From: Streptomyces sp. NBC_00464
GTDB taxonomy: Bacteria > Actinomycetota > Actinomycetes > Streptomycetales > Streptomycetaceae
Assembly: GCF_036013915.1 (NCBI RefSeq)
Contig: NZ_CP107901.1
Span: 124,001 to 188,000 of the forward strand
Length of the DNA stretch: 64,000 nt
Reading direction: 5' to 3'
Position 1 is the first letter of the stretch; every line of letters begins with the position of its first letter. Below the pieces are notes generated by a model. It did no database searches. It worked only from the letters and a program-made list of their open reading frames with translations, and had not been told where the DNA came from. A program made the position numbers and the translations under genes. This document shows, piece after piece, positions 1-64,000 of this stretch.

Positions 1-972
1 CTGGCGCATCCGGCGGGCCTTGATGCGGTCGCCGCCGGTGAGGAGTTTGACCCGGGCCTCGTCGAACCGGTCGCCGGGCTTGAGCTCCGAACAGACGATG
101 ATGCGCCGGCCGTGCAGTTCGGCCAGGTCGGTGGGGTGCCCCTCGAAGGGACGGGCCATCAGGAAACCGGGCGGGGCGGCATCGGCGTAGTCGCCGAGCA
201 GCTTGACCATCACGTCCAGGAGGACGCTCTTGCCGTTCTTGCCCTGCCCGTAGAGGAACGGCATGATCTGCGCGCCGACGTCGCCGGTGATGGAGTAGCC
301 GAGCAGTTCGTGCAGGAAGTCGATCATCTGGTGGCCGTCGGCGTCGTCGCCGAAGGTGTCGGTGAGGAACCGCTGCCAGCGCGGTGTGGCCATGGCCCGC
401 GAGGCCACGCTGGTGGCGCGCGAGTGGTAGTGCTTCTCGGGATCGGGCGGGGCGAGCGCACCGGTGGAGAGGTCGATGACGCCCTCGGGGGTGCACAGGG
501 CGTACGGGTCGGCGTCCAGGAGCGAGGCGTTGAGGACCATGCCCGGTGCCGCCCTCGCCTGCATCAGCATGGCCTTCATGCCCGACGTGGACAGGGCCCG
601 ACGGCGATGGCGGCGCAGCGCGGAGCTGCTGTAGCGCGCGCGGGCGTCGGTCTCCGCGAGCGACTCGGCCATCTCCCCGGCCGCCCACAGGACGTTGTCG
701 TCCTCGTCGATCTCCCAGCGGTAGCCGGACCACCGGTACCAGCCGAGCCCCGGCACGTGCCGGAAGTCCCGCCCGTACAGGGACACGAACAGCTTGGCGT
801 TGCCCCGGTCGCTGAGGCTGTCGGGCAGCAGCCCGTGTTCGGTGGCCTGCTCCTGCGCCGTCTCGGGCGCAGCCCTGGCGGGCACCTGGTCGTCGGGGGA
901 GCGCAGCATGATCTGACGGGCGACTTCGACCGGGTCGAACAGCCCGTCTCTGGCGGACGGTGTGCTGTTCAT
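1..972 (-). CDS. P4-family primase/helicase of an integrative element or plasmid (partial)
   Basis: Read on the minus strand from an ATG at 972, continuing past the left edge, so the C-terminus is missing (about 324 codons seen). The translation contains a Walker A loop FLYGQGKNGKS (about residues 240-250) followed by VLLDVMVKLLGDYA. A Walker B-like RIIVCSEL and then KLLTGGDRIKARRMRQ follow. This is the signature of the superfamily 3 helicase domain in phage P4-type and actinomycete plasmid primase-helicases. The N-terminal part has Trp/Arg-rich stretches typical of the D5_N region. The start overlaps the stop of the upstream prim-pol gene (ATGA), so the two are translationally coupled. Role: unwinding and priming replication of a mobile element; not part of the antibiotic cluster. 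Confidence 0.85.
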   Translation of the reverse strand, partial: MNSTPSARDGLFDPVEVARQIMLRSPDDQVPARAAPETAQEQATEHGLLPDSLSDRGNAKLFVSLYGRDFRHVPGLGWYRWSGYRWEIDEDDNVLWAAGEMAESLAETDARARYSSSALRRHRRRALSTSGMKAMLMQARAAPGMVLNASLLDADPYALCTPEGVIDLSTGALAPPDPEKHYHSRATSVASRAMATPRWQRFLTDTFGDDADGHQMIDFLHELLGYSITGDVGAQIMPFLYGQGKNGKSVLLDVMVKLLGDYADAAPPGFLMARPFEGHPTDLAELHGRRIIVCSELKPGDRFDEARVKLLTGGDRIKARRMRQ

Positions 973-2093
973 GCGGGGACCCCCGGATCGAGCGGACGCC
1001 GGCTGCCCGCGCTCATCCCGCTGCGGATGATCTGCAGGCTGCGACGTTCCTGTCCGGGGCGCGCCTGCGTGGCGGCGGTCACCAGCGCGGACTCCGCGTC
1101 GGCGAGGACCATGCGCCCGGCGCCCACCAGACCGCCCGCGGTGAAGGCGGCGCGGTTGAGCTTCTCGCTGAAGCCGCTGCCCTCGGGGACTGCCGCGCAT
1201 TCCGCGACCGCTCTGAGCACCGTGGCCAGGGTTCGCTCCGCCGCGTCGCGGCCGCCGCGCGCCGCCATGACGGCGGCACGGGCCCGTGAGGGCACGGGTG
1301 TTGGCGGCGAGGGGGCGGCTGAGGAGGGGCGGTGGCCGGTGCGTTCGAGTTCGGCCGTGAGCCAGCCCGGCAGCGGCGCCGGGCGCAGGACGGAACCGTG
1401 GACGGTGTAGGTGCCCTGGGCCGTCGTGGTGCCGGGAGCGATGATGTAGCCGCCGTGCGCCCGCACGTCGACCTGCCAGGCCAGGGCCCGCTTGGCACTT
1501 GAGCCGGTCGAGCACCGCCATTGGTGCCCGGGCCTGGCGGTGTACCACAGGTGCAGGCCCCCGGACGGGGTGCGCACCCGCAGGGTGGTGTCGTCCTGGC
1601 TCGGATCCTGCTGGCCGCGCAGCGCCGCCAGCAGGGCCAGGCTGTGAAAGCCGTGCTGCAGGCCACCCAGCGACACGGAGGCCGGGATGTGGATGCCCGG
1701 CAGGAGCCGGGCGGGGTCCGGCAGCGGCGCCGGGTGCGCGTCCACGTCGATCACGACGAGGCCCGCCGGGCCGCACGCCACGCCCACCCCGAAGCGGGGC
1801 TGCTCCGCCCACCAGGCCCGGATCCGGCGCGGGTCGGTCGTGGCGGAGTGAAAGCCGTGGCACCAGCGACCGGTGGGGATGCAGGGGCAGTCCTGGACGC
1901 TGTGCGGCTGGTCCCGGCAGCGACCGCAGTTGGCGGCCGGCGTCTTGCGCCCCGGAGCCAATGGGTGGACGGGCCAGCCCTGTTCGGCGCACCACAGGGC
2001 GCTTTCCAGCGGTGTCACGGATCTGTGCGCCTCGGCCGTGGCCGGTGGGTGCCGGCTTGAGTCGCTGCCGGATATCCCCAGGTCAAGGGACAT
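969..2093 (-). CDS. Bifunctional DNA primase/polymerase (prim-pol) protein
   Basis: 374 aa from the ATG at 2093, which has a GAAAGGA ribosome site; a longer in-frame reading to 2291 lacks one. The N-terminal half has the prim-pol layout: ALWCAEQGWPVHPLAPGRKTP, a Cys-rich segment, WWAEQPRFGVGVACGPAGLVVIDVD with the metal-binding Asp pair, then TPSGGLHLWY and a conserved HGGYIIAPGT. Such proteins sit next to P4-type helicases as the replication module of pSAM2/SLP1-like elements and linear plasmids. The C-terminal region (about residues 250-374) is Ala/Arg-rich with a GxGFSEKLNRAAFTAGGLVGAG motif common in this family. The stop overlaps the next gene. It points to an element or its remnant abutting the gene cluster. 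Confidence 0.8.
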   Translation of the reverse strand: MSLDLGISGSDSSRHPPATAEAHRSVTPLESALWCAEQGWPVHPLAPGRKTPAANCGRCRDQPHSVQDCPCIPTGRWCHGFHSATTDPRRIRAWWAEQPRFGVGVACGPAGLVVIDVDAHPAPLPDPARLLPGIHIPASVSLGGLQHGFHSLALLAALRGQQDPSQDDTTLRVRTPSGGLHLWYTARPGHQWRCSTGSSAKRALAWQVDVRAHGGYIIAPGTTTAQGTYTVHGSVLRPAPLPGWLTAELERTGHRPSSAAPSPPTPVPSRARAAVMAARGGRDAAERTLATVLRAVAECAAVPEGSGFSEKLNRAAFTAGGLVGAGRMVLADAESALVTAATQARPGQERRSLQIIRSGMSAGSRRPLDPGVPA

Positions 2094-2131
2094 TGATGGA
2101 TCCTTTCGGCAAGTGAAGCGACTCAAGTTCG

Positions 2132-2150
2132 AACCTGCTTCGCGCAGGTT
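2132..2150. promoter_or_regulatory. Inverted repeat upstream of prim-pol gene
   Basis: Perfect 7-bp arms AACCTGC and GCAGGTT around a 5-nt loop, in the presumed promoter of the replication operon. An operator is likelier than a terminator because no T-run follows and it lies just upstream of the start at 2093. Confidence 0.35.
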
Positions 2151-2976
2151 AACGGAACGTTTTCGATCAGTCCCGAAGTCGGAGAACTCAAGTGGGTGGG
2201 GGGCGAGCCGTGGATGTCGGGCGCACCGGGCAAGCGACCGAAGCGACCGTAGATGGACCTTGGCATCGTCAAAGGCGGGGGAGCGCGACACCGGTCTCCG
2301 CGGTGCCTTCCGGCAGCCGGCCGGGCCGGTGCCGCGTCCGCCGGCGGGCCCCGCCGATGTGCCGGGTGCACGGGGGTACGGAGTGAGCCGACGGGCGATA
2401 CGGAAGACCGGAGCGCGATGTCGAGGAAGGCGGAGGTGGTACGGCTCCCGGCCTCGCTCGTCGGCCTCTCAGGGACGCGTTCGTCGGCAGCGGCCGGGGC
2501 ACGTCCTGCCGGGGGCCGTCGTGTCCGGCGAACCCTGTGGTGACGTGAGTGGGAGTCGTCCCTCGATGATGTGCATGCGTTTCCCCCGGGCGTGCAAAGT
2601 GTTCTCCGCGGCCTGTCGGCACGCAGAGGCTGGCTGTGCGGTGTCGGGCACCTGTTCCCTCGTGGCGCCGATCACCCGTGGTTCACCGTCCCGAACAAAA
2701 ATAAAGGGGGGCCGGTCTGTTTGTCGAGTGAAGGATGCGTTAAGACGGGAGGGCCGACCGGCCCCATAAGGCGGTGGGCGAGTGCCCTACCGGGCCGGTC
2801 CTCAGGGGCGAGTGGCGGCATCAAGTTCCTGGCGGCAACTCAACAACCGTGCAGAACAGGCGAGTTGGACGCCTTTCCGACGTCCCCGAGGGCGGCAGGC
2901 CTTCTCGGGGACGCGCCCGCGTCCGGGCGGCCGCACAGCAGGGCCTCTGCGCGCCGTCAGATATTTCACCAACCTA

Positions 2977-2992
2977 AACCGCCGGGGCGGTT
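2977..2992 (-). terminator. Possible terminator after acyl-CoA oxidase gene
   Basis: GC-rich hairpin AACCGCC/GGCGGTT placed 20 bp beyond the stop of the minus-strand oxidase gene. There is no good T-run, so this is tentative. Confidence 0.4.
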
Positions 2993-3013
2993 CGAAGTGA
3001 GAGCGTGCGGTGA

Positions 3014-4930
3014 TCACACGGGCAGCGGGTCCGGGCCGACGGCCGGGATGTCGAGGCACCGGTCGATGTAGGCGCCGCTGGCGATGGGGATGGAGGCCAG
3101 TACCTCGGCCGGAATGTCGAACGCGTCGACGAGGGTCATCATGTGCGGGGCGAGCCCGGCGATGACGGCGTTGACCGCCCACGGCAGTTCACGCACCTGG
3201 TCGCAGGTCATGTGGCCGTCGGCGAGCAGGTCCCCGGTGTGCTCCTTGATCTGCCCGAGGAGGAACAGCAGGCACAGGCTCTCCAGCAGGTGCCGGGCAG
3301 TTGGGTCGATGGCCCGGGCGGCGGCGGAGATGAAGGCGTCGGCGGCCTGGAGCCGGGCGTGGGCGGAGACCATCTCCAGCGCGGCGGGGGAGGTTTCGTT
3401 CCATCGGGACAGCGGGTCGCCGGAGGGGCCCCCGCGCAGGGCGGTGCGCGCCCGGTGCTGCCACAGGGCCTCCACCTCGCAGAGCAGGCCGCGCAGGAAG
3501 TGGAGATCCGTCAGGCTCTTTTCGCCCACCGGGAGCTGCCCCGCGCCGCGGCGGACGACCTCATGGCCGAGCACCATCTCGGCGGCGGCCTTGACCCAGA
3601 TCACGAGGTTGTCGCCCTCGGCCGTGATCCCGCCCTCGATGTTCAGGGGGAGGTCGGCCAGGCTGTTGGAGGGGAAGAGCCCCTGGGCTCCGCACCGCTC
3701 CCGGCACTCGACCGTGATGCCCCGGGCCTGCCAGGTGATCCAGCCCTTGGCGATGGCCACCAGGCGCTCGACCTCGGCCCGGTCGTCATCGGTGTGTTCG
3801 CTCCAGCGGGTCACCGTCGTCCGGTGCAGGAAGGTCATGGCATACGCCATCGCGAGCTTGTCGAGAAGGCGGCCGTGGTGACTGCGGTGGGCGACCAGCG
3901 GTACTCGCTCGCCGGGCTTGGTCCCGGCGATGAACCGGTTGTGGGCGTAGCGCACCGCGACGACGAGGGCGGTGCGCGACATCCCCAGCGTGCCGGCGCT
4001 CATGCAGAGCTTGCCCATGGTGATGCGGCTGATGGAGCGGAGCAGGCGTCTGCGGCGATTGCCGAGGCTGCTGCGGAACTCCCCCTTGGAGTCCAGCCGG
4101 CCGTGTGCGGCTTCCAGCAGGGCCTCGCGAGGCAGCCACACCCGGTCGAACGAGGTGAGGCTGTGGTCGACCGGGGGGCCGGTCCGCTGCGGCAGCGGCT
4201 GGACCTTCACTCCCGGCAGGTGGCCGTTCTCGTCGCTCAGGGGGGTCAGGAAGAGGAAGACCCCTTGGTCCCGGCCGTCGATCACCAGCCGGGCCGCCAC
4301 CACGGCGCTCTTGGGACCGCCGATGGTGCTGGTGTTCGGCATGAACTTCCGCGCACCCGGAGTGGGGGTGTTCAGGACGAATCCGTTGGTCGTGCGGTCG
4401 AGCACGGCCGTCGTCTCCATCGAGGTTACGTCGTTGCCGTGTTCGAGCTCCGTGCACAGGAAGGTTCCTGTGCGCTTCATCGAGGTGAAGGCGGACAGGT
4501 CACGGCCTTCGACGTCGTGATCGAGGAGGCTGCCGAGGAAGAGGTTGTAGTGGATGCTGGCCACCGTGCACAGACCGCCGTCCAAGGGCCCTGTCCACTC
4601 GTGCAGACTCGCCAGCCGATAGGGGTCGTTGGCCAGCTCCGCGGCGTCGCCGGCGGCCTCGTTCACCAGGCGCAGCCGCTCGTAGGAGAGGGCCGCCCGC
4701 TCGTCCGGCGTCAGTCCGGCCCGGTAGGTGAAGTTCCGGCCGCTTATGAGGGTGCGCCAGTTCTCGTGTATCCGGTCCCGTTCCTGCCCGTCGAAGAGCA
4801 GGTGCGCGAGTTCACCGGCCGTCATGGCCGAGGGCCCGAATGCTAAACGGTTGCGCGGACCGTTGATGTCTACGGTCCCTTCCATGTCTGCCCCGATGAA
4901 GGTGTCCTTCTGGAACGTCAGCAAGGTCAT
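3014..4930 (-). CDS. aco: Acyl-CoA oxidase, butenolide (avenolide-type) signal biosynthesis
   Basis: 638 aa, the usual length of the acyl-CoA oxidase (ACOX) family rather than the roughly 390 aa of simple dehydrogenases. Visible family features are TELEHGNDVTSMETTAV (flavin-side loop), FVLNTPTPGARKFMPN, and GITVECRERCGAQGLFPSNSL near residues 410-430, matching the conserved ECREACGGxGY region. The ATG at 4930 is preceded by GGAGAGG. It probably introduces a 2,3-double bond into an acyl-CoA precursor. It is transcribed divergently from a TetR receptor gene, and a P450 and second receptor follow. Aco plus Cyp17 flanked by AvaR receptors is the avenolide locus of S. avermitilis. The butenolide role is inferred from that synteny; a catabolic oxidase is the alternative. 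Confidence 0.8.
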   Translation of the reverse strand: MTLLTFQKDTFIGADMEGTVDINGPRNRLAFGPSAMTAGELAHLLFDGQERDRIHENWRTLISGRNFTYRAGLTPDERAALSYERLRLVNEAAGDAAELANDPYRLASLHEWTGPLDGGLCTVASIHYNLFLGSLLDHDVEGRDLSAFTSMKRTGTFLCTELEHGNDVTSMETTAVLDRTTNGFVLNTPTPGARKFMPNTSTIGGPKSAVVAARLVIDGRDQGVFLFLTPLSDENGHLPGVKVQPLPQRTGPPVDHSLTSFDRVWLPREALLEAAHGRLDSKGEFRSSLGNRRRRLLRSISRITMGKLCMSAGTLGMSRTALVVAVRYAHNRFIAGTKPGERVPLVAHRSHHGRLLDKLAMAYAMTFLHRTTVTRWSEHTDDDRAEVERLVAIAKGWITWQARGITVECRERCGAQGLFPSNSLADLPLNIEGGITAEGDNLVIWVKAAAEMVLGHEVVRRGAGQLPVGEKSLTDLHFLRGLLCEVEALWQHRARTALRGGPSGDPLSRWNETSPAALEMVSAHARLQAADAFISAAARAIDPTARHLLESLCLLFLLGQIKEHTGDLLADGHMTCDQVRELPWAVNAVIAGLAPHMMTLVDAFDIPAEVLASIPIASGAYIDRCLDIPAVGPDPLPV

Positions 4931-4980
4931 GGACCTCTCCCCGTTGATGAGGGACCCGGAAGATGGGATCGGCCATTAAG

Positions 4981-4998
4981 ATACGTACTAGCCGGTTT
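4981..4998. promoter_or_regulatory. Degenerate ARE-like site before aco
   Basis: ATACG-N8-GGTTT, keeping the spacing of the better sites at 5153, 7470 and 8580 but with an imperfect left arm. It lies about 50 bp upstream of the oxidase start. Confidence 0.35.
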
Positions 4999-5151
4999 CA
5001 TTTACAAGCCCTCCTGGAGGGCGGGCCGGTGATGCTCAGGTGATCGAGGGGGGCTCCGAACGTAGCGGAGTGACACATTCCGGACATGATGTGTCGATCC
5101 TGAGTGATCTCAGGCAGCAGAACCCGCGAGGAGTCCCGGTGAGGGTCTTGA

Positions 5152-5171
5152 AAAACCAGCTACCTGGTTTT
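5152..5171. promoter_or_regulatory. ARE-like operator for butenolide receptor
   Basis: Perfect 8-bp inverted repeat AAAACCAG-CTAC-CTGGTTTT. It contains the AAACC-N8-GGTTT core shared with other promoters in this locus. Position between divergent aco and receptor genes fits autoregulation by the receptor. Confidence 0.6.
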
Positions 5172-5325
5172 ATTCTTCGTGGCACGCCCTCTGGGGTGCA
5201 GACGAAACGGGACCTGGCGTTGGAATGCGATCGTTCGGCACCTACTCGTCGCGCAAACCGTCGATGCTAGAATACGAACCCTTTGGTTTATTTCTTGTTG
5301 TCGGGGGCTGGCGTGGAGGTGGATT

Positions 5326-6012
5326 GTGGCGCAGCAGGAACGAGCCATCCGTACGCGGAAGAAGATTCTCGTGGCGGCCGCTGAGGTGTTCGACGAGGTC
5401 GGGTTCGAGGCCGCGACGATCGCCGACATCCTGACGAAGTCCGGCATGACCAAGGGGGCGCTCTACTTCCACTTCACGTCGAAGGACGAGCTGGCCCAGG
5501 CGGTCCTGGCGGAGCAGGTCATGGCCACTCCGGTGGTCCCGGAGCGGGAGTTGAAGCTCCAGCAGTCCCTCGACGAGTCGCTGCTCCTCACGCACCTGCT
5601 CGGGCGGGACTCCGGCGATCCGATCATCCAGGGCAGCATCCGCCTCACCGTGGACCAGGGATCGGACAAGGACGGCCTGGACCGACGGGTGCCGATGGTG
5701 GCGTGGATCAACCACACCACGGAGCTCCTCCAGGCGGCCAAGGAGAACGGCGAGATAATCCCGGACACGGACGTGCCCCGGGTGGCGAAGTTCATGGTCG
5801 GTTCCTTCACCGGCATTCAGGTGCTGTCGAGGATCATGACCGACCGGGCGGACATGGCGGACCGGGTCGTCGACCTGTACCGGCTCGTGATGCCGTCCAT
5901 CGCCGTGCCCGCCGTCCTCGTCAGGCTCGACTTCTCGGCGAGCCGAGGACGGCAGATCTACGAGACGGCGATGAGGGAACGGCAGGATACGGAGCTTGAA
6001 CTGGCCGGCTGA
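5326..6012 (+). CDS. TetR-family gamma-butyrolactone/butenolide receptor (AvaR1-like)
   Basis: 228 aa from GTG 5326, preceded by GGAGGTGG. A longer frame to 5179 adds unrelated residues. The N-terminal HTH reads RTRKKILVAAAEVFDEVGFEAATIADILTKSGMTKGALYFHFTSKDELAQAV (about residues 9-60), the diagnostic DNA-binding signature of ArpA/AvaR-type receptors. The C-terminal ligand pocket includes PMVAWINHTTELLQAA, with the Trp conserved in autoregulator receptors. It likely represses its own promoter, aco and a downstream SARP until the butenolide accumulates. It lies between aco and a P450 gene, as avaR1 does in S. avermitilis. Confidence 0.85.
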   Translation: MAQQERAIRTRKKILVAAAEVFDEVGFEAATIADILTKSGMTKGALYFHFTSKDELAQAVLAEQVMATPVVPERELKLQQSLDESLLLTHLLGRDSGDPIIQGSIRLTVDQGSDKDGLDRRVPMVAWINHTTELLQAAKENGEIIPDTDVPRVAKFMVGSFTGIQVLSRIMTDRADMADRVVDLYRLVMPSIAVPAVLVRLDFSASRGRQIYETAMRERQDTELELAG

Positions 6013-6113
6013 GCCGGCCGCCCCGGCAGCACGCCGGGGTCGTGTCCTTCCGCGCACAGGGGTTCTGGAACGTGAAAACGTGAAAATGCAGCACTCACCG
6101 AGCGGAGACACGA

Positions 6114-7343
6114 ATGAAGCAAGCTGTCTGCCCTTATGCGCTGGATGTCACGGGAAGCGACCTCGCGGGTGAGGCCGCGACGCTGCGCGGGCAAGGGCCG
6201 GCCGTTGAGGTGCTGCTCCCCGGGGAAGTGATGGCGTGGGCTGTCACCCGGCACCGTTATGCCAAGCAGCTGCTGCTCGACCCGCGGGTGTCCAAGGACG
6301 CCCGCCGGCACTGGCCCGCCTTCATCGAGGGGCACATAACGCAGGAGTGGCCGCTCTATCCCTGGGTGGCGAACGAGAACATGCTGTTCGCCTACGGGGA
6401 GAGCCACGCGCGGCTGCGCCGGCTGGTGACAGGGGCGTTCACCGTGCGCCGCACCGAGGCGCTCCGTGGCCGGGTCGAGGAAGTGACCGCCAAACTTCTG
6501 GACGCCCTGGAGGATGTGCCGGCGGGAGAGACGGTCGACCTGCGGGAGGCGTTCGCCAAACTGCTGCCGATCCAGGTCATCTGCGAGCTCTTCGGCGTCG
6601 CGGAGGAGCACCGGAAGCCGCTGTGCTCCGCCCTCGACGTGGTCTTCGACACCGTGGTGTCGGCCGAGGAGATGGCCGCGGCACAGGTCAGGGCCTTTTC
6701 CCTGCTGGGCGCGCTGGTGGCGGAGAAGCGGGTCCGGCCGGGCGACGACCTGACGTCCGCACTGATCGACGCCCGGGACAACGGCGACGCACTGACCGAG
6801 GACGAACTCCTGGGCACCCTCTATCTGATGATCGCCGCCGGCCAGGAGACCACGTCCGCCCTGATCGCCAACGCCGTCGGCGCGCTGTGCGTCCGTCCGG
6901 AGCAGCTGGAGCACGTACGCGCGGGCCGTGCGGACTGGGCGGACGTGATGAACGAGACCCTGCGCACGCACAGCCCCACGGCGTTCTCGCCGCTGCGGTT
7001 CGCGGTGGAGGACATCGACCTGGACGGCGTGACGATCAAGAAGGGGGACGCGATCGTCATCTCCTTCGCCGCCGCCGTCGGGGATGCCGAGCAACACGGG
7101 GAGGACCTCGCCGAGTTCGACGTGCTGCGCCGCCGGGGTGAGGACCTCGCCTTCGGGCACGGCGTACACCGCTGCCTCGGGGCCCCGATGGCCCGCCTGG
7201 AGACCACGGTCGCGCTGCAAGGTCTCTTCGAGCGGTACCCGGACCTCGCCCTGGCCGCGCCGCTGGAGAGCATCGACCCGATGCCGTCCTTCATAGTCAA
7301 CGGCTACGGATCGCTGCCCGTGGTCCTTCGGCCCGCCCGCTGA
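6114..7343 (+). CDS. Cytochrome P450, butenolide signal biosynthesis (Cyp17-like)
   Basis: 409 aa bacterial class I P450. The I-helix is [15 protein letters not shown] (about residues 240-255), ExxR lies in NETLRTHSP, and the heme loop is [12 protein letters not shown] near residues 347-358 with the thiolate Cys. The ATG at 6114 has a weak GAGACA-type ribosome site. It follows the receptor gene by about 100 bp on the same strand. In the avenolide pathway a P450 hydroxylates the acyl chain after the Aco step, and the same role is inferred here from neighbours. A cluster-tailoring oxidase is possible but less likely given its position among receptors. A strong terminator follows at 7381-7421. 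Confidence 0.8.
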
Positions 7344-7380
7344 CCACTCTTCGCCGCGCCGCCCGGCAGCCGGCCGTACG

Positions 7381-7421
7381 GAGCTCCGCAGCCCCCTGGG
7401 CGGCGGAGCTCTTCGCTTTTT
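7381..7421 (+). terminator. Rho-independent terminator after P450 gene
   Basis: 9-bp perfect stem GAGCTCCGC/GCGGAGCTC (7381-7411) followed by TTCGCTTTTT. Confidence 0.8.
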
Positions 7422-7468
7422 CGGCGCCCTCCGCTTGAGTAGCGGTCGAATACATCCATCTACCATTG

Positions 7469-7487
7469 AAAACCGCCAACGCGGTTT
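7469..7487. promoter_or_regulatory. ARE-like operator before second receptor gene
   Basis: AAACCGC-CAAC-GCGGTTT, perfect 7-bp arms, AAACC-N8-GGTTT core, about 160 bp upstream of the TetR start at 7648. Confidence 0.6.
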
Positions 7488-7647
7488 GTTAGTGTTCCAG
7501 GGGTGCCCGGCGCGACGGCCGGGGGGCCACGTTGTGTGTGTGCTCAAATGATCTCAAAGAAGTCCCCGACGAGAGAGCGCGCTCAGACACCTTCACCGGC
7601 GAAGTTCACCCCAGATGCCCGTCTCTCTGCACCACCGGAGCCCTCTG

Positions 7648-8274
7648 ATGGCCAAACAGGATCGCGCGGTACGTACGCGCACCGCCTTGATCGAATCCGC
7701 TGCCGCGCTGTTCGACAGCGAAGGCTACGAACTGGCCTCGCTGTCCACGATCAGCGAGCGGGCCGGGGTGAGCAGCGGTGCGCTGCACTTCCACTTCACC
7801 AGCAAGGCGGCCTTGGCGGAGGCGGTCGGCCAGGCGGCGGTACAGCGGCTGGAGGGCATCACCCGGCCACAGGCCGATGACGCCCTCCAGGCGTTGATCG
7901 ATGTCACGCACGCCCTCGTCCAGGCCCTCGACGACGATGTGGTTCTGCGCGCCGGGTTCGGCCTCAGTGACAGCATCGAGCGCGTAAGGGTGGCCGCCGG
8001 TCTGCGCGACAAGTGGCAGGGGTGGGTGGAGGACTCCCTGGGGCAGGCCGACCGGGAGGGCGCCCTGGCGTCGGAGGGCACGGCGCAGGATGCCGCGACG
8101 GCCCTGGTGGCGGTCACGGCAGGCCTTGAGACCCTGGGCAGGCAGGACGAGTGGTGGCTGTCGCATGCCCCTCTCACTCGCTTCTGGCGGCTGATCCTTC
8201 CGAGGCTCGCGGAACCCTCGCGCCTCGACGTCCTTGTCGCGTCGGGATCCAAGGGCGGGGCGCCCGGGGTGTAG
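7648..8274 (+). CDS. Second TetR butyrolactone-receptor homologue (AvaR2-like)
   Basis: 208 aa from the ATG at 7648 with a GGAG site. The HTH region reads RTRTALIESAAALFDSEGYELASLSTISERAGVSSGALHFHFTSKAALAEAV, again the ArpA-type signature. The ligand-domain Trp is present in WQGWVEDSL. It is shorter and diverged from the first receptor, so it may be a pseudo-receptor that senses antibiotics or intermediates instead of the butenolide, as is common when two copies flank a signal locus. It is followed by a long perfect terminator hairpin. Confidence 0.85.
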   Translation: MAKQDRAVRTRTALIESAAALFDSEGYELASLSTISERAGVSSGALHFHFTSKAALAEAVGQAAVQRLEGITRPQADDALQALIDVTHALVQALDDDVVLRAGFGLSDSIERVRVAAGLRDKWQGWVEDSLGQADREGALASEGTAQDAATALVAVTAGLETLGRQDEWWLSHAPLTRFWRLILPRLAEPSRLDVLVASGSKGGAPGV

Positions 8275-8292
8275 GGCGTTGCAGGTGCCGGG

Positions 8293-8342
8293 ACGTCGGG
8301 TGCCCCGCTGGACATGGTCCGGCGGGGCACCCGACGTTTCAC
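8293..8342 (+). terminator. Strong terminator after second receptor
   Basis: Perfect 16-bp inverted repeat, left arm 8293-8308 and right arm 8322-8337, 13-nt loop, then a short T/C tract. It separates the signalling locus from the SARP gene. Confidence 0.85.
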
Positions 8343-8579
8343 CGCTCCGGGCCGTGCCGGCCGCACTCGGGTGGGTCCGGCACGGCTGAAAGCTGATCAT
8401 CAAACCGACTGTGGCAGCTGTTTATCTGGATCTCCGGGAGATCCCCCACTCCTTGAGGGTCGGCGACGGTTTACTCCGTGAACCCCATCTGACCAGTGTA
8501 AATGTCCAGTTGGACGCAGGTGTGGCCTCCCGCGGACCCCAGGGACACTCAAGGCGCGATGGGGTGCGTCTGTATTGAC

Positions 8580-8597
8580 AAACCGTACCGCTGGTTT
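8580..8597. promoter_or_regulatory. ARE-like operator in SARP promoter
   Basis: AAACCGTACCGCTGGTTT: the AAACC-N8-GGTTT core found at the receptor promoters. It suggests this SARP is the direct target that couples the butenolide signal to the biosynthetic cluster. Confidence 0.6.
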
Positions 8598-8650
8598 TTT
8601 ACTGGGCTTGTGCTCGATACAGGCCACACACGATCAGGGGGATTGACGGC

Positions 8651-9517
8651 GTGGATATTGATGTTCTGGGTCCGTTGGGTGTGAGGGTGAATGGTGTTGC
8701 GGTGATGCCTTCGGCGCCGAAGCCTCGGAAGGTTCTGGCGTTGTTGGCGTTGCATGTGGACCGGGTGGTGCCGGTGGGGTTGCTGGTTGACGAGTTGTGG
8801 GGGGAGCGTCCGCCGAGATCGGCGCGGACGACGTTGCAGACGTATGTGCTGCAGTTGCGTGAGCTGATCGGTGCGGCCCTGGAGTCCGGTCGTGCGGGTG
8901 TGGCTTCGGGTGCGGGACCTGAGGGGCCGGTGTCGGCGAAGGATGTGCTGGTGACTGCTCCGGGCGGGTATCTGCTGCGGGGTGGTGGCGGTTCGAGTGA
9001 TGTACGCGAGTTCGATCGGCTTGCGGGCATGGGGTACCGGGCCATGGACGGGGAGGACTTCGCGGGGGCTGCGCGTTCCTTGCGTGAGGCGCTGGCTCTG
9101 TGGGGCGGGTCGGCACTGGCGGATGTGAGGGTGGGGGCGCAGCTGGAGGTGGAGGTGTGCCGGCTGGAGGAGGCGCGGCTGTGTGCGCTGTATCAGCGGA
9201 TCGAGGCTGATCTCCGGCTGGGGCGGCATCGTGAGCTGCTGGGTGAGCTGACGGTACTGGTGAGCCGGTATCGCACGCACGAGGCTCTGCACGGTCAGTT
9301 CATGCTGGCCCTCTACCGGTCGGGACGTCGTAGTGAGGCGCTGAGTGTGTATCAGCGGTTGCGGCAGGCGCTGGTACGTGACCTGGGCCTTGAGCCGTCG
9401 GCCGGGTTGCGGCGGTTGCAGCAGACCATGATCCAGGCCAGCGAACCCACCCCCCACATCGCACGGACCGGAGCCGTCAGCGGTGGCCCGCGGGATCGAC
9501 TCGCACGAGTCGGTTGA
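8651..9517 (+). CDS. SARP-family pathway activator 1
   Basis: 288 aa starting at GTG 8651. The N-terminal OmpR-like winged helix begins DIDVLGPLGVRVNG and includes KPRKVLALLALHVDRVVPVGLLVDELWGE and RTTLQTYVLQLRELI (residues about 1-95). It is followed by a bacterial transcriptional activator domain (TPR-like) ending ALYRSGRRSEALSVYQRLRQALVRDLGLEPSAGLRRLQQ. No ATPase domain, so a small SARP of the ActII-ORF4/RedD type. The ARE-like site just upstream makes it the probable first cluster activator in the cascade. Nucleotide use is unusually T-rich at wobble positions in the 5' half compared with its neighbours. A diverged relic of the same 5' region occurs at 14.66 kb. Confidence 0.9.
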   Translation: MDIDVLGPLGVRVNGVAVMPSAPKPRKVLALLALHVDRVVPVGLLVDELWGERPPRSARTTLQTYVLQLRELIGAALESGRAGVASGAGPEGPVSAKDVLVTAPGGYLLRGGGGSSDVREFDRLAGMGYRAMDGEDFAGAARSLREALALWGGSALADVRVGAQLEVEVCRLEEARLCALYQRIEADLRLGRHRELLGELTVLVSRYRTHEALHGQFMLALYRSGRRSEALSVYQRLRQALVRDLGLEPSAGLRRLQQTMIQASEPTPHIARTGAVSGGPRDRLARVG

Positions 9518-9554
9518 CGGTCGCATCCCGCGGCCGAGGTGCGCCGACCGTCTG

Positions 9555-9611
9555 CGCCCCTCCCCCTTCCGAAGACTGAGACCGGTTCTTCGGAAGTGCG
9601 AGGGGCGTTTT
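9555..9611. terminator. Bidirectional terminator between converging SARP genes
   Basis: Long hairpin with TTCCGAAGA (9567-9575) pairing TCTTCGGAA (9587-9595), an outer GCCCCT/AGGGGC extension and a TTTT tail. Confidence 0.8.
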
Positions 9612-9650
9612 GCTGTGCGTGTGAGGTTCGGGCCCGCGCCGGCGGTGGAG

Positions 9651-10574
9651 CTAACGGCTCTCGTGCTCTTCCTGAATCCTGCGGAGCAGATCCTCCTGGT
9701 CCCGCACCAGTTGTTCGATCCGGGCCTGGAGCTGCGCTATCTCCGATGTCAGGTCGAGGGCGCGCGGACGCGATGCGAGCAGCGTGGGGGAGTGGCTGAG
9801 AATCGCTTCCATGCGCGAACGCAGAGGGGGGCCCGGCTCGATGCCGAGGGTGGTGACGAGGTGGCGGCGCGCGCGTTCGTAGACGCCGAGTGCCTCCGAC
9901 TGCCGGCCGCCCCGGTACAGGGCGACCATCAGCAGATCGTAGAAGCGCTCGCGCAGCGGATGGTCGGCGGTGAGACGTTCCAGGTCGGAGGTGATCTCGG
10001 CGTCCTTGCCGCAGCTCAGGCTCGCCTCGTAGAAGGCTTCCAGAGTGGTGAGGCGCTGCTCCTCCAGCCGGTCCGCCTCCGCCGTGCAGATGGGGCCCTG
10101 GCGGCTGTCCTGCAGGGCCGGGCCCTGCCACAACGACAGGGCGTCGCCCAGGAGTCGCATCGCGTACCGGGGGTCTTCGGGGACCGCCGCCCTGCCGCGC
10201 CCGGACAGCAGGGCGAAGCGCGTCACATCGGTCGAGGCGTGGCCCAGCGTCAGCAGGTATCCGGTGGGCAGGGTGCTGATCCACGTATGGCCCGGGGAGG
10301 GCAGCAGCCGGCGCAGCCGGGCGACGTGGGTCTGAAGGGCGTTCGGCGCGTTGGAGGGGGGCCGGTCGCCCCACAGTTCCTCCACCAGGCGGTCCACGGA
10401 AAGGAGCTCGCCCGCGTGGATGACCAGGGTGGCGAGCAGGGCCCGCTGCTTGGGGCCGCAGGGCACGATGCCCGCCCCGGTCGCCCCGTCGTGCACGGCC
10501 ACCAGGCCGAGCAGCCGGAACTCGGTCACCTGGCCGCGTACCGGGGCGGGTGCGGCGAGGTCGAGGACGGTCAT
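9651..10574 (-). CDS. SARP-family regulator 2 with C-terminal coiled coil
   Basis: 307 aa from the ATG at 10574, which overlaps the stop of the upstream thioesterase gene (ATGA); the longer frame to 11015 only reads through that gene. Winged helix: FRLLGLVAVHDG, CGPKQRALLATLVIHAGELLSVDRLVEELWGDRPPSNAPNALQTHVARLRRLL. The activator domain includes FYDLLMVALYRGGRQSEALGVYERARRHL. An extra C-terminal segment, TSEIAQLQARIEQLVRDQEDLLRRIQ, looks like a coiled coil, perhaps for dimerisation. The same architecture recurs in the SARP at 23.1-24.1 kb, also paired with a thioesterase, so the two cassettes are probably paralogous. Confidence 0.88.
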   Translation of the reverse strand: MTVLDLAAPAPVRGQVTEFRLLGLVAVHDGATGAGIVPCGPKQRALLATLVIHAGELLSVDRLVEELWGDRPPSNAPNALQTHVARLRRLLPSPGHTWISTLPTGYLLTLGHASTDVTRFALLSGRGRAAVPEDPRYAMRLLGDALSLWQGPALQDSRQGPICTAEADRLEEQRLTTLEAFYEASLSCGKDAEITSDLERLTADHPLRERFYDLLMVALYRGGRQSEALGVYERARRHLVTTLGIEPGPPLRSRMEAILSHSPTLLASRPRALDLTSEIAQLQARIEQLVRDQEDLLRRIQEEHESR

Positions 10575-11326
10575 CGCGCCACCCCGGACGGCGCCCTGGC
10601 CAGGAGCAGGGCGAGGCGCACGTCGTTCCGGATCCGCTCGGAGACCTCCGGCAGCCGGTCCTGGAAGTAGAAGTGGCCGCCCTCGAACAGGTGCATGCCC
10701 ATGAAGCGGGTGGAGGCGTTGGCCCAGCCGTCGAGGCGGTGCGGGGGCGAGATGTGGTCCTGTGTGCCGCCGAACACCGAGAGGGGGACCGGCAGCGGCG
10801 AGGTGAGGGGCTCGGCGCGCCAGGTCTCGCTGATGCGGAGGTCCGCGCGGATGGTCGGCGCGAACAGGTCCCACAGCTCCTGGTGGTCCAGGACCGACGG
10901 CGCCGTGCCGCCCATCGCCGCCAGTTCCCGGCGCAACTCCGCGTCGCTCAGCAGGTGGCGGCGCGTACCGTCCCCGTCGGGGAGCAGGGTGCCGCGTGCC
11001 GAGATGCCGAGCCACACCGGAGGGGTGCGGCCCGCCTCGATGAGCCGGCGGGTCAGTTCGTACGCGACGAGCCCGCCCAGGCTGTGCCCGAAGAAGGCGA
11101 AGTGGCCGGTCAGCCCGTCGTCCAGCTCGTGCAGGAAGTGCTCGACCAGCACGCCGATGTCCTTCAGCGGGGGGCGGCCGTCGCGTGGGCCGCGGCCCGG
11201 CGCGTCAGGGATCCGCACGTCCCAGCCGGCCGGGAAGCAGGACGGCCAGTCGCGGTACATCAGATGCGAACCACCGGAGTGGTGGAACACGAACAGGCGC
11301 AGCTCCAGCTCTTCGGCCTTCTGCAT
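10571..11326 (-). CDS. Type II thioesterase
   Basis: 251 aa from the ATG at 11326 (GGAG site nearby). Alpha/beta-hydrolase of the GrsT/TycF type: LRLFVFHHSGGSHLMYRDW at the N-terminus, nucleophile motif FFGHSLGGLVAYE (about residues 80-92), acidic residue region VFGGTQDHI and catalytic His in FEGGHFYF. It hydrolyses misprimed or stalled acyl groups from carrier proteins. It is translationally coupled to the SARP behind it (ATGA overlap). A close relative lies at 24.2-24.9 kb. Confidence 0.85.
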   Translation of the reverse strand: MQKAEELELRLFVFHHSGGSHLMYRDWPSCFPAGWDVRIPDAPGRGPRDGRPPLKDIGVLVEHFLHELDDGLTGHFAFFGHSLGGLVAYELTRRLIEAGRTPPVWLGISARGTLLPDGDGTRRHLLSDAELRRELAAMGGTAPSVLDHQELWDLFAPTIRADLRISETWRAEPLTSPLPVPLSVFGGTQDHISPPHRLDGWANASTRFMGMHLFEGGHFYFQDRLPEVSERIRNDVRLALLLARAPSGVAR

Positions 11327-11635
11327 GGAGACTCCATCGACGAGACACTCTGGCGTTCGGCCCGATGACAGCGGTACCGGGACGACGCAGGGGGTTGGCA
11401 ACCTATCCGTTTCCCGGCCGCCGCGACCGCTTCCGCGAGTGGGCCTCGAACCGGCCTGTATGCATCCTCAAGCCTAGGCATTTTGACCCCAACACCCTTG
11501 TGTACAAGGTTACTTGAGAATGAATCCAGCAGCGGGAGCAATGGCCGGGAACAGGTCTAGCGTTCCGGGGAGCAAGGCCGCCACTCGATGGGCCGACAGG
11601 CAAGGCCGCCACTCGATGGGGTACGAGAGGAAACC
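11327..11635. other. Divergent promoter region, thioesterase/SARP 3
   Basis: 309 bp between divergent genes. An AT-rich promoter-like stretch around 11480-11520 carries CCTTG-TGTA-CAAGG (11496-11509). A near-perfect 28-bp tandem duplication sits at 11572-11627, immediately before the SARP start. Confidence 0.5.
11572..11627. repeat. Two-copy tandem repeat upstream of SARP 3
   Basis: A 21-bp identical segment occurs at 11572-11592 and again at 11600-11620, period 28, ending just before the ribosome site of the SARP at 11636. It may be a regulatory direct repeat or a recent duplication. Confidence 0.7.
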
Positions 11636-12457
11636 GTGGAGATTCAGGTTCTGGGGCCATTGAGCGCCTCCGTCAACGGAGTCTCGATCGTGCCCACCGC
11701 AAGCAAGCCGCGTCAGCTCCTCGCGCTGTTCGCGTTCCATCCGGGGCGCATCGTGCCGGTGGCCACGCTCATGGAGGAGCTGTGGGGCGCCGACATGCCG
11801 CAGAGCGCCCTGACCACGCTGCAGACGTACGTCCTTCAGCTCCGCCGCCACCTCGGCACCGCCATGGGCCCCGACGCCCCCGGCAACGCCAAGGAGGTCC
11901 TGGCCACCCGGCACGGTGCGTACGTCCTGCAGATCCCGGCCGAATCCGTCGACCTGCACCGTTACGAGAAGCTCGTAGCGGGTGGCCAGCGGGCCTTCGA
12001 GGAGGGTGAGGACGGACAGGCCGCCGCGCTGCTCAGAGGCGCCCTCGACATGTGGAACGGGCCGCCCCTCGTCGACGTACGGGCCGGCTCGATCCTCTCC
12101 ATCGAGATCATGCGGCTGACGGAGTCGCGCCTGGGTACGGTCGAGCGGCGCATCGACGCCGATCTGCGGCTGGGCCGGCACGCCGAACTCAACGCGGAGC
12201 TGACGGACCTGATCGCCCGGCACCCGCAGCACGAGGGTCTGCACTCCCAGGCGATGCTCGCGCTGTACCGCTCCGGACGGCAGGCGACGGCGCTCGACGT
12301 GTACCGCAGACTGCGCAGGCGGCTCATCGACGAGCTCGGCGTGGAGCCCTCGCCGCAGCTCCAGCGGCTGCACCAGATGATGCTCACCGTCGATCCCGCG
12401 CTCGACGTGGTGGCGGGCGAGCGGCGCGCCTCGACTTTCGACCTCTACGCCGCCTGA
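11636..12457 (+). CDS. SARP-family pathway activator 3
   Basis: 273 aa from GTG 11636 (GAGAGG ribosome site), reading VEIQVLGPLSASVNGVSIVP. The winged helix contains KPRQLLALFAFHPGRIVPVATLMEELWGADMPQSALTTLQTYVLQLRRHL. The activator domain ends ALYRSGRQATALDVYRRLRRRLIDELGVEPSPQLQRLHQMM. It is closest in style to SARP 1 and lacks the coiled coil of SARPs 2 and 4. It probably recruits RNA polymerase at cluster promoters. It is convergent with the aromatase gene, with a hairpin CCGGCGGG-CGCC-CCCGCCGG (12469-12488) between them. Confidence 0.9.
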   Translation: MEIQVLGPLSASVNGVSIVPTASKPRQLLALFAFHPGRIVPVATLMEELWGADMPQSALTTLQTYVLQLRRHLGTAMGPDAPGNAKEVLATRHGAYVLQIPAESVDLHRYEKLVAGGQRAFEEGEDGQAAALLRGALDMWNGPPLVDVRAGSILSIEIMRLTESRLGTVERRIDADLRLGRHAELNAELTDLIARHPQHEGLHSQAMLALYRSGRQATALDVYRRLRRRLIDELGVEPSPQLQRLHQMMLTVDPALDVVAGERRASTFDLYAA

Positions 12458-12468
12458 CCTCCAGGCGA

Positions 12469-12488
12469 CCGGCGGGCGCCCCCGCCGG
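12469..12488. terminator. Hairpin between convergent SARP 3 and aromatase genes
   Basis: Perfect 8-bp stem with 4-nt loop in a 39-bp convergent gap. Confidence 0.6.
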
Positions 12489-12496
12489 CGCCACGT

Positions 12497-13483
12497 CTAC
12501 GGCAGCGGGTTCCCGGCCCGCGCCGGCCGCCGCGGCAGGGTCCGTACCGCCGACTCCGCGTGGCGCCCGGCCAGTTCGATGGTCGCCAGCGACATTCGCC
12601 GGATGTCCTCCCGCAGACCGAGCCGGGCCTGCCCGACTCCGGCCGGCAGGCCCCGCACCGCGTTCTCGTCGAGCAGCACCGAATGCCGGGTGATCACGCG
12701 CACCCCGTGCTCGTCGGGCACCACCGACCACTCCCCGATGTGCGCGGCCGCGGTCGGCGCCGCCGGCACGGTCTGCTTGTGGACGATCCGCCCGGCGTGC
12801 GGGAAGCACAGCCGGACCGAGCTCGCCGTGCGCACCACCCCGTCGGGCAGCAGTACGTCGTAGTCCAGGACCTGCACCCCGGGGGTGGACTCGGTCAGTT
12901 CGAGACGCGGCACGTGCGGCACGTGGCCGGGCCAGTCGGCGGCCCGGTACAGGAAGTCGTAGACCAGCTCGCCGGGCCCGTTCACCCGTACCGACTCCTC
13001 GAACGACAGCACCAGGTCGTCGAGTGCGAGGTCGCTCTCGGTGACCCGGCGCAGACTCTCCAGCTCGGCCCGGGCGTTGTCGTCGGTGACGAGGCCGACC
13101 CGGGCCACGTCGTGGGGCCGGTCGCCCACGACCGTGAACTCGTGCCGTACCGTCACCACACTGCGCCCGCCCGGGGCTTCCTCGACGGTCCACTCCCCGC
13201 CCATCGTCTCGACCGGTGCGTCGTGCTTGAGCTGGAAGAACTCGATGCGCCGCTCGTGCGGGTGCTGGACCCGCGCCGAGATCGAGGACCTGATGTCACC
13301 CCGCGCGCTCTCCCACGAGCGCAGCCGCTCCCGGGGTCCGTCGAAGTCGAGGCGCTCGACGTGCAGCACGGGCGGGCAGAACAGCGGTCTGCGCAGGGCG
13401 TCCGCGAGCAGGGTGTAGACCACTGCGGCCGGGGCGGCCACCTCGACCGAGTGTCGCGTACGGTGCACACGCTCACCAGACAT
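12497..13483 (-). CDS. Two-domain polyketide aromatase/cyclase
   Basis: 328 aa from the ATG at 13483; the longer frame to 13624 has no ribosome site. Two SRPBCC (START-like) domains are visible. The first, about residues 1-150, has RHSVEVAAPAAVVYTLLAD, FFQLKHDAPVETMGGEWTVEE and VVTVRHEFTV. The second, about 165-315, has SFEESVRVNGPGELVYDFLYRAADWPGHVPHVPRLELTE. This is the size and layout of ActVII-type didomain aromatase/cyclases of type II PKS pathways, which bind a poly-beta-ketone and dehydrate/aromatise a ring. Its presence in a modular NRPS/PKS cluster without minimal type II PKS genes in view is odd. It is divergent from the SnoaL-like gene. Confidence 0.8.
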   Translation of the reverse strand: MSGERVHRTRHSVEVAAPAAVVYTLLADALRRPLFCPPVLHVERLDFDGPRERLRSWESARGDIRSSISARVQHPHERRIEFFQLKHDAPVETMGGEWTVEEAPGGRSVVTVRHEFTVVGDRPHDVARVGLVTDDNARAELESLRRVTESDLALDDLVLSFEESVRVNGPGELVYDFLYRAADWPGHVPHVPRLELTESTPGVQVLDYDVLLPDGVVRTASSVRLCFPHAGRIVHKQTVPAAPTAAAHIGEWSVVPDEHGVRVITRHSVLLDENAVRGLPAGVGQARLGLREDIRRMSLATIELAGRHAESAVRTLPRRPARAGNPLP

Positions 13484-13693
13484 CACCGTTGATCGCACCT
13501 CCTGGTCGTCGGGCCGGGGCTGTCGCGACCCCATGGTCTCCACCTTCGACGCAGGCGCTTGAGGAGTATTCGAAGGAGGCTCGATCCGTGCCCGGGAGAC
13601 TGCCTGGACCGAGCTCGGATTCACCGGAGTGTGCCGGCGCCCGCTCGGCGTTCCTCACCGCCCCATGCACGGACGGAAACGGAGACCGAGATC

Positions 13694-14155
13694 ATGACCG
13701 TCGAGTTGGTGGACCCCGCCGAGCGCACCCGTGAGAGTCAGAAGTTCGCCGCTCTGTACGTGGAGGTGCAGCAGTTCTACGCGCACCAGATGCAGATCCT
13801 GGACGCGCACGACTCCGAGCGCTGGGCGGGCACCTTCACCGAGGACGCCATCTTCGAGCTGCCCTCCCCGGCCCAGCCGGTGCGTGCCCGGGTCGGCCTC
13901 GCGTGTTACGTGCGGGCCGGCGCCGCACGCCAGCGACGGGCGGGCAACCGCCTCAACCACTGGGTCGGGATGCTCGACGTACAGCCCCAGGCGGACGGGT
14001 CGCTGCACACCCGGTGCTCGGCCCTGGTGTACGCCACGCCGACCGGCGGCAGTTCCAAGATCCTGTACGTGTGCGTCATGGAGGACGTCCTGGTCCGCGC
14101 CCGCGGCAAGTGGCGCACCGCGCACCGCCGGGTGACCCGGGACGACCTGGCGTGA
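13694..14155 (+). CDS. SnoaL/NTF2-like protein
   Basis: 153 aa from the ATG at 13694 with GGAGACC upstream. Fold signature of the SnoaL_4/NTF2 cone-shaped barrel: EVQQFYAHQMQILDAHDSERWAGTFTEDAIFELP, then RNRLNHWVGM-like strand and WRTAHRRVTRDDLA at the end. Relatives in aromatic polyketide clusters act as cyclases, dehydratases or hydroxylase partners. It sits back to back with the aromatase/cyclase gene, so both may act on the same polyketide. No catalytic assignment is possible from sequence alone. Confidence 0.7.
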   Translation: MTVELVDPAERTRESQKFAALYVEVQQFYAHQMQILDAHDSERWAGTFTEDAIFELPSPAQPVRARVGLACYVRAGAARQRRAGNRLNHWVGMLDVQPQADGSLHTRCSALVYATPTGGSSKILYVCVMEDVLVRARGKWRTAHRRVTRDDLA

Positions 14156-14484
14156 CCGCCGGGCCGAGGGGGCCCTTGTGAGGTGGTGGACGACCACCAC
14201 AGCTGAACTCGATGTTCCGCATGGCGCAGGGGACCCGGTGTGGCCCCTTGCCTGAAGTGACCCGTGCACATCCTCCGGTCCGCGCCCGTCTGCCGTCGCC
14301 CCCGACGCAGGCGGGCGCGTTGACGTTCTCGGGGGAGTCCTTGAGGGCCCGCCACCGGTGACCACCTGCCGGTCTTGGGCGGAGAGCTCCTGCCGGCCCC
14401 CGCGGAGGCCGCTCATGTATACAGGCGTTACGGATCGCCGGATGGCGCACTGCAGGGCATAAACGGCCGCCCCGGTTTGAGATG

Positions 14485-14494
14485 TCGCCGGCGA
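14485..14494. promoter_or_regulatory. Weak CGCCGGCG-core site
   Basis: TCGCCGGCGA core of the palindrome found at 29052, 53122 and 61074, without the flanking CTGTC/GACAG arms. Possible low-affinity LmbU-type site. Confidence 0.25.
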
Positions 14495-14592
14495 AGAATG
14501 TCTGTATTTGCCATTGTTGATTCTCTTTTATGTGCCTGTATTCGGTGCTTGAGATCTTCTGGAGCGTCTGGGATCCGCGTGGCTTTCTGCTA

Positions 14593-14610
14593 AAACAGCG
14601 AGTACGGTTT
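14593..14610. promoter_or_regulatory. ARE-like site upstream of SARP relic
   Basis: AAACA-N8-GGTTT, same spacing as the receptor-locus sites. It sits upstream of the decayed SARP sequence just as the site at 8580 sits upstream of intact SARP 1. Confidence 0.45.
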
Positions 14611-14664
14611 GGTATTGGCGAACCGTTCACCCTGTTTGCTGTTCGGCGTTCGGTCGAGAACCCG

Positions 14665-14757
14665 GTCTGCCTCAGGCGTCGAAGCCCTGGAAGGTTCTGG
14701 CGTACTGGTCGACGAGTTGTGGGGGGAAGTGGCCGCCGAGGTCGGCGCGGAGGGCGC
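14665..14757 (+). pseudogene. Decayed 5' fragment of a SARP gene
   Basis: The segment reading GAAGCCCTGGAAGGTTCTGG, then CTGGTCGACGAGTTGTGGGG, lines up with 8720-8830 of SARP 1 (GAAGCCTCGGAAGGTTCTGG and CTGGTTGACGAGTTGTGGGG). About 45 bp is missing between the two blocks. One frame still spells VLVDELWGE, the winged-helix motif. No start and no downstream activator domain remain. Together with the ARE-like site at 14593 it looks like a duplicated SARP promoter and 5' end that was mostly deleted. Confidence 0.7.
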
Positions 14758-14769
14758 ACCACGCGGGCA

Positions 14770-14800
14770 GTTCACACAGTTCACAGTTCACACAGTTCAC
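14770..14800. repeat. Four GTTCAC(A) direct repeats upstream of tandem-ACP gene
   Basis: Copies start at 14770, 14779, 14786 and 14795 (spacing 9, 7, 9), about 90 bp before the ACP start. Heptameric direct repeats are the type of site SARPs bind, but the spacing here is not the usual 11 bp. Confidence 0.5.
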
Positions 14801-14891
14801 GCGGACCGGCGTGAGCGGGCGGACACCCGCGAGGCGGGACGTACCGCTGCCTCACCGGCGGCCTGTGGAACGGAACCCTTGGAGCCAACTC

Positions 14892-15638
14892 ATGCACGAC
14901 GAATTCCGGTTCTCACGCACAACTCCCGCCGAACCCGGGCACGACCGGCTGCTGAGCGGACTCCTGGTGGTCCTCGCCGATGTGCTGCGCATCGCGCCGG
15001 ACCGTATCGACCCCGAGGAGACCTTCCGGCTGCTCGGCCTCGACTCGATCCTGTGCGTCCAGTTCGTCACGTCGCTGAACAGCCACTACGGCACCGATGT
15101 CAGGGCCGACGTCATGCTCGACCACCCCACACCTGCGGCGCTCGCCCGTCATCTGGCGCGCACGGTGATCCGGCACGGCGCGCCCGCGGCCGTGCGGCCC
15201 GCCCCCGCCCAGTCACTGCCGCAGGACTCGGAACCGTCCCACGTGAACGGCGTCGACATCGCGGCGGTGGCGGAGCTGCTGCGCGAGGAGCTGGCCCGCA
15301 TCCTGAGCTGCGACGCCTGGGACATCCGCACCGACACCCCCTTCACGCTGCTCGGCGTCGACTCCGTCGTCGCCTCGGAGTTCGTGGCCGCCGTCAACCG
15401 CGTCTACGGGCTGCGCGAGCCCGCCGGGATCCTTTACGACCACCCCGACCTCGGCGCGCTCGCGGCGTACATCGCCACGGTCGAACCGCCGCAGCACGTC
15501 CCCGAGGTCATGCCGGCCGCGATGGGCGTGCAGGTGCCGGGGGCCGCTCCGCTCGGCATCGGCGCCCTTCTTGACGCGGTGCGCGCCGGGTGGCTGTCCA
15601 TCGACGACGCGGTCGCCCTGCTGTCGCGCACTCACTGA
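14892..15638 (+). CDS. Tandem acyl carrier protein with C-terminal docking helix
   Basis: 248 aa from the ATG at 14892 (CTTGGAG ribosome site). There are two carrier domains: the first has LLGLDSILCVQFVTSLNSHYG (Ser about residue 45), the second LLGVDSVVASEFVAAVNRVYG (Ser about residue 158). The DSI/DSV motifs resemble ACPs of polyketide (including trans-AT) systems more than NRPS PCPs. The C-terminus (IGALLDAVRAGWLSIDDAVALL) resembles a helical docking element. It matches in style the N-terminus of the next protein (DVLTSFKGGSLERGQAVRIL). Likely role: doubled carrier station that hands a polyketide intermediate to, or scaffolds with, the downstream KS-like protein 12 bp away. Confidence 0.8.
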   Translation: MHDEFRFSRTTPAEPGHDRLLSGLLVVLADVLRIAPDRIDPEETFRLLGLDSILCVQFVTSLNSHYGTDVRADVMLDHPTPAALARHLARTVIRHGAPAAVRPAPAQSLPQDSEPSHVNGVDIAAVAELLREELARILSCDAWDIRTDTPFTLLGVDSVVASEFVAAVNRVYGLREPAGILYDHPDLGALAAYIATVEPPQHVPEVMPAAMGVQVPGAAPLGIGALLDAVRAGWLSIDDAVALLSRTH

Positions 15639-15650
15639 GCGGCGGAACCC

Positions 15651-17540
15651 ATGGACATACGACCGGATCTCATGGACGAACGAGACGTACTCACCAGCTT
15701 CAAAGGGGGAAGCCTCGAACGGGGCCAGGCCGTTCGGATCCTCACGACACTGATGTCCGTCGGTGTCGCCGCGTCCGTACCGGCCGTCCTCGCGCGGACC
15801 GCGCCGCCGACCGCGGACGCGGCGCCCGAGCCGGTGGTGCACACGGTGCGGGAGGCGCGGGAAGCGGGCGGCGCCGACGCCGCATCCGCCACGGACCGGT
15901 ACGCGATCGTGGGGATCGCCGGGCGCTACCCCCTGGCAGCCGATCTCCTCGCCCACTGGCAGAACCTGCGGGACGGCCGGGACACCTCGTCGACCGGGCC
16001 CCTTCACCGGCCGGGCGGATCGCCGCTCGAACCCGGCCGACGCGGTCACTTCCTCGGCGAGGTGGCCGGGTTCGACGCGGAGTTCTTCGGGCTCACCCCC
16101 GCCGAAGCGGCACTGATGGACCCGCAGGCCAGACTGTTCCAGGAGATCGTCTGGGAGGCCCTGGAGGACGCGGGCTGCACCGGCTCCCGCCTCGACTCCC
16201 TCACCGGGCCCGACGGCAGGCCGCGTGCGGTCGGCGTGTTCGCCGGGGTCGGCGCCGCCGACTACGCCCTTCTCGCCGCAGAGGGCTGGGCCCGGGGCTG
16301 CCGGGAGATGCCGAACAGCGGCCACCGTGACCTCGCCGTCGGCCTCGCCCGGCGACTGCGCCTCAGTGGCCCCGCCCAGGCGGTCGACAGCGCCGATACC
16401 TCAGCCCTCGATGCTGTGCACCTCGCCGTCGGCGCCCTGCGGCGCGGGGAGTGCGCGGCCGCCGTGGCCGGAGGCGTCGAACTGCTGCTGCACCGTTCGC
16501 GCAGCCGGGACGCGGCCGGCGAAGGGGTCGGCGCCGTCGTGCTCAAGCCGCTCGACCGGGCCCTGGCCGACGGCGACCAGGTGCACGCCGTGCTGCGGGA
16601 GACCGTGGTCGGCGGCCCCGCCCCGTCCGTGCCCGCCGACGCGGCAGGCCGCGCCACGGTCCTGCGCGAGACCCACGAGACCACCCTGCGGCGCATCGGT
16701 GACGCCGGGGCCGCCACCGGGATCGCGGCACTGACCGCCGCGGTGCTTCAGCTGCGCGCCGGAGTCCTCGCACCCACCGGAGAGCGGGCCGCCCCCGCGG
16801 CCTGGCCGCGGCCGCTCGACGCACGGGGGCGGGAGCTGCCCCGTACAGCCGTGGTGGAGCCGGCCGAGGCACAGGGGCCCGGCATCACAGGCGTACTGGA
16901 GGAGTACCTGCCCTCGGGGGAGAGCTCCGCACGCCCGGAGCAGGACCGCAAGGCCGCCGCGCGCGACGAGCTGATCCTGCTGTCCGCACCCACCCCGGCC
17001 CACCTCACCGCCTTCGCCGCGCGCCTCGCCGACTGGCTGGCACCCGCCGCGTCCGGCGACCGTGGAGACGGCCCCGCCGCGCTGCCCGCGCTCGGCGAGC
17101 TGGCCCGTGCGCTGCGCGCAGGGCGCGCCGCGCTGCCCTTCCGGCTGGCGCTGATCGTCCGGGACCTTCCCCAACTCATCGCATCACTCGATGAGTTCGT
17201 GGCGGATCCATCGGCGGCGCGCGGCAGCCGCATCCGCACCGCCGACCTGCGCGGCGGGGCGGACGACCGCTACGCCCTCGCCGGGGTGCCGGAGACCCGG
17301 GACTACCTGGCCGCGCTGTGGCGGGGGAACCGGCTTGAGCAGGTGACCCGACTGTGGCTGGCCGGGCTGCCCATCGACTGGGCCGCCCTCGAACAGCGCA
17401 CCGGTGCCGGCGGCATGGTCGTACCGCTGCCCCCTTCGGTGTTCCTGCGCCGCCCGATGTGGCTGGGCGGCGCACCTGTCACCGGTGCCCCGAAGGGGAG
17501 CGCCGGGGAGGCCGGTGCGGCGACGGAGCCCACCGGATGA
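15651..17540 (+). CDS. Ketosynthase-like protein with lost catalytic residues (KS0)
   Basis: 629 aa. N-terminal docking-like helix (residues about 8-40). KS fold features start at YAIVGIAGRYPLAADLLAHW (about residue 83) and continue with GHFLGEVAGFDAEFFGLTPAEAALMDPQARLFQEIVWEALEDAG, a normal KS N-half. The active-site segment reads VDSADTSALDAVHLA where functional KSs have a Cys (VDTACSSSL). The HGTGT and KSNIGH His regions are replaced by RETHETTLRRIGDAGAATGI, so no catalytic triad is visible. The C-terminal 250 residues carry KS-AT-linker-like and post-AT-like motifs (LFLRRPMW resembles the YPFxxxxYW-type linker) without an AT. It may be a scaffold, or a docking or chain-shuttling platform. 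Sequence is intact (no stops), so it appears maintained. Confidence 0.75.
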   Translation: MDIRPDLMDERDVLTSFKGGSLERGQAVRILTTLMSVGVAASVPAVLARTAPPTADAAPEPVVHTVREAREAGGADAASATDRYAIVGIAGRYPLAADLLAHWQNLRDGRDTSSTGPLHRPGGSPLEPGRRGHFLGEVAGFDAEFFGLTPAEAALMDPQARLFQEIVWEALEDAGCTGSRLDSLTGPDGRPRAVGVFAGVGAADYALLAAEGWARGCREMPNSGHRDLAVGLARRLRLSGPAQAVDSADTSALDAVHLAVGALRRGECAAAVAGGVELLLHRSRSRDAAGEGVGAVVLKPLDRALADGDQVHAVLRETVVGGPAPSVPADAAGRATVLRETHETTLRRIGDAGAATGIAALTAAVLQLRAGVLAPTGERAAPAAWPRPLDARGRELPRTAVVEPAEAQGPGITGVLEEYLPSGESSARPEQDRKAAARDELILLSAPTPAHLTAFAARLADWLAPAASGDRGDGPAALPALGELARALRAGRAALPFRLALIVRDLPQLIASLDEFVADPSAARGSRIRTADLRGGADDRYALAGVPETRDYLAALWRGNRLEQVTRLWLAGLPIDWAALEQRTGAGGMVVPLPPSVFLRRPMWLGGAPVTGAPKGSAGEAGAATEPTG

Positions 17541-17558
17541 GCGGATGAGCGGATGAGC
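17535..17558. repeat. 8-bp triple repeat at KS0 stop / PPTase start
   Basis: Three copies of GGATGAGC provide ATGs at 17537, 17545 and 17553 in three frames; only 17553 opens the PPTase. The KS0 stop lies in the first copy. Slippage here would change start spacing. Confidence 0.8.
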
Positions 17559-18395
17559 GGAAACGTAATCCTGGGCGGGTCCGCCGGACCCGGTGAGCCG
17601 GGCCGCCCCGCGCCGGTCAAGCTGTGGTTCTGCACCAACGAGGAACTGGCCGCCGAGTTCGCCGAGACCCTGGCCGACGCCTGGCTGGACGCGCCGGAGC
17701 GCGAGCTCGCCGAGCGGTTCCTGTTCGAGCAGGACCGCCACCAGTACGTCATCGCGCACCTCCTGGTGCGGCGCGTGCTGGCGTTGGAGACGGGCGTGCC
17801 CGAGTCGGAGGCTGTGATCTGGCGTTCGACCCGCGGTCGGCCGTTCTTCCGCAGGCCCCCCGAAGGGATGCTGCGAGGCGGCCACAAACTGGACTTCAAC
17901 CTGTCCCACACCCATGGGCACAACCTGCTCGGCATGGTGCGCGCCCACCGGATCGGCGTGGACGTGGAACGCCTGGACCGTGGCGCCCGGGGGCTGAACA
18001 CCATCGTCGACACCTTCGCGCCGCAGGAGCGGCACTGGGTGACGCAGGTCCCGCCCGGCCGCCCGCGCGACCGGCGGGTGCTGCGCCTGTGGACGCTCAA
18101 GGAGGCGTATTCCAAGGCGCTCGGGCTGGGGCTCGGCCTGCCCTTCGACTCATTCGTCTTCGAGCTGGCCGAGGACGACGGAGTGCTCGGATTCCAGCCC
18201 CCCGACAACGCCGTCGAGGGCGCCCAGCGATGGCGGTTCCTGGAACTGGAACCGGCGCCCGACATCCTGGCCGCCGTCGCGGTGATCATCGACCCGGGGG
18301 CGCCCGCGGTGCTCCAGCTGTACCACGGCTTCCCCTGGAGCAGGGGCGTGCCGCAGCTCATCGCCCTGCCCGAACCGGCGCGGATCCTCGTGTGA
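17553..18395 (+). CDS. Sfp-type 4'-phosphopantetheinyl transferase
   Basis: 280 aa. Motifs of the Sfp/Gsp family: ERFLFEQDRHQYVIAHLLVRRVLA, FNLSHTHGHNLLGM (about residues 116-129), IGVDVERLDRG (Mg-binding DxE), and LWTLKEAYSKALGLGLGLPFDSF (KExxxK). It attaches phosphopantetheine to the carrier domains of the NRPSs, the free PCPs and the ACPs in this cluster. It follows the KS0 gene with 12 bp between stop and start, so is likely in that operon. It converges with the ornithine hydroxylase gene; a near-perfect 13-bp hairpin (18426-18455) separates them. Confidence 0.92.
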   Translation: MSGNVILGGSAGPGEPGRPAPVKLWFCTNEELAAEFAETLADAWLDAPERELAERFLFEQDRHQYVIAHLLVRRVLALETGVPESEAVIWRSTRGRPFFRRPPEGMLRGGHKLDFNLSHTHGHNLLGMVRAHRIGVDVERLDRGARGLNTIVDTFAPQERHWVTQVPPGRPRDRRVLRLWTLKEAYSKALGLGLGLPFDSFVFELAEDDGVLGFQPPDNAVEGAQRWRFLELEPAPDILAAVAVIIDPGAPAVLQLYHGFPWSRGVPQLIALPEPARILV

Positions 18396-18425
18396 CCGCG
18401 GCGCTCGGCAGCCGGCACGCGCAGA

Positions 18426-18455
18426 GCCCCGGTGCTGTCGGCACAGCATCGGGGC
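18426..18455. terminator. Bidirectional terminator, PPTase / ornithine hydroxylase
   Basis: GCCCCGGTGCTGT pairs with ACAGCATCGGGGC (12 of 13) in the 83-bp convergent gap. Confidence 0.75.
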
Positions 18456-18478
18456 CCACTCATCGGCGCAGCCGCGTA

Positions 18479-19825
18479 TCAGGCGGTCGCGGTCGCTTCC
18501 TCCACGGGGCGTTCCAGCTCCCGCTCGGCGCGCCCCAGCATGATCGAATCGGCGATCTCGCCGCTGCGTACGGCGATGTTCGACAGCAGCGCGGACGACA
18601 GACCGTGGCTGTGCTCGGTGCCGCCCTGGAGATAGACCCCGCAGGTCAGTCCCGACGCGGGGACGAGACGGTAGTCGCGCTCCACCCGGTGCCTGCCCGC
18701 CGCGTCACGCTGGAAGAGCTGGTCGAAGTCGCCGAGCAGGCGCGCCGGGTCCACGCAGTCGTAGCCGGTGGCGAAGACCAGTGCGTCGACGCCCAGTTCC
18801 TCCGTCCGGCCGTCGAGCAGCGAGCGCAGGACCACCCGCTTTCCGTTGCCGGCGGGCTTGACCTCGGTGACCCTGGTCAGGTTGCGGAAGTGCAGCCGTC
18901 GGCTGTCGCGCACCTCCTCGTCGTACGCGCGTTGGTACAGCGAGCGGATGACGTCGGCGTCGACCACCGAGTAGTTGGTGTTGCGGTGATAACGCCAGAA
19001 CGCGTCCCTCGCCTGATCGGTCCCGAAGAAGTACTCGTCGACCGCGCCGGGATCGAACACCTGGTTGGCGAAGGGGGTGTCGTCGGCGACGGAGTAGCCG
19101 TACGACGGGATGACCGCGGAGACCTGGGCGTGCGGCAGCGAGTCGTAGAGGAACCGGGTGATCTCGGCCGCGCTCTGGCCGGCGCCGACCACCGCCACGC
19201 TCCTGAGGTCCTCAGGCGCGTGTGCGTTGAATCTGCCCAGGAACTCCGAGCTGTGCCACACCCGTTCGTCGGCCGTCATGCCCTCCGGCAGACGCGGTAC
19301 CAGGCCCGTCGAGATGGCCACGTTGCGTGCGGTGACCACCTGGGTGCTGCCGTCGCTTTCGCGCACCTCGATCTCGAGAAGGTCGGGCGCTTTGGCTCCG
19401 TTCTCGGCGACGGGCCGGATCGAGATGACCTCGGCTCCGTAAGTGACCTGGTTGTCGAGGCCTGCGGCCGCCCACTCCAGGTACTGGTGGAATTCGTGCC
19501 GGGTCGGAAAGAAGTCCTGGTTGTTCACGAACTGCACCAGCCGGTTCGCGGCGTGCAGATACGAGACGAAGCTGAACCGGGACAGCGGGTTCCTGAAGGT
19601 CACCAGGTCCTTCAGGAACGAAATCTGCATGGTTGTCGACGGCAGCAACATGTTTCGGTGCCAGCCGAAGGTGGGCTGCCGCTCGAAGAAATGGGACTTG
19701 ACCGGATGCTGTGCAGCGCTCGCCCCATGCTCCTCCAACGCGATCGCGAGCGAGAGGTTGGACGGGCCGAACCCGATTCCGACCAAGTCGTAGATCTCTT
19801 GATGGCGCCTGCCCGTTATGCCCAT
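18479..19825 (-). CDS. L-ornithine N5-monooxygenase for piperazate biosynthesis (KtzI-like)
   Basis: 448 aa from the ATG at 19825 with GGGAGAG upstream; the longer frame to 20101 enters the divergent promoter. FAD site YDLVGIGFGPSNLSLAIALEE (residues about 12-32), then HRNMLLPSTTMQISFLKDLVTFRNP as in SidA/PvdA/KtzI. NADPH site VAVVGAGQSAAEITRFL, and the C-terminal ATGY motif VFATGYDC. It hydroxylates the side-chain nitrogen of ornithine (lysine is less likely in this context). The immediate divergent neighbour is a piperazate synthase, and the pair is the known two-step route to L-piperazic acid in kutzneride-type clusters. A siderophore role is possible for this family, but no siderophore genes are nearby. 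Confidence 0.92.
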   Translation of the reverse strand: MGITGRRHQEIYDLVGIGFGPSNLSLAIALEEHGASAAQHPVKSHFFERQPTFGWHRNMLLPSTTMQISFLKDLVTFRNPLSRFSFVSYLHAANRLVQFVNNQDFFPTRHEFHQYLEWAAAGLDNQVTYGAEVISIRPVAENGAKAPDLLEIEVRESDGSTQVVTARNVAISTGLVPRLPEGMTADERVWHSSEFLGRFNAHAPEDLRSVAVVGAGQSAAEITRFLYDSLPHAQVSAVIPSYGYSVADDTPFANQVFDPGAVDEYFFGTDQARDAFWRYHRNTNYSVVDADVIRSLYQRAYDEEVRDSRRLHFRNLTRVTEVKPAGNGKRVVLRSLLDGRTEELGVDALVFATGYDCVDPARLLGDFDQLFQRDAAGRHRVERDYRLVPASGLTCGVYLQGGTEHSHGLSSALLSNIAVRSGEIADSIMLGRAERELERPVEEATATA

Positions 19826-20122
19826 AAAAACTCTCCCGCTTGCGTCTGGAAAACTCGGCCGATGACCCGAGAGACCGTTCTGCAGTGTCGCTCTCCAGAG
19901 TGTCTCAAAAGCAACTTGAAGACGGCATGAAGACCTTTCAAGCGTTTCTCGAGGTGCTCGGTATTCGCGATCGTTGTCCCGTCGGCGGGACGGCTGTAGG
20001 GTCGGCGATGATTTCCTGTATCCGTGTGGTGCGGCCGATTCTGTAGGTATCCGGAGTAATGCGCTCAGGTGTGAACCGGGCCGAGCCATGCCCTGAGTCA
20101 ATTGCTGGAAAGGTGAATCCGG
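19826..20122. other. Divergent promoter of the piperazate gene pair
   Basis: 297 bp, no gene, with AT-rich stretches near both starts. I could not define a convincing operator; the TCTCGAGGTGCTCG stretch near 19950 is a loose candidate for a SARP direct repeat. Confidence 0.4.
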
Positions 20123-20767
20123 ATGTTCGTTCCCAGCTTTTACCGTGAGCCGGAAAATTCATGGATGGTCGACCTGATCCGTGATAATCCACTGGCGCTT
20201 TCGGTGGCCAACGGCACTGACGAGGACGGTCCCTTCGCCACGCATCTGCCGGTCATCTTCGACCCCGAAACGGCCGCTGACTGGTCCGGCGAGCTGCCCG
20301 GGGTCACGCTGCTCGGGCACATGAACCGGGCGAACCCGCACTGGGCGGCGCTGGAGACGGGCGGCGTCCTGCTGCTGACGTTCACCGGTCCGCATTCCTA
20401 TGTGTCGCCCACGGTGTACGAGGTGACCCCGGCCGCCCCGACGTGGAACTTCACCGCGGTGCACGTCCGGGGCGTGGTGGAGAAGATCGACTCGGCCGAG
20501 GAGACGCTGGGCGTGGTGCAGTCCACGGTGCGGGCTTTCGAGGGGGCGTTCGGCAACGGCTGGGACATGGACGGGTCGCTCGACTACTTCCGCAAGATCC
20601 TGCCCGGTGTGGGGGCCTTCCGGCTCAAGGTGACCGGGGCCGAGGGCATGTTCAAGCTCAGCCAGGAGCAGCCGGGCGAGGTGCGGGCTCGCGTGCAGGA
20701 GGCGTTCGGGCAGAGCGCGTGCACGTACAGGCGTGAGACCGCCGAGCTGATAGGCCGGCTGTCCTGA
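20123..20767 (+). CDS. Piperazate synthase (KtzT-like, PaiB-fold haem enzyme)
   Basis: 214 aa, ATG 20123 with GGAAAGG. Clear PaiB/FMN-binding-regulator fold: MFVPSFYREPENSWMVDLIRDNPLALSVAN, PFATHLPVIFD, GHMNRANPHWAAL, GPHSYVSPTVYEVTPAAPTWNFTAVHVRGVVE, FKLSQEQPGEVRARV. Automatic annotation would call it a transcriptional regulator. In KtzT this fold is a haem-dependent N-N cyclase that converts N5-hydroxyornithine into L-piperazic acid. Head-to-head placement with the ornithine hydroxylase decides the call. It supplies the substrate of two NRPS modules here. Confidence 0.9.
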   Translation: MFVPSFYREPENSWMVDLIRDNPLALSVANGTDEDGPFATHLPVIFDPETAADWSGELPGVTLLGHMNRANPHWAALETGGVLLLTFTGPHSYVSPTVYEVTPAAPTWNFTAVHVRGVVEKIDSAEETLGVVQSTVRAFEGAFGNGWDMDGSLDYFRKILPGVGAFRLKVTGAEGMFKLSQEQPGEVRARVQEAFGQSACTYRRETAELIGRLS

Positions 20768-21038
20768 CGTCCCCGCAGGCTCCGCCGTCAGGCGGCGCCG
20801 ATCCCTGCGTGACCAGGTCGCCGGCATCGGCGCACTGCCTCTGACGGTGGCCTGCGCAGCGGGCCGCAAGGTCGCCCGCCGGTCCCCGACAGCAGCCCTC
20901 CGTGTCCCGGACCCGGTTGACCCGGCCTCGCACCGGGGGCAACCGGGGCGTGCCGGAGGTGTCCGTCATGGTGCCCGCCGACGGCGGGCCGGCGTCGCAT
21001 CGCCGCGTTGTCCGCCCCGGTGATGCCGACGCCCTCGC

Positions 21039-22016
21039 TCATGCCGTCGCTGCCTCGAAGCCCGCACCGTCGTCCGGTACGACCACCGTGCCGGCACTCT
21101 CGCCGTCGAAGATCTGCCGCAGGACGCAGTGCTTGATCCTGCCGTCGATGACGCGGGCCGTGCGCACCCCGTTGTTCACGGCGTGCAGGCAGCCCTCCAT
21201 CTTGGGGATCATCCCGGCGGCCAGCCCGGGCAGCAGACCGGCCAGTTCGCCTGCGGTGAGGCGGGGGATCACCTCGTCGCTGTGCGGCCAGTTCGCGTAC
21301 AGGCCCTGGACGTCGGTGAGGATGAGAAGGGCCTCGGCGTCGAGCGCGGCGGCGAGGGCCGCGGCCGCGGTGTCGGCGTTGACGTTGAACACACCGCCCC
21401 TGGCGGCATCCTTGGCGTCCTCGGCCCGGGCGATGGAGGAGATGACGGGGATGCGTCCGTTGTCGACGAGGTCCCGCACGATCCCGGCGTCGACGCGGGC
21501 GACCTCGCCGACCCGGCCGATGTCCACCGACTTGCCGTCCGTCTGCGCATAGCGCCTGACAGCGGTCATCAGACGGGCGTCCTCGCCCGTCATGCCCACC
21601 GCGTGCGGGCCGTGCTCGTTGAGCAGCCCGACGAGCTCGCGCTGCACCTGCCCGGCGAGGACCATCCGTACGACATCCATGGCCTCGTCGGTGGTGACCC
21701 GCAGGCCGTCCTTGAACTGGGAGGGCAGGTCGAGGCGTTGGAGCTGGGCGCTGATCTGCGGGCCGCCGCCGTGCACCACGACGGGTTTCAGGCCGGCATG
21801 CCGCAGAAAGAGGATGTCCTTCGCGAAGGCCGCCTTCAGTTCGGCGTCGACCATGGCGTTACCGCCGAACTTGATGACGACGGTCTTGCCGTGGTGGCGC
21901 GCGATCCAGGGCAGCGCCTCGACGAGGGCATGGGCCTTGGACAGGGCCGTGCGCTCGCTGGGGCGGTCGCGGTGGGTTTCCAGCAGAGCCGGCTGAGGAT
22001 AGGGGGAAGCACTCAT
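21039..22016 (-). CDS. argB: N-acetylglutamate kinase (ornithine supply)
   Basis: 325 aa. Amino-acid kinase fold: [22 protein letters not shown] (ATP-binding Lys, about residues 34-55), [56 protein letters not shown]. It phosphorylates N-acetyl-glutamate in arginine/ornithine biosynthesis. It lies 55 bp after argC in the same operon, without argJ and argD. The cluster location next to piperazate genes suggests a dedicated extra copy that boosts ornithine. Slightly longer N-terminus than usual ([15 protein letters not shown]), perhaps with altered arginine feedback, which I cannot verify. Confidence 0.93.
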
Positions 22017-22071
22017 GAGGCGTACTCGCTGTTCTCGTGGAGGTGGAGAGACGCCGGAGGCGAACAGCGGC

Positions 22072-23142
<1,071 letters not shown>

Positions 23143-24108
23143 TCACCCGCCGCGCGTTGCTCCAGTCAACTCCCTGAAACGGAGCAGTAGTTGGTCCTGA
23201 TCCTGCTGCAGACTCTCGATGCGGCGATGCAGCTGGTCCATCTCCTCGCGGAGGGGGCGCACCGTGTTGTCGGCCGGTGCGGGCGTCCTGCGGGGCTGCA
23301 CCGGGGAGGCCGGGCGGGGGCCCGCCGCCCCGGTGAGGGCCGGGTCATGGTGGAGAATCTGCACCATCAGGTCGCGCAGGTCGGGGCCGGGCTCCACGCC
23401 GAGCTCGCGCCTGATGCGGTGGCGGGCCCGTTCGTACACGGCGAGCGCTTCCGCCTGCCGGCCGCAGCGGTACAGGGCGACCATCAGCAGGTGGTAGAAC
23501 CGTTCCCGGGTGGGGTGCTGGGTGGCGAGCTCCGCCAGCTCGCCGACGATCTCGCCGTGGCGCCCGGTGCGCAGATACGCGTCGCACCTCATCTCCAGGG
23601 CGGCCAGCCGGAGCTCGTCGAGCCGGGCCGCCTCGTCCGCGCAGATGTCGCCGAGCAGGCTCCCCTGCAGTGCGGGTCCACGCCACAGTGACAGTGCCTG
23701 GTCCAGCAGCTCACCGGTCTGCCCCGGGGCGTGGGGCAGGGCCCGACGGCCCTGTTCGGTCAGCTGCCGAAAGCGCGCCGCGTCCGTTTCGGCGGGCGTG
23801 AGCCGCAGGGTGTAGCCGTGCGGGGTGGTCACGATCCATGGGCGCCGCGTCTTCTCATCGGCGTCCTGGCCCGCCGGGCGGGACAGCAGCCGGCGCAGCC
23901 GGGCCACATGGATCTGCAGCGCGTTCGCCGCGTTGGCGGGCGGATGAACGCCCCAGAGCTCGTCGATGAGCCGCCGCGCGGAGACGTCGTGCCCGGCCTT
24001 CACCACCAGGGCCGCGAGCAGCGCACGCTGTTTGGCACCCGTGGGGAGAACCCGCAGGCCGCTCCGCTCGTCCTGGAATTCCACGAGACCGAGAATGCAG
24101 AACCGCAT
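23143..24108 (-). CDS. SARP-family regulator 4 with C-terminal coiled coil
   Basis: 321 aa. Winged helix MRFCILGLVEFQDERSG, GAKQRALLAALVVKAGHDVSARRLIDELWGVHPPANAANALQIHVARLRRLL. Activator domain with FYHLLMVALYRCGRQAEALAVYERARHRIRRELGVEPGPDL. The tail (RPLREEMDQLHRRIESLQQDQDQLLLRFRELT) is a predicted coiled coil like that of SARP 2. The thioesterase upstream on the same strand repeats the TE-SARP pairing at 9.65-11.3 kb. argC follows 42 bp downstream, so SARP 4 and argCB may be one transcript. Confidence 0.88.
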   Translation of the reverse strand: MRFCILGLVEFQDERSGLRVLPTGAKQRALLAALVVKAGHDVSARRLIDELWGVHPPANAANALQIHVARLRRLLSRPAGQDADEKTRRPWIVTTPHGYTLRLTPAETDAARFRQLTEQGRRALPHAPGQTGELLDQALSLWRGPALQGSLLGDICADEAARLDELRLAALEMRCDAYLRTGRHGEIVGELAELATQHPTRERFYHLLMVALYRCGRQAEALAVYERARHRIRRELGVEPGPDLRDLMVQILHHDPALTGAAGPRPASPVQPRRTPAPADNTVRPLREEMDQLHRRIESLQQDQDQLLLRFRELTGATRGG

Positions 24109-24182
24109 CTCTTCCCTTCACATGCCCGCGTGCCGGTCGGTTGCAGGCGTCGGACGGCCAGGGGCCGGCGAGTGCCGATGGT

Positions 24183-24929
24183 TCAGGACGTGCGCGTCGC
24201 GCCCGCCGCGTCCAGGGCCGCGGTCGCGTCCCACTCGATCTGCCGCAGCAGCGGAGCGGGATCGTTCTGGAAGTAGAAGTGGCCGCCGTCGAACACCCGC
24301 AGGCCGAGGAAGTGTGCGGTGTGCTCCTCCCATCCGGCCATCCGCCGCGGTGACGCCGCGTGGTCCCCGACGCCGGCGTACGCGGACAGCGCCACGGGCA
24401 GGGGAGCGTGGTCGGGAGTGGGGCACCAGGTGTCCACCAGGCGCATGTCCGCCCGGATCATCGGGTCGAACACGGCCCACAGGTCGGGGTCGTCGAAGAC
24501 CTCGTCGGGTGTGCCGCCGAGCAGCCTCAGGCGGCTGCGCAGCTCGGCGTCCGGCAGCTCGTGGTACCCGAGCCCCTGCCCCGTGAGCTGCGGCGCCGGC
24601 CGTCCGGAGAGACCGACCCACACCGGCAGCGGAAGCCCCCGGTCGACGAGCCGCTGGGTGATCTCGTACGCGATGAGGGCGCCCATGCTGTGCCCGAACA
24701 GGGCGTAGGGCGAGGTCTGTCGGGGTGCGATACGGCAGAGCAGGAAGTCGGCGAGGCGGCCGGCGTCAGCGATCTGCGGCCGGTCGAGCAGCAGGCCGTG
24801 GCCCGGGGCGTCGAGCAGTCGCACGTCCCAGGTGTCCGGCAGCATGGCCGGCCAGTGACGGTACAGCAGGTGTGAGCCCCCGGCGTGGTGCAGGACGAAC
24901 AGGCGCAAGGCAGGTCGTGTGCTGTCCAT
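24183..24929 (-). CDS. Type II thioesterase (paralogue of 10.6-11.3 kb gene)
   Basis: 248 aa from the ATG at 24929. LRLFVLHHAGGSHLLYRHW, nucleophile motif ALFGHSMGALIAYE (about residues 80-93), catalytic His in FDGGHFYFQ. Standard editing thioesterase of NRPS/PKS systems. It shares nearly the same N-terminus and His motif with the thioesterase before SARP 2, and here too a coiled-coil SARP follows, after 74 bp. Confidence 0.85.
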   Translation of the reverse strand: MDSTRPALRLFVLHHAGGSHLLYRHWPAMLPDTWDVRLLDAPGHGLLLDRPQIADAGRLADFLLCRIAPRQTSPYALFGHSMGALIAYEITQRLVDRGLPLPVWVGLSGRPAPQLTGQGLGYHELPDAELRSRLRLLGGTPDEVFDDPDLWAVFDPMIRADMRLVDTWCPTPDHAPLPVALSAYAGVGDHAASPRRMAGWEEHTAHFLGLRVFDGGHFYFQNDPAPLLRQIEWDATAALDAAGATRTS

Positions 24930-25592
24930 CGCTCTTCCTCGGGGTCGGTCCTGGCTTCCCCGGACCATAGAACGGTGTGCGGTCCCCCGGGTGCGGGCAC
25001 CAGACGGGCTCCACCTCGGGTGTGGCCGTTCTTGAGCGGTTCTCGGGCCGCGCGGGCACCGAAACGGGGCGCCGGACATCCGGCGGGTACGTGCTGCCGT
25101 TCGACGCGGGGGCGGGAGGCGGGTCCGGCCGGCCAGGGCCGACGTGTCGCGCCAGGGGCTTGAAATCACCTGTTTCGCCCGGGAGCCGGGGCACGCCCGA
25201 CCGGCTCACGCGGCCGTCGGCACCTCTCGCGTACCGCGCCCTGCCGACCGGTCCGGCCTTGCCGTTTGCGGCATTCGGATGCGCGGAGCCATCCGCCGGG
25301 GCGCCGAACGGGCTCTCCCGGGTTCCGAAAGAGGGTTCGTCGAGCACCCGATCCAGAACGACTCGAACTCCGCCCTACCGCCCTTGTTGGCCCGGCGTTC
25401 GCATCCCTACGGTGACGTGGCAACGCCGGGCTCGCTACCGGCGCCGGGGGTCCTCTTCCACGGGACGCCCGAGCGGTTGTCGGGAGGACACCACCGATGG
25501 GCGCATCCGCGCCCGCCGCCGTCCCCTGCGCAGCCTGACGATTTCCCATCCCGAGTTACCCCAAGACGGTTGACGGTTAAGGACGGTGCCAG
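24930..25592. other. 663-bp divergent intergenic region
   Basis: Lies between the minus-strand thioesterase and the plus-strand MbtH gene. The frames here are short, strongly Arg/Pro-rich and unlike any family, so I call no gene. Promoters for both directions must lie here. I found no ARE-like or CGCCGGCG palindrome. Confidence 0.4.
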
Positions 25593-25808
25593 TTGAGCAC
25601 GAACCCCTTCGATGACGAGGACGGCCGCTTCTTCGTCGTGGTCAACGCCGAGGAGCAGCACTCCCTGTGGCCGGTGTTCACCGAGGTGCCGGCCGGCTGG
25701 CGGGTGGTCTTCGGCGAGGCGGCCAAGGCCGAGTGCCTGGAGTACGTCGAGCAGAACTGGACCGACCTGCGCCCCAGGACGCTGCGCGAGGCCATGGCCG
25801 CGGACTGA
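25593..25808 (+). CDS. MbtH-like NRPS accessory protein
   Basis: 71 aa from a TTG start at 25593, with AAGGACGG 7 bases upstream. Family signature is complete: [33 protein letters not shown] and [17 protein letters not shown], including the conserved Trp residues that grip the A domain. MbtH proteins bind adenylation domains and are needed for their folding or activity; here it could serve any of the six A domains. The rare start codon may limit its dose. Confidence 0.93.
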
Positions 25809-26308
25809 AGGCCCCCCTGGGCTTTTGCCACGTGATGCGGCGGAACCCATGTCGCGACGAGCCCGGCCGGGACGCCCCCGTTCGGTCGGGCATCCGGGGG
25901 CCTCTCGTCTGGATCAGGCCGGGCTCGCGGGGTCCGGCACGCACTCCCCCGAGGTCTCGGCTTCGCTCGACCAGGGGGACCCCCTCCTGCGTTGTCGTCG
26001 GTCGCCCATGCTCCTTCCCCAAGCTCTCGGCTTCGCCCAAGCAGGGGAGACCCCATCCGACTCCCTCCTCCGCCTTGCAGCTGCACGAACGGACCCCGCT
26101 TCCTGATCCGGCCTGATCCAAACGAAAGGCCCTTGGAACGGAACACGCCGCGGCCCGCGGCGCTCGGCTTCGTGGGCCTGCACACCTACTTCTCGCCGGC
26201 GCTCGCGGCGTACCTGAGCGGGCCGGCGCAATGGAACGACAGTGACCGCCGCCCGCACGCTCCGTCGAGTGACCGGTCTACGCCCAGGCAAGCACTCTGA
26301 GTGGGGAG
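25809..26308. other. 500-bp intergenic region with two hairpin repeats
   Basis: Between mbtH and the LmbU-type regulator. Contains two diverged copies of a streptomycete hairpin element (25941-25984 and 26008-26054) that probably terminate mbtH, and a CTCGCCGGCG core near 26190. No gene supported. Confidence 0.5.
25941..26054. repeat. Two diverged copies of an intergenic hairpin element
   Basis: Both copies have a C-rich arm, a shared loop TCTCGGCTTCG and a G-rich arm followed by GACCCC (25941-25984; 26008-26054). Such elements are common between Streptomyces genes and may act as terminators. Confidence 0.6.
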
Positions 26309-27055
26309 ATGAAGATGGTGAGCGGCGCCGTGAGAACCGCGAGCAGATCCAAGGCCGGGCCGGCGGGCAGCAGCGGTGAGCCCGTGCAACGCGATGTGGT
26401 CCTGTCCTTCGTGGGGCCACAGGCCAAGGTGCAGAAGTCGGGCATGCTCCTCCCGCAGAACCTGTCGGAGCGGTCCTGGGAGCAGATCGGCACCAATCTG
26501 CGCGAGCTCGTGAACTCCTCGGCGTGGTGGCTCGCCGACTGGCTCATCTACGGGGAGGCCGCCTACGGGTGGCGGCGGTACAAGGAGGCCATCGAGCGGA
26601 CCGGCCTCGACTACCAGACCCTGCGCAACTACGCCTGGGTGGCCCGCCGGTTCGAGCACCACCGCAGGCGGGACAGCCTCAGCTTCGCCCACCACGCCGA
26701 GGTCACCCGGCTGTCCCCGCCGGAGCAGGACTACTGGCTGCGCAAGGCCGAACAGCAGAAGTGGTCGCGCAACGAGCTCCGCAGGGCGGTGCGCGCCAGC
26801 CTGGCCGCGCAGAACGACACGGCCGAGATCCCCCCGGGCGGTGGCGCCGAGCAGCAGGACGTGCCCCAGCTCGCCAACTCGGCCGCCGCCGAGCGGCGCA
26901 AGCAGAAGGTCACCCGGCTCACCATCGAACTGTCCGCCGGTCAGCTGGATCTCTACTCGAAGGCCGCTGCCGCACACGGGATGCCCGTCGACAAATGGGT
27001 GGCCCAGGTCCTCGAAGCCGCCGATCAGCGGCCCCCTGAGCAGCGGACCGCCTGA
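26309..27055 (+). CDS. LmbU-family cluster-situated regulator
   Basis: 248 aa. Hallmarks of the LmbU/NovE/HmtD family: LLPQNLSERSWEQIGTNLRELVNSSAWWLADWLIYGE, YGWRRYKEAIERTGLDYQTLRNYAWVARRFE (residues about 85-115) and RRRDSLSFAHHAEVTRLSPPEQDYWL, followed by a winged-helix-like segment. ATG at 26309 just after GTGGGGAG; an ATG two codons on is equally possible. In lincomycin, novobiocin and himastatin clusters these proteins activate biosynthetic operons by binding a CGCCGGCG-centred palindrome, as I recall from the literature. Three such palindromes sit before operons here, so it is the likely master of the FMO/NRPS, building-block and P450 operons. Confidence 0.88.
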   Translation: MKMVSGAVRTASRSKAGPAGSSGEPVQRDVVLSFVGPQAKVQKSGMLLPQNLSERSWEQIGTNLRELVNSSAWWLADWLIYGEAAYGWRRYKEAIERTGLDYQTLRNYAWVARRFEHHRRRDSLSFAHHAEVTRLSPPEQDYWLRKAEQQKWSRNELRRAVRASLAAQNDTAEIPPGGGAEQQDVPQLANSAAAERRKQKVTRLTIELSAGQLDLYSKAAAAHGMPVDKWVAQVLEAADQRPPEQRTA

Positions 27056-27057
27056 GG

Positions 27058-27073
27058 GCTGTCCCGGGACAGC
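27058..27073. promoter_or_regulatory. CTGTC/GACAG palindrome between lmbU homologue and A-domain gene
   Basis: Perfect 16-bp GCTGTCCCGGGACAGC three bases after the regulator stop and about 105 bp upstream of the adenylation gene. It keeps the outer CTGTC/GACAG arms of the 29052 site but has a shorter CCGG centre. Operator variant or terminator. Confidence 0.4.
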
Positions 27074-27177
27074 TCCCAGCGCCGCATCGCCCGAACGCCG
27101 TGCCGGCGGGCCTCCCCCTCCCGGGTGGGTGCGCCGACGGCCTGTCCGACCGGACACCACTCACATCGGAGCAGTTG

Positions 27178-28764
27178 ATGATCCTTCAGGGAAAGCGGGT
27201 GGACCTGCCCACGACGCCCGTCGTCCACCGGCAGGTCGAGGCACACGCGCGGAACACGCCCGACGCCGTCGCCGTCTTCTACGCCGGCGAGCAGGTGACG
27301 TATGCGGAGCTGAACGCCAAGGCCAACCGGTTCGCACACCTGCTCCTGACGCGCGGGCACGGCCGGGGCGCGAAGGTGGGTGTCTGTCTCGACTACTCGG
27401 TCGACATGCTCGTCGCCATCCTCGGCACGCTGAAGGCCGGCGCGGCCTACGTACCCTTCGACCCGGCCTACCCCTCGGCGCGGCTCCAGCTGCTGTTGAG
27501 CCAGGTGCCCGGCCTCGCCCTCATCGTCGCCTCCCCGGCGACGGCCCCTCTGGTGGAGTCGGCGGACGTCGACATCATCGACCTGGCGCCGCTGGCCGAG
27601 CACCTCGCGGGCCTCCCGGCCACCGACCCCGGCGTCCCGGTCACCGGCGACGACGTGTGCTACGCGGTCTTCACGTCCGGCTCGACCGGTACGCCGAAGC
27701 TGACCGCGGTGCGGCACGAGGGCTGGTTCAACCTGATGAACTGGCTGAGCCTCGAATACGGCCTGCACATCGGGTCCCACAACCTGGTCGTCAGCGCGTT
27801 CGGTTTCGACCTCTCCCAGCGCGCCCTGATGACACCGCTGTTCTGCGGCGCCACCCAGTACCTGATGGCCACCCGGAACTTCGACGCCATGATGGCGTAC
27901 CGGATGCTGACCGACCACGACATCCGCGTCGTGCACTGCGCCTCCAGCACGCTGTACCTGCTCGTGGACTGGGAGACCGCGCGGGGCCGGGACGCGCTCG
28001 CCCGGCTCGACTACGTGCTGTTCGGCGGAGAGGCGCTGAAGGCCGAGCGGCTCACCAACTGGGCGCGGCGCGAGGGCAATACGTGCACCCTGCTGCACCA
28101 GTACGGCGTCGCCGAGTGCACGGACGTCGCCACCTCCTACGATCTGGGCGACTACCGGCCGGGCGAGCACGAGATCGCACCGGTGGGCAGGCCGGCCTAC
28201 AACACCGACATCCACCTCCTCGACGAGCACCTGAGCGAGGTCGGGCCGGGCGAGCAGGGCGAGATCTGCATCTCCGGCGCAGGCGTGGGCGCGGGCTATC
28301 TCAACGGCTCGGGCCCCGAGAACGCGAAGTTCACGACGCTCGTGGTCGACGGCGTCCCGCGCAGGCTGTACCGCACGGGTGACCGCGGCCAGGTGAACGA
28401 GGCAGGCGAACTCGTCGTCCTCGGCCGCATCGACGCGCAGGTGAAGGTGCGCGGCATGCGCATCGACCCCACCGACATCGAGCGCGCACTCGGCCGCCTG
28501 GCCGGGGTCCGGGAGGCTGCCGTGGTGGTCACCTACACCGACTCCGGGGAGGCCGAACTGACCGCGTTCGTCGTCCCCGCCGGCGCCGACCTCACCGAGG
28601 ACGACCTGCGCACCCGGCTGCTGTGGACGCTGCCGCGGAACATGGTTCCGGCCCGGTTCGTGAACATCCTGCGCATTCCCCTGAGCCCGCACGGAAAAGT
28701 CGACCGCGCGGCGCTGGCCGACGCGTGCCGCAGCCGGCTCGCCGGCAGTAACTCAGCGGCGTAG
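27178..28764 (+). CDS. Free-standing NRPS adenylation domain
   Basis: 528 aa from the ATG at 27178 (GGAG upstream; the frame to 27100 lacks one). Complete A domain: [13 protein letters not shown] (A3, about residue 163), FGFDLSQRAL (A4), YGVAECTDVAT (A5), YRTGDRG (A7), VKVRGMRIDPTDIERAL (A8) and SPHGKVDRAAL with the A10 Lys. Read against GrsA, the pocket is roughly D-L-R-H-L-G-Q-D-V-K, which I cannot match to a known amino acid. The free PCP gene begins 34 bp downstream, so it loads that PCP in trans. A flavin monooxygenase follows, suggesting oxidation of the tethered residue before it enters the NRPS. Confidence 0.88.
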   Translation: MILQGKRVDLPTTPVVHRQVEAHARNTPDAVAVFYAGEQVTYAELNAKANRFAHLLLTRGHGRGAKVGVCLDYSVDMLVAILGTLKAGAAYVPFDPAYPSARLQLLLSQVPGLALIVASPATAPLVESADVDIIDLAPLAEHLAGLPATDPGVPVTGDDVCYAVFTSGSTGTPKLTAVRHEGWFNLMNWLSLEYGLHIGSHNLVVSAFGFDLSQRALMTPLFCGATQYLMATRNFDAMMAYRMLTDHDIRVVHCASSTLYLLVDWETARGRDALARLDYVLFGGEALKAERLTNWARREGNTCTLLHQYGVAECTDVATSYDLGDYRPGEHEIAPVGRPAYNTDIHLLDEHLSEVGPGEQGEICISGAGVGAGYLNGSGPENAKFTTLVVDGVPRRLYRTGDRGQVNEAGELVVLGRIDAQVKVRGMRIDPTDIERALGRLAGVREAAVVVTYTDSGEAELTAFVVPAGADLTEDDLRTRLLWTLPRNMVPARFVNILRIPLSPHGKVDRAALADACRSRLAGSNSAA

Positions 28765-28798
28765 TCGACGGACCTTGATGAAAACCGAAAGGGCTGTG

Positions 28799-29029
28799 AT
28801 GATTTCCGATGAGGTTCGCGCCATCTGGTGCCGGGAACTCAAGCGCGACAACATATCGGTGGACGACGACTTCTTCGCGCTGGGCGGCCAGTCCGTGATT
28901 ATGGTCGGGATTCAGGGTGCCTTCATGGAAGAGCTGGGCGTCGAGGTCCCGATGGATCAGATGTTCCTCAACCCGACGATAGCGACCATTTCCGCATACA
29001 TCGAATCCCAGGGTGCGGTGGCCTCATAG
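28799..29029 (+). CDS. Free-standing peptidyl carrier protein (partner of A domain)
   Basis: 76 aa from the ATG at 28799, which has GAAAGGG at good spacing; an upstream TTG/ATG is possible. [26 protein letters not shown] contains the phosphopantetheine Ser in GGQS, a variant of the usual GGHS/GGDS. It carries the amino acid activated by the preceding A domain. Confidence 0.88.
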   Translation: MISDEVRAIWCRELKRDNISVDDDFFALGGQSVIMVGIQGAFMEELGVEVPMDQMFLNPTIATISAYIESQGAVAS

Positions 29030-29051
29030 TTCGGGCTGGTCAAGGGCGTGT

Positions 29052-29073
29052 CCTGTCTCGCCGGCGAGACAGG
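29052..29073. promoter_or_regulatory. Palindromic operator, candidate LmbU-type site 1
   Basis: Perfect 22-bp palindrome; its central 20 bases are CTGTCTCGCCGGCGAGACAG. It sits 153 bp before the flavoprotein gene that opens the NRPS operon. The CGCCGGCG core is the reported LmbU recognition element (from memory). Confidence 0.65.
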
Positions 29074-29225
29074 CCGGACGTATCCATTCCGCTGGACCGG
29101 GCGGTTAGCATCACATTCGAGTGGCAGCGGATATTTCGGTTCGCTGTACCGGGTGCGCTCCATCGGCAGAAATTTTCCGGCTGCGGCCGTTGGAATCCAA
29201 GAAGCCATCTGGCAAGAGAGGCGCC

Positions 29226-30413
29226 ATGTACGACATCATTGTCATAGGTGCCCGTTGTGCGGGTTCGCCGACGGCCATGCTTTTCGCGCAGCAGGGATAT
29301 CGGGTACTGCTCCTGGAGAAGGCGCGCTTTCCGCAGGACACGCTCTCGTCGCATTACATCCACACCCAGGGCGTGGCGCTGCTCAAGCGGTGGGGACTGC
29401 TCGACAGGCTCCGCGAGGCGGGCTGCCGGCCGATCGACCACCAGAGCTACCAGGCACCCGGCGTCCGCATCGACGGGTTCTCGCTGCCGATCGACGGCCA
29501 GCGGACCACGTACGCGCCCAGGCGGTACGTGCTCGACCCGATCCTCGCGGACGGCGCGGTGGCGGCCGGCGTGGAGTTCCGTGAGGGCTGCGCGGTCAAC
29601 GACCTGCTGTGGGAGGGGGACCGGGTCGTCGGGGTTCGCTACACGACGCCCGGCGGCGCCGAGGCGACGGACCGGGCGCGCCTCGTGGTCGGCGCGGACG
29701 GCATGCGCTCGCTGGTGGCCCGCAAGGCCGGCGCGCCCTACGTCATCGAGCACCCCCGCATGACCTGCACCTACTACAGCTACTGGTCCGGGGTCCCCTC
29801 GCACTTCGAGCTGTACGAGCGGCCGGGGCGCTGGATCGGCGTCATCCCCACCAACGACGACCTCACGTTGCTCATGACGTACTTCCCGCAGGACGAGTTC
29901 GCCGGGGTCCGCAAGGACGTGGAGCCCTTCTACCTCGATTCCTTCCGCACCACGGCGCCCGAACTGTACGAGCGGATGCGGGCGGGCAAACGCGAGGAAC
30001 AGCTCTACGGCACGGGCCACCAGGAGAACTTCTTCCGCAAGGCCTTCGGGCCCGGGTGGGCCCTGGTCGGTGACGCGGTGACGCACAAGGACTCCATCAC
30101 CGCCCGTGGCATCACCGAGGCCTTCGTCCAGGCCGATTCGCTCACCGGCCACATCGGGCAGCAGCTGCACGACGACGCGGCGCTTCAGGACGCGCTGGAG
30201 AGCTACGAGGACGACCTGGACGGCGACACGCTCAGCCACTACCAGGGCGCGCTCAACGTGGCCGAACTCAAGCCCGAGGGACGCGTCGAGCTGCTGCGGA
30301 GACTGGTCGGTCACCAAGACCTGATCGACCGCTACTTCTCGACCCTGTCGGGCGCCTGCTCCATCGACGACTTCTACAACACCGAACTCTTGACGCTGCT
30401 TGATCAGAGCTGA
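29226..30413 (+). CDS. Class A FAD-dependent monooxygenase
   Basis: 395 aa from the ATG at 29226 with AAGAGAGG. Rossmann motif DIIVIGARCAGSPTAMLFAQQGYRVLLLEKARFP, the DG motif RLVVGADGMRSLVARKAG, and the GD motif GPGWALVGDAVTHKDSITARGITEAF: the three marks of p-hydroxybenzoate-hydroxylase-type flavoproteins. The halogenase WxWxIP motif is absent. It sits between an A/PCP pair and the NRPS genes, with the first NRPS starting 45 bp after its stop. Inference: oxidises (C- or N-hydroxylates) the PCP-bound amino acid, or a residue on the growing chain. Confidence 0.8.
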   Translation: MYDIIVIGARCAGSPTAMLFAQQGYRVLLLEKARFPQDTLSSHYIHTQGVALLKRWGLLDRLREAGCRPIDHQSYQAPGVRIDGFSLPIDGQRTTYAPRRYVLDPILADGAVAAGVEFREGCAVNDLLWEGDRVVGVRYTTPGGAEATDRARLVVGADGMRSLVARKAGAPYVIEHPRMTCTYYSYWSGVPSHFELYERPGRWIGVIPTNDDLTLLMTYFPQDEFAGVRKDVEPFYLDSFRTTAPELYERMRAGKREEQLYGTGHQENFFRKAFGPGWALVGDAVTHKDSITARGITEAFVQADSLTGHIGQQLHDDAALQDALESYEDDLDGDTLSHYQGALNVAELKPEGRVELLRRLVGHQDLIDRYFSTLSGACSIDDFYNTELLTLLDQS

Positions 30414-30458
30414 GTGACACCTCGCCCACCTGGTGGTTCTGCCGATTTTGGAGAAACA

Positions 30459-33400
30459 ATGATCCCGTTGTCGTTCGCGCAGCGTCGACTGTGGTTCGTG
30501 GACCGGTTCGAAGGTCCTTCGCCGACCTACAACGGCGCGCTGGGCCTACGGCTGACCGGTGACCTGACCGTGGGCGCGCTCGAGACGGCGCTCCGCGACG
30601 TCATCGGCCGGCACGAGGCCCTGCGCACGGTCATCGCAGAGGACGACGACGGTGTCCCGCACCAGCGGGTGCTGCCCATGGACCGGACGCCGTTCGGTCT
30701 GCGGGTCGTCGAGGTCGAGACGGAGGCCGAGCGGTCGGCGGCGGTCGACGAGGCGGCCACCGCGAACTTCGACCTGGCCGCCGACGTGCCGATCCGCGCC
30801 ACCCTGGTGCGCAGCGGACCGCGCGAGCACTCCCTCGTCCTCGTCATGCACCACATCGCCGTGGACGGGGAGTCGTTCAGGCCGCTGTGCCGCGACCTCA
30901 TCACCGCCTACGCGGCCCGCCAGGAGGGCAGGGCCCCGGCGTGGGAGCCGCTCCCGGTGCAGTACGCCGACTACTCGCTGTGGCAGCGGGACATGCTCGG
31001 TGACGAGTCCGACCCGAACAGCGTCTCGGCCACGCAGCTGGCGTACTGGCGGCGGACCCTGGCCGATCTGGCGCAGCCGCTGGCGCTGCCCACCGACCGC
31101 CCGCGCCCGAAGTCGATGAGCCAGCGCGGCGACATGGTCCCGTTCACCATCGACGCCGGCCTGCTGCGGTCCGTGGAGAAGCTTGCCGCGCAGGCGGACA
31201 CCACGGTCTCGATGGTCATGCACTCCGCTCTCGCGGTCCTCCTGCACCACCTCGGCTGCGGTGACGACGTGCCCATCGGCGCGCCGATCGCGGGCCGCAC
31301 CGACGAGGAGCTGCGCGAACTCGTCGGGTTCTTCGTCAACACCTGGGTACTGCGCGTCGACCTCTCCGGGAACCCGACCTTCCGCGAACTGCTCCAGCGG
31401 GTCCGGGAGCGGGCTCTTGCCGCGTACGACAACCAGGACATGCCGTTCGAGCGGCTGGTGGAGCTCCTGAACCCGGACCGGTCCACCGCGTACAACCCCC
31501 TCTTCCAGGTGATGCTCGCCTGGCAGCCGTCCATACCGGAGCTCGACTTTCCCGGCCTCGAGTCCCGCTCCGAGCGGCTCGAGACCGAGACGGCCAAGTT
31601 CGACCTGTTCTTCGACCTGATCCCGAACGCCTCGGGATCGGCGCAGTGCCGTCTCGAGTACCGCACCGACCTGTTCGACAGGGACACCGCCGCGGGCATC
31701 GCGAACCGCTTCGTACGCGTCCTGAGCCGGCTCGTCGCCGACTCGGAGCGCGTCATCGGCGGCATCGACGCGCTGGACGCGGCCGAGCGGGACCGGCTGC
31801 TCACCCGGTTCAACGACACCGCCGTGGCGGTGCCCGGGATGACGGTCCCGCAGCTCTTCGAAAGCCAGGTGGCCCGGACGCCGGACGCCCCGGCGATCGT
31901 GTGCGACGACCGGACGCTGACCTACCGGGAGCTGGACGAGCGCGCCAACGGCGTCGCCCGGGAGCTGGTGCGCCGGGGCGCGGGGCCCGAGGACCTGGTG
32001 GCCCTCGCGCTGCCGCGCACGGAGGACCTGGTGGCCGGGCTGCTCGGCATCCTCAAGTCCGGTGCCGGATACCTGCCGATGGACCCGCAGTACCTCGCCG
32101 GGCGGGCCGAGAGCGTGCTGTCCGAGGCGCGCCCGCGCTTCGTGGTCACCGACACCAGGACGTCGCAGGAGCTGCCGCCGAACGACATGGTGAGCATCGA
32201 CCTCGACGACCGCGCGCAGTGGGACGCCCCCGTCGAGGCGTTGGACGACGCCGAACGGACTGCCCCGCTGAGCCCGGACAACCTGGCGTACGTGATGTAC
32301 ACCTCCGGCTCCACGGGCAGGCCCAAGGGCGCGTCGATCACCCATCGCAACCTCGTCAACGGGGTGCGGGAACTGGTGCGCGTCCTCGACACGCCGCCCG
32401 GGTGGAAGATGCTGGCCGGCACCTCGGTGAACTTCGACGTCTCCGTCTTCGAGCTGCTCACCGCCCTGACCACCGGCGGCACCGCCGAGCTGGTGCCCAA
32501 CGCACTGGCGCTCGGCGAGCGCGACAGCTGGGACGGACACGTCATCAGCGGGGTCCCCTCGGTGCTCGGCGAACTGGTGGACCACCTGAATAAGGCGGAG
32601 AACGTCAGCACGGTCGTGTTCGCCGGCGATGTGCTGCCGGCCCGGCTGGTGCGGCAGGTGCGCGAGGCCCTGCCCGGTGTGCGGATCGTGAACTCCTACG
32701 GGCAGAGCGAGAGTTTCTACGCCACGACGTTCTCCCTCGCGGGCTCCCAGGAGTGGACGGACGGCGATATCGCCCCCATCGGCACCCCGCTGGGCAACAT
32801 GCGCGCCTACGTGCTCGGCCCCGGCCTCGCCCCGGTGCCGCAGGACGTGATCGGTGAGCTGTACGTGGTCGGGACCTGCCTCGGCCGTGGCTACCACGGC
32901 CGCCCGGGGCTGACCTCCGAGCGTTACGTGGCGAACCCCTTCGGCCCCGCAGGCGAGCGGATGTACCGCACCGGCGACCTGGCCCGCTGGAACGCGGACG
33001 GTCAGCTGGAGTGCGTCGGCCGCGGCGACGGCCAGGTCAAGGTGCGGGGCTTCCGCATCGAGACGGCCGAGGTCGAGGCCGCGCTCACCGCCCTGCCCGG
33101 GATCAGCGAGGCCGTGGTCATCACCCGCGAGGTGCCCTCGGGCGGGCGGCGGCTCGTCGCGTACGTGGTGCACAGCGGCGGGGGAGGCGTCGGTGACGAC
33201 GGCGCCGGCGGCATCGGCGACGTGGACGTGATGGCCGGTGCCTCGGCCGCCGATCTGCGCCGGCTCGTCGCGGCCCGGCTGCCCGACTACATGGTGCCCG
33301 CGGCCTTCGTGGCCCTCGGCCGGCTTCCGCTCGGACCGACCGGCAAGCTGGACCGCTCGGCGCTGCCGGAGCCGGAGTTCACCGTCGAGACGTACCGGGA

Positions 33401-36400
33401 GCCGCGCACCGAGGCCGAGACCATCATCACGGCGGCGTACGCGGACGTGCTCGGTGTGGAGCGGGTCGGCATCGACGACGACTTCTTCGCGGTGGGCGGT
33501 GACAGCCTGCGCTCCATCCAGGTGGTCGCGCGCACCCGCACCCGGGGCCTGGAACTCACCACCCGGGAGATCTTCGAGTGCCGCACGGCGGCCCGCCTCG
33601 CCGAGGTGGCCTCCACCCGCCAGGACAAGACGCCCGTGCTCGCCGAGGACGAGGGTGGCGGCGTCGGCCCGATGCCGCTGCAGCCGGTGGCGCGGCACGT
33701 CTTCGAGCACGGCGGCGGTACCGACCGGTTCGCCATGTCGATGGTCCTCGAACTGCCCACCGGCATCGACGCGGACGGCCTGGCCGCGACGCTGGACGCC
33801 GTGGTCGACCGGCACGACCTGCTGCGCGCCCGGCTGGTGCGCGGCGGCGAACTCTCCCTCGACGTGCGCCCGCAGGGCGCCGTACGGGCGGCCGACCTGA
33901 TCCGCCGCGTGGAGTGCGACGGCCGGTGGGACGAGCCGTCCCTGCTGGAGACGGCGAAGACGGAGCTGGACGACGCGGTGAACCGGCTCGACCCGCAGGC
34001 CGGGACCATGGCGGACTTCGTCTGGTTCGCCGCGCCCTCGGGCGAGGGCCGGCTGCTCGTGGTGGTCCACCACCTGGCGGTGGACGGCGTCTCCTGGCGC
34101 ATCCTCATGTCGGACTTCGCCGAGGCGTGGCAGCAGATCCGTTCCGGCAGGTCGCCCGAGCTGCCCGCGGTCGGCACATCGGCCCGCCGCTGGGCGGCGG
34201 CGCTGGAGGACGAGGCATTCTCGCCCGAGCGCGAATCGGAACTGGCGTACTGGCGGGACCTGCTCGAAGCGCCGAACCCCCCGCTGGGCACGCGGGCGTT
34301 CGACCCGGCGGTGGACGTGTGGTCCACGGTCGAGACCGTACGGGTGGAGCTGCCCGTCGAGGTCACCGAGGCGGTGCTGACCAAGCTGCCTGCCGCGTTC
34401 AGGGGCACCGCGAACGACGTGCTGCTCGCCGCGCTCGGCCTGGCCGTGAACCGGTGGCGTGGCACGGACGGTCCCACCCTGGTCCGGCTGGAGGGCCACG
34501 GCCGTGAGGAGGACCTGGCCCCCGGGGCCGATCTCTCCCGTACCGTCGGCTGGTTCACCAGCATGTACCCGGCCCGGGTCGACGTGCGGGGCGTGGACCT
34601 GGCCGACGTGCTGGCCGGCGGCCCCGCCGCCGGAAAGGCGGTCAAGCTGGTCAAGGAGCAGCTGCGCGGCGCCCCGGACAAGGGCATGGGATACGGACTG
34701 CTGCGCTATCTCAACCCGGAGACCGCCGAACAGCTGGAGCAGTACCCGGCGCCGCAGATCGGGTTCAACTACCTCGGCCGGATCTCCGACGCCGACGTCC
34801 CCGAGCACCTGCGCGCCAACGGGTGGGGACCGGCGTCCTGGTCCGCCGAGCTGATCGCGCTGCCCGACCCGGACCTGCCCGCGCTGTCCGCCCTGGAGGT
34901 CAACTCCGTGGTCACGGACACCGGCGACGGCCCCCGCCTTCAGACGGCCTTCATGTTCGCCTCCGGGCTGCTGTCCCACGAGCGGACCGCCGAACTGGCC
35001 GAACTGTGGGTGGAGGTGCTGCACGGCCTGGCCGCGCACGCCGCACAGCCGCACATCGGTGGCCTCACGCCCTCCGACGCCCCGCTGGTCTCGGTGCGAC
35101 TGGACGAGATCGAGGCCTGGGAAGAGCGCTACGGCCGGCTGACCGAGGTGTGGCCGCAGGCCCCGGGACAGTCCGGGATCCAGTTCGAGGCCGCGCTCGC
35201 CGACGGCTCCTTCGACGTCTACCACATGCAGTTCGTGCTGCATCTGTCCGGGCACGTGGACCCGGAGCGCATGCGGTCGGCCGGGCAGGCGCTGCTCGAC
35301 CGGTACCCGAACCTGCGCTCCGCGTTCCTCACCGGCGCCGGCGGCGATCCGGTGCAGGTCCTGGCGGAACACGTCACCCTGCCCTGGCGGCACCTCGATC
35401 TGACCGGCCGCGCCCCGGCCGGCCAGGACGCGGCGCTCGACCAGGCACTCGCCGAGGACCGGGCCGACCGGCTCGACCCCCTCCGGCCGCCGCTGCTGCG
35501 CCTGGCCCTGCTCACCTGCGGGCCGCAGCAGGCGAAGCTCGTCATCACCGCCCACCACACCCTGTTCGACGGCTGGTCGTCGCCGCTGGTGATCAGGGAT
35601 CTGATCCGGCTGTACTCCGAGGCCGAGGGGCTCGGTCCGGTCCGCAGCTACGGCGACTACCTGGCCTGGCTGTCCACCCGGGACCGGAAGGCGTCGGCCG
35701 CCCGCTGGGCCGCCGAGCTGGACGGGTTCGACCAGCCGACCCTCGTCGCCCCGAACGCCCCCGCCGACCAGGAGACGGTGTCCGCCCTCGGGCGGGTCGA
35801 GGTGCCGCTGTCCATCGACAAGGGACGCGAACTCGCCAAGCGCGCCGCGGAACTCGGCGTCACGCTCAACACGCTCCTGCAGGGCGCGTGGGCGATCCTG
35901 CTCTCGAAGCTGACCGGACAGTCGGACGTGGTGTTCGGAGCCGCCGTCAACGGCCGGCCCGCCGAACTGCCCGGTGCGGAGGAAATGGTCGGCCTGTTCA
36001 TCAACACCCTGCCGACCAGGGCGTTCTGCTCCTTCGACCAGAGCATCGCGAAGGTCATCACCGATCTGCAGAACCGGCAGACCTCGCTGCTCGACCACCA
36101 CTACTACGGGCTCGCCGACATCCAGCGCGACGTCGGGCTGCCTGCCCTGTTCGACACGATCGTGGTGTTCGAGAACTACCCGATCGACCGGGCGGGCATC
36201 TTCGACGCGAACACGGCGGCGGGGTTCACGATCGACGCCATCCGGCCGTTCGCGGGCTCGCACTACCCGCTCACCCTCAACGCCTCCGACCCCTATCTGC
36301 GGACCTCCCTCGACTACCAGACCAACCTCTACGGCCGTGAAGAGGCCGAGCTGATCGCCGCCCGGCTCGTCCGGGTCCTCGATCAGGTGCTCGATGACCC

Positions 36401-38246
36401 GACGGTGCCGGTCGGCGCCGTCGAGGTGCTGTCGCAGGAGGAGCGGGACCGGCTGCTGAGGGGGATCAATGACACGGCGCATCCTGTGGCGGCAGATACT
36501 CTGCCGGGTTCGTTCGAGGCTCAGGTGGAGCGTGACCCCGGACTTGTGGCACTGATCGGTGAGCGGGAGACGCTGACCTACGGCGAATTCAACCGGCGGG
36601 CCAATCAGCTGGCGCACTGGCTGGTCGAACAGGGCGCGGGCCCGGAGCAGCTGGTCGCGGTGCGCATCCCGCGTTCCGTCGACCTGATGGTGGCCATCTA
36701 CGCGGTCGTCAAGGCGGGCGCGGCCTATGTGCCGGTGGACACCGAACTGCCCGAGGACCGGGTCCGGCACGTGCTGGACACCGCCGCGCCCCTGCTGGTG
36801 CTCGACGGGACGCTTCCGGACGTGTCCGGGTACCCGGCCGGGAACCCGCAGCGGGTGCTGTCGCCGGACAACGCCGCGTACGTCATCTTCACCTCCGGCT
36901 CCACCGGCGGCCCCAAGGGCGTGCAGGTGTCCCACCGGTCGATCATGAACCGGCTGAAGTGGGGCCTGGCGCACTTCGACGTCACCCCCGAGGACCGGGT
37001 GCTGCTGAGCACATCGGCGAGCTTCGACGTGTCGGTGCCGGAGCTGTTCGCGCCGCTCCAGGTGGGCGCCGCCGTGGTGATCGCCCGTCCGGACGGGCGG
37101 CGGGATCCGGCCTATCTGGCCGAGCTGATCCAGCGGGAACGGGTCACCGGCGCGGACTTCGTGCCCTCCCTGCTGGACGCGTTCGTCACCGAGCCCTCGG
37201 CGAAGCGGTGCGACAGCCTGCGCTGGATAGAGGTCGCCGGTGAGGCGTTCCACGCGGCGCTGGCGAACAAGGTCGTCGATCTGCTGCCGGGCTGCGGGGT
37301 GCACAACCTCTACGGCCCCACCGAGGCGGCGGTCGAGGTCACGGCGTGGCAGCACGTGCCGGGGGCGGACCGGGTGCCGATCGGCGCACCGGTGTGGAAC
37401 ACCCAGGTGTACGTGCTGGACGCGGCGCTGCGCCCGGTCGCGCCGGGAGTGGCGGGCGAGCTGTACCTCGCCGGCGCCGGTCTCGCCCGGGGCTACCTCG
37501 GGCAGGGCGCACTGACCGCGGGCCGCTTCGTCGCCTGCCCCTTCGGACCGGACGGCGCGCGGATGTACCGCACCGGGGACCTGGTGCGCTGGAACAAGGA
37601 CGGCCAGGTCGAGTACATCGGCCGCACCGACTTCCAGGTCAAGGTCCGCGGCTTCCGGATCGAGCTGGGCGAGGTGGAGGCGGCGCTGACCGCGTACCCG
37701 GACGTCGACACCGCGGTGGCCGTGGTGCGCGAGGACCGGGCCGGGGATCAGCGGCTGGTCGCGTACGTGCTGGCGGGCAACGGTGCCGCGGATCCGTCGG
37801 GCCTCGACATCGCGGCGCTGACGGACCTGGTCCGGGAGCGGCTGCCGGAGTACATGGTCCCCTCGGCGATCGTTCCGCTTGCCGCGTTCCCCACGACACC
37901 GAGCGGGAAGCTCGACCGCAACGCGCTCCCCGCACCCGAGCACACCGAAGTCGCGGCCGGACGAGGGCCGCGCAACCACAACGAGGAAGTCCTCTGCCGT
38001 CTGTTCGCCGAGCTGCTCGGGGTGGACGACGTCGGCATCGACGTCGACTTCTTCGACCACGGTGGGCACTCGCTGCTGGCCACCCGGCTGATCGGCCGCA
38101 TCCGCAGCGAACTCGACGCCGATGTGAAGGTCACGGCGGTGTTCCGCAATCCGACCGTCGCTCAGCTGGCGGGGCAGATCGAGAAGCTGGCCACGTCGAA
38201 ACGTCCCCGGCTCCGTCCGATGAACGTACAGGAGAACCGTCGATGA
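30459..38246 (+). CDS. NRPS 1: C-A-PCP-E-C-A-PCP (two modules)
   Basis: 2595 aa from the ATG at 30459 (TTGGAGAA site), beginning [15 protein letters not shown] like the other two NRPSs. C1 about residues 1-440 (HHIAVDG at 131); A1 about 460-975 ([11 protein letters not shown] about 613); PCP1 GGDSLRS about 1014; E about 1070-1535 (HHLAVDG about 1204, [10 protein letters not shown]); C2 about 1560-1980 (HHTLFDG about 1699); A2 about 2000-2490; PCP2 GGHSL about 2530. The A1 pocket reads about D-V-F-G-V-A-S-Y-A-K and A2 about D-V-P-F-E-A-L-V-E-K. A1 resembles piperazate-type pockets as I recall them, giving D-piperazate after the E domain; A2 is unassigned. There is no loading module, so C1 must accept a chain from a free PCP or PKS. 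The stop overlaps the NRPS 2 start. Confidence 0.92.
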
Positions 38247-41200
38247 TCCCGTTGTCATTCGCCCAGAGCCGGATGTGGATCCTTCACAAGCTCGAAGGCC
38301 CGTCAGCGACTTACAACGTCCCGATCGTGCTGCGCCTGGAAGGGGCCCTGGACACCGCGGCCCTGGCCGCGGCGGTGACGGACGTGACCGACCGGCACGA
38401 GAGCCTGCGCACCCTCGTCGTCGAGAACGCCGACGGCACCGCGGAGCAGCGGGTGCTGCCTGCGGAGGAGGCGGACTTCGCCTTCCGCGTGGTCGACGTC
38501 GCCGCGGACGCGGTGGCCGCCGCACAGCACGAGGCCGCCTGCGAGCCGTTCGACCTGGACACCGAGCTTCCCCTGCGGACGACCGTGCTGCGCATCACCC
38601 CGCAGGAGCACGTCCTGGTGTTCGTGTTCCACCACATCGCCGCGGACGGCTCCTCGGTGGCGCCGTTCGTCAGGGACCTGGTGTCGGCCTACACCGCCCG
38701 CCTCGACGGGAACGCGCCGGACTGGCAGCCGCTGCCGGTGCAGTACAAGGACTACACCCTGTGGCAGCGCCAGGTGCTGGGTGAGGAGGACGACCCGGAG
38801 AGCATCGTCTCCGCGCAACTGGCGTACTGGAAGAAGGAACTGGCCGAGATACCGCAGCCTCTGGAGCTGCCGCTGGACCGGCCGCGCCCGGCCTCGGCCA
38901 GCCACCGCGGCGGCGAGGTCGCCTTCCAGCTGTCACCCGAGTTGATGAGCCGGCTGAACAAGCTGGCCACCGACCGCGGCGCCACGGCGCCCATGGTGGC
39001 CCAGGCCGCGCTGACGGTGCTCCTGAACAAGCTGGGCGCGGGCGTGGACGTGCCGATCGGCAGTCCGATCGAGGGACGCGGGGACGAGCAGCTCGACGAT
39101 CTCATCGGGTTCTTCGTCAACACCTGGGTGCTGCGCGCCGATCTGTCGGGGAACCCGTCCTTCGGTGACCTCCTGGAGCAGGTGCGGGACAAGGCCCTCA
39201 CCGCGTACGACAACCAGGACGTGCCCTTCGAGCGGCTGGTGGAGCTGCTCAACCCGGACCGCACCACCGCGTACATGCCGCTGTTCCAGACCGCGCTGGG
39301 CTGGCAGTTCGTATGGGGCGAGATCGAGATGCCCGGCCTGCGGGTCACCCCGGTCCCGGCTGCCACCGGCACCGCGAAGTTCGACCTGCTCATCAACATC
39401 GTCCCGAACACGAACGGCGGTACGTACGGGCTCCTGGAGTACGCGACGGACCTGTTCGACCACTCCACGGCCGAGCGCATCATCGGCCGGTTCGTACGCA
39501 TCCTGGAACAGGCGCTGGAGGACCCGACGCTGCCCGTCGGCGCCATCGACGTGCTCTCGGCGGACGAACGGGACTGGCTGCTGCGCGGCGCCAACGACAC
39601 GGCGGCGCAGGTGTCCGAGCGGACCATCGACGCGATCTTCACCGAGCGGGCCGCCGCGACACCGGACGCCGTGGCCGTGGTGCGCGGCGACGTGACACTG
39701 ACGTACCGCGAGGTGGACGAGCGGGCCAACCGGCTGGCCCGGGTGCTGACCGCGCGGGGCGTGGCGCCCGAGTCGGTGGTGGGGGTGGCCCTGTCCCGGT
39801 CACCGGAGTGGGTGGTGGCGATCCTCGCTGTGCTGAAGGCCGGCGGTGCCTACCTGCCGGTGGACCCCGCCTACCCGGCGGAGCGCGTGGCGTTCATGGT
39901 CGCCGACTCCGGGGCGCTCCTGGTGCTCGGGGACGCGGCTTCGGCGGAGCAGCTGCCGCAGCTCGCCGCGCCCGTGATCCGCCTGGACGACCCGGACGTG
40001 GCCACGGCGCTGGCCGCCGCCGGCCCGGGTCCCGTGACCGACGCCGACCGGCGCGGCCCGGTGAGGGTGGCCAACACGGCGTACGTCATTTACACCTCGG
40101 GTTCGACCGGCACACCCAAGGGGGTGGCGGTCAGCCACGCGGGCATGGCCAGCCTGGTCGCGACGGAGGCCGAGCGGCTTGCGGTGACGCCGGACAGCAG
40201 AGTGCTTCAGTTCGCCTCGCCGAGCTTCGACGCCTCGCTCTGGGAGTGGGGAATGTCCCTGCTCGCGGGAGCCGCGCTCGTGCTGGCCGGCCCGGACGAG
40301 CTGGCCGCGGGCCAACCGCTGGTCGAGACGATCGCCGCCCACGGGATCACCCACGCGACCCTGCCGCCGGCGGTGCTCGCGGCGCTGCCCACGGGCTCGC
40401 TGCCGAGCGTGCGGACGCTGGTGGTCGGCGGCTCGGCGTCCTCGCCGGACCTGGTGGCGCAGTGGTCCGCCGGGCGGCGCATGATCAACGGCTACGGCCC
40501 GACGGAGATCACCGTCTGCGCCGCCATGAGCTCGGCGATGGTGGGTGACGGCCGTACCCCGCCGATCGGCCGGCCGATCGCCAACACCCAGGTCTATGTG
40601 CTGGACACGGCGCTGCGCCCGGTCGCCCCCGGCGTCGCCGGTGAGCTGTACATCGCCGGTCCGGGCCTCGCCCGCGGCTACCTCGGGCAGAGCGGGCTGA
40701 CCGCGAACCGGTTCGTCGCCAACCCCTTCGGCGCGCCGGGCACCCGGATGTACCGCTCCGGGGACCTCGTGCGCTGGAACAAGGACGGCGAGCTCGAGTA
40801 TCTCGGGCGCACCGACTTCCAGGTCAAGATCCGGGGATTCCGGATCGAGCTGGGGGAGATCGAGCACGCGCTGACGACGCACGCCGGTGTGGCACAGGCG
40901 GCGGCCGTGGTGCGGGAGACCCCGCAGGGCGACAAGCAGCTCGTGGGTTACCTGGTCCCCAAGCCGTACGCCGCGGCCTCCGTGGCCGACGCGCAGGTGG
41001 ACGAGTGGCGCGACCTCTACGACGACAGTTACGCCGACTCCAGCGACGGACAGCTGGGCGACGACTTCCAGGGCTGGAACTCCAGCTACACCGGCGAGCC
41101 GCTCCCGCTCGACGAGATGCGGGAGTGGCAGGACGCGGCGGTGGCCCAGGTGCTGCGGTTCGCGCCGAAGCGGCTGCTGGAGATCGGCGTGGGTTCCGGT

Positions 41201-44200
41201 CTGCTCCTCGCGAAGATCGTCGACGGGGTGGAGGAGTACTGGGGCACCGACATCTCGGGCACGGTGGTGGAGCGGGTCCGCGTGCAGGCCGAACAGGCCG
41301 GCTACGGCGACCGGGTCCGGGTGAGCGCCCAGTCCGCCGACGACATCACCGGACTGCCTCGCGGCCGGTTCGACACCATCGTCCTCAACTCGGTGGTGCA
41401 GTACTTCCCGAACGTCGACTACCTGGACGAGGTGCTGCGCCAGGTGGTGGAGCTCCTCGCACCCGGCGGCCGCATCATCGTCGGTGACGTCCGCAGCGCC
41501 GCGACCCGCAGCTTCATGCAGACCGCCATGCAGCGTGCCGCCCACCCGCACGCCTCGTACGAGGAGCTGCGGACGCTGGTGCAGCGCGAGCTGCTCGCCG
41601 AGCGGGAACTGACCATCGCCCCGGAGTGGTTCACCCAGTGGGCGGCGGGCGCGCCCGTCGACGTCGACATCCGGCTGAAGCCCGGACAGGCGCACAACGA
41701 GCTGACCCGGCACCGCTACGAGGTGATCCTGCACAGCCGCCCGGCCGACGTGCTCGACGTGAGCGACGTGCCGTCGGTGCCGTGGGGCGGGCACGTCCAC
41801 GACCTGGCCGACCTCGGCCGCCTCGCGGACCGGGCCGACGGCCCGGTCCGGGTCACCGGGATCCCCAACGCGCGTCTGGTCGAGGAAGCCGCCCTGACGG
41901 CGGCGACCGGTCTGCTGCACCTGGTCTCCCGGCCCGGTGCGCCCCTCGATCCCCAGGAACTGCTCCAGTGGGCCCGCTCGAAGGGCCGCGACGCGGTTCT
42001 CACCTGGTCGGGAGAGGACACGCGCTGCTTCGACGCGGTGCTGCTGCCCGGGCAGCGCAACGTCTCGGGCGCGTTCGTGCCCGGCCCCGCGACCGGCCGG
42101 TCCCTGGCGAACGACCCCGCGCTGGCCCGGTCGATCGGCCCGCTGCTCCTCGAACTGCCCGACTACCTGCGCGAGCGGCTGCCGGACTACATGGTCCCGC
42201 CCGCGTTCGTGCCGCTCTCGGAGCTGCCGCTGACCCCGAACGGGAAGCTGAACCACCGGGCGCTGCCCGCCCCGGACTACGGCCAGGCATCGACCGGCCG
42301 GGCACCGCGCAACGAGGTGGAGGAGACCCTCAGCGGGCTCTTCGCCGAAGTGCTCGGCGTGCCCAGCGTCGGCATCGACAGCGACTTCTTCGCCAGCGGC
42401 GGGGACAGCATCCGCTCCATCCAGATCGTCGCGCGGGCCAGGTCGCGGGGCATCGAGGTCAGTACGCGGGAGATCTTCGAACTCCGCACGGTCGCCCGGC
42501 TCGCGGAGCTGGTCGAAGGACGCGGGGACGAGCGCGTCACCCTGGCCGAGCTGCCGGGCGGCGGCACGGGTTGGGCCCCGCTGATGCCGACGGCGAAGCA
42601 CGTGCTCGGGCTCGGCGGCGGCCTCGGCCGGCTCTCCATGTCCATGATGCTGACGCTGCCCGAGGACATCGACCGCGCGGGCCTGGTGGCCACGGTGCAG
42701 GCCGTCCTGGACCGGCACGACGTGCTGCGTTCCCGGCTGGACCGGACGCGGCAGGGCCTGTCGGTCGAGCCGGCCGGCAGTGTGGACGCCGGGACGCTGC
42801 TGCGGCAGGTCCGTTACGGCGACGCCGACGCGCACGCCGAACTGGACGCGGCCGCGGACCGGCTCGACCCGGACGCGGGCGTCATGGCGCAGTTCGTGTG
42901 GTTCACCTCCGACACGGAGGCGGACCGCCTGCTGGTGGTGCTGCACCACCTGGTCGTCGACGGGGTGTCATGGCGGCTCCTCGTACCGGAATTCGCCTCG
43001 GCCTGGCAGCAGGTCCAGGGCGGCCGTGCCGCACAACCCGCGACACCGGGCACCTCGCTGCGCCGGTGGGCGCACGCCCTGGCCGACGAGGCGGTCCGTC
43101 CCGAGCGGGTGGCGGAGCTGCCCGTGTGGCAGCGGATCCTGCACGACGACGAGCCGGTGCTCGGAGCACGCGAACTGGACCCGGCACTCGATGTCGCCGC
43201 CACCGTGGACACCGTGCGCGTCCAGGTACCGGCGGATGTCACCGAAGCCGTCCTGACCCAGGTGCCCGCGGTGTTCCGGGGCGGGGTCGACGACGGTCTG
43301 CTGGCCGCACTGGCTCTGGCGCTGGCCCACTGGCGCCGGACGCGGGGTGTGCCCGCCTCCTCGGCGCTGGTCCGCCTGGAAGGGCACGGCCGGGAAGAAG
43401 AGGCGGTGCCCGGCGCGGACCTGTCCCGCACGGTCGGCTGGTTCACCGCGATGTACCCGGTACGCCTCGACACGGCCGGCATCGACGTGGCGGACGCCTT
43501 CGCGGGCGGTCCGGCCATCGGCCGGGCGATCAAGGCGGTCAAGGAGCAGCTGCGGGCGGTTCCGGGCGACGGCATCGGCTTCGGCCTGCTGCGCCATCTC
43601 AACCCGGAGACGGCCGCCGCGCTGAGCACCGAACGGGAACCGCAGATCGGGTTCAACTACCTCGGCCGGACCTCCGGCGGGGCCGTCCCCGAGGACCTGC
43701 GGGGCCAGGGCTGGGTGCCGGACGGCACGCTGCCCGACCTGATCGCCGCGCCGGACGCGGACATGCCGGTGATGTCGGCGCTGGAGATCAACGCCGTGGC
43801 CACCAGCACCGCCGACGGCGAGGAGCTGACCGCCTACTTCGGCTTCCCCACCGGTCTGCTCTCCCGGGACGAGGTGAACGAACTGGCCGGACTGTGGGTC
43901 CAGGCGCTCACCGCCCTGGCCCGGTTCGCCGCGACCCCCGAGGCCGGCGGACTGACCCCGTCGGACACGCGGCTGGTCGCCGTGAGCCAGCAGGAGATCG
44001 ACACCTGGGAGGCCCGGTTCGGCCACCTCGCCGAGGTGTGGCCGGTGACCTCGGCGCAGTCCGGGATCATCTTCCACTCGATGCTGGCGGGATCCTCGTT
44101 CGACGCCTACCACGTGCAGTTGGTCTTCCACCTCTCCGGCGAGGTCGACCCGGAGCGCATGCGCCGGGCCGGACAGGCGCTGCTGGAGCGCCACGCCGGC

Positions 44201-47179
44201 CTCCGGGCGGCGTTCGTCAACCAGGCCGACGGCGATCTCGTCCAGGTGATCCCGGCGGCGGCGGCGACCCTGCCGTGGCAGCACCTCGACCTGAGCGGGC
44301 ATGCCGAGGCGGAGAGCACCGAGTCGTTCGAGCGCTTCCTCGCCGAGGACCGGGACGCCCACTTCGACGTGGACACCCCGCCGCTGATCCGGCTGGCCCT
44401 GGTCACCCTGGAGCCCGGCCGGTTCGAACTCGTGCTGACCGTCCACCACGCGCTGGCCGACGGCTGGTCCGCGCCCCTGCTGCTCCAGGACCTGCTGCAG
44501 CTCTACGGCTCCCACGGCGACGCGAGCGGTCTGCCGGCCACGCGCAGCTACGGGGAGTTCCTGGCCTGGTACACGAGGCAGGACCGCGACGAGGCGGCCC
44601 GCGCCTGGGCCGCCGAGCTGGAAGGGGTCGACGAGCCCACCCTGCTCGTGCCGGGGGCCACGATCGAGGACGGCCTCGACCAGATCGAGATCGGCCTCCC
44701 GCTCGACGTGTCCGAGGCACTCAACCGGCGCGCCTTGGAACTCGGCATCACCATCAACACCGTCATCCAGGGCGCCTGGGCCCTGCTGCTCGGCCAGCTC
44801 ACCGGCCGCCAGGACGTGGTGTTCGGCGCGACCGTCTCCGGGCGCCCGGCCGCGGTGACCGGCGTCGAGTCGATGGTCGGCATGTTCATCAACACCCTTC
44901 CCGTACGCGTCGCACACCAGCCCGGCAACACCCTCACCGAGCTGCTCACTCGGCTCCAGGGCCGGCAGGCCGCCCTGCTGGAGCACCACCACTACAGCCT
45001 GACCGAGATCCAGCAGGCCGTCGGTGTGCAGACCCTCTTCGACTCGCTGGTCGTCTTCGAGTCGTACCCGGTCGACGAGGAGGGCATCGGGGCCGCCACC
45101 GAGGCCGCGGACGGCATCGTCATCGGCGGCATGCGCACGTCCAACGGCACGCACTACCCGCTGGCCCTGATGGCGGCGGTCGAGAAGAACCTCCAGTTCC
45201 TCCTCCAGTTCACGCCCAGCGCCTTCGACCGGGACACGGTCGCGGAGTACGGGGCCCGCTTCGTACGCATCCTGGAGCAGCTGGCGGCCGACCCCGGGCA
45301 GCGGACCGCGCGGCTCGACGTCCTGGAGCCGGCCGAGCGTGACCGCCTCCTGGTCGAGTTCAACGACACGGCCGTCCCGACCCCGGACATCACCATCACC
45401 GGGCTCGTCGAGGCACGGGCGGCGGAGCACCCGGACGAGGTCGCCGTGGTCGCCGGGGCCGAATCGCTCACCTACCGCGAGGTGGACGCACGGGCCGACA
45501 GCCTGGCGCGCGAACTGGCCGGCCGTGGCGTGGGCCCGGAGTCGGTGGTCGCGGTCTCGCTGCCGCGCTCGGCGGACCTGGTGGTCGCCCTGCTCGCGGT
45601 CCTGAAGGCGGGCGGCGCGTATCTGCCCGTCGACCCCAAGTACCCCAGCCACCGTCTGGCGGCCATCTTCGACGAGGCGCGCCCGCGCCTGGTCCTGACG
45701 GACTCCACGACGGTCGCGGTGCTGCCGGAGCACGATGCCCCGGACGTCCTCCTCGACACGCTCGACCTGTCCGGCGACGCACCACGCGCCGAACGTCCGC
45801 TCCATGCACAGCAGTTGGCGTACGTGATGTACACCTCCGGCTCCACCGGCAAGCCCAAGGGCGTCGCCATCACCCACGAAACCGTGGTCAACGGCGTGCT
45901 GCGGCTGGCCCCCCTCGTGGGCCTGGAGCCCGGCAAGCGGCTCCTCGCGGGCACCTCGGTCAACTTCGACGTCTCGGTGTTCGAGATCTTCACGACCCTC
46001 GCCACCGGCGGTGTCGTCGAAGTGGTCCAGGACGTCCTGGCCCTGAGCGGCCCGAAGGGCTGGAGCGGGAGCGTCATCTCCACCGTGCCGTCCGCCTTCG
46101 CCGAACTCGTCGACGACATCCGCGAGCGCACCAGCGTGGAGACCGTCGTCTTCGCCGGTGAGGCCCTGCCCACCTCGCTCGTCGACAGGACGCGCGCCGC
46201 CTTCCCGGGCGTACGGATCGTCAACGCCTACGGGCAGAGCGAGTCGTTCTACGCCACCGCCTTCACCGTCGACGGCGACACGGCTCTGCCGACAGGCAGC
46301 GCGCCCGTCGGCACCCCGCTCGGCAACATGCGCGCCTACGTCCTCGGCCCCGGCCTGACGCCGGTACCGCCGGGCGCGGTCGGTGAGCTGTACGTCGGCG
46401 GCAACGTGGGCCGCGGCTACCACGGCCGCGCGGAACTGACCGCCGAGCGCTTCGTCGCCGACCCGTTCGGCCCGCCCGGTGTGCGCATGTACCGCACCGG
46501 TGACCTGGTCCGTATCAACGGCGATGACCAGCTGGAGTACGTGGCACGCGGGGACGCGCAGGTGAAGGTGCGCGGCTTCCGGATCGAGCCGGCCGAGATC
46601 GAGGCCGCGCTCACCGCGCACCCCGGCGTCGCGCAGGCCGCCGTCATCGCCCGCGAGGGGCGCGGCAGCGGCGCGGGCAAGCGGCTGGTCGCCTATGTCG
46701 CACCCGTCGTCACCGGCGGGGACCCGACGGCCGACGGCCCCCGCGGCCCGGAGAGCAAGGAGCTGCACGCCTTCGTGGCGGAGCGGCTGCCGGACTTCAT
46801 GGTGCCGTCCGCCTTCGTGGTCCTCGACCGGCTGCCGCTCGCCCCGAACGGCAAGCTGGACAGGGCCGCGCTGCCCGAACCGGAGTACACCGGAGCCACC
46901 TACCGGGCGCCACGCACCGCGCGCGAGGAGGCCCTGGCCGCGCTGTTCGCCGAGGTGCTCGGCGTGGACCGGGTCGGCATCGACGACGGCTTCTTCGAGC
47001 TCGGCGGGCACTCCCTGCTCGCCACCCGGCTGATCGGCCGTGCCCGGACCGTGCTGGGGATCGAGGTTCCCGTCCGCAAGATATTCGACCTGCCGACAGT
47101 GGCCGCGCTCGCCTCATGGTCGGAGGAATCGGCCGCCCCCCGTCGCCCCGGCCTGCGCAAGATGTTCGTAGAGGAGTAG
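38243..47179 (+). CDS. NRPS 2: C-A(N-methyltransferase)-PCP-E-C-A-PCP (two modules)
   Basis: 2978 aa from the ATG at 38243, overlapping the previous stop (ATGA). C1 about 1-430 (HHIAADG about 130); A1 from about 450 ([11 protein letters not shown] about 613). An N-methyltransferase is inserted between the A8 and A10 motifs at about 915-1290, with the SAM loop [15 protein letters not shown] about 975-990. PCP1 GGDSIRS about 1388; E about 1443-1910 (HHLVVDG about 1568, [10 protein letters not shown]); C2 about 1930-2350 (HHALADG about 2069); A2 with [11 protein letters not shown] about 2527; PCP2 about 2915-2960. The A1 pocket reads about D-A-W-T-V-G-G-V-C-K, a Phe-type pattern with extra space, giving a D-N-methyl aromatic-like residue. 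The A2 pocket, about D-V-F-T-V-A-A-Y-A-K, nearly matches NRPS 1 A1, giving a second (L-) piperazate. Confidence 0.92.
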
Positions 47180-47184
47180 AAGCA

Positions 47185-50100
47185 ATGATTCCGCTGTCAT
47201 ACGCACAACGCCGTATGTGGATCCTCCACCAGATGGAGGGCGGGTCGGAGAACTGGAACATGCCGGCCGCCTTCCGCCTGACCGGCGCCCTGGACCGGGG
47301 CGCCCTGGTCGCGGCGATCCGTGACGTGGTCGACCGGCACGAGATCCTGCGCACCGTCTACGGCACGAACGACGACGGTGAACTGTTCCAGCGGATCCTC
47401 CCCACGGCCGAGGCCGCCCCGGAGGTGCCGGTCGTCGAGGTGGCGCCCGAGGACGTCTCCCGCGTGGTCGGCGAGGCCATGGTGTACCGGTTCGACCTGA
47501 CGGCCGAAGCCCCGCTGCAGGTACGCCTGTTCCGCATCTCGCCACAGGAACACGTCCTGGTCCTGGTCATCCACCACATCGCCACGGACGGCAGCTCCGG
47601 CGCACCACTGGTACGGGACCTGGCCGCGGCCTACACCGCACGTCTGGACGGCCGGGCGCCGGGGTGGGAGCCGCTGCCGGTCCAGTACAAGGACTACACG
47701 ATGTGGCAGCGCGAGCTGCTGGGGGAGCTGACGGACCCGGACAGTCTCGCCGCGAAGCAGGTCGCGTACTGGCGCAAGGAACTGGCCGGGGTGCCACAGC
47801 CGCTGAACCTGCCGCTGGACCGCCCGAGGCCCGTCCAGGCCAGCGGGCGCGGCGCCACCGTCGGCTTCACGGTCGAGCCGGAGGTGTCGGCAGGGCTGCA
47901 GAAGCTGTCCGACGAGCGCGGGGCGACCCTGTCGATGGTTCTGCATGCCGCGCTCGCCGTGCTGCTGCGCAAGCTCGGCGGCGGGGACGACGTGACGATC
48001 GGCAGCTCGATCGCCGGACGGACCGACGAGGCCCTCGCCGATCTGGTCGGGTTCTTCGTCAACACCCAGGTGCTGCGGGCGGACCTCTCCGGCGACCCGT
48101 CGTTCACCGGCCTGCTCGCCCAGGTGCGGGACAAGTCGCTGGCGGCCTACGAGCACCAGGACGTGCCGTTCGACACGCTGGTCGAGGCGGTCAACCCCGA
48201 ACGCTCCGCCGCGTACCAGCCGCTGTTCCAGGTGATGCTCGGCCTGCAGAACTACGCACGGCCCGAACTCGAACTCGCCGGACTCACCCTGGAGGTCGAG
48301 CAGACCATCCCGTCGATCTCCAAGGTCGACCTGTTCTTCAACCTGGCCACGGACGAATCGGGGGTGCTGCGGGGCGACCTGTCGTACGCGACCGACGTGT
48401 TCGACCGGGAGACGGCCGAGGTGATCGCCACCCGGTTCGGGCGCGTCCTGGAGCAGCTGGTCGGCGATCCCGGCATGAGCGTCGGGGACGTAGACGTGCT
48501 GGGCGTGGCCGAGCGCCATCACCTCCTGACGGAGGTGAACGACACTGCCGAGCCGACCCTGGAGCTGGTGGAGGCGGTACGCCGGCAGGTCCGGGCGACA
48601 CCGCAGGCGCTCGCCGTCATCGGCGAGGAGGAGTCGCTCACCTACCAGCAGCTGGAAGCGCGCTCCAACCAGCTGGCGCACTGGCTGACCGGCCAGGGGG
48701 TGCGGGCGGAGTCCCGGGTCGCGGTGTGCCTGCCCCGGACCGTGAACCTGGTGGTGGCGCTGCTCGCGGTGCTCAAGGCCGGCGGAGCCTATGTCCCCGT
48801 CGATCCGGACCACCCGCGGTCCCGGATCGACTACATCTTCGAGCACGCGGACCCGCTGCTGGTGCTCGACGCCGAGGCGCTGGCAGGCGTGGACTGGCCG
48901 GCCCTTGCGGACACGGCTCCGGACGTCGTCGTCCGGCCCGAGAACGCCCAGTACGTGATCTACACCTCGGGGTCGACGGGGAAGCCGAAGGGCGTCGCGA
49001 TTCCGCGCGGCGCGGTGGCGAACTACCTGGCCACCAACCAGCGGCGGTTCCCGCTGTCGCCCGGGGACCGGATGCTGTTCAGCACCACCGTGGCGTTCGA
49101 CATGGCGAACACCGAGCTGTACCAGCCGTTCATCTCCGGCGCGACCATGGTGATGGCCGGCAAGGACGTCGTCACCGACCCGGCGGCCGTGCTGAAGCTG
49201 ATACGCCGTCACCGGGTCACCGCGGTGCAGGCCACGCCGGCCTTCTGGCAGATGCTGCTGATGCACGACCCGGAAGCGGCGAAGGACCTGCGGATCATCA
49301 TCGGCGCGGAAGCCGTGCCGGTACGCCTGGCCGAGACACTGGCACGGCAGGCCGCCGAGGTGTTCAACATGTACGGCCCCACCGAGACGGTGACGTGGTG
49401 CACCGAGGCACGCGTGAAGGTGGGGGAGGGCGTCCCGATCGGCAGGCCGGTCGGGAACACCCAGGTGTACGTGCTCGACCCACGGCTGCGTCCGGTCCCG
49501 CGCGGTGTGCCGGGCGAGCTGTACATCGCCGGCGCCGGAATGGCCCGTGGCTACCAGGGCCGGCCGGACCTGACCGCGGAGCGGTTCGTGCCGTGCCCCT
49601 TCGGCCCGGACGGCGCGCGGATGTACCGCACCGGGGACCTGGTGCGCTGGGACCGAAACGGTCAGCTGGAGTACATCGAGCGCACCGACTTCCAGGTGAA
49701 GATCCGGGGCTACCGGATCGAGCTGGGCGAGATCGAACACGCTCTGACCGGGCACCCCGGGGTGGCGCAGGCGGCGGCCGTGGTGCGGGAGAACCAGGAC
49801 GGCGACAAGCGCATCGTGGGCTATGTGATGCCCGAGCCCGCTGTCGCGGAGGCCGCCGGCGGTGTCCAGGCGCTGGTCGACGAACTGCCCGCGTTCCTGC
49901 GGGGGCGGCTGCCCGACTACATGGTTCCCGCCACGCTGATCCCGCTCTCGGAGATCCCGCTGACCCCGAACGGGAAGCTCGACCGCATGGCACTGCCCGC
50001 CGAGGAAACCGGCACGGACACCGAGGTCAGCCGGGGGCCGCGCAACGCCCATGAGGAGAAGGTGTGTTCCTTCTTCAGCGAGCTGCTGGGCGTGGAGCGG

Positions 50101-51003
50101 GTCGGCGTCGACGACGACTTCTTCGCACTCGGCGGACACTCGCTGCTGGCGACCCGGCTCAGCGCCCGAATCCGCGACGAGTTCGGCATCGAGGTGCCGC
50201 TCAGGACGATCATCAAATTCCCCACGGCGGGCGAGCTGGCGTCGGTACTGCTCGTCGCCACCCCCGGGGACTCCTCCGACTCCCTGGAGGTCGTGCTCCC
50301 GCTGAACACCGATCCCGGTACGGGCAAGCCGCCGCTGTGGTTCTTCCACGGCGGAGGCGGCCTCGGCTGGACGTACTTCAGCTTCGCCGCGTACGTACCG
50401 GACTATCCCGCCTACGCCCTGCAGGCCCGTGGCTCCGACGGCGTGGACAAGATGGCGGACTCGGTGGAGGAGATGGTCGAGGACTACGTCACCGAGATGC
50501 TGAAGATCCAGCCGGAGGGGCCGTTCCACCTGATCGGCTGGTCCTACGGCGGCACGGTCGTCCAGGCCGTCGCCGAGGCGCTCCACCGGCGCGGGCACGA
50601 GATCGCCTTCGTGGCCATTCTGGACTCCCAGCCGGGCGGGCACGGCTTCACGGAGATCCACGCAGGCAAGACGCTGACGGACTACCGGGTGGAACTGGAG
50701 GAGTTCTTCGGCCAGTACATCGGCACCGACAACCGGCAGGACTTCCTGGACTCCATGGCGAGGGTCCTCGCCAACAACACGAGCCGCATGATGGATTTCG
50801 AATCGCCGGTCTACCCCGGCGATGTCATCTTCTTCAGCGCGACGCTCCAGGACCAGTCGTACGCGCACCTGTGGAAGCCGTACGTCCTCGGTTCCATCGA
50901 GGTGCACGAGGTGCGCGCCACACACCACGAGATGAACATGCCCTCGGCCGTGGCCGAGGTCATGGCGGTCATCAACCGCAAGCTGGCGGAGCTGCCGGCG
51001 TGA
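47185..51003 (+). CDS. NRPS 3: C-A-PCP-TE (termination module)
   Basis: 1272 aa, ATG 47185 five bases after the NRPS 2 stop, with GAGGAG upstream. C about 1-430 (HHIATDG about 129); A about 450-955 ([11 protein letters not shown] about 589; GKLDRMAL with A10 Lys); [13 protein letters not shown] about 983; TE about 1030-1272 with [13 protein letters not shown] (nucleophile Ser about 1118) and the terminal His region [11 protein letters not shown]. The A pocket reads about D-M-T-Q-I-A-M-T-W-K; Q278 and W331 recall Gly/small-residue pockets, but this is a weak assignment. The TE releases, probably by cyclisation, the assembled peptide. No E domain, so the last residue is L or achiral. Confidence 0.92.
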
Positions 51004-51067
51004 TCGGACGGCGGTCTGCCGGAACCGGTTCGACGAACCATCGTATGGATGATTGGGGTTGGTCGGG

Positions 51068-51805
51068 GTGACAGAACCCGGCATGTCTGCAAAGCACAAG
51101 GACCAGGCGACGCTGCTGTGCGTGCCGTTCGCGGGAGCGGGTCCTTCGTTCTTCCACCCGTGGCGGCAGCTGGCGGGCGACCGCTGGCGCGTGACCTCGC
51201 TCGAACTGCCCGGAAAGGAGCGGCGGATCCTGGAGGACCCGTACCGGAACGTCATCGAGGCGGCCAAGGGCTCGATCGACGACGTCGTCGCGGACCTCGG
51301 CGAAGGGGCCCGGACTGTGCTGTTCGGGCACAGTCTGGGTGCGGTGCTCGCCTACGAGCTGGCGCACCTGCTGAGCGCGCGCGGCGTACACGTCGAGCGG
51401 CTGGTCGTCAGCGGCTCGCCGGGGCCCTGGACGCAGCGCGAGCGGCGGGCGGCGGGCCTCCCCGACGAGGAGTTCCTCGCCCGCGTCGAGGAGTTCGCGG
51501 GGTTCAGGCACGAGGCCCTGGACCACCCGGAGATGCGGGAACTGGTCCTCCCCGTGCTGCAGGCCGACTGCGAGATGCACGAGAGCTACGTCCCGAGCAC
51601 CGACGAACCGCTGTCGGTGCCGATCTGCTCGCTGCGCGGCGACTCCGACGGCCTGGTCACCGCGGAGGAGGCCCGCCAGTGGCGGGACGCGACCACGTCG
51701 GGTGAGTTCAGCTATGTGGAGTTCCCCGGCGACCACATGTACCTGGTCGACCTCGGTGCGCAGGTGCTGGACGTGATCGAGCGGGAATCCAGCGGCGGTC
51801 GCTAG
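51068..51805 (+). CDS. Type II thioesterase (NRPS operon)
   Basis: 245 aa from GTG 51068 (ATG 51083 is an alternative). ATLLCVPFAGAGPSFFHPW, TVLFGHSLGAVLAYELAHLL (nucleophile Ser) and catalytic His in FPGDHMYLVD. It directly follows NRPS 3 on the same strand and is of a different subtype from the two HHSGG/HHAGG thioesterases to the left. It is likely the housekeeping editor of the NRPS carriers. A hairpin at 51893-51924 may terminate the NRPS transcript. Confidence 0.88.
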   Translation: MTEPGMSAKHKDQATLLCVPFAGAGPSFFHPWRQLAGDRWRVTSLELPGKERRILEDPYRNVIEAAKGSIDDVVADLGEGARTVLFGHSLGAVLAYELAHLLSARGVHVERLVVSGSPGPWTQRERRAAGLPDEEFLARVEEFAGFRHEALDHPEMRELVLPVLQADCEMHESYVPSTDEPLSVPICSLRGDSDGLVTAEEARQWRDATTSGEFSYVEFPGDHMYLVDLGAQVLDVIERESSGGR

Positions 51806-51892
51806 CTTGGGCGGGCGGTGGACGTGTGCACCGAGGCCGGCGCGCATGTCCACCGGATACCCGGCGCCGCCGCGGCCCCGCCACGACGCAGG

Positions 51893-51924
51893 GCATGCGT
51901 GTTCCGCCGCCGGGACACGCATGC
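51893..51924 (+). terminator. Hairpin downstream of NRPS operon
   Basis: Perfect 10-bp arms GCATGCGTGT and ACACGCATGC with a 12-nt loop, 88 bp after the thioesterase stop; little T-run. Confidence 0.5.
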
Positions 51925-52071
51925 GCTCTCCGTCACGGGCCCACGCGAACGACCGCGGGCAGCGGAGCGCCGGGACACCGCCGATACCGAGAGCCACCGC
52001 TTCGCTCGCCGCCCACGCAGCGTCCTTCCCGCGAAGGCACCCCGAGTCCGCAGAAGAAACGGAGACACATC

Positions 52072-53082
52072 ATGTCGATCGGTGCGCAGGCCGTGGCCGT
52101 CGTCGAGCAGCCGTCGCCGCTGACCCATGAAGGAGTGGACGACGCCCGGCGGCGCATCGCCGGCCGCGTGACGCAGACGCCCGTCGTACACAGCGAGGAA
52201 CTGGACCGGGTGGCCGGTGCCCGGCTGTGGCTGAAGGCGGAGAACCTCCAGCGCGGCGGCTCCTTCAAGATGCGCGGCGCGCTGCTGGCCGTGGAGCGGC
52301 TGGCGGGAGCCGGCAGCATCGGCGTGGTCGCGCAGTCCACCGGCAACCACGCCATAGCCGTGGCTCTCGCCGCAGTTCAGTACGGGCTTCCGGCGGTGCT
52401 GGTGCTGCCCGTCGACGCCGCCCCGGCCAAGGTGCGGCGCATCAGGGACATCGGCGCCCAGGTGCTCCAGGCGGGAACCACCCTGGCCGAGCGGATCGCG
52501 GTCGTCGAGGAACTCAAACACACCCGCGGCCTGGACGAGATCGACCCCTACCAGAACCCGGACGTGGTGGCCGGTCAGGCCACCGCCACCGCCGACCTGC
52601 TGCACCAGGTGAGCGCGGCCGCCGGCCGCCTGGACGCGGTGGTGGTGCCCGTGGGCGGCGGCAGCGCGGTGGCCGGCGCCTGCCTGGCCACCGCCGGCCA
52701 GAACATCGACGTGTACGGCGCCGAGCCCAGCGCCGTCCCCGCCCTGACCGCGGCCCTGCGAGCCGGGGGGCCGGTCACCGTCGACGTCCGGCCCACCATC
52801 GCCGACGGGCTGCGCCCCGACCGCATCGGCCAACTCCCCTACGACCTGGTCCATGACACCGTCGCCGGCGTCTTCACGATCGAGGAGAGCGCCATCGCCG
52901 AAGCGCTGCGCCTGATCCTCGTGCACGCCCGGCTGGTCATCGAGCCCGCCGCCGCAACCGCTGTGGCCGGCGCCCTGCGCCTTGCCGCCGAGGGCGGTGC
53001 CCGGGACATCGGGGTGCTGGTCTCGGGCGGCAACGTCGACACCGGCCTCGTGGCATCCCTCCTGGGGGACCGGGCCTCCTGA
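52072..53082 (+). CDS. PLP-dependent threonine/serine dehydratase-like enzyme
   Basis: 336 aa from the ATG at 52072 (GGAG upstream; the frame to 51826 lacks support). Fold-type II PLP enzyme: LWLKAENLQRGGSFKMRGALLAVERL carries the SFKxRG Lys that binds PLP (about residue 64), QSTGNHAIAVALAAVQYGLPAVLVLP, and the phosphate-binding VVPVGGGSAVAGACLATAG. The length fits catabolic threonine dehydratase or serine/hydroxyaspartate dehydratase without an ACT domain. It may deaminate Thr to 2-oxobutyrate for a branched or extended building block, or act on another beta-hydroxy amino acid. It precedes, but is separated by 275 bp from, the building-block operon. Confidence 0.8.
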   Translation: MSIGAQAVAVVEQPSPLTHEGVDDARRRIAGRVTQTPVVHSEELDRVAGARLWLKAENLQRGGSFKMRGALLAVERLAGAGSIGVVAQSTGNHAIAVALAAVQYGLPAVLVLPVDAAPAKVRRIRDIGAQVLQAGTTLAERIAVVEELKHTRGLDEIDPYQNPDVVAGQATATADLLHQVSAAAGRLDAVVVPVGGGSAVAGACLATAGQNIDVYGAEPSAVPALTAALRAGGPVTVDVRPTIADGLRPDRIGQLPYDLVHDTVAGVFTIEESAIAEALRLILVHARLVIEPAAATAVAGALRLAAEGGARDIGVLVSGGNVDTGLVASLLGDRAS

Positions 53083-53121
53083 ATCCGACTGAATCCGCTT
53101 TACCGCTGCCGAACCATTTCC

Positions 53122-53141
53122 CTGTCCCGCCGGCGGGACAG
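53122..53141. promoter_or_regulatory. Palindromic operator, candidate LmbU-type site 2
   Basis: Perfect 20-bp palindrome CTGTCCCGCCGGCGGGACAG, 217 bp upstream of the first gene of the ligase/aminotransferase/prephenate operon. One base per half-site differs from site 1. Confidence 0.65.
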
Positions 53142-53357
53142 TCCGGCCGGCGGGCGAAATGGGCTTGCGCATCTCCCCGTCCGTCGCAGCTGACGACGGA
53201 TCACATCGACCGTGCATCCTACGGGCGGTCCGGGCAGGGCGACAGGGCCCGGCCCGTGGTCCGGAAATCGAAAGTTTTTGGTTGAACGGTTTCGGGCGGA
53301 GCGGCATGCTCGTCAATACGCCTGAAAACCAGCCGACATGCTGCACGAAAGGCACTC

Positions 53358-53654
53358 GTGATCACACACATTGTTCTTTTCAAGCTCAAGGACGGCATCG
53401 AGCGCTCCGCGCCTTCCGTGGTCGAGGCCGTGGAGTTCGCCAGGGGGGTCGGCAGCAACGTTCCGGAACTCGTTGACTGGCGTGTGGGCTGGAACACCGT
53501 TGACCGGGACATCTCCTACGACTTCGTCGCGCTCGGGGTGCTGCCGGATCTCGCCGCACTGGAGAAGTATCAGGCGAACGAGTACCACCAGGAGTCCGCG
53601 CGGAAATGGCGGGCGATATCCGACTGGGTCGTCGCCGACCTGGAAGACCTCTGA
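53358..53654 (+). CDS. Dabb-domain (dimeric alpha/beta barrel) protein
   Basis: 98 aa from GTG 53358 (GAAAGG upstream). MITHIVLFKLKDGIERSAPSVVEAVEFARGVGSNVPELVDWRVGWN and YDFVALGVLPDLAALEKYQANEYHQE are the pattern of stress-responsive A/B barrel (Dabb) proteins. Relatives include olivetolic-acid-cyclase-like enzymes and many proteins of unknown function. First gene of the operon, 10 bp before the ligase. A cyclase or isomerase role on the pathway intermediate is conceivable but unproven. Confidence 0.8.
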   Translation: MITHIVLFKLKDGIERSAPSVVEAVEFARGVGSNVPELVDWRVGWNTVDRDISYDFVALGVLPDLAALEKYQANEYHQESARKWRAISDWVVADLEDL

Positions 53655-53664
53655 AGGAGGATGG

Positions 53665-55092
53665 GTGTTCACGCAATACGACCCGGAATCCGCTGCGCTC
53701 ACGGACGAGCTGCGCGGTCTGTTCGACGAGTTCGGTGCGGGGAAGTGGTCGGCCGAAGACCTGGAAAGGCATCAGACCGACAAGCTGCGCGAAGTGCTCG
53801 CCTATGTCCGCGCCAATTCTCCGTTCTACCGGGAGAAGCTGAGCGGGATATCTGACGAGGTCATTTCGGGGCTGCGGATCGAAGATATCCGGAACCTCCC
53901 CTTCACCACCAAAGCGGATCTGCAGGAGGCCCAGTTCGACCTGCTCTCGCTCCCCGTCTCCGCGGCCTGGACCTTCTACGAGACCACCGGCACCACCGGA
54001 AGGCCCACCCCGTGTCCCCGCACCAACGGGGACACCATCCACAACAACTCGGTGCTCACCGCCTACTACCGGGACATCCTCGCGCCGCACGGTGACGGCC
54101 AGGTCATCGGCATCTCCGGCCCCACCGAACTGCACGCCACCGGGGACACGTTCGGGGACGTGTGCCGCAACCTGGGTCACGCCGTCGCCAAGATGTGGCC
54201 GCACTCGCCGGTGATCGGATTCGACCGCGCCCTGGAGGTCATGCGGCTGCTGCCGGTGACCGGGCTCTTCTGCACCCCGGGCATGGCCCTGCGGCTGGCC
54301 CAGAAGGCGGTCGAGGCGGGCCTCGACCCCCGGCGCGACTTCTCCCTCAACGTGCTCATGCTCACCGGCGAGCTGCTGTCACCCAGCCTGCGGGACAACA
54401 TCGGCGAGCTCTGGGGGGCCGAGGCGCACAACTGCCTCTACGCGTCGCAGGAGGCCTCCGTCCTCGCGGCGGCCACCGCCGACGGAACGCTGCGCATCGC
54501 ACCGCTGATCAACCTCTACGAGGTGATCGACCCCGTCACCGGTGAGGCGGTGGCGCCAGGACCCGACGGGGTGCGCTACGGCGAACTCGTCATCACGAAC
54601 CTCTACACCGGCGCGAAGCCCCTCGTCCGCTACCGCACCGGGGACATGGTGCGGATGACCGAGGCCGGGCTCGGCGCCGCCGTGCCGGCGCACTCCGTCG
54701 AGCCCGTCGGACGCGTCCGCGACCGGCTCCGCCTCAACGGGCACCTCGTCAACGGCTACGACCTCGAGAACCTGCTGCTGCGCCACTTCCGTGGCTACCT
54801 CGACTACCGGATCACCGTTTCCCACGACGACGCGGGTGCCGACCTGCTGTCGCTGACCCTGAACACCGACCCGGACCGGGACCTGGGCGACGACATCGAA
54901 CGGGCCGTGGCGAGCTGCCGCGAGGAACTGGACACCGCGCTGAGCGTGGACTTCGGCGACCCAGGACCCATCACCAGCACAGGAGCCATGGTCAGCTGGA
55001 AGGCCGCCCGCGTGGTGGACCTCCGCGCCCAGGGCGCCGACGCCTCGGCCGAGTCCCACTCGGCCGAGCGGATCGCCGGGACGAGGGCATGA
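53665..55092 (+). CDS. PaaK/coenzyme F390 synthetase-like acid-adenylating ligase
   Basis: 475 aa from GTG 53665, chosen because GAAGGAGG lies directly upstream and the preceding gene ends at 53654; a frame back to 53371 overlaps the Dabb gene. Core motif FYETTGTTGRPTPCPRT (about residues 100-116), AHNCLYASQEASVLAAA and RYRTGDMVRM as in phenylacetate-CoA ligase relatives. These activate aromatic or cyclic acids as AMP esters and pass them to CoA or a carrier protein. Its stop overlaps the aminotransferase start. It probably activates the acid made by this operon for loading on a PCP/ACP. Confidence 0.82.
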   Translation: MFTQYDPESAALTDELRGLFDEFGAGKWSAEDLERHQTDKLREVLAYVRANSPFYREKLSGISDEVISGLRIEDIRNLPFTTKADLQEAQFDLLSLPVSAAWTFYETTGTTGRPTPCPRTNGDTIHNNSVLTAYYRDILAPHGDGQVIGISGPTELHATGDTFGDVCRNLGHAVAKMWPHSPVIGFDRALEVMRLLPVTGLFCTPGMALRLAQKAVEAGLDPRRDFSLNVLMLTGELLSPSLRDNIGELWGAEAHNCLYASQEASVLAAATADGTLRIAPLINLYEVIDPVTGEAVAPGPDGVRYGELVITNLYTGAKPLVRYRTGDMVRMTEAGLGAAVPAHSVEPVGRVRDRLRLNGHLVNGYDLENLLLRHFRGYLDYRITVSHDDAGADLLSLTLNTDPDRDLGDDIERAVASCREELDTALSVDFGDPGPITSTGAMVSWKAARVVDLRAQGADASAESHSAERIAGTRA

Positions 55093-56120
55093 CGGCCGGC
55101 CCGTCCCTGGCCGACTCCGCCCCCCGGCAGCGGCCGACGCAGCTCGGACTCGGGGCATGGGCGTACGACCGCGGAGAGTTCGTCCCGGCGACCGCCCCCC
55201 GGCTGCCGCTCTCCACCCAGGGCCTGCATTACGGGACCGCGGTCTTCGAAGGAATCCGCGCCTACCCCTCGGACAGCGGGCTGCGGCTGTTCCGGGCGCG
55301 CGAGCACTACGAACGCCTGCTGCGCGGGTGCCGGATCCTGCGCATCACCGGTATCCCCCCGACGGTCCAGGAGCTCATCGACATCACGGTCGAGTTGCTG
55401 CGCAGGAACGCACACGACGGAAACGTCTACATCCGTCCCCTGGCGCACAAGCTCTCCCTGCTGCCGGGCACGCCGCCCGGGGTCTCGCTGGCCGGGGTGT
55501 CCGACGCGCTGTCCCTCACCACGTTCGGATATCCGACCTCCGGAAAAGCCGAGGAGGTGCGCTGCGCCCTCAGCGCCTGGCGGCGCCCCGCCGGCGACGC
55601 GCTTCCCGTCCAGGCCAAGGTCGCCGGCGGCTATGTGACCAGCGCCCTCGCCTGCGACGAGGCGCGCGCGACCGGATACGACGACGCCATCCTCCTGGAC
55701 CGCTGGGGCAACGTCGCCGAAGCGAGTACCGCGAACGTGTTCATGGTGCGCGACGGCGTGCTCGTCACCCCGCCGGCCACCGGCGACCTGCTGCCCGGCA
55801 TCACCAGGGACACCGTGATCACCCTGTGCCGGGAGAGCGGGACGACGGTCCTGGAACGCACCCTCAGTCTTGCGGACCTCTACACCGCCGACGAGGTGTT
55901 CCTCACCTCGACCGGCAAGGGAGTGGCCTCCGTGGTCGAGCTGTCCGGCCGCAACATCGGCAGCGGCACCGCAGGACCGGTCACGGCCCGTGTGGCCGCG
56001 CTCTACCACTCCGCGACGGGGGCCGGGGACGTCGGCCATCCGGAGTGGCTCATCACCGTCCCGCCGTCCGAGCACCTGCCCCACCACCCACGCACGCCAA
56101 GCGAAGGGACCAACCGATGA
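55089..56120 (+). CDS. Class IV (branched-chain-type) aminotransferase
   Basis: 343 aa, ATG overlapping the ligase stop. IlvE family: LGLGAWAYDRGEFVPATAPRLPLSTQGLHYGTAVFEGIRAYP, RPLAHKLSLL, PLP-Lys in VQAKVAGGYVTSALACDEA (about residue 177), EASTANVFMVRDGVLVTPPATGDLLPGITRDTV and FLTSTGKGVASVVEL. It transaminates a 2-oxo acid, in this operon plausibly the product of the BacA-like decarboxylase. A branched-chain oxo acid from the threonine dehydratase branch is an alternative. The next gene overlaps its stop (ATGA). Confidence 0.88.
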   Translation: MTAGPSLADSAPRQRPTQLGLGAWAYDRGEFVPATAPRLPLSTQGLHYGTAVFEGIRAYPSDSGLRLFRAREHYERLLRGCRILRITGIPPTVQELIDITVELLRRNAHDGNVYIRPLAHKLSLLPGTPPGVSLAGVSDALSLTTFGYPTSGKAEEVRCALSAWRRPAGDALPVQAKVAGGYVTSALACDEARATGYDDAILLDRWGNVAEASTANVFMVRDGVLVTPPATGDLLPGITRDTVITLCRESGTTVLERTLSLADLYTADEVFLTSTGKGVASVVELSGRNIGSGTAGPVTARVAALYHSATGAGDVGHPEWLITVPPSEHLPHHPRTPSEGTNR

Positions 56121-56758
56121 TGCCGTCCGACCTGATCTCCCTCCTGCGCCCCGGCTCCCACCAGCCGGTGGTCATCGGCACGCTCGGACCGCCCGGAACG
56201 AGCAGCGAGGTGGCGGCCAAGCGGTACATCGCCCAGGTGACCGGACCCGACGGACCGCGCGTCGACATCCGGATGTACGACACCTACGAGGGGGCGGGAG
56301 AAGCGCTCCAGGCCGGTGAGGTGAGCCATATCGTCGTGGCCAACGCCTACAAGGCCGTCTTCCAGTTCTACATGGACCCGACCCTCGAACTGGCCGGGGT
56401 GTTCGTGATGGACACCCCGCTGTACGGAATCGCCACGCGGCGGGGAGCCGGACCGGCGCCGGACGTCCCGGTCATCTCCACCCACCCCTCGCCCGAGCCG
56501 ATCATCGCCCAGCTCCTGCCCGAACGGCACGAGAGCTTCAAGGTGATCCACGAGGACTCCACCAGCGCCGCCGCCCGCGCGGTCGTGGACGGAAGCGCCG
56601 ATCTCGCGCTGACCACCCTGCCGGCCGCGCAACTGCACGGCCTGGAGTTCATCTCCCGGACCCGGTCCATCTGCATGGTCTGGTCGGTGTTCGGCGCCGC
56701 CGCGGTGCGTACGCACAAGAACAAGAACAAGAAGGAGAGCACCCCGTGCTACTCCTGA
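56117..56758 (+). CDS. BacA-like prephenate decarboxylase
   Basis: 213 aa. Prephenate-dehydratase-like catalytic fold without the ACT domain. It matches bacilysin BacA at the family landmarks: GTLGPPGTSSEVAAKRYI (residues 18-35), FYMDPTLELAGVFVMDTPLYG, VISTHPSPEPIIAQLL, EDSTSAAARAVVDGSADLAL and LEFISRTRSICMVWSVFG. BacA, AerD and SalX decarboxylate prephenate without aromatising it, giving dihydro-4-hydroxyphenylpyruvate. The same is inferred here, opening a route to cyclohexadienyl/cyclohexenyl amino acids. The C-terminus ends in an unusual KNKNKK stretch that overlaps the next gene. Standard dehydratase function is unlikely because the regulatory domain is missing. Confidence 0.85.
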   Translation: MMPSDLISLLRPGSHQPVVIGTLGPPGTSSEVAAKRYIAQVTGPDGPRVDIRMYDTYEGAGEALQAGEVSHIVVANAYKAVFQFYMDPTLELAGVFVMDTPLYGIATRRGAGPAPDVPVISTHPSPEPIIAQLLPERHESFKVIHEDSTSAAARAVVDGSADLALTTLPAAQLHGLEFISRTRSICMVWSVFGAAAVRTHKNKNKKESTPCYS

Positions 56759-57735
56759 ATGGGGACCAGGTACGCCAGGCCCTGCCCGTGGCGCAGGCGC
56801 ACCGGGTGGTGGCCGAGGTGATGCGCAGCTACAGCGCGGGCGACGTCGTCCAGCCGGTGCGCACCGTGCTCGGATCCGGCCGGGACACCTCGCTGTTCGC
56901 CGCCATGCCGTGCCACGTCGTCGGAGAGCTCGACGCGGGATACGGAATGAAGGCGGTGCTGCACGCGCCCGGCAACCACGCCCGGGGGCTGCCGACCCAC
57001 GTGGGTCTGGTGGTGGTGTTCGACCCCGAGACCGCACAGCCGCTGGCCCTGATCGACGGTGCGTCCGTCACCGCCCTTCGTACGGCCGCGGCCTCCGCCG
57101 TGGCGACCGAGGCCCTGGCCGCCCCGGACGCCGGCGACCTGGCCCTGATCGGGGCCGGCACCCAGGCGCGCAGCCATCTGCTCGCGCTGCGGGACATCCG
57201 GCCGCTGCGCAGGGTCCGGCTGTGGAACCGGGGCCGCGCACGGGCCGAGGAGTTCGTGGCCTGGGCGCGGGAGACGGCGGGCATCGACGTCGAGCTGACG
57301 GCCACGCCCGCGGACGCGCTGTACGGCGCCGACCTGGTGTGCACGACGGTCGACACGGTCGAACCCGTGGTCCGGGCGGCAGACCTGGCGGACGGCGTGC
57401 ACATCAACGCCGTCGGCTCCTCCGTCCCGGGCAAGCGCGAGCTGGACGCGGGTGCGGTGGCCTCGTGCACGGTCTTCGTGGACAGCAGAGAGGGCGCCCT
57501 GCGCGAGTCCTCCGAGATCGCGGCGCCCGTCGAGGAGGGGCTGGTCCCCGCAGACCGGCCGCTGACCGAGATCGGCGAGGTGCTCCTGGGCAAGAGCCCC
57601 GGGCGCACCGGCCCCGCCGAGCGCACGCTCTACAAGTCGCTGGGCATGGCCGCGCAGGACGTCGCCTCCGGATTCGCCGTCGTCCGTGCCGCACGGCTTC
57701 TCGGCATCGGCACCGACGTCGAGTTCACCTGCTGA
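56746..57735 (+). CDS. Ornithine cyclodeaminase/mu-crystallin family imine reductase
   Basis: 329 aa from GTG 56746, overlapping the BacA-like gene by 13 bp. Family features: [60 protein letters not shown], Rossmann motif LALIGAGTQARSHLLAL (about residues 138-154), and HINAVGSSVPGKRELDAG. Members include true ornithine cyclodeaminase, SbnB-type enzymes and ketimine reductases. In this operon a ketimine or imine reduction on the prephenate-derived product is most plausible. Conversion of ornithine to proline cannot be excluded, and would compete with piperazate synthesis. Confidence 0.85.
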   Translation: MLLLNGDQVRQALPVAQAHRVVAEVMRSYSAGDVVQPVRTVLGSGRDTSLFAAMPCHVVGELDAGYGMKAVLHAPGNHARGLPTHVGLVVVFDPETAQPLALIDGASVTALRTAAASAVATEALAAPDAGDLALIGAGTQARSHLLALRDIRPLRRVRLWNRGRARAEEFVAWARETAGIDVELTATPADALYGADLVCTTVDTVEPVVRAADLADGVHINAVGSSVPGKRELDAGAVASCTVFVDSREGALRESSEIAAPVEEGLVPADRPLTEIGEVLLGKSPGRTGPAERTLYKSLGMAAQDVASGFAVVRAARLLGIGTDVEFTC

Positions 57736-57760
57736 GACCCCACGGAGAAGGACACACCGC

Positions 57761-58054
57761 ATGACGGCACTACTGATCGGCAACGTCGGAGTCATCGGCG
57801 ACGAGCAGCGCATGGCGGAGTACCGCGCGAAGGTGCTCGACACGCTGCGCCTGTACGGCGGAGGGTTCGTGATCCGGGGCGGGGAGTTCGAGGTGCTGGA
57901 GGGCGGGTGGCATCCCGAGCACATGTCGGTGATGGGGTTCCCCACGGCCGAACACGCCCGTCGCTGGTACGCCTCGCCCGAGTACCGTGCCATCGTCCCG
58001 CTCCGGGACGGCACGCACATGGACCTGGTCCTGGTCGAGGGGGAGGGCGCGTGA
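57761..58054 (+). CDS. DUF1330 protein
   Basis: 97 aa from the ATG at 57761 with CGGAGAAGG. GNVGVIGDEQRMAEYRAKVLDTLRLYGGGFVIRGGEFEVLEGGW and FPTAEHARRWYASPEYRAIVPLRD are the DUF1330 pattern, a dimeric ferredoxin-like alpha/beta barrel of unknown activity. Two small dimeric barrels (this and the Dabb protein) in one operon suggest non-redox isomerisation or cyclisation steps. The stop overlaps the PhzF start (GTGA). Confidence 0.8.
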   Translation: MTALLIGNVGVIGDEQRMAEYRAKVLDTLRLYGGGFVIRGGEFEVLEGGWHPEHMSVMGFPTAEHARRWYASPEYRAIVPLRDGTHMDLVLVEGEGA

Positions 58055-58902
58055 CGACGCCGTCGCGCCGCCGGCGTCGCTTCGCTCAGGTCGATGTGTT
58101 CACCGAGGTCCCCTACGTCGGCAATCCCGTCGCCGTCGTCCTGGACGGCGACGGGATCTCCGACCGGGACATGGCACAGATCGCGCAGTGGACCAACCTG
58201 TCCGAGACGACGTTCGTCGTCCCGCCCACCTCCGGCGAGGCCGACTACAGGCTGCGGATCTTCACCCCGGGCGGTGAGATCCCGTTCGCCGGTCACCCCA
58301 CGCTGGGTTCCGCGCACGCCTGGCTGGAGTCCGGAGGCACACCGAAGAAGCCCGGGGAAGTCACCCAGGAGTGCGGACTCGGGCTCGTACCGGTGCGGAT
58401 CTCCGAAGACGGCCTCGGCTTCCGGGCCCCCGCCCTGCGCCGCAGCGGCCCCCTGGAAGACGGGCATCTGGACCGCATCGCCCGTGGGCTGGGCATCGAC
58501 CGCGCACGGATCGTCGGCCACCAGTGGGTCGACAACGGGCCCGGCTGGGCCGCCGTGCAACTCGCCTCGGCCGATGAGGTACTGGCCCTGAAGCCGGACG
58601 AGCAGCACATGGGCGAGCTGGTGCTCGGCGTGGTCGGCGCGTATCCCGAGGACTCGCCCGTGCAGTTCGAGGCCCGTGCCTTCGCGCTGCCCAAGGGTGT
58701 GCGCGAGGACCCCGTCACCGGAAGCCTCACGGCGGGGCTCGCCCAGTGGCTCATCGGCGCCGGGAAGGCCCCGCGCGACTTCCGGGTCGGCCAGGGCACC
58801 TGCCTGGGACGCCAGGGCGTGCTCACCGTGGAGAGTCACGGCGAGGACATCTGGGTCGGCGGCGCGAGCGTGACCTGCGTCCGCGGCACCCTCGAAGCGT
58901 GA
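58051..58902 (+). CDS. PhzF-family isomerase
   Basis: 283 aa from GTG 58051, which overlaps the DUF1330 stop; a frame back to 57907 is not needed. RRFAQVDVFTEVPYVGNPVAVVLDGDGISD, LSETTFVVPP with the catalytic Glu position of PhzF, RIFTPGGEIPFAGHPTLGSAHAWLE and REDPVTGSLTAGLAQWLI are all diagnostic. PhzF isomerises trans-2,3-dihydro-3-hydroxyanthranilate by shifting a ring double bond. A similar double-bond shift or epimerisation on the BacA-like product is an attractive inference here. Last gene of the operon. Confidence 0.88.
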   Translation: MTTPSRRRRRFAQVDVFTEVPYVGNPVAVVLDGDGISDRDMAQIAQWTNLSETTFVVPPTSGEADYRLRIFTPGGEIPFAGHPTLGSAHAWLESGGTPKKPGEVTQECGLGLVPVRISEDGLGFRAPALRRSGPLEDGHLDRIARGLGIDRARIVGHQWVDNGPGWAAVQLASADEVLALKPDEQHMGELVLGVVGAYPEDSPVQFEARAFALPKGVREDPVTGSLTAGLAQWLIGAGKAPRDFRVGQGTCLGRQGVLTVESHGEDIWVGGASVTCVRGTLEA

Positions 58903-59096
58903 GAGCGGCGGTACGAACCGGCACCGGCCGACGGCGGCCGGCCGGTGGGTGCTGTCGTCGGGGTCTGCGGGCGGGCGTTCAACCGGCCGCATTGTGCGCC
59001 GGTTTGCCCCCGTACGACGCATGGAATCGCCCGAGCCGGCGGGCATGACAGAGCGGTGACAGGCGGGCGACAGGCCCGCCCGCGACGGTGAGTGGC

Positions 59097-60035
59097 ATGA
59101 GACGAACAGCGATTGCAGTTTCAGGGCTGCGGAAGGCATACGGGGACAAGACCGTCCTCGATGGCATCGACTTCGATGTCGCCGCGGGATCGGTCTATTC
59201 CCTGCTCGGGCCGAACGGCGCGGGCAAGACCACGACCGTGAACGTCCTGGCGACGCTGCTGACGGCCGACGCCGGTTCGGTGCAGGTCGCCGGGCACGAC
59301 GTGGCGACCGCGACCAAGCAGGTGCGCGCCGCCATCGGCGTGACCGGTCAGTTCGCCGCGGTGGACGACCTGCTCTCGGGCCGCGAGAACCTGCAGATGA
59401 TGGTGGCCCTCAAGCGTGTGCGCTCCGGCGGCCAGCTGGTCACGCGACTGCTTGAGCAGTTCGACCTGGTGGAGTCGGCGGACAAGATGGCGCGGACCTA
59501 CTCCGGCGGTATGCGCCGGAAGCTGGACCTCGCCATGACGCTGGTCGGAAGCCCGGAGATCATCTTCCTGGACGAGCCGACCACGGGTCTCGACCCGCGC
59601 AGCAGGCGCACGATGTGGGGGATCGTCCGTGAGCTCGTGGCCGACGGCACCACGATCTTCCTCACCACCCAGTACCTGGAGGAGGCCGACGAACTCGCCG
59701 ACCGCATCGCGGTCCTGAGCGAGGGCAAGTTCGTCGCCGAGGGCACCTCCGAGGAGCTGAAGCGGCTCATCCCCGGCGGGTACGTACGCCTGCGCTTCAA
59801 CGACGCGGCCAACTACCACTCCGCCGCCACCGCGCTGCGCGACGCCACGGCGGACGAGGAGACACGCTCGGTGCAGATCCCCAGCGACGGCACCCAGCGC
59901 GAGCTGCGCTCCATCCTCGACTGGCTGGACTCGTCCGGCATCGAGGCGGACGAACTGACCGTGCACACCCCCGACCTCGACGACGTCTTCCTCGCCCTGA
60001 CCGAGCGCACGAGCAAGGAGGCGATCTCCAAGTGA
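59097..60035 (+). CDS. ABC transporter ATP-binding protein (DrrA-type)
   Basis: 312 aa from the ATG at 59097 (GTG 59088 is an alternative). Walker A LLGPNGAGKTTTVNVLATLL (residues about 38-57), Q-loop GVTGQFAAVDDLLSGRENL, signature YSGGMRRKLDLAMTL, Walker B IIFLDEPTTGLDPRSRRTMW, H-loop FLTTQYLEEADEL. The C-terminal about 80 residues match the DrrA regulatory extension. It drives export of the finished antibiotic together with the next gene, whose start overlaps its stop. Confidence 0.92.
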   Translation: MRRTAIAVSGLRKAYGDKTVLDGIDFDVAAGSVYSLLGPNGAGKTTTVNVLATLLTADAGSVQVAGHDVATATKQVRAAIGVTGQFAAVDDLLSGRENLQMMVALKRVRSGGQLVTRLLEQFDLVESADKMARTYSGGMRRKLDLAMTLVGSPEIIFLDEPTTGLDPRSRRTMWGIVRELVADGTTIFLTTQYLEEADELADRIAVLSEGKFVAEGTSEELKRLIPGGYVRLRFNDAANYHSAATALRDATADEETRSVQIPSDGTQRELRSILDWLDSSGIEADELTVHTPDLDDVFLALTERTSKEAISK

Positions 60036-60793
60036 GTACTGTCTCGACGGCCCTGGCCGACTCCATGATCATGCTGCGCCGCAACGTGAAGCACACCACG
60101 CGGAACCCCGTCACGGTGTTCAACGCGATCCTGTTCCCGATCGTGATGATGCTCATGTTCGTCAAGGTGTTCGGCGGCGGTTTCAGCGTCGGCGTCCCCT
60201 ACATCGACTACGCGACGCCCGGCCTGCTCGTGATGACCATCAGCTACGGGATGGGCGCCACCGCGACGGCCGTGAACGACGACATGGCCAAGGGCATCAT
60301 CAACCGCTTCAAGACGATGGACGTCTCCCGCGGAGCCATGCTGACCGGACACGTCGTCATCACCACGGTGCGCTGCCTGGTGGCCTGCGCGGTCATCGTC
60401 GCGGTGGCCTTCGCGATGGGCTTCGACCCCAGCGCGAGCGCCTCGGACTGGCTCGGCGCCCTCGGTCTCGTCGCACTGGTCAGCTTCGCGGCCAGCTGGC
60501 TCATCATCGCCATGGGCCTGGCCGCCAAGACCGCGGCGGGGGCCGGCATGGCCGCCACCCCGCTGATCATGCTGCCGTTCCTCAGCAGCGCGTTCGTGCC
60601 CGCCGACACGATGGGCACGGGCGTGAAGCAGTTCGTGGAGTACCAGCCCTTCACCCCGATCATCGAGACGCTGCGCGGCCTGCTGATGGGCGGCGTGTCG
60701 AGCGGCGACACGATCGCGGCCATCGCCTGGTGCGTCGGGTTCACCGTCCTCGGGTACGTCTGGTCGGTCTCCACGTTCAAGAAGCGAGCCTGA
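60032..60793 (+). CDS. ABC-2 type transporter permease (DrrB-type)
   Basis: 253 aa from GTG 60032 (GTGA overlap). Six hydrophobic segments, starting RNPVTVFNAILFPIVMMLMFVKVFGGGF, with the ABC-2 family motif around YIDYATPGLLVMTISYG and the KRFKTMDVSR-like cytosolic loop (NRFKTMDVSRGAM). Membrane partner of the DrrA-type ATPase; probable self-resistance and export. Confidence 0.9.
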   Translation: MSTVSTALADSMIMLRRNVKHTTRNPVTVFNAILFPIVMMLMFVKVFGGGFSVGVPYIDYATPGLLVMTISYGMGATATAVNDDMAKGIINRFKTMDVSRGAMLTGHVVITTVRCLVACAVIVAVAFAMGFDPSASASDWLGALGLVALVSFAASWLIIAMGLAAKTAAGAGMAATPLIMLPFLSSAFVPADTMGTGVKQFVEYQPFTPIIETLRGLLMGGVSSGDTIAAIAWCVGFTVLGYVWSVSTFKKRA

Positions 60794-61194
60794 CGCGGAC
60801 CGGCTGAGAACAGCTTGTGCGCGTCCCCTCCCGCGCCGCCTCGACGCCCGTGTCGCCGAGGCGGCGCCGGGCTGTCCGGCCGGGTGCCGGCGCAAGACCG
60901 ACGGCGCCGTCACCGGGCCGGCTTTCGGACAGCGGGCACGGCGCCGGCGGCCGGTATCAGCATGCAGAGTCAGTGACCGCTCTCAACCCCGTCCGGTCGG
61001 CGAGCGCCGCACACCACCGTCACGGGATGGGCGGAAGACGATCACGAGAGACTCGTCGAGCGGCCCCTGGGGAGCTGTCTCGCCGGCGGGACAGCGCAAG
61101 GACCCAGGCTCCGTGACGGTGGTGACGATCCGTGGGCGGGGCCAGTCGTGGCCGGCCGGGGCACTCCCGGCAGGCGAAGGAAGGGAAACGGGCA
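60794..61194. other. 401-bp intergenic region with operator
   Basis: No gene. A GC-rich inverted region around 60870-60950 may terminate the transporter operon. The palindrome at 61074-61095 lies 100 bp before the free PCP gene. Confidence 0.5.
61074..61095. promoter_or_regulatory. Palindromic operator, candidate LmbU-type site 3
   Basis: 22-bp palindrome with one G-T mismatch; core sequence CTGTCTCGCCGGCGGGACAG, a chimera of sites 1 and 2. It is 100 bp upstream of the PCP/P450/thioesterase operon. Confidence 0.65.
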
Positions 61195-61506
61195 ATGGAA
61201 TCGTCGTCGCAGGTCCACGAGCGAGCCGGACAGGACGAGGCAGCAGAACGCCAGGCCGGTTCGCCGGGCGCGCCGGTGTCACTCGTGCGGGAGATCTCGC
61301 AGATGTGGGGAGAGCACTTCAGCGGCCACGAGGTCGGCGCGGATGACGACTTCTTCGCGCTCGGCGGCAACTCGCTGACCGGAATCAAGATCATCGAGCA
61401 GGTGGTCCGGGACTACGGCGTCCAGCTGTCCGTACGCGACTTCTACCTGGCGCAGACCCCGGCCCGGGTCGCCGAGCTGATCGAGAAGGGGAGGGCACGG
61501 ACGTGA
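61195..61506 (+). CDS. Free-standing peptidyl carrier protein (P450 partner)
   Basis: 103 aa from the ATG at 61195. Charged N-terminal extension of about 30 residues, then [44 protein letters not shown] with the pantetheinyl Ser in GGNS. No A domain adjoins it, so it must be loaded in trans by the ligase at 53.7 kb, the free A domain, or an acyl transfer. Its stop overlaps the P450 start (GTGA), pointing to a P450 that works on the PCP-bound substrate. Confidence 0.88.
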   Translation: MESSSQVHERAGQDEAAERQAGSPGAPVSLVREISQMWGEHFSGHEVGADDDFFALGGNSLTGIKIIEQVVRDYGVQLSVRDFYLAQTPARVAELIEKGRART

Positions 61507-62753
61507 GGCTGACGCCGGGGCCCGCGCGCGACGTCGACCTCGACAGCGTCGACCTCTTCGACCTCGACCTCTACACCTCGGGCGACCCGCACCCGGTGTG
61601 GGGCGTGATGCGCGAGAAGGCGCCCCTGCACCACCAAGTCCTTCCGGACGGCCGGGAGTTCTGGTCACTTACCCGCTACGAGGACGTCCGCCGCGTGCTC
61701 TCGAACCATCGCGAGTTCACCTCGGAGCGCGGCACGGTCCCCACCCATCTCGGGACGGACGACGTCGCGGCCGGCGTGCTGATGACGTCCACCGACCCGC
61801 CGCGGCACACCGAGGTCCGCAGGCCGCTCGGCGCCAAGCTCACGGCGCGGGCGGTGAAGTCCTGGGAGGACTCGATCCGCGCGACGGTCGTGCGCTTCCT
61901 GGAGCCCGCCCTCGACGGCGAGGTCTTCGACCTGGCCGAGAAGGCGCTCCTCCTGCCGGCGCTGGTCACCGGCCCGCTGCTGGGCATCCCGGAGCAGGAC
62001 TGGGCGGAGCTCGTCCAGCTGACCGCGATGGTGACGGCCCCCTCGGACCCGCACTTCCAGCTGGGCAGCGAAGCCGCGACCCTCGCCATCTCCCACCACG
62101 AGCTCGTCACCTACGTCAAGGACTGGGTCAGGACGCGGCGGGCGACCGGCGAGGAGGGCGAGAGCCTGCTCCACCACCTCATGAGCGTGCGCCCGGGCGG
62201 CAAGCAGCTGAGCGACGAGGAGATCGCCCTCGACGGCTACAGCATCCTGCTCGGCGCCAACGTGACCACGCCGCATACCGTCTCCGGCACCGTGCAGGCC
62301 CTCATCGAACGGCCCGAGCAGTTCGACAAGGCGGCCGCCGACCTGACGCTCGTTCCCAACCTCGTCGAGGAAGGGCTGCGCTGGACGTCGGCCGCGTGCA
62401 ACTTCATGCGGTACGCGGTGGACGACGTCGAGATCGGCGGCGGCACCATCCCGGCCCGCGGCGCGGTCGTGGCCTGGATCGGATCGGCCAACCGGGACGA
62501 GACCCTCTTCCCCGACCCGCACACCTTCGACATCACCCGGGCCGGTGCCAAGCGCCAGGCCGCGTTCGGCTTCGGGACGCACTTCTGCATCGGCGCCCCG
62601 CTGGCCCGGATGACGCTGCGCATCTTCTTCGAGGAGCTGCTCCAGCGCTTCGAATCGATCGAGCTCGCCGGCGAACCGCAGCACCTGCGGTCGTACTTCA
62701 TCGCCGGGATGACCCACCTCCCCGTCGTCGCCCAGAAACGAAAGACGCCATGA
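61503..62753 (+). CDS. Cytochrome P450 acting on a carrier-bound substrate
   Basis: 416 aa from GTG 61503. The I-helix reads LLGANVTTPHTVSGTV in place of the common AGxDTT; ExxR is EEGLRWTS; the heme loop FGFGTHFCIGAPLARM has the Cys near residue 362. It is coupled to a free PCP before and a thioesterase-like protein after. That arrangement is typical for beta-hydroxylation of PCP-tethered amino acids (novobiocin/skyllamycin-type chemistry). Substrate unknown. Confidence 0.85.
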   Translation: MRLTPGPARDVDLDSVDLFDLDLYTSGDPHPVWGVMREKAPLHHQVLPDGREFWSLTRYEDVRRVLSNHREFTSERGTVPTHLGTDDVAAGVLMTSTDPPRHTEVRRPLGAKLTARAVKSWEDSIRATVVRFLEPALDGEVFDLAEKALLLPALVTGPLLGIPEQDWAELVQLTAMVTAPSDPHFQLGSEAATLAISHHELVTYVKDWVRTRRATGEEGESLLHHLMSVRPGGKQLSDEEIALDGYSILLGANVTTPHTVSGTVQALIERPEQFDKAAADLTLVPNLVEEGLRWTSAACNFMRYAVDDVEIGGGTIPARGAVVAWIGSANRDETLFPDPHTFDITRAGAKRQAAFGFGTHFCIGAPLARMTLRIFFEELLQRFESIELAGEPQHLRSYFIAGMTHLPVVAQKRKTP

Positions 62754-63487
62754 CATCCGGATCCACCACCGCCCCCTCGCCGTGGTTCGTCCGGCCGCGG
62801 TCCGCCGAGCACGCCGCACGGATCTTCTGCCTCCCCTTCTCCGGGGCCGGGGCCTCCGCGTTCAGCGCCTGGCCCGCCGCGATCGACGACGCCGAGGTCT
62901 GCCCCGTGCAGTTCCCCGGCCGCGAGAACCGGCTGGGCCACCCGCACTACGGCACGTACGAGAAGCTGGCCGACAGCCTGGCCGAGGAGTTGGAACCGCT
63001 CCTGGACCGGCCCTACGCGCTCTTCGCGCACTGCGCGGGTGCGATGCCCGCGTACGAGACCGTACTCAGGCTCGCCGAACGCGGCCTGCCCGGACCGGAG
63101 CGCCTCTTCGTGTCGGGCCAGCCCGCCCCGCACGACGCCTCGCGCGACCGGATGCTCACCATGACCGAACCCGAACTGCGCGCCGAACTCGCTTCGTTCG
63201 TCCGTGGCCGCGGCATCGAGCCGAGGCCGGACATGATCGACATGGGCATGATGGTGCTGCTCCGCGACCACGCGGCCGCGGGCGCCTACCGGCGGTCCGA
63301 GCCGGTCAAGGTGGGCTGCCCCATCGTCGTACTGCACTGGCGGGACGACTCCGACGTGAGCCTCGCCGAGCTCGAAGGGTGGAGCGCCTACGCGGACTCG
63401 GTCGAGTTCCGGGTGCTCGACGGCGGCCACTACGACTTCATGAACGCGCCGGACGACCTGCTGAAGCAGCTGGCCTCCTGGCGATGA
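62750..63487 (+). CDS. Thioesterase-fold protein with Cys nucleophile; candidate acyl shuttle
   Basis: 245 aa, ATG overlapping the P450 stop. RIFCLPFSGAGASAFSAWPAAI, PVQFPGRENRLG and terminal LDGGHYDFM (catalytic His) are as in type II thioesterases. The nucleophile elbow reads ALFAHCAGAMPAYE where the family has GHSxGG, so Ser is replaced by Cys and the first Gly by Ala. In SyrC and CmaE a Cys alpha/beta hydrolase moves aminoacyl groups between carrier proteins instead of hydrolysing them. With a free PCP and P450 in the same operon, a shuttle delivering the oxidised residue to the NRPS is the best inference. Confidence 0.8.
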   Translation: MTSGSTTAPSPWFVRPRSAEHAARIFCLPFSGAGASAFSAWPAAIDDAEVCPVQFPGRENRLGHPHYGTYEKLADSLAEELEPLLDRPYALFAHCAGAMPAYETVLRLAERGLPGPERLFVSGQPAPHDASRDRMLTMTEPELRAELASFVRGRGIEPRPDMIDMGMMVLLRDHAAAGAYRRSEPVKVGCPIVVLHWRDDSDVSLAELEGWSAYADSVEFRVLDGGHYDFMNAPDDLLKQLASWR

Positions 63488-63620
63488 CAGCGGCCTGTGG
63501 CCTCCGGGCACCGGCACACCACCCGGCACACCCGCGGTGAGCACGCCATTCACGCATTGACCGACCGCGGATATCCGCAGCCACACCTGTTCTTCTAAGC
63601 AACCGTTGGGGGAGGTCCTG

Positions 63621-64000
63621 GTGCAGGACGTCGACAAGTTCCGGTCCGATGAGCGACGCACCGACGGCGATGCGCGGGCACACGGGCCGCAGGAGTCCGC
63701 TCGCGAGCCCATAGCCGTCGTGGGACTGTCATGCCGCCTGCCCGAGGCCGCGGACCCCCAGGCCTTCTGGGAGCTGCTGCGCAACGGCGGGAGCGGTATC
63801 ACCGACGTCCCCGCCGACCGCTGGGACGCGCACCGGCTGCTCGACCCCGACGTCACCGCCCCCGGCAGGATCGTCACGACACGCGGCGGCTACCTGGAAG
63901 ACGTCGCGGGCTTCGACGCCGACTTCTTCGGGATCTCGTTCAACGAAGCCGCGATGATGGACCCCCAGCAGCGGCTGATGCTGGAACTCGGCTGGGAGGC
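63621..64000 (+). CDS. Modular type I polyketide synthase (5' end only)
   Basis: Runs off the right edge; 126 codons seen from GTG 63621, which has GGGGGAGG just upstream. After a charged linker of about 30 residues the KS domain begins [28 protein letters not shown], with [34 protein letters not shown] and [15 protein letters not shown]. This is a normal, non-degenerate KS N-half. No coiled-coil docking helix precedes it, which would fit a first (loading or initiating) PKS protein. It shows that the cluster product contains polyketide and that more genes lie to the right. Confidence 0.92.

Follow-up and report, generated by a model that had tools for sequence, protein, structure and literature searches.

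Which building block is made by seven clustered genes lying downstream of the nonribosomal peptide synthetase (NRPS) genes of a piperazate cluster in Streptomyces sp. NBC_00464? The window, i.e. the whole stretch of 64,000 nucleotides that was analysed, had received a first-pass annotation. It read the genes as a new pathway that branches off at prephenate and yields either a partly reduced ring amino acid or a cyclic imine, with a dedicated ligase to activate it. The seven genes of the families that it named are present, all on the plus strand between 53358 and 58902 according to the open reading frame list and Pfam. Several overlap, by 4 bases (ligase and aminotransferase, aminotransferase and BacA, DUF1330 and PhzF) or by 13 bases (BacA and OCD). 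The end at 58902 originally assigned to the operon fits that of the PhzF gene, but the likely start codon of Dabb, a GTG at 53358, comes about 240 bases after the stated beginning, 53122. The genes are as follows.

53358..53654, plus strand: gene 1, Dabb (dimeric alpha/beta barrel) protein, 98 aa (Pfam PF07876, 6.1e-15)
about 53665..55092, plus strand: gene 2, PaaK-type acyl-adenylating ligase, about 475 aa (NCBIfam PaaK-type models), start codon uncertain to within a few codons
55089..56120, plus strand: gene 3, class IV (IlvE-like) aminotransferase, 343 aa (Pfam PF01063, 1.9e-46)
56117..56758, plus strand: gene 4, predicted BacA/SalX-type prephenate decarboxylase, 213 aa (Pfam PDT, 2.7e-7; identity to BacA; tree)
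56746..57735, plus strand: gene 5, OCD/mu-crystallin-family NAD(P)H reductase, 329 aa (Pfam PF02423, 9.8e-70)
57761..58054, plus strand: gene 6, DUF1330 protein, 97 aa (Pfam PF07045, 2.3e-26)
58051..58902, plus strand: gene 7, PhzF-family isomerase, 283 aa (Pfam PF02567, 7e-55)

The ligase scores below the cut-offs of its family models. Its top NCBIfam model is a PaaK (1.5e-35, yet far under the cut-off of the model) and its Pfam AMP-binding match (2e-5) is also under the cut-off. The aminotransferase matches TIGR01122, a branched-chain transaminase model, with 248.4 bits against a cut-off of 245.55. The PhzF protein matches TIGR00654 with 180.7 bits against a cut-off of 76.2 and aligns to solved PhzF relatives; no confirmed relative was found in the viral contigs searched. 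Dabb and DUF1330 are both small alpha/beta-barrel folds.

The first-pass annotation knew of no described pathway with this gene set and stated that salinosporamide biosynthesis uses other partners. Neither claim survived a search for the set as a unit, since the seven genes were found together and in identical order at 8 of 80 other related loci, which shows that the cassette is not a chance assembly. All co-occurrence counts across the 80 loci were made by tblastn because a composition-based gene caller overlooked genes (e.g. at loci L011, L046 and L062). Six of the eight loci (L005, L006, L008, L009, L010 and L011) belong to salinosporamide-type clusters with SalA, SalB, SalC and P450 homologues. 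At L007, six cassette genes stand together within a salinosporamide-type cluster, with the Dabb gene about 40 kb off. A proteasome subunit homologue occurs in six of the seven salinosporamide-type clusters, namely all six from Streptomyces (L005-L010). The SalC homologues of S. netropsis and Salinispora fenicalii score 975 and 1179 bits against solved SalC (7s2x), the latter over the full 597 residues. In the sal cluster of S. fenicalii CNT-569 (L011), the cyclohexenylalanine block contains the same seven genes in equal order and strand, with 60-71% identity per gene (69% for Dabb, 67% for the ligase). The gene called salX there is named by position and homology, not by its record name. The spacing differs, with gaps of 36-183 bases between tblastn matches in L011 and tight overlaps in the window. 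Over the full set, identity to the sal-type cassettes is 60-86% per gene.

Cyclohexenylalanine is the unusual residue found in proteasome inhibitors of the salinosporamide and cinnabaramide types. In the accessible part of one report it is described as a key recognition element in salinosporamide A, and a salX mutant as having its cyclohexenylalanine pathway inactivated (PMC2866466). In the accessible part of another, every strain with a sal cluster retains the cyclohexenylalanine genes, with the block in inverted orientation in S. fenicalii, a producer of salinosporamides B and D (PMC8609351). Given these papers and the common gene set and order, the seven genes are very probably a cyclohexenylalanine cassette, the product being assigned by analogy with the sal scaffold. 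The reading that we favor, with a probability of roughly 0.87, is that the cassette turns prephenate into L-3-(cyclohex-2'-enyl)alanine and is attached to a piperazate-containing NRPS-PKS cluster. The shared sal-type cassette thus appears to bear out the partly reduced ring amino acid proposed earlier for this piperazate NRPS cluster.

The host cluster includes the following genes.

18479-19825: ornithine N-hydroxylase (Pfam)
20165-20767: FMN_bind_2 protein (Pfam), which we take to be KtzT-like
30459..38246, plus strand: NRPS 1 (Pfam and codes), A domains DVFSVASYA (piperazate-type) and DVPDEALVE
38243..47179, plus strand: NRPS 2 (Pfam and codes), A code DAWTVGGVC and an inserted methyltransferase in the first module, second A domain DVFSVAAYA (piperazate-type)
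47116..51003, plus strand: NRPS 3 (Pfam and code), C-A-T-TE with terminal thioesterase, A code DMTQIGMTW, with a different or gapped residue at one position in other extractions
52072..53082, plus strand: PALP-fold PLP enzyme, threonine/3-hydroxyaspartate ammonia-lyase-like (Pfam PF00291)
59088..63487, plus strand: after the cassette, ABC transporter pair, free-standing PCP, P450 and type II thioesterase (Pfam), the last three at 61132-63487 and followed by a PKS from 63606

The ornithine N-hydroxylase, the FMN_bind_2 protein and the two piperazate-type A domains confirm the piperazate context noted at first reading. The codes DVFSVASYA and DVFSVAAYA are assigned to piperazate in the accessible parts of two published cluster descriptions (PMC3943440, PMC10888640). 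A piperazate-type host cluster with the cassette was also found in three other genomes (SDr-06, S. albicerus and G403; one partial), likewise with the ABC pair, PCP, P450 and thioesterase genes. The PALP gene belongs to the host cluster and was ruled out as a cassette member, being present in 4/4 piperazate-type and 0/8 sal-type regions. The P450 at 61503 was rejected as a sal P450 orthologue, with only 32-34% identity to sal P450s. The host cluster is not a salinosporamide cluster. Whereas the cassette of S. fenicalii accompanies the SalA/B/C gamma-lactam-beta-lactone machinery, that of the window accompanies a two-piperazate NRPS-PKS. The Streptomyces salinosporamide-type regions L005-L010 share the cassette with the window but carry SalA/B/C and P450 homologues, and KtzI and KtzT queries found no piperazate genes in them. 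No SalC homologue was found in the host genome at E 1e-180, a threshold at which 17 of 392 Streptomyces genomes match. In a tree of concatenated cassettes, those of the window, SDr-06, S. albicerus and G403 group together beside the sal type with full support. This tree gives no branching order among sal-type cassettes, hence no direction of transfer; the BacA tree, taken alone, points to a nesting of the piperazate-type cassette inside the sal type.

The first module of NRPS 2 is probably where cyclohexenylalanine would be loaded and N-methylated. Its code, DAWTVGGVC, is identical in SDr-06 and G403. SalB-type A domains have D[LM][MLS]-type codes ending in VGGVF in 7/7 clusters, those of L005-L010 being of the DLMNVGGVF type, which differs from that of the window. 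V299, G301, G322 and V330 are common to the SalB-type domains and the NRPS 2 domain. These codes were derived with a typed reference, on which the results depend. The G301/G322 pair occurs in none of the six A domains of a Lentzea cluster and in 1/25 background A domains, mostly serine-type, and lends weak support to cyclohexenylalanine loading by this module.

Other piperazate systems resemble the host cluster. According to the accessible parts of their published descriptions, the azinothricin-type clusters of polyoxypeptin and diperamycin have two piperazate A domains (DVFSVASY-type and AAY-type), a C-A-PCP-E-C-A-PCP layout, and ABC pair, PCP, P450, TE and PKS genes similar in size to those of the window (PMC3943440, PMC10888640). 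Unlike in the window, the cassette does not appear in those parts, and neither PhzF nor cyclohexyl wording was found in the text of the diperamycin paper. The combination of cyclohexenylalanine and piperazate expected for the window is named in the title of the caveamides A and B report, on the piperazate-guided isolation of cyclohexenylalanine-containing nonribosomal peptides from an actinomycete (Hagar et al. 2024, Org Lett 26:4127); this likeness is by title alone, as given in the reference list of PMC13262482. The azinothricin/caveamide-type traits found in the window are the two piperazate-type A domains, the ornithine N-hydroxylase, the PKS and the free PCP-P450-TE trio.

In the literature reached, salX is the one cyclohexenylalanine gene with a reported role, and no description of hydroxyl removal or partial ring reduction was found for this amino acid. 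A route can be proposed from the enzyme families. Homology supports a BacA/SalX-type enzyme that would decarboxylate prephenate without aromatising the ring, and a class IV aminotransferase that would install the amino group. The ring 4-hydroxyl would have to be lost and the ring partially reduced. The OCD-family enzyme, the sole clear NAD(P)H reductase of the cassette, is the likely hydride donor, while the ligase probably uses ATP to activate an intermediate. PhzF probably shifts one of the double bonds of the ring. An isomerisation or elimination may be assisted by Dabb and DUF1330.

The alternative that fares best, although improbable, is that the cassette halts at a dihydro amino acid (2,5-dihydrophenylalanine or dihydrotyrosine) which the NRPS then uses. 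Operons of Photorhabdus, Vibrio, Pantoea and Pseudomonas that include a LysE exporter contain five of the seven genes. The Photorhabdus pathway is reported to make dihydrophenylalanine (Crawford et al. 2011); a literature search with three Photorhabdus locus tags found no paper. In the Photorhabdus-type operons (L042, L043, L047, L049, L050, L054-L056, L059), the five genes keep the relative order of the window, but DUF2000 and CMD-family genes replace DUF1330 and PhzF. The sal-type cassettes have both of the latter and resemble that of the window over the full set, and its BacA protein groups with theirs. The comparison of 80 loci thus outlines a shared five-gene core (Dabb, PaaK-type ligase, class IV aminotransferase, BacA and OCD; 47/80 loci, from Streptomyces to Photorhabdus and Vibrio) with two mutually exclusive add-ons, DUF2000 never occurring in the same locus as DUF1330 or PhzF, and guides the choice of enzymes to combine. 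Tentatively, the core might be one ancient engine of Actinomycetota and Gammaproteobacteria that converts prephenate to a ring-deoxygenated, non-aromatic phenylalanine analogue, with the 4-hydroxyl lost in a reductive step not described so far (activation by the ligase, hydride from OCD with allylic shift). Exchangeable add-ons would set the final ring (DUF2000 dihydro, PhzF and DUF1330 cyclohexenyl), and the cyclohexenyl version would have been transferred whole to a second scaffold.

Less probable than a dihydro end product is the branch to another ring amino acid or a cyclic imine with a dedicated activating ligase. It draws on the cyclodeaminases and imine reductases of the OCD family, the ATP-using acyl-adenylating family of the ligase and a host scaffold unlike that of salinosporamide. 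However, gene set and order are those of salinosporamide-type clusters, and the solved chains closest to the OCD protein belong to delta1-pyrroline-2-carboxylate reductase and alanine dehydrogenase, its match to ornithine cyclodeaminase being much weaker. None of the findings supports the cyclic imine. The ligase is unlikely to activate the product for the assembly line, since a Phe-like A domain, DAWTVGGVC, is already part of the NRPS itself. The presence of the cassette in the window indicates a portable module at the service of different assembly lines, a help in searching for more cyclohexenyl peptides.

An ordinary prephenate dehydratase supplying phenylalanine, the objection that the first-pass annotation itself had raised, can practically be dismissed: although the PDT score of the BacA-like protein (31.0 bits) exceeds the Pfam cut-off (25.2) and many homologues are labelled prephenate dehydratase in databases, the host genome encodes a separate PheA (314 aa, at C1:3638632, 163.4 bits) to which the protein is 21% identical, against 39-40% to Bacillus BacA (E 3e-41). 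In its 213 aa Pfam sees nothing but a PDT domain, with no regulatory ACT domain, whereas host PheA has a C-terminal extension. No solved structure matched it at 1e-3. In a BacA tree built without PheA, it falls in a clade with Photorhabdus and sal-type rows. The call of a BacA-type non-aromatising prephenate decarboxylase, as predicted for gene 4 from these comparisons, holds. The PaaK-type ligase is absent by tblastn from 16/16 cupin loci. Bacilysin bacABCDEF-type loci (L064-L068, L070, L072-L078, L080) share the BacA family with the window, at 37-39% identity, but associate it with different partners, namely a cupin, an SDR and a class I aminotransferase.

The first-pass annotation had described an operon for an unusual prephenate-derived building block, and all seven genes are present on the forward strand with the families it named; the start that it placed at 53122 lies some 240 bases too far upstream.

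53358-58902, + strand: seven-gene cassette (Dabb, PaaK-type ligase, class IV aminotransferase, BacA-like protein, OCD, DUF1330, PhzF)

Neighbouring genes overlap by 4 bases in three cases and by 13 bases in one. The BacA-like protein (213 residues) has a weak prephenate dehydratase score (31.0 bits); it shares 39% identity with a Bacillus BacA, against 21% with the genome's own prephenate dehydratase, a separate protein of 314 residues encoded elsewhere. A homology search with it returned 115 proteins. Scanning named genome contigs yielded 127 relatives, and the 80 best of these were retained. Bacilysin loci and two cyanobacterial cupin-type loci are among them, as are Photorhabdus, Vibrio and many Actinomycetota. 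In the family tree (81 rows; 24 of 78 inner branches without support), the window groups with Streptomyces sp. SDr-06 and S. albicerus (support 100/97), and these join three other Streptomyces loci (97/93), which turned out to be salinosporamide-type.

The gene set was surveyed by tblastn (1e-5) in these best 80 of 127 loci, each of at most about 20.6 kb and some truncated by the end of a contig. A complete core of five genes (Dabb, ligase, class IV aminotransferase, BacA, OCD) is present in 47 of the 80 loci and all seven families occur in 13. The gene order of the window is found in eight: SDr-06 (L003), S. albicerus (L004), the Streptomyces salinosporamide-type loci L005, L006, L008, L009 and L010, and Salinispora fenicalii CNT-569 (L011). 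The last two genes are swapped in L012 and L020 and the cassette is rearranged in L018, L022 and L023; PhzF is only 30-40% identical in these five. The ligase was absent from all 16 cupin (bacilysin/aeruginosin-type) loci by the same search.

The S. fenicalii cassette is 60-71% identical to the window gene by gene, and only a few kilobases separate it from homologues of the S. netropsis SalA, SalB, SalC and P450 genes. Against the solved SalC (7s2x), the S. fenicalii SalC homologue scores 1179 bits in a match spanning all 597 residues; the score of the S. netropsis homologue is 975 bits. SalA, SalB, SalC and P450 homologues occur in all six Streptomyces regions (L005-L010). A proteasome subunit homologue, the expected kind of self-resistance gene, was found in six of the seven salinosporamide-type regions and not within 80 kb in S. 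fenicalii. Passages of PMC8609351 state that every sal-cluster strain retains the cyclohexenylalanine genes, and that S. fenicalii has this block inverted and preferentially produces salinosporamides B and D. According to PMC2866466, the L-3-cyclohex-2'-enylalanine pathway is inactivated when salX, which encodes a prephenate dehydratase homologue, is disrupted; PMC10157211 lists salinosporamide A among prephenate decarboxylase pathways. From position and homology we infer that the L011 gene is salX. The new branch from prephenate proposed initially was not confirmed: the cassette is very probably the cyclohexenylalanine cassette already present in salinosporamide-type clusters, here in a second, piperazate-type scaffold.

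This scaffold comprises an ornithine N-hydroxylase, an FMN_bind_2 protein and three NRPS genes, in which Pfam identifies five A domains, two of them carrying piperazate codes, together with free PCP, P450, type II thioesterase and ABC transporter genes; PKS genes lie beyond the right edge of the window. The composition predicted for its product, piperazate combined with cyclohexenylalanine, is that named in the title of the report on caveamides A and B (Hagar et al. 2024, Org Lett 26:4127), nonribosomal peptides of an actinomycete, and the scaffold may belong to the caveamide class. Judging from parts of the respective papers, polyoxypeptin-type clusters have a similar PKS side and PCP-P450-TE trio (PMC3943440) and the diperamycin codes DVFSVASY and DMTQVGWV resemble those of the window (PMC10888640).

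The first A domain of the second NRPS gene has the code DAWTVGGVC, identical in SDr-06 and in genome G403, and an inserted methyltransferase. Salinosporamide-type clusters have DLMNVGGVF-like codes (7/7), and V299, G301, G322 and V330 are common to both. G301 is combined with G322 in one A domain close to the cassettes of Streptomyces sp. HM190 (L015), Sphaerisporangium and S. griseofuscus; none of the six A domains of the Lentzea cluster has this pair, and a background sample of 25 A domains from 30 loci, predominantly of the serine type, contains it once. The motif search found no A domain in the regions of L021, L027, L044 and L071. These codes support, without proving, the first module as user of the cassette product. 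In HM190, the core operon lies between NRPS genes that include an A domain with the code DAWQIGGVC; DUF1330 is missing, and PhzF is encoded far from the operon on the opposite strand.

BacA enzymes decarboxylate prephenate and class IV aminotransferases transaminate. The ligase and OCD reductase would bring about reductive loss of the ring hydroxyl, PhzF would shift a double bond, and Dabb and DUF1330 might be helpers. The nearest solved chains of the OCD protein are pyrroline-carboxylate reductase and alanine dehydrogenase, ornithine cyclodeaminase being weaker; the PhzF alignment to solved relatives spans the conserved NLSET and FAGHPT stretches, which presumably hold catalytic residues. The sequence evidence for the cassette consists of family identities and conservation. 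The main new hint on its workings is a distribution: in the 80 loci, tblastn detected DUF1330 in 15, PhzF in 16 and DUF2000 in 40, and DUF2000 never shared a locus with either of the others, which is a pattern rather than a test because the loci are related and some end at contig ends.

Gammaproteobacterial operons (L032, L036, L037, L042, L043, L046, L047, L049-L052, L054-L057, L059, L062) combine Dabb, DUF2000, PaaK ligase, aminotransferase, BacA, a CMD-family protein (17 loci), OCD and a LysE exporter, several with an Lrp-type regulator upstream; we take the Photorhabdus operon to be the dihydrophenylalanine locus. Their product is likely a free, exported dihydro amino acid. In L029, L048, L053, L058, L063, L079, L081 and L082 (Bacillota, Cyanobacteriota, Campylobacterota, Actinomycetota), BacA adjoins DUF2000 and a protein resembling FGE-sulfatase/formylglycine enzymes; an APC transporter is frequently present as well, and tblastn found neither PaaK ligase nor class IV aminotransferase, possibly indicating another undescribed BacA pathway. 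Dabb lies directly 5' of BacA in L014, L017 and L038, where tblastn found no other cassette genes.

The window cluster recurs in SDr-06 and G403, and partly in S. albicerus, where the contig breaks off shortly before the cassette. In G403 the cassette is 71-92% and the ornithine N-hydroxylase 68% identical; the codes match except for the second piperazate-type domain (DIFHVAAYA), and no KtzT-like match was found at 1e-8 within 120 kb. Its KtzI-like gene (109792 of its region) may encode the S. griseochromogenes N-monooxygenase that, in a passage of PMC12150314, hydroxylates the KtzI substrate. In a concatenated tree the four piperazate-type cassettes form one group (100/100) and the salinosporamide-type cassettes branch weakly among themselves. 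Among 392 Streptomyces genomes, 16, including the present one, had a BacA-like match (1e-20), 17 a SalC match (1e-180) and four both, two of which appear to be the genomes of loci already counted (G338 with L009, G342 with L018). SalC occurred without a BacA-like match in 13 genomes; the cassette is therefore optional there. The genome of the window had no SalC homologue at 1e-180.

In G287, a proteasome subunit homologue adjoins the cassette (C1:2996238), and the SalC homologue (C1:3554530) is about 558 kb away. In L020 and L012 (Sphaerisporangium, Nonomuraea), the PhzF of the cassette is divergent, and the cassette is accompanied by an NRPS and by a P450 that shares 57-59% identity with the salinosporamide-type P450; SalA, SalB and SalC were not matched in these regions, a possible further host scaffold. 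A PALP-fold ammonia-lyase-like gene (window 52072-53082) is present in all four piperazate-type regions, in one of them about 40 kb from the cassette. At window 14865-17540, a free-standing ketosynthase follows a protein with two carrier domains, near SnoaL-like and polyketide-cyclase-like genes; this arrangement is also found in SDr-06. Beyond the right edge of the window, at about 89-96 kb in its coordinates and close to the cluster's PKS end, AdoHcy hydrolase and AdoMet synthetase genes perhaps supply methyl donor.
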